This document shows positions 1 to 64,000 of a DNA stretch of 64,000 bases, piece after piece. The translations under genes and the position numbers were made by a program. The notes below the pieces were generated by a model that was not told the DNA's origin, ran no database searches, and saw only the letters and a list, made by a program, of their open reading frames with translations. Every line of letters starts with the position of its first letter. Position 1 is the first letter of the stretch. The DNA is from Thermoanaerobacterium sp. RBIITD (GTDB taxonomy: Bacteria > Bacillota > Thermoanaerobacteria > Thermoanaerobacterales > Thermoanaerobacteraceae), in NCBI RefSeq assembly GCF_900205865.1, contig NZ_LT906662.1, positions 2,679,411 to 2,743,410 of the forward strand, given 5' to 3'.

Positions 1-2
1 AG

Positions 3-710
3 AATTGGATAGACTGGAGAGTTGGATATAATGGCCTTAATGTAGATACAATTATTGATTTGGTACACCAAGATGGTGGAATTATTTCTATAAATCATCC
101 GTGTGCACCTAGCTTAGATGGACATTTATGTTGGAGCCACGATACAGATTACAGCAAAGTTGATGCGATAGAAATATGGAATGCACCATGGCTTTCTTTA
201 AATGGTGACGGTAACAAAAAGGCAAGAAAACTATGGGATAAATTATTAAATAAAGGTTATAAAATTGCCGGTATTGGTGGAAGTGACCTCCATCAAATTG
301 ATGGCATATTGAAAAAGCTTGGAAAAATGTTGACATATATATATTGCGATAACCTATCAAATAAATCTATTATAGATGGTATAAAAAAATGCAAAGCTTT
401 TGTGACGATGGGCCCATATATTGATTTTACAATCGAAAATGAAACTGAAAAAGTATCTATTGGCGATTCTATCGGAAGTGGTATCGTGAAATTAAACATT
501 GTTGCAAGAGATATTGTAAAGGGAAATGACATTGTTATTGTAAAAGATGGCGAGATTGAGAAGAAAATAAAAGCTGATAAAGGCTCAGTGACATATGAAT
601 ATACTGGAAATTTACAGCAAGGTTCATGGTACCGAATTGAGATATATGATAATAACAGGAATGAAAATGACGAGCTTGTTGCAATTACAAATCCAATATG
701 GGGAAGATAA
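3..710 (+). CDS. PHP-domain metallohydrolase, 5' end outside window
   Basis: The reading frame is open from the left edge, so the N-terminus is missing; a TTG at 60 is only an internal codon. The visible 235 or so residues contain SINHPC and GGSDLH, typical metal-binding motifs of PHP-type phosphoesterases in the CehA/McbA group. The C-terminal part looks like a beta-rich accessory region. Substrate is unknown: such proteins hydrolyse phosphate esters or carbamates, sometimes outside the cell. It is followed by rpoN after about 100 bases and is not obviously linked to it. Family assignment is fairly safe; function is not. Confidence 0.7.
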   Translation, partial: NWIDWRVGYNGLNVDTIIDLVHQDGGIISINHPCAPSLDGHLCWSHDTDYSKVDAIEIWNAPWLSLNGDGNKKARKLWDKLLNKGYKIAGIGGSDLHQIDGILKKLGKMLTYIYCDNLSNKSIIDGIKKCKAFVTMGPYIDFTIENETEKVSIGDSIGSGIVKLNIVARDIVKGNDIVIVKDGEIEKKIKADKGSVTYEYTGNLQQGSWYRIEIYDNNRNENDELVAITNPIWGR

Positions 711-807
711 CTGCCTTGCCGGCATATTTTTTTGGCATATTTTCAAACGGTTACATATATGATATAATGTATATAGAAAATATTAAAAATATGCGAAGGT
801 GTAAAAT

Positions 808-2160
808 ATGAAGGCAGATTTAGGACTTAATTTGAAACAAGTACAGAAATTAATAATGACACCGGAATTAAAGCAGGCTATCGAAATTCTTCAATTAAAC
901 TCATATGAGTTAAATGACCTTATTACTACAGAAACAGAAAATAATCCTTTGCTTGAAATAGTTGAAAATGATAAAGACAATATGTTTGAAACATATATGG
1001 ATATATATAAATATAATACTTTAGAGAGTTCTGATTACAGCGGTGAAGATGAAGAAAAAGATGAAATAGGCTTTGACAATATTATAAGTGATAGAACGTC
1101 ATTGATGGACCATTTGATGTTTCAATTGCATATAACACCAGTGCCAAAGAAAATAAGAGAAATATGCAAAACAATAATATATTATCTTGATAGTAATGGT
1201 TATCTTAATGAAAATTTGAAAAATATAAAGGAAACTTATAAGTATAATGATAGAGATATTCAAGAAGCCTTGTCAATAGTACAAACATTTGATCCGCCGG
1301 GTATTGCAGCAAGGAATTTAAATGAATGTCTTAAGCTTCAGCTTATATCGAAGAATTTATATAATGGAATATTAAAAGAAATTGTAGATAATTATCTAAG
1401 TGAGGTAGGCGATAACAGGTTAAGCTATGTTGCTAAAAAGCTTAATACTGATATTAGAGAAATACAAAAGGCTGTTGATGAAATAAAAAAATTAAATCCA
1501 AAACCTGGTGCAAATTTTTCCTCATATAATGATGTCAGATATGTATTACCTGATGCTTATATAAAGAAAATTAATGATGAATATATTGTTTTAATTAATG
1601 ATTCATTATATCCTGGACTTAAAATAAATAAGACATATGAAAATATACTAAGACAAACTGATGATGATAATATCAAAAAATATCTAAGCTCAAAAATGCA
1701 ATCAGCATTATGGCTCATAAAAAGCATTGAAAGTAGGCGTGATACCCTATACAAAGTATTAAAGGCAATAGTGAATGAACAAAGAGAGTTTTTTGAAAGA
1801 GGACAAAAATATATTAAGCCTATGAATTTGAAGCAGATTGCGGACATTGTGGGTGTTCATGAGTCTACTGTTAGCAGAGCAATAAACGGAAAATTTGTTG
1901 ATACACCACTTGGAGTTTATGAAATTAAACATTTTTTCCAGAATGGAATAAAAAATAATGAAGGCGAAAAATATTCAGCCGAAATGTTAAAAGAATTAAT
2001 AAAGCAATTTATAGATAATGAAGATTCAAAAAAACCATTGAGCGATCAAAAAATTGTCGAATTGATGTTGAAAAAGAATATTTCAATATCAAGAAGAACT
2101 GTTACAAAATATAGAGAAGAACTTAATATACCCTCTTCCGCAAAGAGAAAACGGTATTAA
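808..2160 (+). CDS. rpoN: RNA polymerase sigma-54 factor
   Basis: 450 residues, normal length. Region I is Gln/Leu-rich at the N-terminus (QKLIMTPELKQAIEILQLNS), the central core-binding domain has the usual DPPGIAARNLNECL stretch, the helix-turn-helix region shows ADIVGVHESTVSRAINGK, and the RpoN box near the C-terminus reads SRRTVTKYREELNIPSS. The factor directs RNA polymerase to -24/-12 promoters that need an AAA+ activator. ATG at 808 follows a GAAGGTG-like ribosome site. In this lineage it sits directly before the cggR-glycolysis operon. I did not see clear -24/-12 promoters in front of the nif genes in this window, so a role in their control is not shown. Confidence 0.97.
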   Translation: MKADLGLNLKQVQKLIMTPELKQAIEILQLNSYELNDLITTETENNPLLEIVENDKDNMFETYMDIYKYNTLESSDYSGEDEEKDEIGFDNIISDRTSLMDHLMFQLHITPVPKKIREICKTIIYYLDSNGYLNENLKNIKETYKYNDRDIQEALSIVQTFDPPGIAARNLNECLKLQLISKNLYNGILKEIVDNYLSEVGDNRLSYVAKKLNTDIREIQKAVDEIKKLNPKPGANFSSYNDVRYVLPDAYIKKINDEYIVLINDSLYPGLKINKTYENILRQTDDDNIKKYLSSKMQSALWLIKSIESRRDTLYKVLKAIVNEQREFFERGQKYIKPMNLKQIADIVGVHESTVSRAINGKFVDTPLGVYEIKHFFQNGIKNNEGEKYSAEMLKELIKQFIDNEDSKKPLSDQKIVELMLKKNISISRRTVTKYREELNIPSSAKRKRY

Positions 2161-2205
2161 TAATAAGGAGAGCAAAATATTTTAGAATGTTCTCCTTTAT
2201 TATTG
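2161..2205 (+). terminator. rpoN terminator
   Basis: A stem AATAAGGAGA / TCTCCTTTATT with an AT-rich loop begins at the rpoN stop codon and ends in a T-rich run. It is a likely intrinsic terminator separating rpoN from the cggR operon. Confidence 0.6.
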
Positions 2206-2215
2206 TATAAAGCTA

Positions 2216-2311
2216 TTGAAAAAACAAAAATGATAATATAAAATAATAGATGGAAAGAGTATTTCCATGAAGCGGGACAAATCTAATACAACGGGTCGGT
2301 TAAAGTCCTGA
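2216..2311 (+). promoter_or_regulatory. cggR operon promoter and probable CggR operator
   Basis: TTGAAA (2216-2221) and TAAAAT (2239-2244) are spaced 17 bases apart. About 30 bases downstream lie CGGGAC (2274) and ACGGGTC (2290), followed by AGTCC. This resembles the paired CGGGAC-type half sites bound by CggR in Bacillus subtilis between promoter and cggR. By analogy, CggR bound here would act as a roadblock released by fructose-1,6-bisphosphate. The sites are degenerate, so the exact operator limits are inferred. Confidence 0.55.
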
Positions 2312-2327
2312 AGAAGGGTTAAGATAT

Positions 2328-3350
2328 ATGAATGACATAATTTCGCTACAACAAAAAATAGTGCCTGAATTAATAGAACTATTACAAAAAAGGTATACTA
2401 TAATGCGTAATATTTATTTCAGTCAACCGATAGGAAGAAGGGCACTATCATATCAGCTAAATCTTGGTGAAAGGGTTATAAGAACGGAGGTTTCATTTTT
2501 AAAAAGCCAAGGTTTAATTAACATAAACCCTCTTGGAATGACCGTAACCAAAGAAGGTGAAGACCTTATAGATGAGCTAAAAGAGTTTATACATGAACTC
2601 AAAGGTCTAAATAATATGGAAAAAACACTTGCGAAGTGTTTGAAGTTAAAAAAGGTTATTGTTATACCTGGTGATGTTGATAGCGACCCTCTAATAAGAA
2701 AAGATATGGGCAAATCAGCAGCTAATTATTTAAAAAGCATTATAAAGCATGACAGTATAATAGCATTAACTGGGGGGTCTACCGTTATGGAAGTAGCAAA
2801 TGAAATGCCTCAAAGTTACACTACATCTGAAATTATGGTTGTCCCGGCAAGAGGCGGTTTAGGGCGTGATGTAGAAAAACAAGCAAATACTATTGCATCT
2901 GTCCTTGCCAAGAAATTAGGCGGTTCATATAAAATGTTACATGTTCCAGACAACATTGGAAAAGAAGCTATCAAAACTTTACTACATGAACCAGATATTA
3001 AAGATGTTGTTGATATACTTAAAAAAGCTGATGTAGTACTTTTTGGTATCGGACGAGCTGATGTTATGGCTGATAGAAGGAATTTGTCTCAGGCTATTAA
3101 AGATTATCTTAAAAAAGTTGGCGCAACATCAGAAGCATTAGGATATTATTTAAACAAAAATGGTGAAACGGTTTATGAAACACCTAGTATATTTCTAACA
3201 AAAGAGGATTTAAAAAGAATTAAAAATCTTATTGCTGTATCTGGTGGGAAGAGTAAAGCAGAGGCTATTTTGTCGACCTGTAATAGTGGTACAGTAGATG
3301 TTCTGATAACAGATGAAGGAGCAGCATTTGAAATGTTAAAAAGTTGTTAA
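2328..3350 (+). CDS. cggR: Central glycolytic genes regulator CggR (SorC/DeoR family)
   Basis: 340 residues. An N-terminal winged-helix DNA-binding segment (about residues 15-75, LSYQLNLGERVIRTEVSFLK) is followed by a SorC-type sugar-phosphate-binding domain (ALTGGSTVMEVA, VPARGGLGRDVE, LFGIGRADVMADRR). CggR represses the lower glycolytic operon and is inactivated by fructose-1,6-bisphosphate. Its place as first gene before gap-pgk-tpiA-gpmI-eno, with operator-like repeats upstream, is the classic arrangement. ATG at 2328 follows AGAAGGGTT. Assignment is secure from sequence and context. Confidence 0.95.
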   Translation: MNDIISLQQKIVPELIELLQKRYTIMRNIYFSQPIGRRALSYQLNLGERVIRTEVSFLKSQGLININPLGMTVTKEGEDLIDELKEFIHELKGLNNMEKTLAKCLKLKKVIVIPGDVDSDPLIRKDMGKSAANYLKSIIKHDSIIALTGGSTVMEVANEMPQSYTTSEIMVVPARGGLGRDVEKQANTIASVLAKKLGGSYKMLHVPDNIGKEAIKTLLHEPDIKDVVDILKKADVVLFGIGRADVMADRRNLSQAIKDYLKKVGATSEALGYYLNKNGETVYETPSIFLTKEDLKRIKNLIAVSGGKSKAEAILSTCNSGTVDVLITDEGAAFEMLKSC

Positions 3351-4409
<1,059 letters not shown>

Positions 4410-4416
4410 AAACAGC

Positions 4417-4444
4417 GTGGGACAGGGAATGTTCTTTGTCCCAC
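4417..4444 (+). other. Intergenic hairpin between gap and pgk
   Basis: GTGGGACA (4417-4424) pairs perfectly with TGTCCCAC (4437-4444). No T-run follows, so it is more likely an mRNA stability or processing element, or a weak attenuator, than a full terminator. pgk has its own AGGAGG ribosome site just downstream. Confidence 0.55.
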
Positions 4445-4471
4445 AATATCTCATTGATAGGAGGTTTATAA

Positions 4472-5653
4472 ATGAAAAAAACTGTAAGGGATATTGATGT
4501 CAATGGGAAAAAGGTTTTAGTCAGAGTTGATTTTAATGTACCCATGGACAAAGATAAAAATATTACAGATGATACAAGAATAAAAGCGGCATTGCCGACA
4601 ATAGAGTATTTGATAAACAATAACGCAAAGGTAATTCTCGTTTCACATCTCGGAAGACCAAAGGGAAAAGTTAATCCCGAATATTCTTTAAAACCTGTCG
4701 CAAAAAGACTTTCTGAATTATTAAATAAACCTGTTATTATGTCAAATGATGTAATTGGTGAAGATGCAAAGGCAAAAGCAAATGCACTTAAAGATGGTGA
4801 AGTATTATTGCTTGAAAATGTTAGATTCCACGCAGAAGAGGAAAAAAATGATCCTATTTTCTCAAAAGAATTAGCATCTTTAGCAGATATTTATGTAAAT
4901 GATGCATTTGGAACAGCCCATAGAGCACATGCATCAACAACAGGTGTAGCAAGTTATCTACCTGCTGTTTCAGGTTTCCTTATAGAGAAAGAACTTAATT
5001 TTATGGGTGGTGCTCTTGAAAATCCGGAAAGACCGTTTGTTGCAATACTCGGTGGTGCAAAAGTTTCTGATAAGATAGGCGTTATAACAAATCTTCTTGA
5101 CAAAGTGGATAGCTTATTGATTGGTGGCGGCATGGCATATACCTTTATAAAAGCCAAAGGACATGAAATAGGTAAATCTTTATTAGAGGAAGATAAATTA
5201 GAACTTGCGAAGGACTTAATTGAAAGAGCAAAACAAAAAGGCGTCAACCTTTTATTACCTGTAGATACCGTTGTTTGTGAAGAATTAAAACCTGGTGTAC
5301 CATATGAAGTAGTAGATATTGATAAAATGCCCAATGATAAAATTGGAGTTGATATAGGTCCCAAAACAGTAAATGAATTTTCTAAGGTTATAAAAGATGC
5401 CATGACAGTTGTATGGAATGGACCAATGGGCGTATTCGAGATAAGTGAATTTGCAAAAGGTACAGAAGCTATTGCAAAGGCTATGAGTGAATGCAAAGGT
5501 ACTACAATAGTAGGCGGTGGTGACTCAGCAGCTGCTGTAGAGCAACTAGGCTATGCTGATAAAGTATCACACATTTCTACAGGCGGAGGCGCATCATTGG
5601 AATTCCTTGAAGGAAAAGTTCTACCAGGAATAGATGCATTAAATAATAAATAA
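4472..5653 (+). CDS. pgk: Phosphoglycerate kinase
   Basis: 393 residues, standard length. N-terminal signature [14 protein letters not shown], substrate-binding [26 protein letters not shown], and C-terminal nucleotide-binding [15 protein letters not shown] and [14 protein letters not shown] are all present. It transfers phosphate from 1,3-bisphosphoglycerate to ADP. AGGAGGT at 4460 sets the ATG. It lies in the glycolytic operon, 13 bases before tpiA. Confidence 0.98.
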
Positions 5654-5666
5654 AGAGGTGTTTTAA

Positions 5667-6413
5667 TTGAGAAAACCGATTATTGCCGGTAATTGGAAGA
5701 TGCATATGACACCTTCCGAAGCTACAAAGCTTATAAGTGAATTAAAGCCTCTTGTTGAAAATTCAAATATAGATGTAGTTGTAGTACCACCATTTGTTGA
5801 CTTGATTGATGTGAAAAAGGCGCTAGATGGATCAAATATAAAACTTGGGGCTCAAAACATGCATTGGGAGGAAAAAGGCGCATTTACTGGTGAAGTTTCA
5901 CCAGTGATGCTTAAGGAAATAGGTGTTGAATATGTGATTATTGGTCATTCAGAAAGAAGGCAATATTTTGCAGAGACTGACGAAACTGTGAATAAAAAAG
6001 TAAAATCTGCAATAAAACATGACCTTAAACCTATAGTATGTGTAGGTGAGACACTTGAACAAAGAGAAGCCGGAAAGGCATTTGAAATAGTGAAGAATCA
6101 GACAGAAAAAGCTTTAGATGGTGTTGATAAAAATGACGTATTAGATATTGTCATAGCATACGAACCTATATGGGCAATAGGAACAGGAAAGACTGCTACA
6201 TCAAAAGATGCAAATGACGTTATAAAAGTTATCAGGGATACTATAGCAAATATTTATGATATAAATACTGCTAATGAGGTAAGAATACAATATGGTGGAA
6301 GTGTAAAACCTGATAATGCTAAAGAATTAATGGCAGAAAGTGATATAGATGGGGCATTGGTCGGCGGAGCAAGTCTAAAGGCACAGGATTTCGCAAAAAT
6401 TGTAAATTATTAA
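5667..6413 (+). CDS. tpiA: Triosephosphate isomerase
   Basis: 248 residues beginning [12 protein letters not shown], with catalytic His in VIIGHSERR and catalytic Glu in [13 protein letters not shown]; the phosphate-binding loop [10 protein letters not shown] is near the end. It interconverts dihydroxyacetone phosphate and glyceraldehyde-3-phosphate. The start codon is TTG at 5667, preceded by AAAGAGGTG; no ATG is available at the conserved N-terminus, so TTG use is well supported. Confidence 0.98.
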
Positions 6414-6425
6414 GGAGAGGATTAC

Positions 6426-7967
6426 ATGCCCAAAAATTTTGTAATGCTTGTTGTATTAGACGGATTTGGACTTACAGACGACAAAGAAGGAAATGCGATA
6501 TACGCAGCAAAAACACCTAATATTGATTTCTATTTTAAAAATTATCCAAACACTAAATTAATACCAAGTGGACTTGCTGTAGGACTTCCAGAAGGCCAAA
6601 TGGGAAATTCCGAAGTGGGTCATTTAAATATAGGTGCTGGAAGAGTTGTTTATCAAGAATTGACAAGAATAAGTAAAGAAATTAAAGAAGGAAATTTCTT
6701 TAAGAAACAAGAATTCCTTGATGCGATAGATAATGTAAAGAAAAATGGCTCTAAACTCCATCTATTTGGACTTCTTTCTGATGGAGGTGTACATAGCCAT
6801 ATAACACATCTTTTTGCACTTATGAAATTGGCAAAAGAGCAAGGATTAAAAGAAGTATATGTTCATGCTTTTCTTGACGGTAGGGATGTTCCACCGGCAT
6901 GTGCAAAAGAATATATTAAGGCATTTGAAGATAAATCAAATGAGCTTGGCATTGGAAAGATTGCGACAATTGCGGGAAGATACTATGCGATGGACCGTGA
7001 TAAGAGATGGGAAAGGACAAAAAAAGCTTATGATGCAATAGCACTTGGAAAAGGTGTATTTGCAAATTCACCTGAAGAGGCGATTGACATAGCTTACAGC
7101 AAGGATGAAACAGATGAGTTTGTAGAGCCGACAGTAATTCTTGAAAATGGAAAACCGACAGCAACTGTTGATAAAAATGATTCTATCATATTCTTTAATT
7201 TTAGGCCAGATAGAGCAAGACAAATAACAAAAGCGTTTATCGATGAAGTATTCAATAATTTTGACAGAGAAAAGGGTTATATACCTGTATATTTTGTGTC
7301 AATGACACAATATGATGTTACATTTGAAAATATTCATGTAGCATATAAACCAGAGAGTCTTAAAAATACACTTGGTGAATATTTAAGTGATAGAGGCATA
7401 AAGCAGCTTAGAATAGCAGAAACAGAAAAATATGCCCACGTAACATTCTTCTTTAATGGCGGTGTAGAAGAACCAAATAAAGGAGAAGAAAGGATTTTAA
7501 TACCGTCTCCAAAGGTTGGAACATATGATTTAAAACCAGAGATGAGTGCATATGAAGTAACAGACACTGTTATACCAAAGATTGAGTCTGGTCAGTATGG
7601 GTTTATATTGCTTAATTTTGCAAATCCAGATATGGTAGGACATACAGGTGTATTTAATGCGGCAGTAAAGGCCATCGAAACAATTGATGAATGCTTAGGA
7701 AGGATTGTAAAAGCTTGTCAGGATGTTGGTGGAACAATACTCATAACAGCTGATCACGGCAATTCTGAACAAATGATAGATCCTGTAACAAAAACTCCCC
7801 AAACAGCGCATACAACAAATCCTGTGCCTTTTATAGTGATTGGTGAGGGCGATATCACATTGAGAAACGATGGAATACTCGCTGATATTGCACCAACTGT
7901 GCTGGATATAATGGGACTTCCAAAGCCACAGGAAATGACGGGTAAATCCCTTATAATAGGAAAATAA
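6426..7967 (+). CDS. gpmI: 2,3-bisphosphoglycerate-independent phosphoglycerate mutase
   Basis: 513 residues of the alkaline-phosphatase superfamily. VVLDGFGL carries the first metal ligands, the phosphorylated Ser lies in GQMGNSEVGHLNIG, and the distal metal site appears as NFANPDMVGHTG and ITADHGNSEQM. It interconverts 3- and 2-phosphoglycerate and depends on Mn2+. Twelve bases separate it from tpiA and AAGGAGAGG precedes the ATG. It is co-transcribed with the CggR operon. Confidence 0.97.
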   Translation: MPKNFVMLVVLDGFGLTDDKEGNAIYAAKTPNIDFYFKNYPNTKLIPSGLAVGLPEGQMGNSEVGHLNIGAGRVVYQELTRISKEIKEGNFFKKQEFLDAIDNVKKNGSKLHLFGLLSDGGVHSHITHLFALMKLAKEQGLKEVYVHAFLDGRDVPPACAKEYIKAFEDKSNELGIGKIATIAGRYYAMDRDKRWERTKKAYDAIALGKGVFANSPEEAIDIAYSKDETDEFVEPTVILENGKPTATVDKNDSIIFFNFRPDRARQITKAFIDEVFNNFDREKGYIPVYFVSMTQYDVTFENIHVAYKPESLKNTLGEYLSDRGIKQLRIAETEKYAHVTFFFNGGVEEPNKGEERILIPSPKVGTYDLKPEMSAYEVTDTVIPKIESGQYGFILLNFANPDMVGHTGVFNAAVKAIETIDECLGRIVKACQDVGGTILITADHGNSEQMIDPVTKTPQTAHTTNPVPFIVIGEGDITLRNDGILADIAPTVLDIMGLPKPQEMTGKSLIIGK

Positions 7968-9275
<1,308 letters not shown>

Positions 9276-9287
9276 AGGAATCATGTA

Positions 9288-9320
9288 GAAGCCCAATAAA
9301 TTGTATTGGGTTTCTTTTTT
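9288..9320 (+). terminator. Terminator of the glycolytic operon
   Basis: GAAGCCCAATA pairs with TATTGGGTTTC across a short loop and is followed by a run of T. This is a standard intrinsic terminator directly after eno. Confidence 0.85.
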
Positions 9321-9342
9321 GTAAACTCGTAAAGTTTTTTAC

Positions 9343-9371
9343 TTGATGTTAATAAAATTTTATAATATAAT
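9343..9371 (+). promoter_or_regulatory. secG promoter
   Basis: TTGATG (9343-9348) and TATAAT (9366-9371) with a 17-base spacer, about 50 bases before secG and after the eno terminator. A good vegetative promoter match. Confidence 0.65.
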
Positions 9372-9421
9372 ATATTATAGAGGAATATGTGTTGCAAATA
9401 TGATTTTCGGAGGTTAAACAT

Positions 9422-9661
9422 ATGCTGAAAATAATAGTACTTATAATTCATGTTATTGTAAGTTTGTTTATGATGGCTGTTATATTGCTGCAGCAGGGCA
9501 AAAGTGCAGGTCTTTCAGGGTCAATAGCAGGTGGTGCTGAAACATTTTTTGGGAAAAATAAAGCACGAACGATGGAAGGTACTCTTGAAAGATTAACAAC
9601 CATTAGTGCAATAGTTTTTATAATAACGTCATTAATATTGACATTATTAATGGGAAAATAA
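9422..9661 (+). CDS. secG: Preprotein translocase subunit SecG
   Basis: 79 residues with two hydrophobic membrane segments (about 4-22 and 55-75) joined by a loop containing LLQQGKSAGLSGSIAGG, the SecG signature. It is the auxiliary membrane subunit of the SecYEG protein export channel. CGGAGG precedes the ATG. It has its own promoter and terminator, so it is probably monocistronic. Confidence 0.93.
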   Translation: MLKIIVLIIHVIVSLFMMAVILLQQGKSAGLSGSIAGGAETFFGKNKARTMEGTLERLTTISAIVFIITSLILTLLMGK

Positions 9662-9686
9662 TACAAAAATTTTCTTAAGAATTAAA

Positions 9687-9716
9687 ATAAAACCCTTAAT
9701 AGGGTTTTATTTTTTA
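9687..9716 (+). terminator. secG terminator
   Basis: ATAAAACCC and GGGTTTTAT form a 9-bp stem followed by TTTTT. It lies between secG and the dGTPase-like gene. Confidence 0.8.
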
Positions 9717-9733
9717 AGAAAAGGTGATGATAA

Positions 9734-10747
9734 GTGATTATTAGAGAAATATCTGAGGATATTGAGTATAAGATACTTTCACCGTTTGCAGCAAAAAGCA
9801 GGGAATCAAAGGGAAGAACTATTGATGAAGAAAAATGTGATATAAGAACTGATTTTCAGAGAGATCGTGATAGAATTATTCATTGTAAGGCCTTTAGAAG
9901 ATTAAGTCATAAAACACAAGTTTTTATTTCACCTGAGGGAGATCATTATAGAACAAGATTAACACATACTCTTGAGGTTGCACAAATATCAAAGACTATT
10001 GCAAGAGCATTGAGATTAAATGAAGATTTAACTGAAGCAATAGCATTAGGACATGATTTAGGACATACTCCATTTGGGCATTCCGGTGAACAGGTCCTAA
10101 ATAAACTTTTGACAGGGGGATTTAGACACAATGTTCAGAGTTTAAGGGTTGTAGATATCTTAGAGAATAATGGCAAAGGGCTAAATTTAACATGGGAAGT
10201 CAGAGATGGCATATTAAACCATTCTACATCTGGGAAGCCCGGTACACTTGAAGGAAAAATTGTTCAATTGTCTGATAAAATAGCATATGTTAACCATGAT
10301 ATAGATGATGCAATAAGGGGCAAAATACTGACAAATGATGATTTGCCACAGGACTTAATAAAAATACTTGGGGATTCTCACAGAAAAAGAATCAATACTA
10401 TGGTAAGAGATATCATAAATAATAGCCTTGACAAAGATGATATAATGATGAGCAGTGACATCTATAAGGCGACATATAGTCTTAGGGATTTTATGTTTAA
10501 AAGGGTTTATATAGGCTCAAAAGCAAAGAGCGAAGAGGCAAAAGCAAAAAAAGTCGTTGAACAGCTCTTCAATTATTTTTATGACAATATAAATGAGATG
10601 CCAAATGAATTTGTCGAACTATCGAATAAATATAGCAAAGAGAGAGCTGTTGCAGATTATATTGCCGGTATGACAGATAAATATGCAATAATTAAATATA
10701 AAGAGATTTTTTTACCATCTCCATGGGATGGATCAAATATTTTTTAA
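9734..10747 (+). CDS. Deoxyguanosinetriphosphate triphosphohydrolase-like protein
   Basis: 337 residues of the HD superfamily. The metal-binding motifs appear as RLTHTLEVAQI, LGHDLGHTPFGHSGE and, further on, SDKIAYVNHDIDD. Related enzymes split dNTPs into nucleosides and triphosphate; this short class is usually annotated dGTPase-like protein. The start is GTG at 9734 after AAAAGGTGATG. It is placed just before dnaG, as in many clostridia, but a 120-base gap separates them. Confidence 0.9.
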   Translation: MIIREISEDIEYKILSPFAAKSRESKGRTIDEEKCDIRTDFQRDRDRIIHCKAFRRLSHKTQVFISPEGDHYRTRLTHTLEVAQISKTIARALRLNEDLTEAIALGHDLGHTPFGHSGEQVLNKLLTGGFRHNVQSLRVVDILENNGKGLNLTWEVRDGILNHSTSGKPGTLEGKIVQLSDKIAYVNHDIDDAIRGKILTNDDLPQDLIKILGDSHRKRINTMVRDIINNSLDKDDIMMSSDIYKATYSLRDFMFKRVYIGSKAKSEEAKAKKVVEQLFNYFYDNINEMPNEFVELSNKYSKERAVADYIAGMTDKYAIIKYKEIFLPSPWDGSNIF

Positions 10748-10876
10748 AATTATTAAACAAATAGCAGGAATTTAAATTTTTATGTCGAATATTATATTCT
10801 CATGACATATTTAAAAAATAAAAAACTAAAAAAGGACTTTAGAGATTTTTGTCGAAATATATAAAAGGTGGTGCAT

Positions 10877-12673
10877 ATGTCCTATTCAAAAGACGTAATA
10901 AATAAAGTTATAGAAGAGAATGATATTTTAGAAATTGTGTCGGAGTATATATCATTAAAAAGATCTGGTAAGGATTATAAAGGACTTTGCCCATTCCATC
11001 ATGAAAAAACGCCATCATTTAACGTAAGCCAGGAAAAACAGCTATACCATTGTTTTGGATGCCATGCAAGCGGAAATGTCATTACCTTTGTAATGAATAT
11101 TGAGAATTTAAGTTTTAAAGAAGCCGTAGAATTTCTGGCAGACAAAGCAGGTATATTGATTGAAGAGGAAAACTTATCCGGTGAGGAATATAAAAGGAAG
11201 AAGATAAGAGATGAAATATATAGCATTAACAGGTTAGCAGCATTATATTATCATAGAAGTCTTTATTCGAAAATAGGACAGGCAGCATTAAGGTATTTGT
11301 ATGACAGAGGTATTGACGATAAAACAATAAAAAAGTTTGGGCTTGGTTATTCACCGGTCAACGGAGACGATTTGGTCAAATATTTTGTTGGACAAAAATA
11401 TAATATTGATACGGTTTATAATGCTGGTTTAATTTTAAAAAACGATAGTGGGAAATATTTTGATAGATTTAGAAATAGAGTGATGTTTCCTATTATCGAT
11501 GAAAAAAATAATGTTATTGGTTTCGGCGGGAGAGTTATGGACAATGGGAAGCCGAAATACCTTAATACTTCTGAAACTCCCGTTTTTAAAAAAGGAAAGA
11601 CTCTGTACGGGATAAATTATGCAAAGAAAACAAAAGATGATAAATTTATCATTGTAGAAGGATATATGGATACTATAGCATTGCACCAAAGTGGTATTGA
11701 TAGTGCTGTTGCATCACTTGGTACAGCATTGACAATTGAGCAGGGTAAATTAATTAAAAAATATAAAAATAATGTTGTTATATCATATGATGCTGATGAA
11801 GCTGGTGTTGAAGCGACATTGAGAGGCCTTAATATACTTGACGAATTAAACTTAAATGTAAGTATTTTAACTGTTCCAAATGGAAAAGACCCAGATGAAT
11901 TTGTCAGAAAAGAGGGATTTGATGCTTTTACAAGACTTCTTGAGAATACTGAAACATTAATAGAATATAAAATTAAAAAATATAAGCAGAATTTAGATTT
12001 AAATAATCCAACTGAAAGAATAAAATATATTAAGAAAGTGTGCCAAGATCTTTCGTCGATTAAAGATAAGGTAAAAAGGGATGTATATGTATCAATTGTA
12101 GCGAAAGACGCTCAAATACCTGAAAGTACTATTAGAACAGAAATAGACCGATTTGTCAAGGGTTTTAAACAAAATAATGAAAAAATTAGGTATACAGTTG
12201 GCAATAATAGGCATAATATTAAATACGGAAGTGTAAAAAAAATACCTTCGCTAAAGTATTTAATTGCATTATTACTAATTGATAATAAACTATATAATAG
12301 GATAAAATCAAAAATAGATTTTAATGATATTGATGATGAATTATTAAGACCAGTTATTACATTTATAGTAGAAAGGCTTGAAGATGGCAAAGAGACAAAT
12401 GTGAATGATGTTAGTTTTATGTTAGATAATGCAAAACTTAAGAATGAATTTAATGATATATTTGATATACTATACAATGGAAAAGAAATTAATGAGAAAA
12501 TAGTAGATGATTGTATTAAAGAAATAGTTAAAGATAATTTAAATAGAAAAATATCACGGATTAAAAAAGAAATAGATGAATCATATATTTCAGGAGATAT
12601 TGAACAGGAAAGAAAATTGTTGACACAATTACAGAATTTTGAAAAGGAGATGCTAATGTTAAAAAATGGCTGA
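10877..12673 (+). CDS. dnaG: DNA primase
   Basis: 598 residues from ATG 10877; GTG codons at 10868 and 10871 are in frame, but they overlap the AAAGGTGGTG ribosome site. An N-terminal CHC2 zinc finger ([11 protein letters not shown] ... [10 protein letters not shown]), a DnaG catalytic core, a Toprim segment [13 protein letters not shown] and SYDADEAG, and a C-terminal helicase-interaction region are all present. It makes RNA primers at the replication fork. The classic dnaG-rpoD order follows. Confidence 0.96.
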
Positions 12674-12704
12674 GAATAAGGTTACCCAAAGGGAGGGGAC
12701 ACCC

Positions 12705-13775
12705 ATGAATGAGGAAAAGGCGAAGAATACCATTAAGGAGCTTATTAATAAAGGCAAAAAAAATGGAATGCTGACATATAACGAAATAATGAATACATTG
12801 GAAGACATTGATCTTGATTCGGATCAAATTGAAAAAGTTTATGATACTTTTGAAAAATTGGGAATAGAGGTAATAGGTGAAGAACCTCAACAGGAAGAGA
12901 TTATACCAGAAGACATCGATCTTGATATATCAATCCCTGAAGGTATTAGCATAGATGATCCGGTAAGGATGTATCTTAAGGAAATAGGAAAAATTCCTCT
13001 TTTATCACCCGATGAAGAGATAGAACTTGCGAAAAGAATAGAGAAGGGCGATGAAGAAGCAAAAAAGAGACTTTCCGAAGCGAATTTAAGGCTTGTTGTT
13101 AGTATAGCAAAAAGATACGTTGGGAGAGGAATGCTTTTTCTCGATTTAATACAGGAAGGAAATTTAGGCCTCTTAAAAGCTGTTGAAAAGTTTAATTATA
13201 GAAAGGGATTCAAGTTTAGCACATATGCCACATGGTGGATAAGGCAGGCTATTACAAGGGCTATAGCAGACCAGGCAAGGACAATAAGAATTCCCGTTCA
13301 TATGGTAGAAACTATAAATAAACTTATAAGGGTCTCAAGACAGCTTTTGCAGGAACTCGGTCGTGATCCATCTCCTGAAGAGATAGCTAAGGAAATGGAT
13401 ATGTCGGTTGATAAAGTCAGGGAGATAATGAAGATTGCTCAAGAACCTGTATCATTAGAGACACCAATTGGCGAAGAAGAAGATAGTCATCTTGGCGATT
13501 TTATACCTGATGAGGAAGCACCGGCACCTGCAGAAGCGGCTGCTTTCACGATGCTAAAAGAACAACTGATTGATGTACTTGATACATTAACACCGAGGGA
13601 AGAAAAAGTCTTAAGATTGAGATTCGGCCTTGATGATGGAAGGGCAAGAACCCTTGAAGAAGTTGGCAAAGAGTTCAATGTTACAAGGGAGAGAATAAGA
13701 CAGATTGAAGCAAAAGCCCTAAGGAAATTAAGACATCCAAGTCGCAGTAAAAAATTAAAAGATTTTCTTGATTAA
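12705..13775 (+). CDS. rpoD: Primary RNA polymerase sigma factor (sigma-70/SigA)
   Basis: 356 residues from ATG 12705, chosen because GGGAGGGG lies six bases upstream; an in-frame ATG at 12666 overlapping dnaG has no close ribosome site. Region 1.2 ([16 protein letters not shown]), region 2 ([36 protein letters not shown]), region 3 and the region 4 helix-turn-helix ([19 protein letters not shown]) are all present. It directs housekeeping transcription. It is very close to dnaG and probably co-transcribed with it. Confidence 0.97.
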
Positions 13776-13805
13776 ATTCCATAAAGGGAGTTTAGTCAAG
13801 AATTC

Positions 13806-13833
13806 TTGACAATACTTAAAAAAGTAGTATAAT
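13806..13833 (+). promoter_or_regulatory. tRNA-Asn/tRNA-Met promoter
   Basis: TTGACA (13806-13811) and TATAAT (13828-13833), 16-base spacing, a dozen bases before the first tRNA. Near-perfect consensus, as expected for stable RNA genes. Confidence 0.8.
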
Positions 13834-13844
13834 AAATACTGTAT

Positions 13845-13919
13845 TCCTCAGTAGCTCAATGGTGGAGCAACCGGCTGTTAACCGGTAGGCTGTAGGTTCG
13901 AGCCCTACCTGAGGAGCCA
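13845..13919 (+). tRNA. tRNA-Asn (GTT)
   Basis: 75 bases. Acceptor halves TCCTCAG and CTGAGGA, anticodon loop CTGTTAA giving GTT, T-loop GGTTCGAGCCC, and an encoded GCCA tail. First of a two-tRNA unit. Confidence 0.97.
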
Positions 13920-13924
13920 TATTT

Positions 13925-14000
<76 letters not shown>

Positions 14001-14017
14001 TATAAAATGAAAGGACA

Positions 14018-14047
14018 GGCATTTGATGAACAAATGCTTTTTATTTT
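14018..14047 (+). terminator. tRNA unit terminator
   Basis: GCATTTG and CAAATGC form a 7-bp stem with a short loop and are followed by TTTTTATTTT, ending the tRNA transcript just before trmK. Confidence 0.75.
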
Positions 14048-14053
14048 ATAGAA

Positions 14054-14764
14054 ATGAGGTTATCAAGCAGACTGAAGGCTATTGTGGATATGGTACCGCC
14101 GGGTATGAAAGTTGCGGACATTGGAACAGACCATGGATACATTCCGGTTTATCTTTCATTAAATGGCATTTCAGATTATATAGTAGCTACAGATATAAAA
14201 TCTGGCTCTCTTAATAAAGCTATAAATGAAATTAAAAAAAACAAACTTTCGACAAAAATTATTACAAGGCTTGGTAGTGGACTCAAAGTATTAAATCTAA
14301 ATGAAGTTGATATAGCAATAATAGCCGGTATGGGTGGAATATTGATAGCGGATATACTAGAAAAAGATAAAAATATTGCATCAACTATCAAGAGATTCAT
14401 TTTGCAACCAATGAAAGCATCAGACTATTTACGATATTACCTAAATAAAAATGGCTATAGGATTATAGATGAAGACCTTATATTAGAAAATGAAAAATAT
14501 TATGAAATAATTGTTGCTGAACATGGACATGAAATAATCAATGACAATATTTTTTATGAGATTGGGAAAAAACTTATTGAAAAGCGTCACCCTTTGGTTA
14601 AAGATTATATAAAATATAAAATAGGAAAAATGAGAAGAATAATTGATGAAGTCTCAAAAAGCCATAATAATATTTCTTTAATAGAAAATATTTTATATAA
14701 AATTAAAAAATACGAGGTGTTGCTAAATGAGTCTGAAATGCCAGACAATTGCCGGAATGATTGA
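14054..14764 (+). CDS. trmK: tRNA (adenine(22)-N(1))-methyltransferase
   Basis: 236 residues. The SAM-binding motif VADIGTDHGYIPVYL, the second strand IVATDIKSGSLNKA, and the family motif IAGMGGILIADIL identify the TrmK/YqfN (COG2384) family, which methylates A22 of tRNA. The start ATG at 14054 lies very close to the terminator of the upstream tRNAs. The gene overlaps the following NIF3-family gene by 38 bases, a pairing common in Firmicutes and suggestive of translational coupling. Confidence 0.93.
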   Translation: MRLSSRLKAIVDMVPPGMKVADIGTDHGYIPVYLSLNGISDYIVATDIKSGSLNKAINEIKKNKLSTKIITRLGSGLKVLNLNEVDIAIIAGMGGILIADILEKDKNIASTIKRFILQPMKASDYLRYYLNKNGYRIIDEDLILENEKYYEIIVAEHGHEIINDNIFYEIGKKLIEKRHPLVKDYIKYKIGKMRRIIDEVSKSHNNISLIENILYKIKKYEVLLNESEMPDNCRND

Positions 14765-15842
14765 TAAACTTGCCCCACACAAATATGCAGAAGACTGGGA
14801 TAATGTCGGACTTTTGATCGGAAATCCACAAAAAGATGTATCGACAGTTATGGTTGCCCTTGATGCGACATATGAAGTTATTAAAGAAGCTATTTCCAAA
14901 AAAGTCGATATGATTGTTACACATCATCCTATCATATTTAAACCGGTTAAAAACATAAGAGATGACAATCCGACAGGTAAAATTATAAGTTTACTTATGA
15001 AAAATGATATTCCTGTTTATTCGGCTCATACAAACTTTGATATTGCTAAAGGCGGAATGAATGATATTCTTTGCAACGTTTTAGGAATATACAATGAAGA
15101 GGTCTTACAGGTTACTTATAAAGAAGAATATAAAAAAATTGTTGTTTATGTACCGTCAGGTTATGAGGATATTGTAAAGACTGCAATGTGTAATGCAGGT
15201 GCGGGTTTTATCGGTAATTATAGTAACTGCACTTTTCAAACTTCTGGCATGGGAAGTTTTAAACCATTAGAAGGTACAAATCCATTTATAGGCGAGATTG
15301 GAAAGATTGAGAATACGCAAGAAATAAGAATAGAGACAATAACACCAGGAAAGCTTGTAAATAGAGTGATAAATGCAATGTTAAAAGTACATCCCTATGA
15401 AGAAGTAGCATATGATATATACCCTGTTGAAAATGGGTATGACGAATATGGTCTTGGAAGAATAGGATATATAAAGGGTACTACTTTAAAGGAACTTGCT
15501 GAGCAAGTAAAAGCAAAATTTAAATTACCTGCTTTAAGAATAGTGGGTGACCTCGCTAAGACAGTGAATAAAGTTGCTATTTGTGGTGGCAGTGGAGGAA
15601 GTCTTATATCTATATCATCATTTAAAGGAGCTGATGTACTAATTACCGGTGATATAGGCTACCATGATGCGATTGATGCTACACACCTCGGATTATCTAT
15701 TATTGATGCTGGGCATTTTGGGACTGAAAAGATTTCTGTGAATTTTATAGCAGAGTATATTATTGATGAAGCTCAAAAAATGAATATTGATTTAAATGTT
15801 ATTATAAGTGAAACACAAAAAGATCCGTTTAAATATTTATAA
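14727..15842 (+). CDS. NIF3/DUF34 family dinuclear-metal protein (YqfO type)
   Basis: 371 residues. N- and C-terminal NIF3 domains carry the metal ligands (VTHHPIIF, AHTNFDIAKGGMND, and GHFGTEKISV) and enclose a CutA-like insert around residues 125-230, the long YqfO architecture. These are often annotated GTP cyclohydrolase I type 2, but the true role is unsettled. The start ATG lies inside the 3' end of trmK, so the two are coupled. Fold is certain; function is not. Confidence 0.9.
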   Translation: MSLKCQTIAGMIDKLAPHKYAEDWDNVGLLIGNPQKDVSTVMVALDATYEVIKEAISKKVDMIVTHHPIIFKPVKNIRDDNPTGKIISLLMKNDIPVYSAHTNFDIAKGGMNDILCNVLGIYNEEVLQVTYKEEYKKIVVYVPSGYEDIVKTAMCNAGAGFIGNYSNCTFQTSGMGSFKPLEGTNPFIGEIGKIENTQEIRIETITPGKLVNRVINAMLKVHPYEEVAYDIYPVENGYDEYGLGRIGYIKGTTLKELAEQVKAKFKLPALRIVGDLAKTVNKVAICGGSGGSLISISSFKGADVLITGDIGYHDAIDATHLGLSIIDAGHFGTEKISVNFIAEYIIDEAQKMNIDLNVIISETQKDPFKYL

Positions 15843-15856
15843 GAATAAAATTCCAT

Positions 15857-15885
15857 TTGACAATACAAAATAATAATGGTATAAT
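15857..15885 (+). promoter_or_regulatory. rnpB promoter
   Basis: TTGACA (15857-15862), 17 bases, TATAAT (15880-15885): perfect consensus just upstream of the RNase P RNA. Confidence 0.85.
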
Positions 15886-15903
15886 ATTTGTCTTGAATAA
15901 AAT

Positions 15904-16307
15904 AATATGCGAGTAAGCCAGATGGTCGCGTACATTACATGTACGAGGAAAGTCCGAGCTCCATAGGGCAAGGTGCCGGGTAACACCCGGTGGAGGCGAC
16001 TCCAAGGAAAGTGCAACAGAGATATACCGCCTGGCACTCAGTATGCTAATCAATATTATACGCATAATATGAAAATATTGCGTAACATGCTGAGTACCGG
16101 GTAAGGGTGGAAAGGCGAGGTAAGAGCTCACCAGCATCCAGGTGACTGGAATGCTCTGTAAACCCCACCTGGAGCAAGGTAGAATAGGAGGGAATTTTAA
16201 GTGGCCCGCTTAACCCTTGGGTAAAACCGCTTGAGGTATCAGGCAACTGATATCGTAGATAGATGACCATTTAATACAGAACTCGGCTTATAGACTTGCT
16301 CGTATTC
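15904..16307 (+). ncRNA. rnpB: RNase P RNA (type A)
   Basis: About 400 bases. Conserved blocks are visible: GAGGAAAGTCCGAGCTCC and CATAGGGCAAGGTGCC near the 5' end, GGAAAGTGCAACAGAGATA in the core, GGTAAGAGCTCACCAG, TAAACCCCACC, and the 3' conserved segment with GAGGT and AGATAGATGACC. The two ends (CGAGTAAG and CTTGCTCG) pair to form helix P1. The peripheral helices match type A rather than the Bacillus type B form. It is the catalytic RNA that trims tRNA 5' leaders. Ends are estimated from P1. Confidence 0.96.
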
Positions 16308-16325
16308 AATAATGATAAAAACTCA

Positions 16326-16360
16326 AAAAAACTCAATGTCATATGGCATTGAGTTTTTTG
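16326..16360 (+). terminator. rnpB terminator
   Basis: ACTCAATG pairs with CATTGAGT and is followed by a run of T, about 20 bases after the end of rnpB. Confidence 0.85.
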
Positions 16361-16391
16361 TAATATTTTAAATTAAGAGGAGGGAAATAAA

Positions 16392-16904
16392 GTGAAAGAA
16401 ATAGAATACATCGATACAAAACTAAATAATTTTAAAATAAGATATGCTCAAGAAAATGATGTCTCAATTATATTAGAATTTATTAAAGAATTGGCCTCAT
16501 ATGAAAAGCTAAACGATCAAGTTGTAGCGACCGAAGACATTTTAAAAAGATCCTTATTTGATAGAAAAGTTGCTGAAGTTTTGATTGGGGAATATGATTG
16601 CAAACCTGTTTGTTATGCAATTTTCTTTTATAATTTTTCCACTTTTACTGGAAAACCGGGTATATATCTTGAAGATATATATGTTAAACCTGAATATAGA
16701 AATAAAGGTATAGGCAAAATAATACTTACATATATAGCAAAGTTAGCAACTGATAGAGATTGTAGTAGATTTGAATGGGCTTGCCTTGATTGGAATGAGC
16801 CATCAATTAATTTTTATAAAAGCCTTGGAGCTGTGCCAATGGATGAATGGACAGTATACAGGTTAGAAGGTGATTCTATAAAAAAACTTGCCGAAAAATT
16901 TTAA
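16392..16904 (+). CDS. GNAT family N-acetyltransferase
   Basis: 170 residues. The acetyl-CoA loop is seen in IYVKPEYRNKGIGKIILTY and the C-terminal WNEPSINFYKSLGA is typical of the spermidine/diamine acetyltransferase-like branch (LEDIYVKPEYR). The start is GTG at 16392 behind AGGAGGG. It probably acetylates a small amine, but the substrate cannot be read from the sequence. It stands alone between rnpB and mnmA. Confidence 0.85.
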   Translation: MKEIEYIDTKLNNFKIRYAQENDVSIILEFIKELASYEKLNDQVVATEDILKRSLFDRKVAEVLIGEYDCKPVCYAIFFYNFSTFTGKPGIYLEDIYVKPEYRNKGIGKIILTYIAKLATDRDCSRFEWACLDWNEPSINFYKSLGAVPMDEWTVYRLEGDSIKKLAEKF

Positions 16905-16955
16905 ATCAAAAATAGATAAATTTATTATAATAAGTACATAAGCTATATAATTTAA

Positions 16956-18095
<1,140 letters not shown>

Positions 18096-18158
18096 TTGAA
18101 TTGGCACTGCATTTTTGGTAATATAATAATGGTAATTAAAATAAAAGGAGATGCAGAT

Positions 18159-18860
18159 ATGAGCATTCACATAGGAGCAAAAGATGGAGATATTGCAAAT
18201 ACGGTTTTATTACCAGGTGATCCATTAAGAGCTAAGTATATAGCCGAAAATTTTTTAGAGGATTCTAAATGTTACAATGAAGTACGTGGCATGTATGGAT
18301 TTACGGGAACATATAAAGGCAAAAGGATATCTGTACAAGGGACAGGAATGGGTGTACCTTCATTATCTATATATGTAAATGAACTTATAGAAAGTTATCA
18401 TGTAAAAAATCTAATTAGGATTGGTACTTGCGGTTCAATGCAGCCAGATATAAACGTAAGAGATGTAATACTTGCTATGAGTTCATCAACTGATTCTGCT
18501 ATTAATAAAATTAGATTTAATGGTATGGATTATGCACCGACTGCTAGTTTTAAACTTTTGAAAAAAGCATATGATATTGCTACGAAAAAAGGTATTGATG
18601 TAAAAGTCGGTAATATACTTACGTCAGATACTTTTTACCATGACGATCCTGATAGCTGGAAATTGTGGGCAAAATTCGGCGTTTTGGCTGTTGAAATGGA
18701 AACAACAGGCCTTTATACACTTGCTGCAAAATATCATGTTGATGCACTAACTATATTGACTGTCAGCGACAGCCTTGTAACAGGACATGCTACAACTGCT
18801 GAAGAAAGGCAAAAAACATTTACTGATATGATTGAGATTGCACTGGAAACTGTAGAATAA
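18159..18860 (+). CDS. deoD: Purine-nucleoside phosphorylase (DeoD type)
   Basis: 233 residues beginning [32 protein letters not shown] at 18143 sets the ATG at 18159; the frame is open further upstream. The phosphate-binding [33 protein letters not shown] and catalytic Asp in [10 protein letters not shown] are present, as in hexameric bacterial PNPs. It cleaves purine (deoxy)ribonucleosides with phosphate for salvage. manA follows after 20 bases and may share its mRNA. Confidence 0.96.
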
Positions 18861-18880
18861 TTTTTGTAGAGGGTGATAAA

Positions 18881-19837
18881 ATGCAACCATTGAAATTCAA
18901 ACCTATATTCATGGAGAGAATATGGGGTGGTGATACTTTAAAGACAAAATACGGTTTTGACATTCCAGAAGGTAAAAAGATTGGTGAACTATGGTGCATA
19001 TCGGATAATCGAACAGCTGTAAGTGAAGTTGACGGTGGCAATTACGATGGGAAGAAATTAGATGTATTAGCAAGACAGCATAGTAACGAGATATATGGTG
19101 ATAATAAAAAATATGAAAGATTCCCTCTATTGATAAAGCTTATTGATGCACATGATAAATTATCTGTTCAAGTTCATCCTGATGATGATTATGCATATAA
19201 ATATGAAAATGGTGACCTTGGTAAAACCGAAATGTGGTATATAGTCGATGCGAAACCAGGTGCAAAACTTGTATGTGGATTAAAAGAAGGCACAACTAAA
19301 GAACAATTTAAAAAATTACTTGATGAAGGAAAATTAGAGGACTGCTTAAACGAAATAGATGTGAATCCCGGTGATGTTATCTATATTCAGTCAGGAATGG
19401 TACATGCAATAGGTGATGGCATACTTATATGTGAAATCCAACAGAATTCTGACCTGACATATAGAGTTTATGACTATAACAGAGTCGATGCAAATGGTAA
19501 AAAGAGGACATTACACGTAGATAAAGCTTTAGATGTTATAGACTTTAATTTAAAAAGCGATAAGGTTATTCCGAAGTATAATAAAATACAAGGCGGTACA
19601 TATGCAGAAGCAGTAAAATCTAAGTACTTTAATACAGATGTTATTAATGTGGAAACATCTGTAAGTATAGATACGAATGGGACATTTAATACATTGACAG
19701 TGCTTAATGGTAATTGTAAATTAATGTGCGAAAATGATGAAATATATCTTAAAAGCGGTGAGTCAATATTAATTCCCGCATCAATAAATAAATATAATCT
19801 TACTGGAAAATGCAAAGTTATAAAGTCCTATGTGTAG
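18881..19837 (+). CDS. manA: Mannose-6-phosphate isomerase, class I
   Basis: 318 residues, the short Firmicutes type. N-terminal FMERIWGGDTLKTKYG, zinc ligands in KLSVQVHPDDDYA and GDVIYIQSGMVHAIGDGIL, EIQQNSDLTYRVYDY, and a C-terminal cupin half. It interconverts mannose-6-phosphate and fructose-6-phosphate, feeding mannose into glycolysis. AGAGGGTG precedes the ATG. Confidence 0.95.
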   Translation: MQPLKFKPIFMERIWGGDTLKTKYGFDIPEGKKIGELWCISDNRTAVSEVDGGNYDGKKLDVLARQHSNEIYGDNKKYERFPLLIKLIDAHDKLSVQVHPDDDYAYKYENGDLGKTEMWYIVDAKPGAKLVCGLKEGTTKEQFKKLLDEGKLEDCLNEIDVNPGDVIYIQSGMVHAIGDGILICEIQQNSDLTYRVYDYNRVDANGKKRTLHVDKALDVIDFNLKSDKVIPKYNKIQGGTYAEAVKSKYFNTDVINVETSVSIDTNGTFNTLTVLNGNCKLMCENDEIYLKSGESILIPASINKYNLTGKCKVIKSYV

Positions 19838-19857
19838 ATGTGATGTAACATGCGATA

Positions 19858-19886
19858 TTGACATAATGGGAAAAATGTAATATACT
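19858..19886 (+). promoter_or_regulatory. tRNA-Val promoter
   Basis: TTGACA (19858-19863), 17 bases, TATACT (19881-19886), just upstream of the two valine tRNAs. Confidence 0.75.
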
Positions 19887-19902
19887 AAAATAACAAAAGA
19901 GT

Positions 19903-19979
19903 GGGGTTATAGCTCAGCTGGTTAGAGTGCTACGTTGACATCGTAGAGGTCACAGGTTCGAGCCCTGTTAACCCCACCA
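19903..19979 (+). tRNA. tRNA-Val (GAC)
   Basis: 77 bases. Acceptor halves GGGGTTA and TAACCCC, anticodon stem CTACG/CGTAG with loop TTGACAT giving GAC, T-loop GGTTCGAGCCC, encoded CCA. Confidence 0.96.
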
Positions 19980-20001
19980 TATTTTATACATATTAAAAAA
20001 T

Positions 20002-20078
20002 GGGGTTATAGCCCAGCTGGTTAGAGCGCTACGCTCACATCGTAGAGGTCACAGGTTCGAACCCTGTTAACCCCACCA
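20002..20078 (+). tRNA. tRNA-Val (CAC)
   Basis: 77 bases, nearly identical to the preceding tRNA outside the anticodon loop, which reads CTCACAT and gives CAC. It probably arose by tandem duplication and anticodon change. CCA is encoded. Confidence 0.95.
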
Positions 20079-20896
20079 ATAAAATCGAGACTTTCCGGTT
20101 TTTAATAGATGCCGGAGTATTTATTTTGGTGCCTAAAATTTTTTCTATTTTTTGTACAGCTTCTCTTTTTATTTCCCACATGTGAATTGTTAAATAGCAA
20201 GATATCTAAATCCAAAAAATTCAGTTTACTTAATCCAATTTTTAGTCTCCCCGTAAAACTCAAGAATTAAATATAATTTTTGAGAAGAATTAATTTTACC
20301 GGTGATGCAATATATTATGCTACTATTGAAATTAAATTTTATAGTATCTTTTTGCATCAAGGTCTTTCATTTAATAAAAAAGACATTTGCTTTATCATAT
20401 TTTAGTATTTTAATAAAGACTATATTATTTGCATTGAAGTTAAACATATGTATCACCTTAGTTATTTAAAAATCTTAATTTAGAATTAATTAGCTTCTTG
20501 AGGTATAAATACCTCAGTTCGGTTGCAGGTTTCTTGTTGCATTCCAAAAGTGGCAAATTATTGGGCAGAGTTTGGCCTCATTGGTTAAATACAGAGTTAT
20601 TTACTCTGTAATATTTATGTCATTTTGAGCTATAGATATTAGTTCCCCATTTATTGCTTTTTGATTTTCTTTGGAAGTCAGTATCATTGACGTTTCTGCA
20701 AGTGAATTTATTTTTCTTAAGTATCCAATTATGTTTTTTATATTAAATCAACTGCATCCTCTGTAAAGATTGGCTCAGCGCATTCAGCATACATTCGAAT
20801 AGATATTTGTAAAAATCCGTAACAGTAAGTGTAGAACAACCTTGTACACATTTGGATTTAAGGAATTTACAAAGCAATTTAAATGCTTACACACCT
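20079..20896. other. Gene-poor stretch after the valine tRNAs
   Basis: No credible gene. A terminator-like hairpin (ACTTTCCGG and CCGGAGT, about 20090-20122) followed by a T-rich run ends the tRNA transcript. The rest is AT-rich with stops in all frames. The 3' part (about 20720-20896) may hold further decayed pieces of the transposase remnant described next. Confidence 0.5.
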
Positions 20897-21055
20897 TCAA
20901 TATATCTCATTTAGCTCATTTATTGAAGATATCTTCTCCCAGTTGAGATTATACATCTATTGATCTTTGATTTTTCTAGACATTCTCTTTACAGTCCCCT
21001 TTGACTCAGGAGAATGAGCCTCGGCAAATTTTTGCTGATAAATCCATCCTAGCAT
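20897..21055 (-). pseudogene. Remnant of an rve-type (DDE integrase) transposase
   Basis: Read on the minus strand, about 50 residues contain HSPESKGTVKRMSRKIKDQ followed, after one stop, by YNLNWEKISSINELNEIY. This matches the region around the catalytic Glu (P.SKGKIERFFRTIKDQ) and the following helix of integrase-type transposases. Stops and frame breaks on both sides show the gene is dead. The exact IS family is unclear. Confidence 0.55.
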
Positions 21056-21058
21056 AAT

Positions 21059-21154
21059 GTTTTTAGCCCATCTATAAGGAATTGAAATTGTTGATGCTGC
21101 TATATACGTCGATGCAGTACGAGCGTTTTTAGTCCAACAATAAAGAATTGAAAT
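21059..21154 (+). CRISPR. Decayed two-repeat mini-CRISPR
   Basis: Two 30-base copies at 21059-21088 and 21125-21154 resemble the repeat of the large array at 46413 (about 26/30 and 23/30 identity, both keeping GTTTTTAG at the start and GAATTGAAA near the end). They are spaced 66 bases apart, the same period as the main array, leaving a 36-base spacer. A much weaker third match sits 67 bases further on, near 21192. It is a fossil array 25 kb from the active one. Confidence 0.7.
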
Positions 21155-21228
21155 GTATTGAAAAAGATCTTGAAGAATATGAAGAATCCAAATTTTAAGC
21201 TTACTAAAAAGAAATATTTAAAAAGGTA

Positions 21229-21257
21229 TTGACATATAAAATTTATAATAGTATAAT
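21229..21257 (+). promoter_or_regulatory. Strong promoter upstream of the modA leader
   Basis: TTGACA (21229-21234), 17 bases, TATAAT (21252-21257): perfect consensus. The transcript would run through the two hairpins at 21314 and 21381 before reaching modA. Confidence 0.75.
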
Positions 21258-21313
21258 TATCAATGTAATTCAGAAAATAAAAGTTAATTATTCAACTTTA
21301 AGTTGGCATCGAA

Positions 21314-21355
21314 GCCTATAAATGTTTTTAAAATATTTATAGGCTTTTATTTATT
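21314..21355 (+). terminator. Leader hairpin 1 (terminator/attenuator) before modA
   Basis: GCCTATAAAT pairs with ATTTATAGGC and is followed by TTTTATTTATT. It lies only about 50 bases past the predicted transcription start. The flanking GGCATCGA and the stem are repeated almost exactly at 32843-32888 before modB. It may be an attenuator or part of a riboswitch, or the terminator of a short RNA. Confidence 0.6.
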
Positions 21356-21380
21356 GACGAAATTAAATAAATTACTTATT

Positions 21381-21435
21381 CCTAAATAAGCAAGGGCGCT
21401 TATCTGTAAAAAGATAGGCGCCTTGATTATTTAGG
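21381..21435 (+). repeat. Leader hairpin 2 before modA
   Basis: A long hairpin: outer arms CCTAAATAA / TTATTTAGG, inner arms CAAGG.CGC...TATCT / AGATA.GCGCCTTG with a short A-rich loop. The core AGCAAGG-GCTTATCTG recurs at 32921 and 33036 near modB. It is either a regulatory RNA element or a small palindromic repeat. Confidence 0.55.
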
Positions 21436-21640
21436 AGAGGTGAGGAAAGCATATCGAAGATTTATTCCAAGAAGAAGTAGCTAAAATATTACATATTAGC
21501 ATAGATGAGCATATCGAAGATTTATTCCAAGAATTTATAAATAACAAATTATAAAAAATGTGAAAGGGGTTTTGAAAAATGACAAGGAAAGTAGCATTTT
21601 GTTTTGAAGAATGACAAGGAAAGTATATTTTAAGGAGAAG
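21436..21640 (+). repeat. Duplicated nifH leader plus two aborted nifH starts
   Basis: This stretch copies the 85 bases upstream of nifH (compare 22795-22910) with only a few changes. It contains an internal duplication of a GAAGATTTATTCCAAGAA segment. It then carries two copies of the nifH start: ATG 21579 reads MTRKVAFCFEE then stop, and ATG 21611 reads MTRKVYFKEKKR then stop, each behind the same purine-rich site. These are recombination scars, not genes. Confidence 0.8.
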
Positions 21641-21674
21641 AAAAGATAAATCCAATTTGAAGGAAGTGAGTAAG

Positions 21675-22421
21675 ATGCAGGTTTATTGGAGAAATAAATT
21701 ATATCTCATAGTTATATTTATATTAATTTTTGCAGTTATTTTGGCGGGTTGTAGTGAGCAGGGAAAAAATGATGCTATTGTTATCTATGCAGGCATGGGT
21801 TTAAAGGAGCCTTTGCAAAAAGTAGCGCAAGAATTTTCTAATAAGTATAAATGTGAAGTAAATTTTACGTTTTCCGATTATAAAACTTTAACAAAAAAAA
21901 TTGAGGATGGAAGCAAAGCAGATATCTTTATTGCTCCTCCTAATTATATGGAAGATTTAAAAGGAAAAGTGGTGTCGGATCATTATCAGAAATTAACAGT
22001 CAAAATTCCGGTGATGGTGGTAGCAAAGAAAAATCCAAAATCAATTACTTCGCTTGAGGATTTGAAAAAGCCTGATGTGAAATTGGCACTTCCAGATCAG
22101 GCTCAATCTCACTTAGTTGGTGGTTGTGTGGGAGACGAGATACTAAAGAAAGCAAAATTATCTGAAAAGGTTCATCTGGTTAAACCTGCTCCTACAACAA
22201 TAGAAGGGCTTGTGAAAGCAGTAACAGATGGTAGTGCGGATGCTACAATTATTTGGAACGACCAAGTAGAAAAGTATGATAAAGGAGATATAACTATTGT
22301 TAAATTACCGCAATTTGGGCAAGCGATAATGTGTGCTCTTTTAAAAGAAGCGCCAAATCGTAAAGATAGTGAAAAATTTCTTGATTTTATTTATTCTCGG
22401 AAGGGAGGGAATTTATTTTAA
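21675..22421 (+). CDS. modA: Molybdate ABC transporter substrate-binding lipoprotein
   Basis: 248 residues from ATG 21675 (GGAAGTGAG upstream; a TTG at 21657 is in frame). A signal peptide with hydrophobic core and lipobox VILAGC is followed by a ModA-type fold: IVIYAGMGLKEPLQK, DIFIAPPNYMEDL, DVKLALPDQ, ADATIIWNDQV. It captures molybdate or tungstate outside the cell for ModBC. The C-terminus is abrupt: it ends SRKGGNLF, whereas the next frame reads SEGREFILKI, closer to the family ending, so a recent frameshift is likely. modB and modC lie 11-12 kb away beyond the nif genes. Confidence 0.85.
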   Translation: MQVYWRNKLYLIVIFILIFAVILAGCSEQGKNDAIVIYAGMGLKEPLQKVAQEFSNKYKCEVNFTFSDYKTLTKKIEDGSKADIFIAPPNYMEDLKGKVVSDHYQKLTVKIPVMVVAKKNPKSITSLEDLKKPDVKLALPDQAQSHLVGGCVGDEILKKAKLSEKVHLVKPAPTTIEGLVKAVTDGSADATIIWNDQVEKYDKGDITIVKLPQFGQAIMCALLKEAPNRKDSEKFLDFIYSRKGGNLF

Positions 22422-22452
22422 AAATTTAAATACAGGGAGGAGGTGAATAAAA

Positions 22453-22689
22453 ATGTATTTTTGTTTTATGGGAATACCGGTAGAAAATGTTAATGTTATT
22501 CCTTCTGATGTTCCGGCTGAGGTTACAAATTGGGCATGTTTGGTCCTTGAAATGATGTTATTAGTACTATTGGCAGCCTTATTACAGAAATTAAAAAAAG
22601 CATATAAATTCAAATACCTGCAGCAAGTAATTAAGCAAGTAATTAGCAATAACCTTTTTGTATCGCATTTACGGAAAGAGATAAATTAA
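22453..22689 (+). CDS. Small predicted membrane protein, unknown function
   Basis: 78 residues behind a strong GGGAGGAGGTGA ribosome site. A hydrophobic helix (about residues 30-45, LVLEMMLLVLLAALLQ) is followed by a Lys-rich amphipathic tail. I do not recognise a family. The 5' end may be what remains of a longer gene, because the same GGTGAATAAAAATG start context occurs again at 23764 after nifH. It lies between modA and nifH on the same strand. It could be a real small protein or a fragment. Confidence 0.4.
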   Translation: MYFCFMGIPVENVNVIPSDVPAEVTNWACLVLEMMLLVLLAALLQKLKKAYKFKYLQQVIKQVISNNLFVSHLRKEIN

Positions 22690-22790
22690 TAAATTTCTAT
22701 TCTTTCCTAAAGGGAAATAAAATTTGTTGATTTAAAGATTAATGATTTTTTATGTATTTATTTACAATTTAAAAACATGAAAATTATTTA

Positions 22791-23706
<916 letters not shown>

Positions 23707-23837
23707 ACGAAAGACCAACTATAAAAAGTCAATAGAAAAAAATAAAAAAATTTTGCCAAGAGGGTGAATAAAAATGCATGACAAATAAACCTGGTAATAC
23801 CAAGTTAAAAGTAAATATATGTAATTAGTATGATTTA

Positions 23838-25031
23838 CTAACAATCATTTTTAGGAAGTTTTACTTCATAAGCACAGTTGTTTTTTAAAATAGCACAAAT
23901 AGTATAGCAAAGCTTGCGTGCTACAGCTCCAATAGCTGTAAGGTGATGTTTGCCTTCTGAACGTTTCTTTTGGTAAAAAGCCTTAAAAACAGGGTCACAA
24001 TTAGAAGCAACTAATGCAGCACTAAAAAGAGCTTTCCTAAGATAAGGAGAACCTCGCTTACTCATTTTGTTATTTGTACTGTTATATTCTCCTGATTGTG
24101 ATATAGAAGCATCAATACCGGCATAAGCTACAAGCTTTGATGGATTTTTAAACCTTGAAATATCTCCTATTTCTCCTAAAATTGTTGCAGCTGTTACATT
24201 GCCAATGCCAGGTATTGTAGTAATAGGAGAATTGATTTTATCAAGTAAAACTGATATCTGCTCTTCAACATCTGTGACCTGTTTTTCGATAAAATTAATT
24301 TGCTCAATTAATAATCTTAATTGCAGAGAAAAACTATCCAAACAAAACTTAATACCAAAAGATTTTTTAGCAGCAGAAGAAATTTCATTGATTTTATCCA
24401 TAGCAAATTTTTTCATAGTAATTTCAGACAAAACCTGCTGCAATTGTTCAGAAGAAATATTTTCAAAATCATCCGGCGTATTAAAGTGGAGTAAGATTTC
24501 CTTAGACGTTTGTCCAAAGATATTAGAAAAGATAGATTGATATTCGGGGAAAACTTGATCTAAAACACAAACGGTCTTACGCTTAAGGTCACCTATAGAA
24601 TTGATGAGGTAATTTCTAAAACGAGAAAGATTGCGAAGAGAGATAGTATCTTCGTTGGCTAAAGAAGTTTCTAAGAAATCACCGTAGCGAATAAGATCTG
24701 CAATTAGTATAGAATCGATGATGTCGGTTTTGCGCTTTCTGATTTCAGTTCCTTTACGCCAACCATCAGTTTGAATAGGATTAATAACATGAATAACAAA
24801 ACCTTTTTCAACAAGAAAAGAATAAATAGATAACCAATAGTGGCCCGTAGCTTCCATACCAATTTCAACATTATTAACAGAGATGTTAAAGGAAGCAAGC
24901 TTATCAAGTAAGCTATCACCACCAACGTAAGAGTTTGGGAAAGAGAAAGCTTTAAAGAGGATTTTACATTTTTCATCAATTAAAGAAGCTACATGATTGT
25001 TTTTCCCGATATCAATACCTAAATAAAACAT
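23838..25031 (-). CDS. IS110-family transposase
   Basis: 397 residues, full length and apparently intact. The N-terminal DEDD RuvC-like domain starts FYLGIDIGKNNHVASL, with acidic residues in VEIGMEATGHYW and KRKTDIIDSILIADLI. The C-terminal Tnp20 domain has TTIPGIGNVTAATILGEIG and the Ser of MSKRGSPYLRKALF, thought to be the catalytic nucleophile. It sits in reverse orientation between nifH and nifI1, so it interrupts the nif operon. IS110 elements move by RNA-guided recombination. Confidence 0.95.
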   Translation of the reverse strand: MFYLGIDIGKNNHVASLIDEKCKILFKAFSFPNSYVGGDSLLDKLASFNISVNNVEIGMEATGHYWLSIYSFLVEKGFVIHVINPIQTDGWRKGTEIRKRKTDIIDSILIADLIRYGDFLETSLANEDTISLRNLSRFRNYLINSIGDLKRKTVCVLDQVFPEYQSIFSNIFGQTSKEILLHFNTPDDFENISSEQLQQVLSEITMKKFAMDKINEISSAAKKSFGIKFCLDSFSLQLRLLIEQINFIEKQVTDVEEQISVLLDKINSPITTIPGIGNVTAATILGEIGDISRFKNPSKLVAYAGIDASISQSGEYNSTNNKMSKRGSPYLRKALFSAALVASNCDPVFKAFYQKKRSEGKHHLTAIGAVARKLCYTICAILKNNCAYEVKLPKNDC

Positions 25032-25260
25032 TTTTAATCACCCATAATCAATGTATTTTAGATAGTTCCTCTAAACTGATAAACGTTACTGCCTTGTTCT
25101 ACATTCGAAGTACTAATCGAGTTAGTCAACATCCAACTTATTCGTAATCAGTTTATCAGACAGAGGTGTCAGTCTTTCAAGTACGAGCTTTCAATCTCAA
25201 GGAGTGAACGACAATACTCTATCTAATAACTTAATTATACAATTTTAAGTATAATTTATC
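25032..25260 (-). ncRNA. Candidate IS110 bridge RNA region
   Basis: About 230 non-coding bases lie directly upstream of the transposase start, where IS110 elements encode their bridge RNA. Two distant arms pair: CCTCT..ACTGATAAAC (about 25068-25085) with GTTTATCAG..AGAGG (about 25152-25167), enclosing roughly 70 bases that would hold the guide loops. Exact ends of the RNA and of the element are not determined. Confidence 0.5.
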
Positions 25261-25323
25261 AGCTAAAAAAGGATTATAGGTTGCCTTTATTAACCTAAAT
25301 ATATTATACAAGGAGTGATATAC

Positions 25324-25641
25324 ATGAAAATGGTTCGTGCAATAGTTAGGCCTGAGAAGGCGGAAGATGTTGTAGATGGGCTGGCAGAAGCAGGATATTT
25401 TTCACTGACAAAGATGAGTGTTTTTGGAAGAGGAAAACAAAAGGGTATTAAGTTAGGAACTATACATTACGATGAACTTCCCAAAACAATGATCATGATG
25501 GTTGTGGAAGACGAGAATGTGGATGAGGTCATAAAGATCATAAACGACAAGGCCTATACAGGTAATTATGGTGACGGAAAAATTTTTGTAAATCCGGTAG
25601 ATGAAGCTTACACAGTAAGAACAGGTTCAAAAGAACTGTAG
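25324..25641 (+). CDS. nifI1: Nitrogenase-regulating PII-like protein NifI1
   Basis: 105 residues from ATG 25324 (AAGGAG eight bases upstream; the GTG at 25315 overlaps it). PII fold with MVRAIVRPEKAEDVVDGLAE, a T-loop region GRGKQKGI, and NYGDGKIFVNPVDEAYTVRTG at the end. NifI1 and NifI2 form a complex that inhibits NifDK when fixed nitrogen is plentiful and is released by 2-oxoglutarate and ATP. Normally it follows nifH directly; here the IS110 lies between. Confidence 0.93.
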   Translation: MKMVRAIVRPEKAEDVVDGLAEAGYFSLTKMSVFGRGKQKGIKLGTIHYDELPKTMIMMVVEDENVDEVIKIINDKAYTGNYGDGKIFVNPVDEAYTVRTGSKEL

Positions 25642-25665
25642 ATTTTTAAGTTAGGAGGTATCGAA

Positions 25666-26037
25666 ATGAAAGAGGTGATTGCAATCATCAGATCCAATAA
25701 AATTACAGCAACTAAAGAAGCTTTAGACAATATAGGATTTCCGGGAATGACAGCAGCTGCAGTGTTGGGGCGAGGTAAACAAAAGGGTATAGCCGGGGAA
25801 GTTAGTTTTAGTATTAATCCTGAACTGTTGGAAAAAGGGAAAAACGCTGGTATGAAATATGTACCCAAAAGGATGATATCCCTCGTTGTAAATGACGATG
25901 ATGTGGAGGAAGTTGTAAAAACTATAATAAAGGTTAATCAGACAGGTCAGACAGGAGATGGCAAAATTTTTGTATGTCCTATAGAGAATGTTGTAAGGGT
26001 GAGAACAAGGGAAAGTGGCAAGAAGGCTATTATGTAA
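25666..26037 (+). CDS. nifI2: Nitrogenase-regulating PII-like protein NifI2
   Basis: 123 residues. PII-type start KEVIAIIRSNKITATKEALDNIG, T-loop area LGRGKQKGIAGEVSFSI, and C-terminal QTGDGKIFVCPIENVVRVRT. It is the longer partner of NifI1; the pair controls nitrogenase activity by direct binding, as shown in methanogens. It starts 25 bases after nifI1 behind TTAGGAGG. A perfect hairpin separates it from nifB. Confidence 0.93.
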   Translation: MKEVIAIIRSNKITATKEALDNIGFPGMTAAAVLGRGKQKGIAGEVSFSINPELLEKGKNAGMKYVPKRMISLVVNDDDVEEVVKTIIKVNQTGQTGDGKIFVCPIENVVRVRTRESGKKAIM

Positions 26038-26049
26038 ACATAAAATAAA

Positions 26050-26078
26050 CAAGCAGCTTATGTTTCATAAGCTGCTTG
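26050..26078 (+). other. Perfect hairpin between nifI2 and nifB
   Basis: CAAGCAGCTTATG and CATAAGCTGCTTG form a 13-bp stem with a TTT loop. It looks like a terminator stem, but CCTACCAGACGG rather than a T-run follows. It may mark an mRNA 3' end protecting nifI1I2, or a regulated attenuator. Confidence 0.65.
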
Positions 26079-26111
26079 CCTACCAGACGGTTACAGAAAG
26101 GAATGAGAATA

Positions 26112-26954
26112 ATGGGAAAAACTTACTGCAAGAACAAGGTATTTGGACACCCATGTTTTGGAGATGAAGCGCATTTTAAATATGGTAGAATACACCTCCC
26201 TGTTGCGCCCCGTTGTAATATAAAGTGTAATTACTGTGTAAGGCGTCATGACTGTGCCAATGAAAATCGTCCGGGTGTTACCACTAAGATTATATCTCCT
26301 ATGGAAGCCTTAGTCAAGGTTAAAGAAGCTATTGAACAAGAACCTCGCATAAAGGTTGCAGCAGTTGCTGGACCAGGCGACCCTCTTTCAAATGAAGCTA
26401 CCTTTGAAACACTAGATCTTGTTAATAAAGAGTTTCCCAATCTTAGAAAATGCTTGTCAACAAATGGTTTGCTTTTATCAGATAGATTGGAAGATATAAT
26501 ATCCTGCGGTGTTTCTACTTTAACAATTACTATTAATGCTGTTGATCCTTCTATAGGAAAAGAAATATATTCATATGTTATTTATAAAGATGAGTTATAT
26601 AAAGGTGAAGAAGCTGCAGAAATATTGATAAATAATCAATTGCTTGGCCTTAAAGAAGCATCAGAAGCTGGAATAGCAGTAAAAGTCAATACTGTTTTGA
26701 TACCTTCTATAAACAAGAATCATGTGATTGAGATAGCCAAAGAAGTTCAAAAGCGTGGAGCATATATTATGAATGTCATGCCTTTGATACCCATGGGGAA
26801 GTTTTCTGACCTATCAGCACCTACAGTGGAGGAACTAGAAGAAGCTCAGAAGAACTGTGAGAAATTTGTAAAGCAGTTTCACAATTGCCGGCAGTGCCGT
26901 GCTGATGCCGTAGGTGTACCAGGGGAAGAACAAAAAAGAGTATGTTTATTATAA
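26112..26954 (+). CDS. nifB: Nitrogenase cofactor biosynthesis radical SAM protein NifB
   Basis: 280 residues from ATG 26112, behind AAAGGAATGAG. The radical SAM cluster motif is CNIKCNYC (CX3CX2C), preceded by HLPVAPR, and followed by GPGDPLSNEATF and LSTNGLLLSD. C-terminal cysteines in NCRQCRADAVG are typical of NifB. It fuses two 4Fe4S clusters and inserts carbide to make NifB-co, the precursor of every nitrogenase cofactor. It is the short form without the NifX or NifN domain found in many clostridia. It sits between nifI2 and nifD. Confidence 0.94.
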   Translation: MGKTYCKNKVFGHPCFGDEAHFKYGRIHLPVAPRCNIKCNYCVRRHDCANENRPGVTTKIISPMEALVKVKEAIEQEPRIKVAAVAGPGDPLSNEATFETLDLVNKEFPNLRKCLSTNGLLLSDRLEDIISCGVSTLTITINAVDPSIGKEIYSYVIYKDELYKGEEAAEILINNQLLGLKEASEAGIAVKVNTVLIPSINKNHVIEIAKEVQKRGAYIMNVMPLIPMGKFSDLSAPTVEELEEAQKNCEKFVKQFHNCRQCRADAVGVPGEEQKRVCLL

Positions 26955-26975
26955 TTTTAAAGGAGGAGATATATT

Positions 26976-28391
26976 ATGCCGTTTGTGAGACTTGAATGTG
27001 ATGAATGTATACCTGAAAGGGAAAAACACGTTTATATACATGATCCGGAAAATCCTGTTGTTCCAGCATGTAATATAAATACAATACCAGGTGATATGAC
27101 AGAACGAGGATGTGCTTTTGCCGGTGCCAGAGGAGTTATAGGGGGACCTATTGCCGATATTATTGCTGTAGTTCATTCTCCTATAGGTTGTGCCTATTAT
27201 ACGTGGGGTACTAGGCGCCATCTCTCGGATTATTATGCATGGGTTGCTCCCAACAAGCTGAGCAATACTGCTTTTAATAGAAGGTACTGCGTATGTACCA
27301 ATATGGAGGAGAAGGATGTTGTCTTTGGCGGGATGAAAAAACTTAAAGAGGCTTGTTTAGAAGCTGCTAAACTTTTTCCTGAAGCCAAGGGGATAATAAT
27401 ATTTACGACATGTACTACAGGTCTTATAGGTGACGACGTAAAATCTGTTGCTCGCCAGGTAGAAAAGGAAACAGGATTACCTACTTTTACTGGTGAATCA
27501 CCTGGTTGTTCTGGTGTAAGCCAATCAAAAGGACATCATGATTTTAATATGCAGTTTTATCGCCAGGTTAAGGCTTTGAGGGAACGCCGTCCGGAACTCA
27601 AAATGAAAGAAGAGGAGAAAACACCTTATGATATCTGCTTAATTGGTGACTATAACATGGACTGGGATTTGAAGGTTATAAAACCGCTGTTTGAGAAAAT
27701 AGGCATTCGCATTGTGGCAACTTTTACAGGGAATGAGCGCATAGAAAATCTTATAAAGATGATGGATGTAAAATTAAATGTAGTACACTGCCAGCGTTCG
27801 GCAGAATACATTGCACATATGATAAAAGACGGTTTTGAAATTCCCTTCTTGAGGTGTTCCCTTTTTGGAATTGAGCAGACATCTCAGGCATTGAGAGAAA
27901 CGGCAGCGTTTTTTGGACTAGAAGATAAGGCAGAAAAGGTTATTAAAGAGGAAACGGAAAAGATAAAAGATGCTATCGATTTTTATCGTTCTAAGCTTAC
28001 CGGCAAGAGAGTGGCTGTATATGTAGGAGGTCCAAGGGTATGGCACTGGATAAAATTGTTGATGGAGTTGGGTATGGAGGTCGTGGCAGGTGCCTGTACC
28101 TTTGCTCATGAGGATGACTATGAAAAGATCAATGCAAGGCATCCAGGAGGAATGTTGGTCATAGATGCACCTAATGAATATGAACTGGAAGAAATGTTAG
28201 AAAAGTATAAACCGGACCTTTTCATGACAGGTCTTAAAGAAAAGTATATTGCAAGGAAAATGGGAATACCTTCGGTCAATTCTCACTCTTATGAAAAGGG
28301 ACCTTATGCAGGGTTCACTGGAATGGTAAATTTTGCAAGAGATATATATCAGGGGATTTACGCTCCTGTATGGAAATTTATAGAGAAATAA
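26976..28391 (+). CDS. nifD: Nitrogenase alpha chain (NifD-like)
   Basis: 471 residues. The putative P-cluster ligands are Cys46 (ERGCAFAGARG), Cys72 (SPIGCAYYTWGTRR) and Cys146 (TTCTTGLIGDD). The FeMo-co ligands are Cys272 (VVHCQRSAEYI) and His437 (SHSYEKGPY). Gln183 and His187 (VSQSKGHH) and Arg80/81 around the cofactor are kept, so a working catalytic subunit is likely. The N-terminus (LECDECIPEREKH ... NINTIPG) and HCQRSAEYI recall AnfD/VnfD, while GTRR and the lack of a G-subunit gene are NifD-like. It is shorter than classical NifD. It probably belongs to the poorly studied nitrogenase branch seen in some thermophiles. Confidence 0.9.
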   Translation: MPFVRLECDECIPEREKHVYIHDPENPVVPACNINTIPGDMTERGCAFAGARGVIGGPIADIIAVVHSPIGCAYYTWGTRRHLSDYYAWVAPNKLSNTAFNRRYCVCTNMEEKDVVFGGMKKLKEACLEAAKLFPEAKGIIIFTTCTTGLIGDDVKSVARQVEKETGLPTFTGESPGCSGVSQSKGHHDFNMQFYRQVKALRERRPELKMKEEEKTPYDICLIGDYNMDWDLKVIKPLFEKIGIRIVATFTGNERIENLIKMMDVKLNVVHCQRSAEYIAHMIKDGFEIPFLRCSLFGIEQTSQALRETAAFFGLEDKAEKVIKEETEKIKDAIDFYRSKLTGKRVAVYVGGPRVWHWIKLLMELGMEVVAGACTFAHEDDYEKINARHPGGMLVIDAPNEYELEEMLEKYKPDLFMTGLKEKYIARKMGIPSVNSHSYEKGPYAGFTGMVNFARDIYQGIYAPVWKFIEK

Positions 28392-28412
28392 ATAGAAAAG
28401 GAGAGTGCGGCA

Positions 28413-29879
28413 ATGGAAATTAAAAAAATACCAATTGAAGGTATAACATATGACCAGATAAAAATAGAGAAAATACCGGCAACTCCTGGATACAAGGAAA
28501 GGGATCCAGAGCTGGTACCATCAGAGAACAGGACTGTTGTTATAAACCCAAACAGAACATGTATGCCTCTGGGTGCTATGATTGCAACCTTGGGGATTCA
28601 CAAAGCAATTCCCTTAGTGCAGGGTGCTCAAGGTTGTACGACTTACGTACGTTATACTTTTTGCAGGGTATACAAAGAACCTGCCGTTATTGCAACATCT
28701 TCTTTCCATGAAGATGCGGCAGTTTTTGGGGGAAGAAAAAACCTTATTGAGGCTATCAGAAACCTTGTTCTCAGGTACAACCCTGAAATGATTGGTGTTA
28801 TAACTACGTGTTCCAGTGAAATAATGGGGGATGATATTGAAAATTTTATTAAGGCAGCACAAAAAAGGCTGGTTAGTGAAGTTGGAGAAGAAAAAGCATA
28901 TGGAATAAAAATCGTGCCGATTCATACCCCCAGTTTTGCAGGTTCTCATGTTAAAGGATATGACAATGCTTCCCAGGCATATTTACAGTATGTAGCTACG
29001 GAGAAAACCGGGATTAATAATAAAGTAAATATAATTCCAGGGATAATAACACCGGGTGATATACGAGAAATCAAGCATCTTCTTAAAGAAATGGGCGTGG
29101 AAGGCATAATACTATTTGACATTTCCGATACTCTTGATGCACCTTTACGTCCGCCTCAATCAATTCCTTATTACCCTAGAGGAGGTACAAAATTAGAGGA
29201 AATAGAAGATATGGCTAACTCTTTGGCTACCTTTGCACTGTGCAGAGATTCAGGAGGAAGCGGAGCAGAGTATTTAAAGAGCAAGTTTGACATACCATCA
29301 TTTTTAGGGCCCATACCTATTGGTGTCCACAATACGGATCTTTTTTTAAACAGGTTAAGTGAACTTACGGGAAAAGCCGTACCTGAAAGTATTCTCGATG
29401 AAAGGGGATGGCTGTTAGATTCGATGGCAGACACGTTCCATCACACAATGATGAAAAAGGTAGCAATCTTTGGCGATCCCGATGTAACGGTAGGAGTTAC
29501 GAGGTTTGTATGTGAATTGGGTATGGAACCGGTGGCTGTGTCGAGTGGTACCAAGAGTCCGACTTTTACACAGGAAATTGAGGAAATTGCAAAAGAATAT
29601 GAATGTTCTCCTAAGATAATGAACGGAAGCGATCTTTTTGAGTTTGAGGAATATATACGAACAAAGGATATTGATATTATCCTTGGAAATTCAAGAGGAG
29701 TGGACATATCAAAAGAGATGCAAGTTCCTTTGGTTCGTTTTGGTTTTCCCGTGTATGATAGGTTTGGCTATCAAAAGAGACCTATTGTTGGCTACAGAGG
29801 AGGAGAACTTTTGTTGGAGAATATCGTTAATTCTATCATCAACTATGAATATCCTGATGATAGAACTCAACAGCTGTAG
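28413..29879 (+). CDS. nifK: Nitrogenase beta chain (NifK-like)
   Basis: 488 residues. The P-cluster cysteines are Cys50 (NRTCMPLGAM), Cys75 (GAQGCTTYVR) and Cys133 (TTCSSEIMGDD). FHEDAAVFGG, a C-terminal domain with KVAIFGDPDVTVGVTRF and ILGNSRG, and the closing GYRGGELLLENIVNSI are typical of NifK. It carries half of the P-cluster and pairs with NifD. It begins 22 bases after nifD behind AGGAGAG. No anfG/vnfG lies between D and K. Confidence 0.92.
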   Translation: MEIKKIPIEGITYDQIKIEKIPATPGYKERDPELVPSENRTVVINPNRTCMPLGAMIATLGIHKAIPLVQGAQGCTTYVRYTFCRVYKEPAVIATSSFHEDAAVFGGRKNLIEAIRNLVLRYNPEMIGVITTCSSEIMGDDIENFIKAAQKRLVSEVGEEKAYGIKIVPIHTPSFAGSHVKGYDNASQAYLQYVATEKTGINNKVNIIPGIITPGDIREIKHLLKEMGVEGIILFDISDTLDAPLRPPQSIPYYPRGGTKLEEIEDMANSLATFALCRDSGGSGAEYLKSKFDIPSFLGPIPIGVHNTDLFLNRLSELTGKAVPESILDERGWLLDSMADTFHHTMMKKVAIFGDPDVTVGVTRFVCELGMEPVAVSSGTKSPTFTQEIEEIAKEYECSPKIMNGSDLFEFEEYIRTKDIDIILGNSRGVDISKEMQVPLVRFGFPVYDRFGYQKRPIVGYRGGELLLENIVNSIINYEYPDDRTQQL

Positions 29880-29983
29880 AAAAGTTTAACTGAAGGGTGG
29901 TTGTGGAATACATTGATTCCACAATCCTTTCTATAATAATTTTTTATTAATATTTTATTGATCGATTGGAGGTGAAATTGAGT

Positions 29984-31645
29984 ATGTCTGATTATCTTGT
30001 CGATGAAAGGAGAAAACATGTTTGTATAAAGGGATGGTCTCCTTTGTCTTTGCCAGAATGTGAAAAGCCGACTATTCCAGGTATAATGAGTGAGAGAAGT
30101 TGCGCTTATTATGGAGCACGGTGGGTGCTTGGGCAAATTAAGGATGCAATTCATCTTGTCCATGGGCCTGTAGGTTGTGCTTATTATGGGCAAGTGATAA
30201 GAGGTAAAACCTATCGTATTTTTTCTTCTGACCTTCAGGAAAAAGATATTATCTTTGGAGGAGAAAAAAAGCTTATAGAGGCTATATTAAATGCAGTAAG
30301 ACTTTTCCCAGAAGCGAAGGCTGTATTTGTATACACGACCTGTTCTGTGAGCCTGATCGGCGATGATGTTAACAGTGTATGTAAGAATGCTGAGTTAGTT
30401 GTTAAACGCCCTGTGATATGGGTTAATTGTCCCGGTTTTTGCGGGGTCAGCCAATCGGAAGGGCATAGAATTGCCTATGACATATTAATGGAACGTTTCG
30501 TAGGGACCAAGGTACTGGAAAGCCCGACTTCCTATGATATTAATATTATTGGAGAATACGATGTAAAAGGGGATCTACAGATAATTAAAACGTTACTTGA
30601 AAAAATTGGAGTAAGAGTTTTATGTACTTTTACAGGTGATGCCTCAATTGATAAAATGTCTTATTCTCATTATGCGAAGTTAAATGTTCTTCATTGCCGC
30701 AAAACCGGGTTTTATTTTGCTGAAAGAATGGAAAAAAAATATGGAATTCCATCAATGAAAGTTTCCTTCTTTGGAATGAAACAAACTTCAGAAGCTCTGC
30801 GTAAGATTGCTGTTTTTTTTGGCTTAGAGGAAAGGGCGGAGGCTGTAATAGAAGAAGAAATTGAAAAGGTTCGGAGAAGGATAGGTAAATTATACAAAAG
30901 AATAGAAGAAAAGTCGGTTGCTATGTATTTTGGCGGTTCAAGAATGGGTACTATGGTAAAAGCTTTTGAAGATTTAGGCATGGAAGTAATTATTACGGGT
31001 TCACAGTTTGGACGGCGGGAAGATTACGAAGAAGCTGCTAAAAATGTCAGTGATGGTACTTTGATTATTGATGATGCAAATGATATGGAAATCGAAGAGA
31101 TGTTGACAATTTATAAACCAGATTTGTTTGTTGGTGGTACAAAGGAAAAATACTTGTCACATAAATTAGGAGTCCCCTTTTTGGTATTTCCGCAGAATAC
31201 GAGTCCCTATGCTGGTTTTAAAGGATTTTGCAATTTTGCCGAGGATGTTTATAAAGCAATCTACAACCCTGTATGGAAATTCGTTTTTGGGAAAAGAAAG
31301 GAGAATAAGATCATAAAAATTGCTGTTGCTTCAAAGGATGGAATTATGATTAATGAGCATTTTGGGAAAGCAAGCCAGTTCTTAATTTATAAGCTTTTAG
31401 GCGATAGAGTAAGTTTAATGGAACTGAGAAAAACTAACAGCGGTATTTCAGGAGAATGTTGTGACGGAGAAGCTAAAGATCATTTAGATCAAATAGCAGA
31501 TCTTTTATTTGACTGCTCTATAGTTTACTGTGGTAAAGCAGGTCATTGTGCAAAAGAAAAATTAGAAGAAAGAGGAATTAAGGTTGTTATGGCGGAGGGA
31601 TCTATTGAAAAGGTGTTACATGACTTGGCAACAGAAGCAAAATGA
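29984..31645 (+). CDS. nifE: NifE fused to a NifX-type cofactor-binding domain
   Basis: 553 residues from ATG 29984 (GGAGGTG nine bases upstream; a TTG at 29966 is in frame but overlaps the ribosome site). Residues 1-440 are NifE: SERSCAYYGARWVLG, VHGPVGCAYYG, YTTCSVSLIGDD, and the LHCRKTGFYFAERM helix. Residues 443-553 form a NifX/NafY-like domain (IIKIAVASKDGIMINEHFGKA ... YCGKAGHCAKEKL), which in relatives binds NifB-co or FeMo-co. NifE normally works with NifN as a scaffold, but no nifN is visible. The protein could act as a homodimer or with another partner. Confidence 0.9.
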   Translation: MSDYLVDERRKHVCIKGWSPLSLPECEKPTIPGIMSERSCAYYGARWVLGQIKDAIHLVHGPVGCAYYGQVIRGKTYRIFSSDLQEKDIIFGGEKKLIEAILNAVRLFPEAKAVFVYTTCSVSLIGDDVNSVCKNAELVVKRPVIWVNCPGFCGVSQSEGHRIAYDILMERFVGTKVLESPTSYDINIIGEYDVKGDLQIIKTLLEKIGVRVLCTFTGDASIDKMSYSHYAKLNVLHCRKTGFYFAERMEKKYGIPSMKVSFFGMKQTSEALRKIAVFFGLEERAEAVIEEEIEKVRRRIGKLYKRIEEKSVAMYFGGSRMGTMVKAFEDLGMEVIITGSQFGRREDYEEAAKNVSDGTLIIDDANDMEIEEMLTIYKPDLFVGGTKEKYLSHKLGVPFLVFPQNTSPYAGFKGFCNFAEDVYKAIYNPVWKFVFGKRKENKIIKIAVASKDGIMINEHFGKASQFLIYKLLGDRVSLMELRKTNSGISGECCDGEAKDHLDQIADLLFDCSIVYCGKAGHCAKEKLEERGIKVVMAEGSIEKVLHDLATEAK

Positions 31646-31669
31646 TATCAGCGGTGAGAGGAATGATTT

Positions 31670-32803
31670 ATGAGAGATTTTTTTATAATTGATACTACTT
31701 TAAGAGATGGAGAACAAACCGCTGGAGTTGTTTTTTCGATGCCAGAAAAAGTTTTTATTGCTAAAATGCTTGACAGAATTGGAGTTCGATATATTGAAGC
31801 CGGCATCCCTGCAATGGGGGGAGAAGAAAAAGAATCTATATATGAGATATTAAATCTCGGATTGAAGGCAAAAATTCTTACATGGAATAGAGCCGTAATA
31901 AGTGATGTAAAAGCATCTATTGACTGTGGTGCAAAATATTTGCATATTTCCTCTCCTGTTTCTGATATTCACATAAGTTCTAAACTAAAAAAAGACAGGA
32001 GATGGGTTATAGATAATTTAAAAAGGGTCCTTCATTATGCACAAAAATTTAATTGTGAAATTTCTGTTGGTGCCGAAGATGCTTCACGAGCTGACAGAGC
32101 TTTTTTATATACTTTTGCCAAAATTGCAAAAGAGGAAGGGGCATCACGATTTCGTTATTCTGACACAGTTGGAGTATTAGAACCTTTTAGAACTTATGAA
32201 GAGGTTAAAAGACTTAGAGAAACTGTTGATATAGACATTGAAATACATGTTCATAACGATTTTGGTATGGCTACTGCTAATGCTCTTGCTGCTTTTAAAG
32301 CTGGAGCAAAATTTGTTAGTACGACTATAAATGGTCTTGGAGAGCGGGCAGGCAACGCTGCTTTTGAAGAGGTTATAATGGCAATGAAATATTTATACGG
32401 ACATGATTTAAAAATCAATACAGATTTATTGTATAGACTTTCACGTTATGTTGCTTTAGCGTCAAAAAGAAAAATACCGTCTGGCAAAGCGATTGTAGGA
32501 GGAGAAATTTTTAATTACGAAAAAGGTTTAGAGAATAATCTTGTTTATGATGAAATTTTTTTACCTGAAGAGATTGGTTTATCAACAAAATTGGTTATTG
32601 GTAAACATTCTGATATACATGCAATTGTCAGTAAATACCATAGTTTAGGGATAGAATTAACAGAAAGAGAAGCCGCCTTTCTTTTAAGATATATACGTAC
32701 ATGGGTTGTAAAAAACAAACGCAGTCTTACTGAGGAAGAGCTTTTGAATATTTATGAAGATAAAAAATATAAAAAGGGTATTGACATGTTAAATATACAA
32801 TAG
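31670..32803 (+). CDS. nifV: Homocitrate synthase
   Basis: 377 residues of the DRE-TIM metallolyase family: IIDTTLRDGEQTAGVVFS at the N-terminus, metal ligands in IEIHVHNDFGMATANALAA, and TTINGLGERAGNAAFEEV. It condenses acetyl-CoA and 2-oxoglutarate to homocitrate, the organic ligand of FeMo-co. It starts 24 bases after the nifE-X gene in the same operon. Isopropylmalate or citramalate synthase activity cannot be ruled out by sequence alone, but the position argues for nifV. Confidence 0.93.
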   Translation: MRDFFIIDTTLRDGEQTAGVVFSMPEKVFIAKMLDRIGVRYIEAGIPAMGGEEKESIYEILNLGLKAKILTWNRAVISDVKASIDCGAKYLHISSPVSDIHISSKLKKDRRWVIDNLKRVLHYAQKFNCEISVGAEDASRADRAFLYTFAKIAKEEGASRFRYSDTVGVLEPFRTYEEVKRLRETVDIDIEIHVHNDFGMATANALAAFKAGAKFVSTTINGLGERAGNAAFEEVIMAMKYLYGHDLKINTDLLYRLSRYVALASKRKIPSGKAIVGGEIFNYEKGLENNLVYDEIFLPEEIGLSTKLVIGKHSDIHAIVSKYHSLGIELTEREAAFLLRYIRTWVVKNKRSLTEEELLNIYEDKKYKKGIDMLNIQ

Positions 32804-32842
32804 TACAATAAAATTAGAGGATTAATAATATAATTTAGAACA

Positions 32843-32888
32843 GGCATCGAGGCCTATAAATGTTTAAAACATTTATAGGCCTTAATTT
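32843..32888 (+). terminator. Terminator-like hairpin after nifV, repeat of the modA leader hairpin
   Basis: GGCCTATAAATGTTT and AAACATTTATAGGCC form a 15-bp stem followed by TTAATTTATT. GGCATCGA(G) and the stem match 21306-21345 upstream of modA. It probably ends the nif transcript or attenuates reading into modB. Confidence 0.65.
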
Positions 32889-32919
32889 ATTAACAATATA
32901 GAAAAATATTTATTCTTAA

Positions 32920-32961
32920 TTAGCAAAGGTGCTTATCTACATAGGCAAGAACCTTTGCTAA
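32920..32961 (+). repeat. Second hairpin before modB, related to 21381-21435
   Basis: TTAGCAAAGGT and ACCTTTGCTAA pair perfectly over a 20-base loop that contains GCTTATCTACATAGGC. The core resembles AGCAAGGGCGCTTATCTG in the modA leader, and a third copy of the 5' half is fused to modB at 33036. Confidence 0.55.
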
Positions 32962-33050
32962 TGTTTGTTCGACATGGGCGATAACTTGTCGCTGAAAGTC
33001 GGCTATGGGCTTGGCAGTGGGAACCATTAGCCAATAGCAAGGATGCTCAT

Positions 33051-33719
33051 CTGTTTCTATCAATAAAAGTAGCCATCATAGCTACTCTTATATCCTTTAT
33101 AGCTGGTATCTTTTTTTCCCGCCTGTTTTTTATAAAAAACTTTCCCGGAAAAGAAATCATTGAAGCCATCTTTTTTCTCCCAATGGTTTTACCCCCAACT
33201 GTTACGGGTTTTATTCTACTTATTCTTTTTGGTAAATATGGACCTTTAGGTTTTCTCATTAGGAAAATATTTAACAGTCAATTACTGTTTACCTGGTGGG
33301 TCGCTGTAATTGCTTCTTCTATAGTCGTATTTCCTTTAATGTACCAAAGTGCCAAAGCAGCTTTTGAAAGCGTAGATATAAAGCAGGAGCGGGCTGCTCG
33401 TATTTTAGGTGCAAACGAGTTGAGGGTTTTTTGCACTGTTACGATGTCTCTTGCTTGGCCTGGTATTCTATCGGGTATTGTTCTTTTCTTTGCAAGAGCT
33501 ATTGGTGAGTTTGGAGCAACATTGATGACTGCAGGTAATATTCCAGGCAAGACTCAAACAATTCCTATGGCAATTTATTTTGCAGTGGAAAGTGGGGATT
33601 ACAAAACTGCTGTCTACTTAGTTGTTGTGATTATCTTATTTTCCTTTGGATTGATTTTTTGGTTGAACTGGTTATCAAGAAAAAAAGTTTTATATTATAC
33701 AAAAAAAGAAAGACAATAA
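33051..33719 (+). CDS. modB: Molybdate ABC transporter permease, start region damaged
   Basis: ModB-type membrane protein. From about 33054 the frame reads FLSIKVAIIATLISFIAG, the normal first helix, and continues to the permease signature ARAIGEFGATLMTAGNIPGKT and an end at 33719. The first in-frame ATG is 33183, too late because it removes the first helix. No ATG, GTG or TTG precedes it in frame; the only candidate near the right place is CTG 33051. The sequence just upstream is a copy of the hairpin repeat, so the native start was probably lost when the repeat arrived. It may be weakly translated or dead. Confidence 0.75.
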   Translation: MFLSIKVAIIATLISFIAGIFFSRLFFIKNFPGKEIIEAIFFLPMVLPPTVTGFILLILFGKYGPLGFLIRKIFNSQLLFTWWVAVIASSIVVFPLMYQSAKAAFESVDIKQERAARILGANELRVFCTVTMSLAWPGILSGIVLFFARAIGEFGATLMTAGNIPGKTQTIPMAIYFAVESGDYKTAVYLVVVIILFSFGLIFWLNWLSRKKVLYYTKKERQ

Positions 33720-33772
33720 AAGGTACTAAATCGTGAATTATACATTATTCAATAAAATAAGGGGTATCAGTT

Positions 33773-34501
33773 ATGAGTTTTTATAATAATTTAAAGTCTA
33801 AGTTTAGAAAAATCGTTGATGAAAATGGACTATTAAAAGAAAATGTAGAGGTTAAAGCCTGTATACTATCTCCTAAAGATGCCATTGGCGCTACAAAACG
33901 TACAGATTATGCCCTTTTAAAGGGTAAAGAAAGACTTATGCAGGCAGAATTTAAAGGTTCTTATGGACAGGCATTTACTGATTCATTAAATGATTTTCAT
34001 GGTTCTGTTGGAGAGATACTGGAACTTCCACTTAAAAACAATTATGAAAGAGCTATTTTTATTTCGTCTTTAAATGCAATTATGCGGCATCTGCGTTTGG
34101 CTGATCACACAGTACACTGCAAAAACAATGATTTAGAAAATTGTGCTCAAAAAATAGTCACTTTTATTATTGAAAAATACGGACAACCGCGTATATGCTT
34201 TGTAGGGCTGCAACCTGCGTTAGTAGAAGCCTGTGCCTCCAAATTTTCCGTTAAAGTGCTTGACCTGGATAAAGACAACATAGGTAAAGAAAAAAGCGGT
34301 GTTTTGATACTGGATGGAGAGAAAGATTATAAGGACGCAATAGAATGGTGCGATATAGCATTGGTAACAGGGAGTGTTATTGTTAATGGAACGGTTGAGA
34401 ATATTCTAAAGAATCAAAAACCCTTGATCTTTTTTGGGACAACGGCTGCCGGGACTGCTAAGTTAATGGGATGGGAAAGATTTTGCCCTTGTTCTTATTG
34501 A
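33773..34501 (+). CDS. DUF364 family protein (Rossmann-like, possible metal chelation)
   Basis: 242 residues. The N-terminal half has the DUF4213-like start with GATKRTDYALLKGKERLMQA and GSVGEILELPL; the C-terminal half has CFVGLQPALVEA, LVTGSVIVNGTVE and IFFGTTAAGTAKLMG, as in DUF364, which the domain literature links with heavy-metal chelation. It lies between modB and modC. Related genes often sit beside molybdate, tungstate or metallophore transporters. It may handle the imported metal in the cytoplasm. The biochemical role is unknown. Confidence 0.75.
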   Translation: MSFYNNLKSKFRKIVDENGLLKENVEVKACILSPKDAIGATKRTDYALLKGKERLMQAEFKGSYGQAFTDSLNDFHGSVGEILELPLKNNYERAIFISSLNAIMRHLRLADHTVHCKNNDLENCAQKIVTFIIEKYGQPRICFVGLQPALVEACASKFSVKVLDLDKDNIGKEKSGVLILDGEKDYKDAIEWCDIALVTGSVIVNGTVENILKNQKPLIFFGTTAAGTAKLMGWERFCPCSY

Positions 34502-34541
34502 TATAGAATTCTTAATATGCAGGCAAAAGGGTGATTGATGT

Positions 34542-35207
34542 ATGCTTAAAGCAAAATTTGTTAAAAAGCTTCCTGATTTTGTTCTTAAAGTTGACTTATT
34601 GGTTGATAAAGAAATTTTGGTTCTTGTTGGACCTTCAGGATCTGGTAAAACAACTGTTTTAGAATGTATTTCAGGTTTTCAAAAGCCGGATTGGGGAGAG
34701 ATAATATTAGGGGAAAAAATTCTTTTTTCTTCATCGAAGCGAATCAACCTTCCTTCATACAAACGGGGTATTGGATATATATTTCAGGAATATGCGCTTT
34801 TTAACCATTTAACAGTAAAAGATAATATTCTTTATGGAGTAAAAAATTTATTAAAAGAAGAAAAAGAAAAGCAGCTCAATGAAATACTTAAACAATTTGA
34901 TATATCTCATCTGGCTGAAAGATATCCAGTTCAGCTTTCAGGCGGAGAAAGACAGCGGGTAGCTATGGCAAGAACACTTATAACAAAGCCTCATTTGTTA
35001 TTGCTGGATGAACCCCTTTCAGCTATGGACAGGAAGCTAAGGGAAAGGCTGCGTAAAGAAATAAAAGAACTTCATGGACAGTGGAATATACCTTTTGTAT
35101 TGGTTACACACTGCCGATGTGAAGCAGAGCTTGGTGATAAAGTTTTTAAAGCTGAAAAAGGTGAAGACAAAGGAGAAACCATAATGCGGTTTTATCAAAG
35201 TGCTTGA
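34542..35207 (+). CDS. modC: Molybdate ABC transporter ATP-binding protein
   Basis: 221 residues. Walker A VGPSGSGKTT, Q-loop IFQEYALFNHLTV, signature LSGGERQRVAMAR, Walker B LLLLDEPLSAMD, and the switch His in LVTHCRCEAE. The protein ends soon after the nucleotide domain and lacks the C-terminal molybdate-sensing (TOBE) domain of longer ModC forms. It powers ModB. It begins 40 bases after the DUF364 gene behind AAAGGGTG. Confidence 0.88.
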   Translation: MLKAKFVKKLPDFVLKVDLLVDKEILVLVGPSGSGKTTVLECISGFQKPDWGEIILGEKILFSSSKRINLPSYKRGIGYIFQEYALFNHLTVKDNILYGVKNLLKEEKEKQLNEILKQFDISHLAERYPVQLSGGERQRVAMARTLITKPHLLLLDEPLSAMDRKLRERLRKEIKELHGQWNIPFVLVTHCRCEAELGDKVFKAEKGEDKGETIMRFYQSA

Positions 35208-35260
35208 TGGGCAATACGGTTGAAATATATTCTTTTTATTTATATTTAGGAGGTTCAAGA

Positions 35261-35683
35261 ATGGAAGTAAAAGAAGCAGGGAAAGAAGATATAAAGAAAT
35301 ATGCTTTTTATTACAAGAACTTTTTGAACTTGAAAAAGATTTTTCACCAGATTATGATAAGCAAAGGAATGAACTGGAAATAAGTCTTGATAATCTATAA
35401 AACGGGTATATATTTCTTTTGAAAGAAAATAAAAAGCTTCTTGGAATAGCTAATTTATTGATGACTGTCAATACTGTTATGGGGACAAAGGTTGTTATAT
35501 TGGAAGATTTTATAATAAAAAGAGAAGAAAGAAGAAAGGGAAAAGGTAAATTTTTCATGAATACCATTTTAAATTTTGTAAGAGAGAAAGATACTCAAGA
35601 ATTACTCCTGTGGTTGATAAAGACAATGTAAGAGCTCTCAAATTTTATAGTTGTCAAGGTTTTGTTAAATCAAACATAGAATG
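35261..35683 (+). pseudogene. Broken GNAT acetyltransferase
   Basis: ATG 35261 follows a good AGGAGG, but the frame breaks after about 12 codons. The following frame reads LLLQELFELEKDFSPDYDKQ, then a stop at 35398, then LLGIANLLMTVNTV and VVILEDFIIKREERRKGKGK (the acetyl-CoA loop). Another frameshift precedes the typical ending ITPVVDKDNVRALKFY. At least three lesions show a dead gene. The family is clear. Confidence 0.8.
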
Positions 35684-35721
35684 ATGACATTATTTTTTTA
35701 AAAATTAATAAAAATTTAAAG

Positions 35722-35781
35722 ATGACAAGAAAGGTAGAATTTTATGGAAAGGGTTGGTTGGGATATGAAAAATATGAATAA
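35722..35781 (+). repeat. Third displaced copy of the nifH start
   Basis: ATG 35722 reads MTRKVEFYGKGWLGYEKYE and then stops; compare nif[15 protein letters not shown]. About 35 bases match the nifH 5' end with few changes. Unlike the copy before modA, the upstream leader is not shared. The FecCD reading frame starts inside it in another frame. Confidence 0.75.
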
Positions 35782-36853
35782 GATTACTCTCAAAGCCTGT
35801 CGAAGGATTTTACTATCTAGTACCCATAACATTATAAACAAAAAAATAGAAAATTCGGTTATGGGTATTTTGGTAATATTGCTCATCGTTGTAATCTTTG
35901 TATCTCTAACCCTTGGACGATATACCATTCCACTGACACAGCTTATCACCATGTTAGTGTCTAAGCTTCTGGATTTCCCTGTAACATGGTCTAAGACAGT
36001 GGAAATAGTTTTGTTCAATGTGCGTATTCCTAGAATCTTTGCAGCTATACTTGTAGGAGGTGCTTTGTCAGCTTCAGGGGCTACCTATCAGGGACTTTTT
36101 AAGAATCCTATGGTATCCCCAGATATTCTTGGAGCCTCTGCTGGAGCCGGTTTTGGTGCAGCTATAGCAATTTTGATGTCCCTTGGACCAATTGGTATCC
36201 AGATTTCCGCATTTCTTTTTGGTTTGGGGGCTGTTGCCACTGCATATACAATGGCAACAATAATCAGTCGCAATAACAGTGCAATTTTAGTATTGGTATT
36301 AACAGGTATGGTTGTATCTACGATGTTTTCTTCTTTTACTTCTATGGTTAAATATGTAGCTGACCCTGAGAGCAAGTTGCCTGCTATTACTTTTTGGCTT
36401 ATGGGAGGTTTTTCTTCCATAAGTAAAAATGATATAGTAGTATTACTCATACCAATAGTTATTGGGTTAGTCCCTCTCATTCTGCTTCGATGGAGATTGA
36501 ATGTTATTTCCTTTGGTGATGAGGAAGCACAAGCGATGGGTATCGATACAAAGAAAATTCGTTTGATTTTTATCATTTCATCAACATTAATGACATCAGC
36601 ATCGGTTTCAGTCAGTGGTATGGTCGGGTGGATTGGTCTTGTTGTTCCACATATTGCTAGACTTATAGTGGGACCTAATTATAAAACATTGCTACCTGCT
36701 TCACTACTTATTGGCAGTACATTCCTACTTTTGGTAGATGATATAGCTCGAAATATTTGCACCGTTGAAATACCTTTGGGAGTATTGACTTCTCTCATTG
36801 GTGCCCCATTTTTTTTCTATCTATTGGCGAAAGGAAGGAGGTGCTGGGTATGA
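35744..36853 (+). CDS. FecCD/BtuC-type ABC transporter permease
   Basis: Up to 369 residues with about ten membrane helices. FNVRIPRIFAAILVGGALSASGATYQGLF, the glycine-rich MVSPDILGASAGAGFGAA, and GMVGWIGLVVPHIARLIVGPNYKTLLP (the coupling helix region) are signatures of the siderophore/B12/metal-chelate permeases. The start is uncertain: ATG 35744 lies within the nifH-start copy, and 35765 or 35774 are alternatives. It overlaps the ATPase gene by 4 bases (ATGA), so they are coupled. The cargo may be a molybdenum species, heme, B12 or a metallophore. Confidence 0.9.
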   Translation: MERVGWDMKNMNKITLKACRRILLSSTHNIINKKIENSVMGILVILLIVVIFVSLTLGRYTIPLTQLITMLVSKLLDFPVTWSKTVEIVLFNVRIPRIFAAILVGGALSASGATYQGLFKNPMVSPDILGASAGAGFGAAIAILMSLGPIGIQISAFLFGLGAVATAYTMATIISRNNSAILVLVLTGMVVSTMFSSFTSMVKYVADPESKLPAITFWLMGGFSSISKNDIVVLLIPIVIGLVPLILLRWRLNVISFGDEEAQAMGIDTKKIRLIFIISSTLMTSASVSVSGMVGWIGLVVPHIARLIVGPNYKTLLPASLLIGSTFLLLVDDIARNICTVEIPLGVLTSLIGAPFFFYLLAKGRRCWV

Positions 36854-37632
36854 AATTAGAAATTAAAAATGTATTTTGTGGGTATGGAACAAAAATTGTG
36901 GTTAAAGACTTTTCAATACAGGTAAGTTCAGGTGAAATTCTGTGTCTATTAGGACCAAATGGTGTAGGAAAAACAACATTATTCAAAACTATTCTGGGAT
37001 TTTTGAAACTACAAGGTGGAGAAATTGTATTAAACGGGGAAAATATAAAGTATTGGTCTAGAAAAAAACTGGCAAAAACCATCGGATATGTACCTCAAGC
37101 TCATACACCACCTTTTCCATTTTCTGTACTTGATGTAGTAGTTATGGGACGTACAGCTCATTTAGGGGTTTTTTCTTCGCCATCCAAAGAGGATGTAGCC
37201 ATTGCGGAGGAGGCCCTGGAAACTTTGGGGGTTTCTTTTCTAAAAGACAGAATTTATACTGAAATTAGCGGAGGTGAACGGCAAATGGTGCTTATTGCCA
37301 GGGCTATAACCCAGCAGCCGGATATTCTTGTGATGGATGAGCCTACCGCTAATTTAGACTTTGGCAACCAAATACGAGTACTTGAACAAATTAAGAGACT
37401 TGCCCAAAAGGGATTGGGGGTGATTATGACTTCTCACTTCCCAGATCATGCATTTTTATGCAGTACAAAAGTAGCCCTGATGCAGCGAAACAATGTATTT
37501 ACCGTGGGATACGCAGATGATGTGGTGACAGAAGAGAATTTGAGGTCAGCTTATGGAGTAAATGTGAAAATTACCTGCTTGAAGGACGTATGCGGAGAAG
37601 TTATTAAAGCCTGTGTGCCTATGCTTAGTTAA
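36850..37632 (+). CDS. FecE/BtuD-type ABC transporter ATP-binding protein
   Basis: 260 residues from ATG 36850. Walker A LLGPNGVGKTTLF, Q-loop YVPQAHTPPFPFSVLDVVVMGR, signature ISGGERQMVLIARAI, Walker B ILVMDEPTANLDFGNQ and switch His MTSHFPDHAF. PQAH..PFPFSVLDVVVMGRTAHLG is typical of ATPases that pair with FecCD permeases. It overlaps the permease stop codon. It provides energy for import of the unknown metal chelate. Confidence 0.92.
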   Translation: MKLEIKNVFCGYGTKIVVKDFSIQVSSGEILCLLGPNGVGKTTLFKTILGFLKLQGGEIVLNGENIKYWSRKKLAKTIGYVPQAHTPPFPFSVLDVVVMGRTAHLGVFSSPSKEDVAIAEEALETLGVSFLKDRIYTEISGGERQMVLIARAITQQPDILVMDEPTANLDFGNQIRVLEQIKRLAQKGLGVIMTSHFPDHAFLCSTKVALMQRNNVFTVGYADDVVTEENLRSAYGVNVKITCLKDVCGEVIKACVPMLS

Positions 37633-37753
37633 TATTTTAGAAAAAAGTCGAAGTATATGCTTTAAAGAAAATATTAATAATATACCTCCATTATAATCAC
37701 AAGATAATCACAAAATGATACATTATTAATATTTTAGGAGGAGTGAAATAAAC

Positions 37754-38878
37754 ATGTATAAAATAGCAAAAAGAAAAAACTTTATTTTATCAACAGTTAT
37801 TATTATATGTATAATTCTAACTGAAGCGTTTACCGGATGTGGAAATCAAAAAACTTTAAAAAGCAAAGAACAAGAAAAACAAACTACAAGAACTATAGTA
37901 GATATGGCAGGTAGAAAAGTAACAGTGCCTTTCCAGATTAAAAAAGTTTATTCAGTCAGCCCTATAGGAACCGAATTTATGTATACACTATCACCAGAAA
38001 AAATTGCAGGTTTAAATAATAAGATTTCAGAAGCCGAAAGCAAGTATTGCATAGACAGTTATAAGAAACTTCCTGTATTGAGTGGAAACTTCGGTCAGAA
38101 CAATAAAATGAATAGGGAAGAAATATTGAAGATAAAACCTGATGTAATACTTAATATGAATACTATAGACAGCTCTCTTATAGAAAATTCAGATAAAATA
38201 CAGAATGATATGGGTATTCCTGTAGTATGTGTAACAAATGATTTGGATAAAATGGACAAGGTCTATGAATTTATAGGGAATTTGACAGGAGATACCAGTA
38301 AAGCTAAGGAACTTGGGGATTATTGTAAAAAAACTTATACAGAAATTACAGAGATAGCTAAAAAAATACCTGAAGATAAAAGAGTCAAAGTATATTATGC
38401 AGAAGGAGAGGAAGGTTTACAGACAGATCCTAAAGGATCTCAGCATGCTCAATTACTGGATCTTATAGGGGCAATAAATGTTGCCCAAGTGCCAATAAAA
38501 TTTGGTTTTGGAAGAAGTGAAGTATCAATGGAACAGCTTCTTAAATGGAATCCTGAAACTATTTTGGTATGTATTGATCAGGGATTTGCAACTTCTGCAA
38601 ATAATCCTTACAAAGTAATAATGTCTGATCCTAATTGGAGTAGTTTAAGAGCAGTAAAGGATAAAAAAGTATATGTAATACCTTACGAACCATTTAATTG
38701 GTTCGACAGACCGCCATCAATAATGAGAATATTAGGAGCAAAATGGTTAGGAAATTTATTGTATCCAGACTATTTTAAGTATGATATGAAGGCTGAAGTT
38801 AAAGAATTCTATGATAAATTTTTGCATATAAAAATTACCGATCAACAGTATGAAGAAATTATGGCTAATGCAAAATAG
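37754..38878 (+). CDS. Substrate-binding lipoprotein of a metal-chelate importer
   Basis: 374 residues. Signal peptide with lipobox AFTGCG, then a class III (TroA/BtuF-like) fold: TIVDMAGRKVTVPFQIKKVY, ILKIKPDVILNM, a long linker helix (about 190-220), and SMEQLLKWNPETILVC. The end, NWFDRPPSIMRILGAKWLGNLL, is common in iron-chelate and molybdate (MolA-like) binding proteins. With the permease and ATPase just upstream it completes one importer. Its C-lobe also resembles the C-terminal domain of the radical SAM protein at 40665. Ligand unknown. Confidence 0.88.
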   Translation: MYKIAKRKNFILSTVIIICIILTEAFTGCGNQKTLKSKEQEKQTTRTIVDMAGRKVTVPFQIKKVYSVSPIGTEFMYTLSPEKIAGLNNKISEAESKYCIDSYKKLPVLSGNFGQNNKMNREEILKIKPDVILNMNTIDSSLIENSDKIQNDMGIPVVCVTNDLDKMDKVYEFIGNLTGDTSKAKELGDYCKKTYTEITEIAKKIPEDKRVKVYYAEGEEGLQTDPKGSQHAQLLDLIGAINVAQVPIKFGFGRSEVSMEQLLKWNPETILVCIDQGFATSANNPYKVIMSDPNWSSLRAVKDKKVYVIPYEPFNWFDRPPSIMRILGAKWLGNLLYPDYFKYDMKAEVKEFYDKFLHIKITDQQYEEIMANAK

Positions 38879-39002
38879 AACTTATTAATATAACGAAAGT
38901 ATTGAAGTTAAGGACTATATAATTAATATCTTAACTATATATTTTAACGTATTCTTATGTATTTAATAATTTAAAGTCCTGCGTTAAAATGTCAAGTACT
39001 TA

Positions 39003-39618
39003 AAAACAAGAAACACTGTAACATCCATGGAGCCAATCTCATCAATAGAATATTTTTCGAGGAAAAGTTCCATCATGGCATTACCGAAAGCAGAACTTTC
39101 AACCTCGGACTTAAAGGCACTTAAGAAATAGATTCTGCAAGAAATGTTGTTTCTCATGGGTCATGTTATGTACCAAGCGGTAACGCATTCTAGTCAACCT
39201 TTGAAAGGCAAGGAGCTGTTCCTGCATTACTACAGCATGTTGGAATACGTCCAAAGCGCAAACGGTCGGCAATAACCCATGCATCGACATCATCAGTCTT
39301 GTCAAGATAAGGGTAAGACTCCTTAAACTTATTAACAAGCGTAGCGTTAATAATATAAACCTTTGTCTGACGCTTGCTTAGTGTCTCATCCTCGTTTAAA
39401 AACATAGCAGGGTGAAAGCTGTAGACAGAAGTAGACTCCATTCCAATGCGGATTTCCTGGCAAGAATGTTTATCAGCATAAAAGATAACCTGATCCTGGA
39501 AAACTTGCACCAGAAGGATTGTTTGAACAGCAAACTTCTTTAGAGTATTACCTTCACTATCCATAATGCATGTTTTTAAATCATCAGAGCTGACGTCTAC
39601 ACCTATAAACAACTTCAT
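39003..39618 (-). pseudogene. Truncated, frameshifted IS110-family transposase
   Basis: Minus strand. The N-terminal RuvC-like domain reads MKLFIGVDVSSDDLKTC, IRIGMESTSVYSFH and DKTDDVDAWVIADRLRFG, then shifts frame into QHAVVMQEQLLAFQRLTRMRYRLVHNM and again into FKSEVESSAFGNAMMELF before it ends without the Tnp20 domain. The fragment is only distantly related to the intact IS110 at 23838. It is a dead remnant. Confidence 0.85.
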
Positions 39619-39639
39619 AGTAACTGACCTTCTTTCATT

Positions 39640-39860
39640 TTAGGATACAGGATATGGATCCTTCGGGGTGCCCCCAGAATTACTCGTTTAAGGACACCCT
39701 TGTGCATTAGAACTCACTCTGGTCCATGGGGCTGCCTGGAAGCTGCTACTTCCAGCATGGATTGTCAGAGGGAACAGCCTGCGGGGTTAGAAGTTTAAGA
39801 CGAGATTTAGGGATGCAGACTTTTTTAAGTAGTCAAAATTACAGCAGGATGCAGAATTTC
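39640..39860 (-). ncRNA. Fossil IS110 upstream RNA region
   Basis: The non-coding stretch upstream of the dead IS110 transposase is distinctly more GC-rich than its surroundings and has several possible stems (for example GGATCCTTCGGGGTGCC, GGGGCTGCCTGGAAGCTGC). This is the place expected for an IS110 bridge RNA. No expression is implied now that the transposase is broken. The rest of the gap to 40042 is plain AT-rich DNA. Confidence 0.35.
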
Positions 39861-40042
39861 CCCGTAATCTAATATAATTAATTATTCTTTGAACATCACG
39901 AAAAATTCAAGTCCCTGTTTTAAATGTTAGCTCTTATGCAGCCCATTTAATGACAACTATATTAAATTATCAAGGCACATGCTTTTTTGGCAATACAATA
40001 ACTTTAATTTATCAAATATATTATACGAGGGGATGATTAAGA

Positions 40043-40675
40043 ATGGAAATAAATATAGAGGAATTTGATGAAATTGCTCGCGAGGTATTTGCTCCAGTTT
40101 ATCCTGTTATTGCAAAGCAAATAAAATACAAAACAGGTATAACAACAGGTACATGTTTAGATATAGGAACTGGAGGAGGATATCTTGGAATCGAATTAGC
40201 TAAAATTACGGACTTGTCTGTAATTTTATTTGATAAATCTGAGGAAATGTTAAAAATTGCTGGTGATAATATTATAAAGAATGCTTTGGAAGCTAAAGTC
40301 AGAACTCAACTTGGAGATGTTCATAATATACCTTTTAAAGACCAGACAATTAATCTTGTAATAAGTAGAGGATCAATATTTTTTTGGCAGGACCTTCAAA
40401 AAGCCTTTAAGGAAATTCACAGGATACTTACACCAGAAGGAATGGCATATATTGGCGGTGGCTTTGGCACAGCAAAATTAAAAGAACAGATAATAGCAAA
40501 TATGAAAAGAATGAATAAAGAGTGGAAGGGAGGCATGATTCAGAGTTTTGGTAATGATCCAGTAGGAATGCTTAATGATCAATTAAGGCTTGCAGGAATT
40601 AAGAATTATGAAGTTATTATGGATGAATCAGGATTATGGTTGATTATGCGAGGAGGTAACAACATTGAAATGTGA
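40043..40675 (+). CDS. Class I SAM-dependent methyltransferase
   Basis: 210 residues. Motif I TCLDIGTGGGYLGIELAK, acidic loop LFDKSEEMLKIA, GDVHNIPFKDQTINLVISRG and the IHRILTPEGMAYIGGG post-motif define a UbiE-like methyltransferase. The substrate is unknown. The last bases overlap the start of the radical SAM gene, so the two are translationally coupled. The family often accompanies FecCD-type metal-chelate importers. It may modify the imported compound. Confidence 0.88.
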   Translation: MEINIEEFDEIAREVFAPVYPVIAKQIKYKTGITTGTCLDIGTGGGYLGIELAKITDLSVILFDKSEEMLKIAGDNIIKNALEAKVRTQLGDVHNIPFKDQTINLVISRGSIFFWQDLQKAFKEIHRILTPEGMAYIGGGFGTAKLKEQIIANMKRMNKEWKGGMIQSFGNDPVGMLNDQLRLAGIKNYEVIMDESGLWLIMRGGNNIEM

Positions 40676-42440
40676 AATTTGCGAAAGAGGCTGTGAAATT
40701 CCCGAAAATGGTACAGGAGCATGCGGTTTATATGAAAATAATGGACAAGTTATTGTAGAAAGATTCCCAAATAAGTATCTTATTACTTGTCCAATATCAA
40801 TAGAAACCATGCCTATGTTACATTTTTATATAGGGCAAAAATTTTTACAGATCAGTACTGTAGGATGTAATTTTCATTGTCCGGGTTGTATTTCTACAGT
40901 AATTGTAAAAGAAATGAATCATAAGAGCAAAGCCCTTAAGGAGTTATCTCCGATGGAAATAGTAAATGAAGCTATAAAAAATAATTGTATTGGTATTGCT
41001 TTTTTGATGAATGATCCGATTGCTTCTTTTTACACATTTATTAAGGTCGCAGAAGCTGCAAAAAAAAGAAAACTACTTGTAGGCTGTTCTTCTAACACAT
41101 ATTTTACTGAAGATGCTTTAAATAAAATTATTAAATACTTAGATTTTATTAATATAGGTGTAAAAGGGATGTCTGATGATATTTACCGTAAATGCGGTGG
41201 AAGTACAGTTAATCCTGTTATAAGGAATATGAAAATATTGCATGATAATGGAGTATTTATTGAGGTTTCCTGTGTATACAGTAACGAGAATAAGGAACAA
41301 GTAATAGAGCTTGCAAAAAAGATAAGCGAAATATCCAAAGATATACCTTTACAAATTATGCGTTTTATTCCACTGGAAGAAGCTGATTGTTCTTTAGAAC
41401 CCTCTATTAAAGCTTCAGAAGAGCTTATAAAACAATTAATGCAGTATGTTAACTATGTGTATCTTTTTAATTCGCCAGGAACTGATTTCTTAAACACATA
41501 TTGTCCTAAATGTGGGAAACTTATTTATAAAAGAGATTTTTACGGCCCTATGGGTGCAAAATTAATAAGTTCAGAATTAGTGGAAAAAGAAATTTGTCCA
41601 AGGTGTTCATTTAAATTAAACTTTAAAGGCTCTTTAAAAAATGTAAGATATCAGGAAGCTGATTTTCAAGGAGGATACCCCTTTACCAGAGCGCTGGAAA
41701 TAATGGAATCTATATTAATAACTATTGGTGTTAGTGATAAAGATAAAATAGTGAAGGTATGGGAAGATGTGCTTTGTAGTGGGAAATTAAAAAATCTCCA
41801 TATGGATATACAAAATTTAAATAGTTATATTGATACTATAAGAAATTTTGGAAAAATAGCTGGCTATAACAATGAAGCAGAAAATTTATCAAGTTATATG
41901 GAAGAAAGAATTTCTATAATTCAACGTGGATTAGCTAATGTAAAAAATAAGCCTAAAGTATATTATGCTATGGGTAAACCGCTTTTTTGCATCAAAGGTG
42001 GAAGAATGGAAAATCAATTGATAGAAGCAGCTGGAGGTATTAGTGTAAATAAAGAACTTGATTGCAGCGGAAGACCTGGAATGAGAATCTCAGTTGAACA
42101 ATTAAATAAATTAAATCCAGATATCATTTTCATTTCTGCATTTATATCTAATTCAGTTGAAGATTTCTATGATGAGTGTATTAAAGATGGAATAAATGTA
42201 GAAGCAGTAAAAAACAAAAGAATATATACACATATAGCACCGGGATTGGATTTTGGAAGTCCAAGATGGATATTGGGACTTATGTATATGGCCAATATTC
42301 TGCATCCTGATATATTTAATTTTAATGTAATAAAAGAAGTTGAACAATTCTATCAAAAATTTTATAATATAGATTTTACTTTAGCAAATTTAAACCGTTC
42401 TTTTGCCAAGCCAAGCAATAAATGGAAGCTGAATTCATAA
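40665..42440 (+). CDS. Radical SAM protein fused to a binding-protein-like domain
   Basis: 591 residues from TTG 40665 (AGGAGG upstream). The N-terminal cysteine-rich head (CEICERGCEIPENGTGACG, as in AmrS/PFL-activase-like proteins) is followed by the radical SAM motif CNFHCPGC (Cys68, Cys72, Cys75). A zinc-ribbon-like pair lies at Cys280/283 and Cys311/314. Residues about 425-575 look like the C-lobe of the neighbouring substrate-binding protein: KVYYAMGKPL, ISVEQLNKLNPDIIFIS, PRWILGLMYMANILHPD. There is no signal peptide, so this lobe is cytoplasmic. I infer a maturation or sensing step on the cargo of the adjacent importer. The chemistry is unknown. Confidence 0.85.
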   Translation: MKCEICERGCEIPENGTGACGLYENNGQVIVERFPNKYLITCPISIETMPMLHFYIGQKFLQISTVGCNFHCPGCISTVIVKEMNHKSKALKELSPMEIVNEAIKNNCIGIAFLMNDPIASFYTFIKVAEAAKKRKLLVGCSSNTYFTEDALNKIIKYLDFINIGVKGMSDDIYRKCGGSTVNPVIRNMKILHDNGVFIEVSCVYSNENKEQVIELAKKISEISKDIPLQIMRFIPLEEADCSLEPSIKASEELIKQLMQYVNYVYLFNSPGTDFLNTYCPKCGKLIYKRDFYGPMGAKLISSELVEKEICPRCSFKLNFKGSLKNVRYQEADFQGGYPFTRALEIMESILITIGVSDKDKIVKVWEDVLCSGKLKNLHMDIQNLNSYIDTIRNFGKIAGYNNEAENLSSYMEERISIIQRGLANVKNKPKVYYAMGKPLFCIKGGRMENQLIEAAGGISVNKELDCSGRPGMRISVEQLNKLNPDIIFISAFISNSVEDFYDECIKDGINVEAVKNKRIYTHIAPGLDFGSPRWILGLMYMANILHPDIFNFNVIKEVEQFYQKFYNIDFTLANLNRSFAKPSNKWKLNS

Positions 42441-42487
42441 AGCTAAATACGTAAAGAATGATTTGAAAATATTAAAATTTTGCTAAA

Positions 42488-42525
42488 ACTCAACCATCAC
42501 ATGTTTCAGTATGAGATGGTTGAGT
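42488..42525 (+). terminator. Hairpin after the radical SAM gene
   Basis: ACTCAACCATC and GATGGTTGAGT form an 11-bp stem about 50 bases past the stop codon. The T-run is poor, but it probably ends the importer operon. Confidence 0.55.
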
Positions 42526-43526
42526 AATTAATATTCCAAAAAATTTAAGACAAAGCTTATTTGATATGATAAATTATTTTAATGTATTAGATCTCATATA
42601 AGTTATATAAGTTTCAAAATCTATAGTTCAAAATAGTTAGTTATGACTTTATTTATTCTGTGATATGCGGTATATTAGGTGTTTTTAGTGTTTGGTATTT
42701 TTGTAACTAAATTATTGTTTAATTGGTGGACAATATGGATATTTGGATTAAATATTCAAAATAATTTTTAATCAACATTATTTATTGTATTTGAATTTAG
42801 GAATGACTATAATTGTTATTATTATAACGTGCTTTTATGATTTTTTAATTGAGAAGAAAAGTTTCTTTATGGGAAATAATTACTATATGTATATCTAGAA
42901 TATTTATAATTATAAGAGCAGTGATAGAAACAAATGTTATTATATAATAAAAAAAATAATAAAAAATCGGATTCTTTATCTTGTAAAAACATTATTATTC
43001 TTTTATTTTCAAACATAATAGCTGTAATACTTATTGTGTTTAGTAATTTAAAATTATTTAATTGAAATATTAATTCTTTGGTTAGAATAGGATTGCTTCT
43101 TATTAGTGCTAAATATATATTTAGAAATGTTATTTTATGTTCCAGTTTTAATATTCCTACAGTGTATTCGTGCAAAATCTATGTCATTAAAATATATTAG
43201 TTAAAGTCTCTTGTGGTATTACTTTTAAGTAACTTATACCTGGGCAAAGTTTTTACTGATTCCAATATTATTGTTTTATTTTTATTGGAGGTTTCAAAGA
43301 AAAATATATATGATTTACTAATTGACACAATGTTGGCTTTTGGTATAGTTTTAGTATTATCAATAATTCATTTTTAATGCTTATATAGGTAAACTGTAAA
43401 ATAAAAATGGTTCTTTTTCAGCTATGAGGAGTAAAAATTTTTCGAGTAAAAAAGCCCCATATATAATTATTTTAATAAAATTGTAATATAAGCTAAAATT
43501 ATTTTATTGTAAAGGGACTATTAATA
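42526..43526. other. Gene-poor AT-rich spacer
   Basis: No supported gene on either strand; long T and A runs and frequent stops. I see no tRNA, CRISPR-like repeat or clear IS end. Confidence 0.5.
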
Positions 43527-43725
43527 ATGACGATAAAAGGAAGACGAGAATTAACAAAAGAAAGTAAGGCTTTTAGAGAATTACTAAAAGTAATGAAACA
43601 TTTTTTTTAGGATTTCATTGAAAAGCTCAAAGATCCAGAAGATCCAAGACATCAAAGCTATAAAATTTATGAGACTGACGAATTGCTCTTTATAGTATTA
43701 TGTATTTGTCAAGTAAAAAAATAAA
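43527..43725 (+). pseudogene. N-terminal fragment of an ISAs1/H-repeat-type transposase
   Basis: Begins ATG 43527 and, after one internal stop at 43607, reads DFIEKLKDPEDPRHQSYKIY and ETDELLFIVLCICQ before stopping. This is the N-terminal DDE_Tnp_1-associated segment (..L.DPRDPR....Y.L.E.L...LC) of ISAs1-type transposases. The catalytic part is absent. Confidence 0.6.
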
Positions 43726-43780
43726 CCAAATTTCAATTGAATTTTCCCCAGCTTTGGGTATAAAAAATTATGCAATACTT

Positions 43781-44027
43781 TGATTCTTTATCCACTCTTC
43801 TGTTTCTTTTAACCTTTATGAATTACAATTAATATTCACAATATAAGTTTTTTGTGTAAATCTATCTACCATTGCTGCTGTCATGACTTGATCTTGGAAT
43901 ATTTCATCCCACATTTCAAATGATATGTTTTTCATTATTATTGTTGATTTTCTCCCTGCTCTTAATGATAAGTTTGTAAATAAAAACTCAGACCCTTCTT
44001 TATCAAAAGAGATATAGCCAAGTTCGT
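43781..44027 (-). pseudogene. 3' fragment of an IstB-like ATPase (IS21 family)
   Basis: Minus strand reads DELGYISFDKEGSEFLFTNL, SLRAGRKSTIIMKNISFEMW and DEIFQDQVMTAAMVDRFTQK, then a stop and RLKETEEWI. It matches the Walker B to C-terminal part of IstB/DnaC-like transposition helpers. The N-terminal half is gone. It is not the same lineage as the IstB at 59405. Confidence 0.8.
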
Positions 44028-44236
44028 CTTATAGAAAGTTAATTATTATGCGAAGTTGAATGTTAAACCTGAATTATTCTTAATTTTTACTTAAAAGCAC
44101 TACATACCGCATAGTTACTGCTTCTTTTACTGTTATTGCATTTCACTTAAAAAGTGAAATTTAAACTATAGAAAATAGGGTTTCACTTTGCTAAAATATA
44201 GTTACTATACTAATACAAAACAAAGGAGAATCCTAT

Positions 44237-45542
44237 ATGTCTAGTTTAATTGATACTCACTTAGAATGCAGTAGCAGAATAAAAATAAATTTTAATGGTG
44301 GCAACTTATCTTCCGATACAGGTTTATTCTTACTTAAAAATTTGCACACAAAGTTGGTTTTGAAAAGGTAATAAAAGATAATTTCAAAACAAATGATTCT
44401 GCCAGTTTTCGTATCCATAAGGATGCTGAAAACTTACAGCATATAATATATCAGACCATTGCTGGATATTTTCAAGATGATGCTGATGAACTTACTGTTG
44501 ATCCTGTATTTAATGCTATTCTTGATAAGAATGCACTTGCATCACAACCAACAATGTCAAGATTTTTTAACCGTATGGATAAAGATACGCTTCAACAGTT
44601 TGAACAAATACACAAAATCATGAGGAAGCCTATTCCAAAAAAATTGCTGATATGGTACTTCTTGATATTGATTCAACACTTTTTAGCACATATGGAAATC
44701 AGGAAGGTGAAGGCTTTAGTTACCATTATTCTAGTCATGGTTATCTTCCGTTATTTTGCTATGATAGACTTACCGGAGACCTTTTAAAAACCGAGCTTCG
44801 AGATGGTAATGTCTATACATCAAAAGGTTCTACTGTTTGTGAAGCCGCTGCTTTTAGAATATATGGAACAGTATTATGACACGGATGTGTATCTACGTGG
44901 TGCAGTGGTTTTGCTGTTCCAGAACTTTTTGATCTGCTTGAACATAATGGGCGCTCATATGCCATAAGGCTGAAAACTAATGAAACTCTTTATTATGAGG
45001 CTGCTTATTTGACAGATGAATTCGATAAATGGCTGTTTGAATACGCTGTACGCTATGGAGAATTTCATTCATTATCAGGTAGCAAGCTGGAAGTATCCGC
45101 GTAGGGTTGTTGCTAAGGCAGAAAAACCAACAGGACAAATGGCATATCTGTATACATTTATTGTAACAAATATGGTATTGGAGCCGGAAAAACTAATTCA
45201 GTTTTACTGTAAACGTGGATGCATGGAAAACTTCATTAAAGAATGCAAAAATGGATTTGACTTTGATTCCATGAGCAGCCATAGCAAGATAGTAAATGCA
45301 AACCGCTTGCAGATATCAATGCTAGCATATAATCTATTCAATTGGATTAGACGTCTAGTGCTTCCAGCAAAAATGCGTAAGCTTCAGATAGATATTATAA
45401 GGCTAAAGCTGATAAAAACGCATCAAAGATAGTACGAGGTACCCGATATATAACATTCAAACTTTGTAGCAGTTACCTCTATAAAAAGGAATTTTATGAA
45501 ACTATGGTAAATATCCATAAACTAAGACCGAAGCTTGAATAG
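44237..45542 (+). pseudogene. IS1380-family transposase, multiply broken
   Basis: ATG 44237 behind AAAGGAG begins MSSLIDTHLECSSRIKINF, but the coding path changes frame at least four times. Pieces in order are NGGNLSSDTGLFLLKNL, LTVDPVFNAILDKNALASQP, MVLLDIDSTLFSTYGNQEGE, YHYSSHGYLPLFCYDRLTGD, RSYAIRLKTNETLYYEAAY, and QFYCKRGCMENFIKECKNGF. The IDSTL..TYG.QEG and SSHGYLPL motifs identify IS1380. It is inactive. The flanking AAAGTGAAAT / GGGTTTCACTTT near 44155-44195 may belong to its left end. Confidence 0.85.
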
Positions 45543-45845
45543 CAACTATTAACGTACTTTGACAAGTTAAAATTTTAGAGTAAATAATACAACAAGATAA
45601 GTCTACCTTTTTTAGGAGAAAAAATTATCATTAATCAAAAATCTAAGCCGTCAAGGGATATATTTAGATGAAATTATATTTTTACATTACTCTAAATAAA
45701 TCAGGCTAAATTATATAATGTTAAAAAATTATTTATCAAGATAAATTTCTTCATGTAAGACACGAGATAATTTAGATATATATTCTACTTATATAGCTGT
45801 TATCAACAATAGCAAGAGGCCAAACTTGATATATTTGGCAGTGTA
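45543..45845. other. Spacer between IS1380 remnant and next fragment
   Basis: AT-rich, no gene or clear repeat seen. The upstream codons before 45846 do not extend the following frame convincingly. Confidence 0.4.
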
Positions 45846-46118
45846 TTGTTGGAGTTATTTGGACTTGCCAGCTATAAAGCAATTGGGGGGAAAAATACTG
45901 AGATATTTGTAAGAATAAATAACCCGATGAAATTAAGACGTTTTGTAATTCAAAATTATTTTAACTTGATTTTGACTGAGATTGAAATGAGGAGAAAAAG
46001 GCCTCAGGAAGTGCTTATAGGATTTATGAGCAGCAATTTATCTGATGAAGAAAGATGTAACGTAATTGAAAATGATTATCTGGGTAGATATGATGAAGTA
46101 ACTAGACTCTTAAAATAA
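45846..46118 (+). pseudogene. C-terminal fragment of a larger protein, possibly a helicase
   Basis: 90 residues: LASYKAIGGKNTEIFVRIN, NPMKLRRFVIQNYFNLILTE and ERCNVIENDYLGRYDEV. GGKN..IF.RINDP.K and the LSDEER..VIE.Y.LG ending remind me of the C-terminus of large DEAD/DEAH helicase-type proteins of mobile defence regions, but this is weak. The apparent start (TTG 45846) has no proper ribosome site. Most likely a tail left by deletion. Confidence 0.45.
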
Positions 46119-46412
46119 AAAGAATGAAGCATAGAGATGGTTTATTTGCTTTCTTTTTTGGAACCTAATGTGAGATTATGTCGTACCAAGGTAAGAACTT
46201 GAAAAAGTAAATGAACTGTCACCAGATGTATGAATTTTGTCGTCGACCTCCAATAGTGCAAAAAGTGTTGGTGAGCGACGACATTTTTTATAATTTTATT
46301 TTTTAAAAAATTATCGACTTTACTATATTTTATGGTATAATCAAGTTAAACGGATTGACAAGCAACAGAAGTTTGTATAAAGTTAAATGCTTTTGTAAAG
46401 CCTTTTAAATGA
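46119..46412 (+). promoter_or_regulatory. Leader of CRISPR array 1
   Basis: Contains an inverted pair GTCGTCG (46240) / CGACGAC (46276) around AATAGTGCAAAAAGTG, also present in the leader of array 2 (61970-62000). An extended -10 promoter TGGTATAAT at 46333-46341 lies about 70 bases before the first repeat. It marks the spacer-acquisition end and sets transcription left to right. Confidence 0.7.
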
Positions 46413-49400
46413 GTTTTTAGCCTACCTATCAGGAATTGAAACTCATATTTTTCTATAATTTTTATTAATTCAGGCTTAGTTTTTAGCCTACCTATCAGGA
46501 ATTGAAACAAGTTCCATATTTTCCTTTCCCTTGTCCAGTCAAGCGTTTTTAGCCTACCTATCAGGAATTGAAACCCCCCTGCAAAACGAGATTCAGACCT
46601 TGTCTCTGTCGTTTTTAGCCTACCTATCAGGAATTGAAACAAAGGAATAGCGTCGCCTTTTTTATAGGCGACGCCTCCTGTTTTTAGCCTACCTATCAGG
46701 AATTGAAACAGAGATCAATGCCAGAAGGCGAGAATACCGTTTTTCTGTTTTTAGCCTACCTATCAGGAATTGAAACAGACATATTTCATATCAAGACAAA
46801 ATAAAGGCAATAAAGTTTTTAGCCTACCTATCAGGAATTGAAACGCAAATGTTCCATCTTCAAAATATTCCCAATCATTACGTTTTTAGCCTACCTATCA
46901 GGAATTGAAACGAGGAACGTATTTCATGCCTAATGCTTTACAGACATCCGTTTTTAGCCTACCTATCAGGAATTGAAACATTCTTCTAATGTAATGGAAG
47001 GGGACGGATTCTTTAAGTTTTTAGCCTACCTATCAGGAATTGAAACTTATAATCCGCCGCTATCTCTGCATCTGTCAAAGCTCGTTTTTAGCCTACCTAT
47101 CAGGAATTGAAACAGAAATAACTCTTTATATTTCTCCCCCTCTTCATCTTGTTTTTAGCCTACCTATCAGGAATTGAAACATAGTTTACATAGTAGCATG
47201 TATCTTTTTATTATTTTAGTTTTTAGCCTACCTATCAGGAATTGAAACTTGCCCCAGGGATAATCAAAATCTCTAAGCCAATCAGGTTTTTAGCCTACCT
47301 ATCAGGAATTGAAACTGGGAAAGATAAGCCGGTTTTTTGCACACAAAATGGGTTTTTAGCCTACCTATCAGGAATTGAAACTTTCTTTGTTGTCATTGCT
47401 GTTTGATAGTGATTTTACGTTTTTAGCCTACCTATCAGGAATTGAAACGATACAAGTGGAGAAAACACACAACAAACAGAAACACGTTTTTAGCCTACCT
47501 ATCAGGAATTGAAACCTGTGTTCGCTAGCACTTCTGTGACGTAGTGCTTTGTGTTTTTAGCCTACCTATCAGGAATTGAAACATTTTCCAGTTGTGTTTT
47601 CTACTGCATGTCCGTTTATGGTTTTTAGCCTACCTATCAGGAATTGAAACCCCCATATATCGCCATTGTCTTTGATTACAACCCATGTTTTTAGCCTACC
47701 TATCAGGAATTGAAACAAAAGATAATAAGTATTTTGTTTTTGAAATTTAATGGTTTTTAGCCTACCTATCAGGAATTGAAACATATAACGTTGAATTCTT
47801 TTTGCTTCCGCCTTGTCGTAGTTTTTAGCCTACCTATCAGGAATTGAAACGGATTTTTAAAAGTCATTATTTCTGCTAAATTTAAAACTGTTTTTAGCCT
47901 ACCTATCAGGAATTGAAACTTCTTTTGGGCTAATACATATAATTGCCTTGCTTCTTGTTTTTAGCCTACCTATCAGGAATTGAAACATCAAGTCGGACAG
48001 TATATCCGAGACGTTGACGTCGTTTTTAGCCTACCTATCAGGAATTGAAACTCTATGCCTAATTTCTTGGCTGTTTCATCATCAAAAGTTTTTAGCCTAC
48101 CTATCAGGAATTGAAACAATCTTTAAAACCAAGTATATCTTTTACTTTCATGGTTTTTAGCCTACCTATCAGGAATTGAAACACTATTTTGACTGGAATT
48201 AAATTAGATAACGCTTTTTCTGTTTTTAGCCTACCTATCAGGAATTGAAACTATTGAGTTGCCATTTAAATCACCTCAATAAATCATAGTTTTTAGCCTA
48301 CCTATCAGGAATTGAAACTGGCTTGAATTTTCTTGTCCTCCAGTTTCCAATATGTTTTTAGCCTACCTATCAGGAATTGAAACTAACTAATAATAATTGC
48401 TGGTGTTTGTGGGATAAAGGTTTTTAGCCTACCTATCAGGAATTGAAACTTTTTTTACTGACATGTACTTCCGCATCGCAGGCAATGGTTTTTAGCCTAC
48501 CTATCAGGAATTGAAACTAATGCTTTCATAGAAGGTAAGTTAGACGAAGAATTTTGTTTTTAGCCTACCTATCAGGAATTGAAACTTATAACAGGAATTG
48601 TTTTAAATGTTATTGATGGTAGTTTTTAGCCTACCTATCAGGAATTGAAACCACAAGAAAATTGAAGCGATGGAGGTGAAATAAAAGGTTTTTAGCCTAC
48701 CTATCAGGAATTGAAACGACATACACAAAAAAGATCTTGAGATGTATGAGAAATGTTTTTAGCCTACCTATCAGGAATTGAAACAGCGAAAGAGCATATT
48801 CATCTAAGAAATCTAAATCAGTTTTTAGCCTACCTATCAGGAATTGAAACGTTGTTATATCTGTGAGTAGGTATGGATTTGCACCAGTTTTTAGCCTACC
48901 TATCAGGAATTGAAACTGATAAGCCTTTTCTTGTGCCTCCTTTGATAATTCATCGTTTTTAGCCTACCTATCAGGAATTGAAACATTTTAGTGTGGAAGC
49001 CATCTAAAAAAGAAAGATTGGTTTTTAGCCTACCTATCAGGAATTGAAACTTATTATACGAGCCATAACTCATAGGTATCAAAAATTAGTTTTTAGCCTA
49101 CCTATCAGGAATTGAAACGATTAGGATATTGAGAAATGTCATATCCTGTCTTTTGTTTTTAGCCTACCTATCAGGAATTGAAACCAAATGTGGCATATCG
49201 GATTTCCTTCTTCATTGTATTTGTTTTTAGCCTACCTATCAGGAATTGAAACAAAAATATGAATTAGTAGAAAGTTATTAATTAACCTTGTTTTTAGCCT
49301 ACCTATCAGGAATTGAAACGAATTAGAGCAAATAATGGTTGCTCAAACTATATAAGGTTTTTAGCCTAACTATCAGGAATTGAAACACTAAAAAATTTAA

Positions 49401-49848
49401 AGATGATTTATCTTTCATATACACGGTTTTTAGCCTACCTATCAGGAATTGAAACTGCTTTAAAACTCTCGCTTTCATGTCATCACCTCGTGTTTTTAGC
49501 CTACCTATCAGGAATTGAAACAGACGAGACCGAAAAAGACCTTAACATTTTGAAATTTAGTTTTTAGCCTACCTATCAGGAATTGAAAGAATTCAAATAC
49601 AAGTGGATACAAAATCAAAGACCAACAAGTTTTTAGCCTACCTATGAGGAATTGAAAGCTTAGTGTTTTTAACGCTTTTATTGTTTCTATTGTCTCGTTT
49701 TTAGCCTACCTATCAGGAATTGAAACTAGATAATAATGTAGCTGTATTAATTTTATATAAAGAGTTTTTAGCCTACCTATCAGGAATTGAAACTGACTAA
49801 GGTGTGCCCTGTTTGTAACAAACAGTTTGGGTTTTTAGCCTACCTATT
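46413..49848 (+). CRISPR. CRISPR array 1, 52 repeats
   Basis: A 30-base repeat beginning GTTTTTAGCCTACCTATC and ending AGGAATTGAAAC recurs every 65-69 bases: 51 complete copies plus a final one truncated after 17 bases (49831). The 51 spacers are 35-39 bases. Most copies are identical. Variants appear only towards the right end (49357, 49560, 49629), consistent with a leader at the left and old spacers at the right. Repeats ending in GAAAC are processed by Cas6 in type I and III systems, but no cas6 is in this window. The adjoining cmr-type cassette would be its user. Confidence 0.99.
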
Positions 49849-50053
49849 CTGAAAATAACGATCCTCAAAAAGGCAACAAAAAACTAAGCCCATACCTAAT
49901 GTAAAAATAGCCTATTTTCATCCTCTGCTGGTGCCGCATTTGCGGCATGGAGAGTCTATGAGGAATTGAAACTATGAGGAATTGAAACTTTTTTCTATGG
50001 TATTTTCCTTCTTTATACCATTCTGTTTTCAGCCTACTTTTGAGTTTAATCTA
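49849..50053 (+). repeat. Decayed trailer end of array 1
   Basis: The last repeat stops at 49848. After about 108 unrelated bases, its 3' half (CTATGAGGAATTGAAAC) appears twice in tandem (49956-49972 and 49973-49988). After 35 more bases a degenerate repeat start, GTTTTCAGCCTAC, follows at 50024. It reads as an old array end broken by an insertion that carries a small palindrome (TGCCGCATTTGCGGCA). Confidence 0.7.
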
Positions 50054-50097
50054 TATCTGCAAGGACCTAACTGGTATAAAAGATTGGAGGAATTTTT

Positions 50098-51198
50098 ATG
50101 AAAGAACTTTTGATTAAAATCAAACCTCTAACACCTTTGTGGACAGGCAATGAAGAAGGGAAAAATACAGATATGAGAGAGACGGGAATAATTGGGAGTT
50201 TAAGATGGTGGTATGAGGCATTGATACGAGGCTTAGGAGAAAGCGCATGTGACCCTACTAATACTAAATGTAATGGTGAAAAACACTGCGGTGCTTGTGA
50301 ACTTTTTGGATGTACTGGCTGGGCAAGAAAATTTAGACTTGAGGTAGAGTTTAATCAAACCATACCAGAGGTTGGGATTGGTGTAAGAAAGGATTGTAGA
50401 AAAATAAGAAAGGTTTCAGGGTTTATGTCTGATGGAACAATTCTTCTTAAATTTACTCCTTTGAAGAAAATAAGTAGTAATGAATGGGCTATGCTAAATT
50501 CAACTTTAAAGATTATTGCAAATTATGGTGCGTTAGGTGCACATGTTTCTCAAGGAAATGGGGTAATAAAAATTGAAGAGAATAACTTGCCTAAAGGAAA
50601 GCTTAATAAAAACGAATGCAAAAGCGAAAAGGAAGGTATTGATTCTCCTAATTTGAAAGACTTTTTCTTTTTTAAAATCAGTATTACATTTACTAATGAT
50701 ATAATGAACCTTATTAAAAATAACGTTTTTTGGACATATGATACAAGTTGCGGATTGAATACTCGTTATAATAGAGATTGGTCTCAATTATGGAATAATT
50801 ACGGTTTTATACCTATTGCATATCATATTAGGGATGCTTTAAGAAGACTTGAACAATATAAAAATATAAGACATGAAATATTTGGAGAAATGGGTAAGGG
50901 TTCTAAGATTTTTGTATCTCACGGATATAAAATAAATGACAAAACCGTTCAGGTAAGAATTTTTGGATATATTAGGAATAATGAAGATGATAAAAATGGT
51001 GAAATTGATGAGTTATTAAAGAAGATAATGAGTAAAAAAGATTCTGGAAGTTTAAATTTTTTAAAAGATTATTTATTTAATATTGAACCACAAAATCAAC
51101 AGAAAAAAGATGGTATTGATAAAATTGAGATAGTTGAAGCAAAACAGGGTAATGAGATTTTGGAAGATTTATTGGAGGTGTTAATTAATGGTGTATGA
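50098..51198 (+). CDS. cmr1: Type III CRISPR RAMP protein Cmr1-like
   Basis: 366 residues. IKPLTPLWTGNEEGKNTDMR, then GIIGSLRWWYEALIRGLGE, CELFGCTGWARKFRL and HVSQGNGVIKI match the Cmr1 (TIGR01894) family, a Cas7-like subunit that caps the 3' end of the crRNA filament in III-B effectors. Cysteines in CNGEKHCGACELFGC could bind zinc. TTGGAGGAA sets the ATG. It starts a six-gene operon with overlapping or tightly spaced genes. It overlaps the next gene by 11 bases. Confidence 0.92.
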   Translation: MKELLIKIKPLTPLWTGNEEGKNTDMRETGIIGSLRWWYEALIRGLGESACDPTNTKCNGEKHCGACELFGCTGWARKFRLEVEFNQTIPEVGIGVRKDCRKIRKVSGFMSDGTILLKFTPLKKISSNEWAMLNSTLKIIANYGALGAHVSQGNGVIKIEENNLPKGKLNKNECKSEKEGIDSPNLKDFFFFKISITFTNDIMNLIKNNVFWTYDTSCGLNTRYNRDWSQLWNNYGFIPIAYHIRDALRRLEQYKNIRHEIFGEMGKGSKIFVSHGYKINDKTVQVRIFGYIRNNEDDKNGEIDELLKKIMSKKDSGSLNFLKDYLFNIEPQNQQKKDGIDKIEIVEAKQGNEILEDLLEVLINGV

Positions 51199-52048
51199 TT
51201 ATTATCTTTCGAAAAATATTAATAAAAGAATAGAGGATTTAAAATTGGAAATTGGTAAAGAGAAAGACAGTATGAAAAACAAATTAATCAGAGAAAATAA
51301 AAATGAAGTTAACAATTTCTATCCTGTTCAAAATGACTTAGCAAATTTACCTAATTACTCAGCTTTAATAAAGATTCCATTTATACTTAAAAAACCGTAT
51401 ACAAGTAAGGATGATGGAGAATTTCATATCTTGGATAAAAAAATTTTTGAAAATCCGATTGTAAGAGATAAATTTACGGGACTTCCTATTGTAAGACCTT
51501 CAACATGGAAAGGACATTTGAGATTTGCTGCCGAGAGAGTAGATTGGGATGAGAAAAAAAAGAAGAAAATTATTAGAAGGTTGTTTGGTTCAGAGAAAGA
51601 TGAAGAAAAAAATAAAGAAATTATGCAAAAAGGCAGATTGAATTTTTTTACGACCTTCTTTAAGGTTGATCCTGAAAAAGATGTAATTACTCCATTGAAG
51701 CGGGATACAAGAACTCCTGCACGAGGACCCATACCTTTAGAAGTTATGAAACCTGAAAATAAAGGAGATTTTTATATCCTTTATATGCCTTACCCTAAGG
51801 GAAAGGATTTTGATAAAGAACAAGTTAATAATGACTTAAAGTTTCTTGCGGATGCTTTACAACTGATGTTTTATGTTTATGGTTTTTCCGCAAAAAAGAG
51901 CTCAGGATTCGGTGTAATACAGGAAGAAGCTAATGAAAGTGAAATTAATGTAAAATTAGATTTGGTTAAAAAATGTAATTTTAATACTTTAAATGACTTA
52001 AAAAGTAAAATAGATGAGTTGTTTGAAGAAAAGGGTGAAAAAGAATGA
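51188..52048 (+). CDS. Type III CRISPR RAMP protein, Cmr6-like
   Basis: 286 residues. RAMP core with GLPIVRPSTWKGHLRFAAE (the substrate-loop equivalent of GSS.KG), RLFGSEK, LNFFTTFF, RTPARGPIPLEVMKPENKGD, and a glycine-rich end YGFSAKKSSGFGVIQ. Its place between cmr1 and cas10 matches the Cas7-like Cmr6 subunit of III-C loci. GGAGGTG precedes ATG 51188, inside the end of cmr1. The RAMP fold is clear; the exact group is by position. Confidence 0.8.
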   Translation: MVYDYYLSKNINKRIEDLKLEIGKEKDSMKNKLIRENKNEVNNFYPVQNDLANLPNYSALIKIPFILKKPYTSKDDGEFHILDKKIFENPIVRDKFTGLPIVRPSTWKGHLRFAAERVDWDEKKKKKIIRRLFGSEKDEEKNKEIMQKGRLNFFTTFFKVDPEKDVITPLKRDTRTPARGPIPLEVMKPENKGDFYILYMPYPKGKDFDKEQVNNDLKFLADALQLMFYVYGFSAKKSSGFGVIQEEANESEINVKLDLVKKCNFNTLNDLKSKIDELFEEKGEKE

Positions 52049-54984
52049 GCGAATTAAAGAAATTAGAAAAAAACAGGGAGAATATTTTAATTGGTGAGAT
52101 TGGAACCTTGCTTCATGATATTGGTAAGCTTCATCCTGATTTTATAGGTACACAGTCCCTTGAAAATACCCCACAAAAATTTTATCATCCTAATATTGAT
52201 GGGTTTTTAAACTCAGAATTAAATGAAAAGATTAAATCTAAGTATTTTGAATTTAGTATAGGAAGTGATAATTCAAGTGTATACAAACTGATTACAGAAC
52301 ATCATGATCGTGATCCTAAAGATAAATTCGTAAAATATTTAAAAGAATGTGATAATCTTGATTCTGCTGATGACAAAGGCATAGTTCGGAGGAAACAATC
52401 CCGTGAAAATACGTTTATTGTTTCTCCTTTCGGATATCCTAAAGAAAAAATAAATTTAGATTTCTTAGGGAAAAGATTTGAAGATTTGCAGCAAAATCTT
52501 CTAGGATTATTTAAATACTATATATCCGGAATCATGGATATAGGTTGTTTTAGAAAGGCTCTTATTAACAATTTAATGAAAGTATTTTCTCATAGTCTTG
52601 GTGAGACAAGGATTCCCGCTAATGATGTAACCTTATGGGATCATTCTTATTCTACAGCATCTTTATTTAAATCTGTTTTAGCAGCATTGGTACTAAGTGA
52701 AACTAAGTTGAAATGGAGAGTATTTGGCATTTCATGGAACGGCATTGGTTTTATAAATGGTGGGAGAAAGATAGCAGATATTTTAAAGAGGAGAGAGATT
52801 ATTGATAATATTAAGGGAAAACTCAAGGAATTATGTGAATTTACATATCCCATTGGAAATGCAGTTTATGAAGATTTGAATGGTATGTACTTTACTTTTC
52901 CTCAATTAAGTGGAAATAAATTAATTGAAGTAGCCGGTGAATTGTCAGAAAAGGCATTAAATATTATAAACCAAGGAAGCGATAATGAAATTTGGCCTGT
53001 ATTTACGTTAAGCAAAGATTATAGAGGATTGACAATTATTGCAAATGAACTGAATTTTGCTTCTGAAGTAAGAAAAAAACCAAAATCTACACCAGTTCTA
53101 TATGTTGAAGGGGAAGTAAAAAAATGTTTTAAAAATCCTGAGTTTATTCATGAGGTGCGCGTTGGACAGGATATTTGCCCCTTCTGCAAAATAAGATCAA
53201 AAGATAAGGAAAAAGAAAGATGCGATATATGTGACGAAAGAAGAAGGGGAAGATTAGATGAGTGGCTTTTAAACAGAAAAAATACAATATGGGTAGATGA
53301 AGTCGCTGATACGAATAACCGTATTGCCTTGCTGTCTTTGAATTTCAATCTTGATAAATGGCTTAATGGTTCTATGATAGGGAGTTTGTATTCCCAGAGC
53401 TTTGAGGATTGGATGAAGGTAAGAAAAGAAAATAAAGAAAATAAAAATACTACAGAAATATTAGATGATAACTTGCTTAATGATATTAAGTTTTTATCTC
53501 CACTTCAGCCTAATAAAAAATCAGTTTATGATTTAATAGAATATGTGATTTCTAATAAAGATGATAATAATAAAAAAGGAGATATCGCTAAAATATTGGA
53601 TACTTTTTTTCAGGATGTAAACATTGGTAAGGGCAAGATTAACTCTCACATTGATAATATAAAAGAACGGTTAAAACCTTTTGAATTAACAAAAGAAAGC
53701 CTCGCTGCCTTTTTATTCACACAAAATGCTACACCAGCTCGCTTGTATAGGATATGGAAAGAGACCGAAGAATTTTTTAGGATTGCTTTAAAAGAAATTA
53801 AAAGCAAATTATATTTTAATAAGTGGAAAAGAATTAAATTTGATGTTGATATAAGTCAATTGAATACACAGAAAAAACTTAAATTAAATACTCCTTACAT
53901 TATTAAAATTGAAGATTTAAAGCCTGAAAACATTCTTGTATTACATGTTTCAAATGGAGAATTTTATACTATAGAATCTCTTGAAAAATTTAAATTTAAT
54001 AAAAAACAGGGCAAATTAGCAGTGAAGGATGCGTTAAGACAAGGTTTTTATTATTTGGCAGATGAAAAAAAAGCTCAAGATAACTTGTTAAAACTAAATC
54101 AAGGTGAAACTATAAAACCTAAAAGTGAAAATATAAAAGAAGAGGAGTATATCCCATTTATAGAAATAAACAGGTCGCCTCTTTCTTTGCGCATTATAGT
54201 TCCTGCAGCGGATTCAATAAAAATAATTGAAATAATAACAAAGCTATTTAATGATAGGTTTGAAAAAGTTCTTGGTAAGCTGCCGTTAAACATTAAATTG
54301 CTTGTGGCAGATAGAAAGTTTCCCATGTATGTTCTCCTTGAAGCTGAAGGTAGAATGCTTGAAGGAAAAGAATTTAATGAAGCAGTATATATGAATCCAT
54401 GGTGGGATGTTACAGGATTAAGAAATGATAAATACTATGGCTTTTATCCAACGAAGCAAATAGAAGATGATGAAAGGTATACGCTTGATGACTTGTCAAT
54501 GCTTTCAAAAGGGAAAACATATGCTTTATATCCAGGATATTTTGATTTTGATTTTCTCGGTGGGACCTCTGATAGATATAAAATATCTTACAAAAAGAAT
54601 AAAGAAGGACAGACAGTGAAAAGAAAAGATGAAGAATATATGCTATATTCTTCAAGACCATATTATCTTTATCAAATTTCTATAATGATTGAGTTGTGGA
54701 AAACACTAAAAAATAACATTTCAAATTCTCAAATAAACTTTATCGAAGAGATGCTTATAAATAAATTAAGGGAGTGGAGAGAGGTAAATGATTCAAGTAA
54801 AAACAGCATATTTCTAGAATTTGTGAAGGCAGCTTTGATAGATGCTTTTGGGGAGAAATGGGATAAATTAAGAGAAGAGACAAAATATTTTCTGATTTAT
54901 TCTGCCTGTAATGGGATGATGCTTGACACAATAGCTTTATTTAAACATGTTATAAAAATAAAGGAGGATAATGGAAATGAGTAA
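52045..54984 (+). CDS. cas10: Cas10-family large subunit, Csx11-like, lacking GGDD
   Basis: 979 residues. An N-terminal HD motif is present (LLHDIGKLHPDF, His24/Asp25; ITEHHDRDP, 86-88) along with DVTLWDHSYSTASL (194-205). A zinc finger is formed by Cys378, 381, 393 and 396. The first palm has IALLSLNFNLDKWLNGS; the second palm region (LRIIVPAADSIKIIEIITKL ... FPMYVLLEA) carries no GGDD or similar motif anywhere. This is the Csx11 pattern of subtype III-C, where the cyclic-oligoadenylate synthase is inactive but the HD DNase may work. It overlaps both neighbours by a few bases. Confidence 0.9.
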   Translation: MSELKKLEKNRENILIGEIGTLLHDIGKLHPDFIGTQSLENTPQKFYHPNIDGFLNSELNEKIKSKYFEFSIGSDNSSVYKLITEHHDRDPKDKFVKYLKECDNLDSADDKGIVRRKQSRENTFIVSPFGYPKEKINLDFLGKRFEDLQQNLLGLFKYYISGIMDIGCFRKALINNLMKVFSHSLGETRIPANDVTLWDHSYSTASLFKSVLAALVLSETKLKWRVFGISWNGIGFINGGRKIADILKRREIIDNIKGKLKELCEFTYPIGNAVYEDLNGMYFTFPQLSGNKLIEVAGELSEKALNIINQGSDNEIWPVFTLSKDYRGLTIIANELNFASEVRKKPKSTPVLYVEGEVKKCFKNPEFIHEVRVGQDICPFCKIRSKDKEKERCDICDERRRGRLDEWLLNRKNTIWVDEVADTNNRIALLSLNFNLDKWLNGSMIGSLYSQSFEDWMKVRKENKENKNTTEILDDNLLNDIKFLSPLQPNKKSVYDLIEYVISNKDDNNKKGDIAKILDTFFQDVNIGKGKINSHIDNIKERLKPFELTKESLAAFLFTQNATPARLYRIWKETEEFFRIALKEIKSKLYFNKWKRIKFDVDISQLNTQKKLKLNTPYIIKIEDLKPENILVLHVSNGEFYTIESLEKFKFNKKQGKLAVKDALRQGFYYLADEKKAQDNLLKLNQGETIKPKSENIKEEEYIPFIEINRSPLSLRIIVPAADSIKIIEIITKLFNDRFEKVLGKLPLNIKLLVADRKFPMYVLLEAEGRMLEGKEFNEAVYMNPWWDVTGLRNDKYYGFYPTKQIEDDERYTLDDLSMLSKGKTYALYPGYFDFDFLGGTSDRYKISYKKNKEGQTVKRKDEEYMLYSSRPYYLYQISIMIELWKTLKNNISNSQINFIEEMLINKLREWREVNDSSKNSIFLEFVKAALIDAFGEKWDKLREETKYFLIYSACNGMMLDTIALFKHVIKIKEDNGNE

Positions 54985-55831
54985 TGTAGAAATTAAAAAG
55001 TATTATGCAAAAACCCTTGACCCTGTTCATATCGGAGAAGGAGGATACAAGCTTGGAAGGGTTGACAACACAATAGTCAGGGACCCTGCTACAGACCTAC
55101 CTAAAATTCCGGGTACTTCAATGTCTGGTGTTACAAGAGAATTTTATACAATTTATTTAATAGAAAATGACAATGACTGCAAAAACAAAAGTGATGATAA
55201 AGATAAAAGAGATTGTGCTGAAAAAAAAGCAAAAGATTATTTTGGAGATGATAAAAAACAAGGGATGGTCAGATTTTATGATGGTGAAATAATATTTTTC
55301 CCCGTTTCATCAATACAGGGTACTATATGGATTACGACTAAAGATCTTCTTAAGTATTGGTTTGGAGAAATATCAAGTGAAAATGGTGAAAATATAAAAA
55401 TTCCCGATGTAGTTGAAGATAAGGCTTATGCAATAAAAGGAATAGATTCTAATAAACCTTTAAACCTGGGGTGGATTTTATTAGAAATAGGAAACATTTC
55501 AAATGGTAGTGTTATAGTTTTGCCAAAAGATATAAATGAATGGGTTAAACGAATTGTTATAGTTTCGGATAAGCTTTTTTCACATATAGTAAATGATAAT
55601 CTTGAAGTCAGGACATCTGTAAGGATTAATCCTGAAACAGGTACAGCCGATGATGGAGCACTTTTCACCTATGAAGCAATACCAAGAGGCACAATTTTAG
55701 GCTTTGAAGTAGGAATTGATAAACATAAAAATGGATGTAAAAACATAATGACGGATGTATTGCCATATTTTAAACTTCTTGGCATAGGAGGTATGGGGAC
55801 AAGAGGATTTGGCAGAATTGAGCTGGTTTAA
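54977..55831 (+). CDS. cmr4: Type III CRISPR RAMP protein Cmr4 (Cas7)
   Basis: 284 residues from ATG 54977 (AAGGAGG nine bases upstream); ATG 54971 is too close to that site. KTLDPVHIGEGGYKLGRVDN is followed by TIVRDPATDLPKIPGTSMSG, the Cmr4 entry loop, where the Asp of RVDN is the likely RNase residue that cuts target RNA every six bases. GMVRFYDGEIIFFPVSSIQG and GMGTRGFGRIELV follow. It forms the backbone of the effector. It overlaps the cas10 stop. Confidence 0.93.
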   Translation: MSNVEIKKYYAKTLDPVHIGEGGYKLGRVDNTIVRDPATDLPKIPGTSMSGVTREFYTIYLIENDNDCKNKSDDKDKRDCAEKKAKDYFGDDKKQGMVRFYDGEIIFFPVSSIQGTIWITTKDLLKYWFGEISSENGENIKIPDVVEDKAYAIKGIDSNKPLNLGWILLEIGNISNGSVIVLPKDINEWVKRIVIVSDKLFSHIVNDNLEVRTSVRINPETGTADDGALFTYEAIPRGTILGFEVGIDKHKNGCKNIMTDVLPYFKLLGIGGMGTRGFGRIELV

Positions 55832-55871
55832 GTTAATAAATTAGATTTAAAAAAGAAGGAGGAAAATACAG

Positions 55872-56240
55872 ATGTTAAATCTTGATTATATTTGTATAGA
55901 AATTGGTCAGAGCATGCCTAAAGGGAAAGATCCACAAAACGATATAAGAAAAGCCATTGGAGTTTTGCGGGAAGATGGCGTCTATGCAATGTTCTTGTGG
56001 CTTGAGGACAAGGATAAGGAAATTAAACAAAAACTTATTAAATTGTTAAATAAAGATGAAATAAAGCAGTATCTTTTAAATAATAGTGAGTCATTTAATA
56101 AAGATAATTTTAATAAATTTTGCGAGCAATTAAAAAATATTGCTGCGGATTTGGATAAACTTCTTTTTGCAAAGAAGATTCTTGAACGCACGTTAACGTA
56201 TGCTCTTTATCATGCAAAAATAGGTGAGAAAAATGGCTAA
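55872..56240 (+). CDS. cmr5: Type III CRISPR small subunit Cmr5
   Basis: 122 residues, mostly helical and charged; the C-terminal AKKILERTLTYALYHAKIGEK is the typical Cmr5 ending, and GVLREDGVYAMFLWLEDKDK matches the family. It forms the small-subunit filament that lines the target strand. AAGAAGGAGG precedes the ATG. It overlaps the next gene. Confidence 0.9.
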   Translation: MLNLDYICIEIGQSMPKGKDPQNDIRKAIGVLREDGVYAMFLWLEDKDKEIKQKLIKLLNKDEIKQYLLNNSESFNKDNFNKFCEQLKNIAADLDKLLFAKKILERTLTYALYHAKIGEKNG

Positions 56241-57165
56241 TTGGATAAAGCTTGAAGTTGTATTTAGATTAAAAAGTCCTTTGCATATAGGATATATGCC
56301 TTTTAAAGGATCTGTAATTTCTCCTACAAGGTATTATGTGCCGGGGAAAAACTTTTGGGGTGCTGTCACAAAGAGGATAACAGAATATTTATGTAAAAAT
56401 CCTTCAGAGGATAACTACAGAAAGATTGGTTCTATTGTTATGGAAAATTTTAAGTTTTTATACTTCTATGTATTTGATGGAGAACATGTTTATATGCCTC
56501 ATTATACTAATGAAGGATTGAAATTTGGGAATGAAAATCAGCATGACTTTGAGCAAAAATTCATAAGCAGCAGGTTATCGACTGCAGTAGATGCTTCTTC
56601 GGGAACTGCGAGCGATGGAAGTTTACATGAAATTGAGTTTATAAACAATAAATTTAAGGATAAAAGTGGGAGACTAAAAGATACAAAAATTAAAGGGTAT
56701 ATATGGATAAGAGAAAATGCTGAGATAGAAAATTATAAAGTAGAAATAAAAAACGAAGAAAATAGTTTGGGAATATTTATAAACAATTTCAATGTAATAG
56801 AAGAATTAATACTTGGCGGCGAGTCAAAATATGGTTTTGGACATGTTTTGCTTGAATCAATTAAAGAAAGTGAAAATATAGAAAATACAATAACTATTAA
56901 GATGGAAAAAGACAAACCTTTAACAGCTCCGCTAAAATACTGCGAAGATATTAAATTTAAAGGAGATATAGAATTAATAACGGGAAGAGGATATTTTGAT
57001 CCCAAGGACAATAATTCTGACGGTTCAAACGAACCAGGTGATAGGATCTCAAAATTGGAATATTATTTTTCACCCGGTACCGTTTTGTTGTTAGATAATA
57101 GTATTGATTGTGAAGTGGCTTGGGATGGTACTCTATTAATATGTCAAAATGACAAAAATAATTAA
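56233..57165 (+). CDS. Type III CRISPR RAMP protein, Cas5/Cmr3 position
   Basis: 310 residues from ATG 56233; a GTG at 56224 is in frame but overlaps the AGGTGAG site. RLKSPLHIGYMPFKGSVISP and TRYYVPGKNFWGAVTKRITE form an N-terminal RAMP module; RLSTAVDASSGTASDGSLHE and the glycine-rich LILGGESKYGFGHVLLES follow. It lacks the usual Cmr3 start, so it may be the divergent Cas5-like subunit of III-C that holds the crRNA 5' handle. Last gene of the operon. Confidence 0.75.
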   Translation: MANWIKLEVVFRLKSPLHIGYMPFKGSVISPTRYYVPGKNFWGAVTKRITEYLCKNPSEDNYRKIGSIVMENFKFLYFYVFDGEHVYMPHYTNEGLKFGNENQHDFEQKFISSRLSTAVDASSGTASDGSLHEIEFINNKFKDKSGRLKDTKIKGYIWIRENAEIENYKVEIKNEENSLGIFINNFNVIEELILGGESKYGFGHVLLESIKESENIENTITIKMEKDKPLTAPLKYCEDIKFKGDIELITGRGYFDPKDNNSDGSNEPGDRISKLEYYFSPGTVLLLDNSIDCEVAWDGTLLICQNDKNN

Positions 57166-57353
57166 GAATTATTATAAACGGGGTGTTTATAATCCTGATA
57201 GTGCATTTTCAAAAAAAGAAGGATTTTCACGATTTATGTGGAAGTAAATATAAAGGAAGATAAAATTATGAAATAAGGATTTTTACATGTTGTATGAATT
57301 CTAATATTTATTCAATTATATGGTAAATTAAATGAAGAAATGGAGGGCTCTAA

Positions 57354-59330
57354 TTGATTGATAACATTGTTGCATACAAATTGGTAATATCATTGCTTAT
57401 GACAGTTATTATAATCATTAGTTATTTATTTTCAAAGGCTCACAGAAATTTTTTAAAATTTTTAATCTTTTTTTCGATTACTTCCACATTAATATATTTA
57501 TTATGGAGAACATTTTATACAGTACCAAAATTAAACATATTGAGTTTAATTTTAGGAACCATCTTGTTGACAGCAGAGTGGATAGGTTTTTTTCAATCTT
57601 GTGTTTATAAATGGCTGTTTTGGTCGAATAAGAAGGTTGAATATATTCCAATTGAAAAATTTGAAAAACTTCCAACAGTAGATATATTCATTGTAACATA
57701 CAACGAATCTTTGGATATATTAAGAAAAACAGTTTCTGCATGTAAAAAAATAGATTATCCGGATAATTTATTCAACGTATATGTGTGTGATGACGGAAGA
57801 AGGGCTGAAGTTAAAGAGCTATGTGATGAATATAAAGCTCATTATATCAGCAGAAACGACAATAAATATGCTAAAGCGGGAAATGTTAATAACGCTTTGA
57901 GTCAAACAAAAGGTGAATTTATATTGCTGTTAGATGCCGATATGATTCCCAAAAGGAATATTTTGAAAAGAACATTGGGACAATTCATCGATAAAAGTGT
58001 GGCTTTTGTGCAGACCCCGCAAATATTTTATAATTACGATCCGTTTCAATACAACTTATATTTTGAAAACAGTATTCCAAATGAGCAGGACTTTTTCATG
58101 CGAGATATAGAAAGCGGCAGGTCCGTTCATAACGCCGTCTTGCACGTTGGAACCAATGCTGTATTTAGAAGAAGTTCTTTAGACGCAATAGGGGGAATAC
58201 CTACGGGTACAATCACAGAAGATATGGCAACAGGAATGCTTTTACAGGCAAAAGGATTTAAAACTATTTTTATTAATGAAGTTTTAGCTATAGGCCTTTC
58301 GGCTGAAACTTTTTCTGATTTGATAAAACAAAGAGACAGATGGTGCCGTGGGAATATTCAGGTAGCAAAGAAATGGAACCCGCTTACAGTAAAAGGTTTA
58401 AACTTAAAACAGCGGATTATATACTTTGATGGTGTTATATATTGGTTTTTTGGTGTGCAAAAAATGATTTATATTTTAGCACCTTTAATATATTTAATTT
58501 TTGGGATTGTACTTTTAAATGCAAGGGTAATTGATTTACTGTTGTTTTTTGTACCGTATTTTTTATCATCTGTATTGTTTTTCAGGAGTGCAGTCGGAAA
58601 AAGAAGAAATATCACATGGAGCAATATTTATGAAATAGCAATGTCGCCTTATATTGCACTTTCTGCTTTATCAGAGCTTGTTTTTGGAAACGGAATTAAA
58701 TTTAATGTTACCCCGAAGGGCAGAACGAGGGGTAAACCGGAATTTTTATGGAAATTAGCGATGCCCCATATTATATTGTTTTTGGCGACGATTTATGCAT
58801 TAGTAATTACAGCGTATAAATTTTATACTGGAAATATCCATTTGATAGATGCTTACATTATTAATATCTCATGGGCAATATATAATGGGTTAGGTTTGCT
58901 TATGGCAATCTTCATCTGTTTGGAAAGACCAAAATTCAGGAATAGTGAAAGATTTGATGTGGGTTTGTTTGGAAAAATTGCAGTAAGCAAATCAGCTTCA
59001 GAGGAAGTTGCATGTACTGTAGAGGATATATCTGAAAATGGAGCCAAAATAAAATTTCAAGGGAAAAATACAGATCAATTGAAGACAGGAGATGTAATAA
59101 ATGTTTATGTTGACAGAGTTGGAGAAATAAAAGCCAGAATTTGCTGGATTTCAAAAGATAGGAGTATTTTGGGAGTAAATTTTTTTGACCTTTCCAATGA
59201 TCAATATGATGAACTCATACAAATGATGTTTGAGGATGAATCTAAATTTGATTTTAACTATAAAAGGAGATTGGGAGTTTTTAGCAGCATTTTTATGGCT
59301 GTTAAAGATTTATTAAAGTACTATGCTTAA
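57354..59330 (+). CDS. Membrane glycosyltransferase family 2 with PilZ domain (BcsA-like)
   Basis: 658 residues. Several N-terminal membrane helices precede a GT2 domain: TVDIFIVTYNESLDILRKTV, CDDGRRAEV, LLDADMIPKRNI, TITEDMATGM, and the QRDRWCRGN (QxxRW) motif. More helices follow and a PilZ domain closes the protein (RPKFR and EDISENGAKI, i.e. RxxxR and DxSxxG), which binds cyclic di-GMP. It probably polymerises and exports a cell-surface polysaccharide such as a beta-glucan. The start is TTG 57354 behind GGAGGG. No bcsB or other partner lies nearby. Confidence 0.9.
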   Translation: MIDNIVAYKLVISLLMTVIIIISYLFSKAHRNFLKFLIFFSITSTLIYLLWRTFYTVPKLNILSLILGTILLTAEWIGFFQSCVYKWLFWSNKKVEYIPIEKFEKLPTVDIFIVTYNESLDILRKTVSACKKIDYPDNLFNVYVCDDGRRAEVKELCDEYKAHYISRNDNKYAKAGNVNNALSQTKGEFILLLDADMIPKRNILKRTLGQFIDKSVAFVQTPQIFYNYDPFQYNLYFENSIPNEQDFFMRDIESGRSVHNAVLHVGTNAVFRRSSLDAIGGIPTGTITEDMATGMLLQAKGFKTIFINEVLAIGLSAETFSDLIKQRDRWCRGNIQVAKKWNPLTVKGLNLKQRIIYFDGVIYWFFGVQKMIYILAPLIYLIFGIVLLNARVIDLLLFFVPYFLSSVLFFRSAVGKRRNITWSNIYEIAMSPYIALSALSELVFGNGIKFNVTPKGRTRGKPEFLWKLAMPHIILFLATIYALVITAYKFYTGNIHLIDAYIINISWAIYNGLGLLMAIFICLERPKFRNSERFDVGLFGKIAVSKSASEEVACTVEDISENGAKIKFQGKNTDQLKTGDVINVYVDRVGEIKARICWISKDRSILGVNFFDLSNDQYDELIQMMFEDESKFDFNYKRRLGVFSSIFMAVKDLLKYYA

Positions 59331-59404
59331 TTTTGTTTTTTAAATTGTAAAAGTCAATATATCCTTGTACAAAAAGTGGAATATAATTTTGTACAAAAAA
59401 TATA

Positions 59405-60168
59405 CTAAGATGCATTCGAAGAACTGTTAAAATATTCAACTTTTGATTTTAATCTATATGAAGGTCCCTTTATTGATATAACATGCGAATGATGAAGTAA
59501 TCTACCTAATATTGCATTGGCTAATGTTGCTGATCCAAATACTTCTGCCCAATTTAAAAAGGGCATATTAGTTGTAATAATTGTACTATGCTTTTCATAT
59601 CTTTTAGATATTAGCTGAAAAAATATATTTGAAGCATCTGTGTCTATTGGTAAATACCCTGCTTCGTCTATTATTAACACCTTATATTTTGAAAAATGCT
59701 TTAATCGGATTTCTAAACGGTTTTCTGCTAAAGCCTTTTTAATTGAGTCATCAATTCTTGAAAATGAACGAAATATGTAGAATATCTGTGTTTTGCACAT
59801 TCTATCCCTATGGCGGTGGCAAGATGTGTCTTGCCTACTCCTGGAGTCCCTACAAACAATATATTTTCGTTATTTTCTACAAATCTTAAACTTTTTAAAT
59901 CAAGAATTTCTTGTTTGTTTATGCTTGGTTGAAATTCAAAATCAAAATCATCAAGTTCTTTTAAAAAAGGGAAGTTTGCTACTTTGACACATGCAAGTAT
60001 TGCTTTTTCTTGTTTTGATTTTATTTCTAAATTGCTTAGTTCATATAGAGCATCTATAACACTTTTTTCTCCTGATTTAATCATGTTTAAATATGTATCT
60101 ATATTATTTTTTATGTTATTTAATCCAAGTTCTCCTAAATTGTTTAATAGCTTAGTATAGTTACTCAC
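59405..60168 (-). pseudogene. istB: istB, IS21 helper ATPase, frameshifted
   Basis: The N-terminal part (60168 down to about 59780) reads MSNYTKLLNNLGELGLNNI with Walker A LFVGTPGVGKTHLATAIG. The frame then shifts; the C-terminal part continues with LLIDEAGYLP-type Walker B (VLIIDEAGYLPIDTDAS) and TTNMPFLNWAEVFGSATLAN. Both halves are good family matches, so a single frameshift near 59760 inactivates it. Confidence 0.9.
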
Positions 60169-60176
60169 ACCCTCAC

Positions 60177-61364
60177 CTACCTATGCAATAATTTATCCAA
60201 TTCGTTAAGATTATTTGTGCATATTTGTTCAATGTCCTCTTTGTTTTTGATAAGATTTTCTATTAGTTCTCTATAATGAGATTCGTGATAATTTATCTTT
60301 TTATCACTTAATATATGGACAGATATCAAGTCTGTGTTAAAATATACATGTAACTCATTTTCTACTGTTTTAAGAGTTACAGTTTTATTTATATATTTTG
60401 GAGGGACTGAGTATCTACTACCTTTGTAATATATCATAGAATCTTTATGGACAGTTGCTTTTTGTTCGAAGTTCATATAACTTTCTATGATATCATTACT
60501 TGGCATAGGAGATAGATACTCCTTTTCTTTTTGGAATAATATTATCGGTTGTATCCCTGTTGACTGATTTGTAGATTGATTAACTTTTTTGTTTATTTCA
60601 CCAATTATCTTTATTAAATCTTCTTCATTCTCAAATTCACCATTGTATGGCAGTAGCCAGTCAATAAATTTATTAGATGATTCCACCTTTCCTTTGGTAT
60701 ATGAGTGTCTTGGCTTACATAAGCGTTTCTTAAAGTCAAAATCATTTGCAAATGCTTTTATTTTATTATTTATCTTCCTCCCCTCGTTTGTTATATCAAC
60801 TATTGTTTTCATATTGTCAAAAAGGTCTCCTGTAGCTTTAAAAGCGTTTATCAAGCATTAAATTACATCTTGTTGTGTTTTTGCTTTCCTATATTCAAAA
60901 TAGCAATATCTTGAATATCAACGCTTATAGTTAAAAACATTAAAAATGAATTCTTCTCCATATTTAGAAACTAACTTTATCTCTTCTTTCCAATCTACCT
61001 GGGCTTGCTTTCATGCATGAGTTTCAAACCGTGGATGACCACTTACTTTTTTAGCAGGTTTCAAGTCTTTTCGCTTTACATATTTGTTGAAATTAGAATA
61101 TGTTCCAATATCATAATTTTTAGAAACAAAGTATTCGTATACTCTCTTTACCGTAACCCACTTTATTTCAAGTTTTGCTATTATTTCATCATAGTATTTA
61201 TCTAATTTACTTTGTTTGTTTCTTGTTTTTTGTTTGCCTTCATATCCTTCATAATACTTTTTAACAGTTCTTCTATCTACTCCATATTCCCTTGCTAGCT
61301 CTGAAAAATTAGTTTTTATCTCCATAGCCTTTAATATGCTAATTTGACCTAATAGATTTTTCAT
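60177..61364 (-). pseudogene. istA: istA, IS21 transposase, broken
   Basis: It starts at 61364 (MKNLLGQISILKAMEIKTN) with a helix-turn-helix LAREYGVDRRTVKKYYEG and reaches GHPRFETHA, where a stop interrupts the conserved FET.PGEQAQVDW. Further stops follow before the frame INAFKATGDLFDNMKTIVDI, the integrase core end RHSYTKGKVESSNKFIDWL, and the C-terminal domain. At least two lesions make it inactive. Confidence 0.88.
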
Positions 61365-61473
61365 TGCTGGTATCCCTCCTACGAACAGAAGGATAACAAA
61401 TTTTTGTACAAATTTGTACATTTTTATTTTCCACTTTTCGTACATTCTTATTTTATCATTTTCAAGGAGAGAG

Positions 61474-61606
61474 GTGGAGAGAGGAGGGAGCACAACAAGA
61501 AAAAATAGCGATAGCAAAAGAAATGCTGAGCGAAGGTATAAGCATTGAAAAAATTGCTAAAATAACAAAGTTGTCTGCTGAGGAAATAAAAAAGTTGATA
61601 CATTGA
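61474..61606 (+). pseudogene. 3' end of a Rpn/PD-(D/E)XK nuclease family transposase
   Basis: About 42 residues in frame: REEGAQQEKIAIAKEMLSEG followed by ISIEKIAKITKLSAEEIKKLIH and a stop. This is the characteristic C-terminus of recombination-promoting nuclease/putative transposase proteins. Everything upstream is missing, probably lost at or before insertion of the IS21 element. Confidence 0.7.
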
Positions 61607-61618
61607 AAAATGAATAAT

Positions 61619-61663
61619 GAGCATAACAATCTGTGATAAATTAGATGTTATGCTCATTTTTTG
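61619..61663 (+). terminator. Terminator after the nuclease remnant
   Basis: GAGCATAACA and TGTTATGCTC form a 10-bp stem followed by ATTTTTTG. Confidence 0.75.
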
Positions 61664-61959
61664 TTAGGCAAGATTATTTATTAAAGTATTTAGCACGTTT
61701 TTTGCAATATATGTGGTTATAACCTATAAATTTGTAAGTCGCATGAAAAGATTATCTTGATGAAGATAAATATTATGGTAGTCATGTACATTATCAGGTT
61801 TCTTCATATGAATTTGCAGTGGGTACAAAAGAAAAAAATGAATAATAAAGTAAAATAAAAGAAGGATTTTGTAGAATTATGTAGAATATAGATATATACG
61901 AGCTATGAAAGTTTACAAGACTTAAAATTTGTTGAAGCTAATATGTAGAAGGTGTCGTC
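61664..61959. other. Gene-free stretch
   Basis: AT-rich; nothing recognisable on either strand. It leads into the array 2 leader. Confidence 0.4.
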
Positions 61960-62126
61960 TACCTTAAATAGTGTAAAAAGTATGGGAGATCGACGAAATT
62001 GTTATATTCTATTTTGTAGAAATTTGTTTAGAATACTACGGTTTGTAGAATTATCAAGCTATGAGGTTGACGGTTATTTTAGAATTTGAATAAAACTTAT
62101 GGCTTTATTTGAGTATATTTAGACGG
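61960..62126 (+). promoter_or_regulatory. Leader of CRISPR array 2
   Basis: GTCGTCTACCTTAAATAGTG and TAAAAAGTATGGGAGATCGACGA around 61966-62000 align with the array 1 leader at 46238-46282. The distance to the first repeat is about 130-160 bases in both. Confidence 0.65.
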
Positions 62127-62744
62127 ATATTTAGCCTACCTATTAGGAATTGAAACCCTCGATTTCGTATAAATTTCAGCAAGTGCATCTTCATATTTAG
62201 CCTACCTATTAGGAATTGAAACTACGTAAATGGTATGAAGCCGAAATTGGACTGATAGCCATATTTAGCCTACCTATTAGGAATTGAAACTATTTGAATT
62301 TGCTTATTATGAAGTTATTAAAGATAATATTTAGCCTACCTATTAGGAATTGAAACAATGTATTCCTGAAAGTATTGGATAACCCTCTTCAGGCATATTT
62401 AGCCTACCTATTAGGAATTGAAACAGCTCTTTCAAAACTTGCTCAATGCCTTTTATTGCATATATTTAGCCTACCTATTAGGAATTGAAACTCATAATAT
62501 GCTTCATATTCATCTCGTGTGTGTGAAAATATTTAGCCTACCTATTAGGAATTGAAACCAAAAGAAGGCGCATGAGGAACAAAACAAAAAAGAAATATTT
62601 AGCCTACCTATTAGGAATTGAAACCGACACTGGCGGGAATGTATGGCTTGACAAACCAGATATTTAGCCTACCTATTAGGAATTGAAACGCTGTATTTTG
62701 ATGTTATACAGCACTGCTAAAACTCTGAATTTTTAGCCTACCTA
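62127..62744 (+). CRISPR. CRISPR array 2, 10 repeats
   Basis: A 30-base repeat beginning ATATTTAGCCTACCTATT and ending AGGAATTGAAAC occurs nine times in full (62127, 62193, 62261, 62327, 62395, 62462, 62529, 62595, 62660) and once truncated (62729). The nine spacers are 35-39 bases. It differs from the array 1 repeat at only three positions (1, 3 and 18). Same orientation, with the leader on the left. It lies directly before the CARF nuclease gene. Confidence 0.98.
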
Positions 62745-62802
62745 ATAAAAGAGTTAATAAAAAATATATTTGCAAAAGAAGGAAATTGGAATAATATGTC
62801 GA

Positions 62803-62834
62803 ATTACTTATTAAAATGTAAATTAATAAGTAAT
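62803..62834 (+). promoter_or_regulatory. Hairpin abutting the ribosome site of the CARF gene
   Basis: ATTACTTATTAA and TTAATAAGTAAT form a perfect 12-bp stem with an 8-base loop; GGAGGT begins at the next base and the start codon follows eight bases later. It could modulate translation of the effector. Confidence 0.5.
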
Positions 62835-62848
62835 GGAGGTAGTTCTAA

Positions 62849-64000
62849 ATGAATGTTTTTATAGCGTTGATAGGTTCGAATCCTTTGCCTATTTATGCAG
62901 TGTTAAATTACTTATTAAATGACAGCAGGGAAGATAAAAAAGAATTGCCATGTCCTGATGTAGCATTATGTGTTTATTCTAGAGATACATATAAGTATTT
63001 TAAGAATATTGAAAAATTAATCGGTAATAAATTAAAATTTGAACAAATTGATTTGGGGTTGTATGAACGTGATCCAAAAACAATAAAGGAAAATATAAAC
63101 GAGAAATTGTCTTCATTAAACGAAAAAGATTCTATTCAATCTATTCACCTAAATTATACAGGTGGTACTAAGGTCATGTCTGTAATTAGTTATAATGAAG
63201 TAAAAAATTATTGCAAAAATAATAACATCGAATGTATTTTTTCTGACTTAGACCCAAAAACAAATAAAATCAATGTTATAGCAAATGATGATACAGAGGT
63301 AAAGAAATATCCATTTGATGGAGACTTAAGAGATTATATTAAAGTTAAGGCTTCCACTCTTTTTAAGCTACATAATATGGAAGCAAATGAAGACATATTA
63401 GATGGTAAGTTATACTTTCCAAAAATAGACATAGATACATTTTCAAAAAAAGCTTTAGATTTATTAAATAAAAATAATCAAGATTTCAAAAATGCTTATA
63501 ATCAACTAAATGAAGAAATTAATAAAATAAAAAATAATAATGGGGATTTTAATAAATTAAAAGAAATATTCGGAGATATTATTCCGTATAAAGATCTTAA
63601 AAGCGTTGATAATGAACAACTAATATCGTTAAAGGAGTTTTTAGATGGTAAATGGCTGGAGGACTATATTTTACAGCATTTAAAAAATATTAAAGATGAT
63701 GTAAAGATAGATAACTTATATAAGTCAGTTAAAGTTAAATATAATAATAGAGAATGTGAAGTAGATGTTATAGCCATAAAAGGATATTGTACATACTTAT
63801 TTTCGTGCACAATATCACAGAAAATAAAAATAATTAAAGAAAAAGCATTTGAGGCAATTTACAGAGCAAATCAACTAGCAGGTGAACATGCAAAAGTAAT
63901 TGTAGTAAGTCCAATATCCAGTGATAAATCTAAAGAAAATAACAATTTAGAAGAACTTAAAAAAGATCTTTCATCATTTGATGCTATAAATAATAAAAAT
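62849..64000 (+). CDS. CARF-domain nuclease (Card1/Can2, DUF1887-like), 3' end outside window
   Basis: 384 codons, open to the window end. The N-terminal CARF domain shows MNVFIALIGSNPLPIYAVL and the ligand loop HLNYTGGTKVMSVIS. From about residue 270 a PD-(D/E)XK-like domain follows: LDGKWLEDYILQHL, then RECEVDVIAIKGYCTYLFSC, then KEKAFEAIYRANQLAGEHAK. Relatives are activated by cyclic oligoadenylates made by Cas10 and cut DNA or RNA. In the usual ExK position this protein has S-C-T, so its active site may differ from the textbook one. GGAGGT sets ATG 62849. It lies just after CRISPR array 2. Confidence 0.85.
   Translation, partial: MNVFIALIGSNPLPIYAVLNYLLNDSREDKKELPCPDVALCVYSRDTYKYFKNIEKLIGNKLKFEQIDLGLYERDPKTIKENINEKLSSLNEKDSIQSIHLNYTGGTKVMSVISYNEVKNYCKNNNIECIFSDLDPKTNKINVIANDDTEVKKYPFDGDLRDYIKVKASTLFKLHNMEANEDILDGKLYFPKIDIDTFSKKALDLLNKNNQDFKNAYNQLNEEINKIKNNNGDFNKLKEIFGDIIPYKDLKSVDNEQLISLKEFLDGKWLEDYILQHLKNIKDDVKIDNLYKSVKVKYNNRECEVDVIAIKGYCTYLFSCTISQKIKIIKEKAFEAIYRANQLAGEHAKVIVVSPISSDKSKENNNLEELKKDLSSFDAINNKN

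Follow-up and report, generated by a model that had tools for sequence, protein, structure and literature searches.

A radical SAM enzyme fused to a lobe of a solute-binding protein (SBP) constitutes a conserved family, and its linkage to a FecBCD-type importer and a methyltransferase is conserved as well, accompanied in relatives by Moco RNAs (RF01055) and molybdenum genes. The metal handled is likely molybdenum or tungsten (Mo/W), and we give somewhat better than even chances to the reading that the locus is an anaerobic Mo/W acquisition unit, in which importer, methyltransferase and fusion act on the ligand. The copy described here lies in the window, a stretch of 64,000 nucleotides from Thermoanaerobacterium sp. 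RBIITD (Table 1). Pfam models and open reading frames agree with the gene order and coordinates that an earlier note on this DNA had given for importer, methyltransferase and fusion. The models PF01032, PF00005 and PF01497 match in one run (35744-38878), which completes the FecBCD-type importer gene set, and the start of the fusion overlaps the end of the methyltransferase by 11 bases.

Table 1. Features of the operon in the window (L035, the corresponding locus of the relative G009)
Feature	Coordinates	Strand	Remarks
ModB-type permease gene lacking its start-codon end	33051..33719	+	77% identity to L035 ModB
DUF364 (PF04016) protein	33773..34501	+	same operon in relative G009
ModC-type ABC ATPase	34542..35207	+	best NCBIfam model modC, 211 bits, under its cut-off
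FecCD-type permease	35744..36853	+	PF01032, 287.7 bits
FecE-type ABC ATPase	36841..37632	+	PF00005, 114 bits
FecB-type lipoprotein (class III solute-binding protein)	37754..38878	+	PF01497, 71.2 bits
Insert, absent from the relative's operon	38969..40025	.	roughly 1.06 kb
IS110 transposase remnant inside the insert	39190-39618	minus	
Class I SAM-dependent methyltransferase, which usually accompanies the fusion	40043..40675	+	
Radical SAM-SBP lobe fusion, 591 aa	40665..42440	+	PF04055 and PF01497

The fusion first noticed by eye is real: PF04055 matches at residues 64-219 (1.6e-17) and PF01497 at 386-522 (1e-8, above cut-off). The CxxxCxxC motif (C68, C72 and C75) is invariant in the 32 fusions aligned. 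An AlphaFold model of the SBP lobe with the SAM domain, a check that the earlier note had proposed, reached a pLDDT of 91 and a pTM of 0.91 and confidently predicts a two-domain architecture, made up of a radical SAM part (residues ~1-320), helices (337-399), a backbone helix (402-423) and the lobe (~431-575). By structure comparison of the predicted model, the radical SAM domain is PflA-like (part 31-267 against PFL-AE 3c8f, Z 18.6), and part 343-572 finds its best fold match in 4hn9 (Z 20.6; 219 of its 316 residues aligned), followed by many SBPs at Z 17.6-18.8, among them the molybdate-binding HI1472 (3psa, Z 18.4). Class III SBPs have two lobes around a long helix and a signal peptide; in the fusion the lobe is truncated, a radical SAM domain stands in front, and the N-terminus (MKC) has no evident signal sequence as judged by eye. 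Both domains are under purifying selection, with dN/dS between genomes G000 and G009 of 0.143 for the radical SAM domain and 0.125 for the lobe.

The lobe resembles the adjacent lipoprotein as had been claimed, with 60 of 197 positions identical (30%) in a BLASTP alignment over fusion residues 389-572 (E 6e-16), inside which the shared KVYYA, S(V/M)EQL.K.NP and ILG...LxPD end all fall. This similarity is well above chance level. The lobe tree rules out recent copying of the neighbouring lipoprotein: 33 fusion lobes occupy one side of a single branch and 44 FecB lobes the other (SH-aLRT 99.8); the fusion lobe appears from this tree to be an old separate clade. Several positions conserved in FecB hold other, nearly fixed residues in the fusions, whose conserved loops comprise residues 433-449, 466-473, 489-495 and 526-535. 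The earlier note had envisaged an undescribed route for a metal complex; the link that it drew from importer and enzyme to metal stands, with the metal now narrowed to molybdenum or tungsten, but the part in which the lobe recognises the imported ligand again is not demonstrated, the lobe being a separate old clade with conserved residues of its own. Because it lacks residues conserved in FecB, binding of the same ligand by the lobe is doubtful.

A single-sequence scan of genome contigs gave no matches; with a three-row alignment as query, 34 loci were found. The fusions of all 34 were read (one is truncated by a contig end), and they belong to clostridia, syntrophs, sulfate reducers and methanogens. 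FecB is a neighbour at 27 loci, FecCD at 23, either at 28, and the methyltransferase at 30; further neighbours are DUF364 (13 loci, the window's included), MoeA (7), TonB (7) and ModA (6). A molybdenum-linked gene lies near 19 of the 34 fusions, or 15 if DUF364 is left out. It had been said at the outset that the functional link would fail if homologues of the fusion lay with no transporters or metal genes, and these counts, together with the Moco RNAs at the head of many of the operons, do not refute the link. The nif genes reported near the locus are indeed in the window (nifH, a short nifB, nifD/K/E-like and nifV-like) and adjoin the fusion there, but nif-like genes were counted near only one other fusion of the 34, at L046, where NifDKH-like genes stand between methyltransferase and fusion. 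Among eight loci from records titled Geobacter, Desulfobacter, Desulfocarbo, Desulfobacterales, Desulfobacteraceae or Deltaproteobacteria, seven have TonB in the same-strand run (two of the seven share one genome), suggesting that the ligand is bigger, or less plentiful, than a free oxyanion.

At four loci (L044, L150, L057 and L062), fusion and methyltransferase lie beside ModABC or an SsuA-type importer with no FecBCD adjoining; the order is fusion-methyltransferase-ModABC at L044 and ModABC/Wtp-like-methyltransferase-fusion at L150. No importer was found within the examined flank of L064. At 14 of the 34 loci no molybdenum-linked gene or Moco RNA was counted in the examined flank; one of these, the archaeal L077, encodes beside methyltransferase and fusion a lipoprotein that joins ModA to FecB (TIGR01256, 217.8 bits against a cut-off of 62.5). 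A search of 111 genomes from a single methanogen family turned up the ModA-FecB lipoprotein in its own genome only, which makes it an isolated case.

RF01055 stands at the head of the fusion (type I) operon in 10 of the 37 loci examined (L035, L045, L056, L058, L059, L060, L098, L099, L100 and L075, the last placed by mapping genome-scan coordinates; L058 and L059 are one species, L099 and L100 one genome), while 27 have no Moco RNA there. The same RNA stands first in 11 of 14 operons of type II, in which an unfused sister radical SAM protein is paired with FecBCD and an unnamed protein of ~385 residues. In genome G009 all three Moco RNAs sit at type I and type II loci. As a control, operon heads were compared at 50 loci: among the 96 that belong to gene families of the system, 20 have a Moco RNA no more than 450 bases away, compared with 4 among the 241 others, and one of those four is the gene immediately preceding the L045 fusion. 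No RF01055 reached gathering score in the window, and its genome (G000) has no Moco RNA. Of 22 fusion-carrier genomes, 7 have no Moco RNA at all. No cobalamin riboswitch (RF00174) reached gathering score in the scanned loci.

The nearest named model for the radical SAM part is AmmeMemoRadiSam (TIGR04337), which scores the fusion at 126 bits (residues 1-319), below its 220-bit cut-off, and two type II proteins at 173 and 158 bits. In a quick SH-aLRT tree, in which long branches were flagged, the rows separate into three groups (36 fused, 14 unfused and 17 AmmeMemo-like); the fusions stand on a separate branch from the AmmeMemo-like proteins (SH-aLRT 100), whose neighbours differ in the three loci read. 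A detached SBP lobe was considered for the ~385-residue partner and rejected on profile comparison with the fusion (probability 0.4). The partner had no match above cut-off in Pfam (four tested) or NCBIfam (three tested), and its best match among PDB profiles, an RNA-binding protein over 72 positions (E 0.0023), was judged to be chance.

ChuW is counted with HutW and HmuW in anaerobic heme uptake. The locus shares with these systems an importer operon that also encodes a cytoplasmic radical SAM enzyme; in heme uptake this enzyme dismantles the imported metal complex according to the available parts of PMC10404700 and PMC10035031. However, ChuW, HutW and HmuW belong to the class C radical SAM methyltransferases and have heme as their substrate, whereas the fusion is PflA/AmmeMemo-like with an SBP lobe and is accompanied by a distinct class I methyltransferase in a Mo/W context; no HemN/ChuW-type model is among its 19 NCBIfam and three Pfam matches at E <= 0.01. 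Another likeness is to MolBCA (HI1470-1472), a FecBCD-type importer for molybdate, whose SBP (3psa) is among the lobe's best fold matches, although unspecifically, as many other SBPs score equally. We know of no radical SAM or methyltransferase partner of MolBCA. As to BtuCDF, the window's genes score far under the BtuC and BtuF model cut-offs and no RF00174 was found in the scanned loci. The operons of many relatives share their leading RNA with the RF01055 regulon, which in the part of PMC2408646 consulted comprises moa, mod, moe, mog and molybdenum enzymes; in its main text, words beginning radical, TonB or cobalamin do not occur. For Pelobacter carbinolicus, TonB-type channels adjoining periplasmic metal-binding or molybdopterin-binding proteins, or cobalamin or molybdopterin riboswitches, are given as possible metal importers in the sections of PMC3543383 consulted, which describe no radical SAM-SBP fusion. 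A full-text literature search, with most subscription journals and bioRxiv outside its range, found no paper joining radical SAM, FecBCD and the Moco riboswitch.

According to the acquisition reading, FecB-FecCD-FecE, plus a TonB receptor in Gram-negatives, would import a ligand that carries Mo/W or serves to fetch it. In the cytoplasm, methyltransferase and fusion would perform chemistry on this ligand, with the SBP lobe holding it, or a changed form of it, over the radical SAM barrel, and the metal would become usable for Moco/Tuco or the nitrogenase cofactor. We infer that a Mo/W complex is what the importer takes up, putatively bound by the lobe and putatively broken down or modified in chemical processing inside the cell. 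More tentatively, and with odds that we place below even, the loci may form an oxygen-independent group-6 metallophore system of strict anaerobes, both bacteria and methanogens, with a Mo/W small molecule taken up via FecBCD (with or without TonB). In many bacteria the uptake would be under Moco-riboswitch control. One or the other of two radical SAM modules would make or unmake the molecule: the type I module would consist of a radical SAM domain fused to a captured SBP lobe, with the methyltransferase, and the type II module of a free radical SAM protein with the ~385-residue protein.

It is possible, though rather unlikely, that the soluble enzymes serve biosynthesis instead, methyltransferase, fusion and the type II ~385-residue protein making a Mo/W chelator that is exported and, once loaded, retrieved by FecBCD, with the lobe as a scaffold on which the ligand grows. 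Their occurrence beside ModABC alone (L044, L150), a MATE-type exporter encoded behind radical SAM protein and partner at the type II locus L106, and Moco-riboswitch control suited to a scarcity response would agree with this; but an exporter was recognised at that one type II locus only, among the part of the neighbours that was annotated, no peptide- or polyketide-type assembly gene was evident by eye in the neighbourhoods read, and handling on the uptake side would explain an importer-type binding lobe no less well. Salvage of a molybdopterin-type or other pterin or tetrapyrrole cofactor or fragment, remodelled by radical SAM enzyme and methyltransferase, appears improbable. Molybdopterin is labile outside proteins, the alternative pairing with ModABC speaks for a metal and not a pterin, and no scanned locus has a cobalamin riboswitch, against which stand the Moco-riboswitch control itself, the MoeA, XdhC and formate dehydrogenase (FDH) genes near some loci, and the context and cleft shape from which the DUF364 structure paper, in the part available, argues for flavin- or pterin-like ligands (PMC2954201).

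We think it quite improbable that the radical SAM protein is a PflA-like activase or maturase for a Mo/W enzyme, with merely co-regulated transporters: the PflA-type fold and FDH near 4 of 34 loci would suit such a role, but FDH is in the same-strand run at none of the 34, no molybdenum enzyme is constant, and the role sits poorly with the SBP-lobe fusion and the FecB or FecCD adjoining it so often (28 of 34). Least probable by our estimate, with a very slight chance, is a system that salvages iron siderophores, heme or corrinoids and has no special tie to Mo/W. The FecBCD family does comprise siderophore, heme and B12 importers, but the Moco RNAs heading 11 of 14 type II and 10 of 37 type I operons, the ModA-FecB lipoprotein and the DUF364 and Mod neighbours speak for such a tie. 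A corrinoid or heme ligand had been considered, as BtuC and corrinoid ATPase models lead for permease and ATPase, and was rejected as first choice because no cobalamin riboswitch was found anywhere scanned and Moco RNAs are present.

Transporters of free molybdate are known. With a riboswitch-marked unit of enzyme and importer, it becomes testable how strict anaerobes come by scarce Mo and W in sulfidic settings. The unit occurs in syntrophs, sulfate reducers and Geobacter-like bacteria, and also in methanogens, there without the riboswitch. In the fusion, a radical enzyme has incorporated a binding lobe of the kind found in transporters. Organic ligands produced so that strict anaerobes can take up Mo/W are not known to us; if the proposal is true, this would be the first molybdophore or tungstophore handled by a radical SAM enzyme, and the enzyme would have recruited a binding protein as its lobe. 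DUF364 and the ~385-residue partner, both families of unassigned function, gain a stronger Mo/W context.

Compared with the whole operon of G009 (L035), the operon in the window's genome lacks modA and the start of modB and is interrupted by the IS remnant. Homology of the modB frame to the relative's ModB (residues 5-226) runs from 33051, DNA homology to L035 starts at 33055, and the first start codon is at 33183. The FecCD domain of the permease is intact, but its initial ~33 residues are unlike the relative's, following an insert or replacement at 35223-35838. The window copy may still be expressed. Two features had been overlooked in the earlier note: the IS110-bearing insert separates fecB from the methyltransferase gene, and the DUF364 protein and ModC-type ATPase encoded upstream are members of the same operon in G009.

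The importer, methyltransferase (MT) and radical SAM genes described in an earlier note were found in place, and its proposal of a radical SAM and binding-lobe fusion was borne out: both domains lie in one product (see table), the C-terminal part of which is 30% identical to the lipoprotein at 37754-38878 (197 aligned columns, E 6e-16). In an AlphaFold model built with a 32-sequence alignment (pLDDT 91.2, pTM 0.91), residues 31-267 resemble pyruvate formate-lyase activating enzyme (3c8f; Z 18.6, rmsd 3.1, 223 aligned), and residues 343-572 resemble class III solute-binding proteins (SBPs; 4hn9, Z 20.6, rmsd 2.7, 219/316 aligned; 3psa, Z 18.4). The protein is thus modelled as a radical SAM domain followed by about two thirds of an SBP. 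Both parts are under purifying selection, because dN/dS between the window's genome and its relative G009 is 0.143 for the radical SAM part and 0.125 for the lobe.

Fusion product and inserts in the window (inserts relative to L035, the operon of G009)
Feature	Position	Length	Content
Fusion product	40665-42440	591 aa	PF04055 radical SAM at 64-219; Peripla_BP_2 region at 386-522
Insert	35223-35838		
Insert	38969-40025		IS110 remnant

Among the window's genome (G000) and 60 relatives, three possess a full-length fusion: G000, G009 (88% identical) and G051 (56%). A profile scan of genome contigs yielded 34 loci, with titles including Clostridium, Desulfosporosinus, Pelotomaculum, Syntrophomonas, Geobacter, Desulfobacter, Desulfosarcina, Methanolobus, Methanosarcinaceae and others. 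By ORF finding, 34 fusions were delineated: 31 at the 34 scan loci, together with those of L035, L037 and the window. This set excludes L071 (broken), L074 (cut by a contig end) and L076 (radical SAM only) and includes L070, though a contig end cuts its fusion. Larger genome samples searched with alignment A2 (E <= 1e-60) gave matches in 17/398 genomes of the window's phylum, 4/198 of the phylum of G071 and 25/196 of the phylum of G076, of which 6, 3 and 23, respectively, have full-length or near full-length fusions as judged from match coordinates. At L154 of G792 (8690-12142), one frame matches the radical SAM part and another, overlapping it, the lobe part; next to them, the opposite strand carries a second, nearly complete fusion.

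The 34 fusion loci, examined up to about 10 kb where the contig permits and including non-independent rows (e.g. L058/L059, L063/L067, L057/L062, L068/L073), contain MT at 30, FecB at 27, FecCD at 23 and either Fec gene at 28, as well as DUF364 (13), MoeA (7), TonB receptor (7), ModA (6), FDH (4), FmdE (4) and XdhC (3). A molybdenum-linked gene of any kind is present at 19/34 loci counting DUF364, or 15/34 without it. No Fec gene was counted within these flanks at L045, L057, L062, L063, L064 and L077. At L057 and L062 the importer is of SsuA/NMT1 type, the L063 contig is only 4 kb, the L045 contig stops 977 bases past the fusion, and the FecB domain of L077 is within a longer lipoprotein; L064 is a true exception, within flanks of 3.7 and 10 kb. 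Three loci of AmmeMemo-like radical SAM proteins (L039, L040, L042) have no adjoining match to FecB, FecCD, Mod or DUF364. BioB-like radical SAM proteins of a single cluster (Pfam scan on the L072 member only) are encoded near or directly before the fusion at L045 (8896-9759), L060 (4202-5257), L072 (4005-5018) and L047 (240-941). At L046 of Desulfosporosinus fructosivorans (6193-9902), NifD-, NifK- and NifH-like genes lie between MT and fusion.

The metal link proposed in the earlier note is well supported and very probably correct, and is narrowed to molybdenum or tungsten by these neighbours and by Moco/tungsten riboswitches (RF01055; Moco RNAs) in relatives. Rfam scans placed a Moco RNA at the head of the fusion operon in L035, L045, L056, L058, L059, L060, L098, L099 and L100. 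In L035, the RNA is followed on one strand by modA-modB-DUF364-modC-fecCD-fecE-fecB-MT-fusion; in L045, by the BioB-like gene and then the fusion. In L075, which was itself unscanned, a genome-level match was mapped via the DUF364 hit, in agreement with the gene position, to about 6038-6157, just before DUF364-TonB-MT-fusion. Thus 10 of 37 type I (fusion) loci (the 34 plus L098-L100) have a Moco RNA at the operon head; in L036 (the region of L037), L051, L053 and L072 one is nearby but heads other genes. In 50 loci, after seven were dropped as duplicates or unscanned, a Moco RNA lies within 450 bases of 20/96 operon heads that belong to gene families of the system versus 4/241 other heads, the four being the BioB-like gene before the L045 fusion, the first gene of the FDH run in L053, a molybdopterin oxidoreductase of L111 and a 186-aa gene of L109. 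An Rfam search found Moco RNAs in 15 of 22 fusion-carrier genomes (133 matches summed, two below cut-off) and none in the other seven, including the window's. The three Moco RNAs of G009 are all accounted for by its type I and type II loci.

The strongest argument tying the radical SAM protein to the importer and to Mo/W is the independent recurrence of the association in type II loci, which pair an unfused sister radical SAM protein with FecBCD. These comprise 13 matches to the radical SAM part only (E <= 1e-60) in the 398-genome sample plus L038 of G009. In a quick tree of 67 rows with long branches flagged, 36 fused (SH-aLRT 100), 14 type II (92) and 17 AmmeMemo-like (100) proteins form separate groups. 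Fec genes adjoin 13 of the 14, and Moco RNAs head 11 of the 14 operons; L113 has none at its operon head, and contig ends truncate L103 and L108. The exception to Fec linkage, L106, has in a row (9167-13813) a Moco RNA, the radical SAM gene, a partner gene, a MATE exporter and a ModA-like binding protein, an arrangement for which chelator export is possible. The partner, of about 385 aa (IDVREWQT...YPGD...), is encoded in 12/14 loci (L038, 10788-11942; L103, L104, L106-L112, L114, L115), mostly under Moco riboswitches; it is divergent in L112, and the contig ends in L105. No Pfam or NCBIfam name was obtained for the members tested. A protein joining a molybdopterin-binding oxidoreductase domain to a tetrapyrrole methylase (L159, 3295-5073) shares 20 kb with a type II locus.

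Two further arrangements are pointers to molybdate. L077, from a Methanosarcinaceae MAG, encodes two bases upstream of MT a 691-aa lipoprotein (5156-7231) in which a ModA domain (TIGR01256, 217.8 bits against a cut-off of 62.5) comes before FecB; among 111 genomes of its family, this lipoprotein was found in its own genome only. In L150, MT and fusion come directly after a ModA-ModB-WtpC-like set, with no FecBCD in the examined neighbourhood.

Most likely, by analogy with ChuW/HmuW, which act likewise on heme (handling of imported heme is treated in PMC10404700 and PMC10035031), the importer would take up a Mo/W-bearing ligand, which MT and fusion would alter inside the cell so that the metal is freed or handed on. 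The main rival is that the same two enzymes synthesize the ligand; unlike the metal link, the direction and nature of their chemistry are not well supported. The suggestion that the lobe recognizes the imported ligand again is opposed in its literal form by positions conserved in FecB but changed and nearly fixed in fusions; for example, M436, E449, F530 and W535 stand where FecB rows mostly have E (64%), H (66%), W (95%) and R (60%), respectively. Because the replacements are nearly fixed, the lobe is kept for a specific purpose, probably not ligand binding in the FecB manner; it may serve to hold a ligand once modified, or as a closure of the radical SAM active site. Scaffold residues Y433, Y434, G457, G458, P485 and G538 are common to both. 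In a tree without near-duplicates and short rows, a branch (SH-aLRT 99.8) separates 33 fusion lobes from 44 FecB lobes; the lobe is therefore of one old origin, and is ruled out as a copy of the present neighbouring lipoprotein.

A full-text literature search found no description of the combination, the radical SAM-SBP lobe fusion or the type II operon; the portions consulted of PMC2408646, PMC2954201, PMC3543383 and PMC11423573 touch on parts of the system, not the whole. The main components are of known families, except the type II partner.

DNA homology of the window operon to L035 begins at 33055; the operon lacks modA and the start of modB, and no riboswitch was detected. FecCD, FecE, FecB, MT and fusion all retain open reading frames under constraint (dN/dS 0.13-0.22). 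Expression of the MT-fusion pair is uncertain because the pair is separated from the genes upstream. The nitrogenase genes at 22879-32803 include nifH, an IS110 transposase, a short nifB (292 aa, just under cut-off), a nifD that passes the cut-off of the alternative-nitrogenase alpha subfamily, and nifK-like, nifE-like (559 aa) and nifV-like genes; no protein scanned there had nifN as best match. A CRISPR array (51 repeat matches) and, after it, genes of type III (Cmr1-like, Csx11) are located at 46413-54984.
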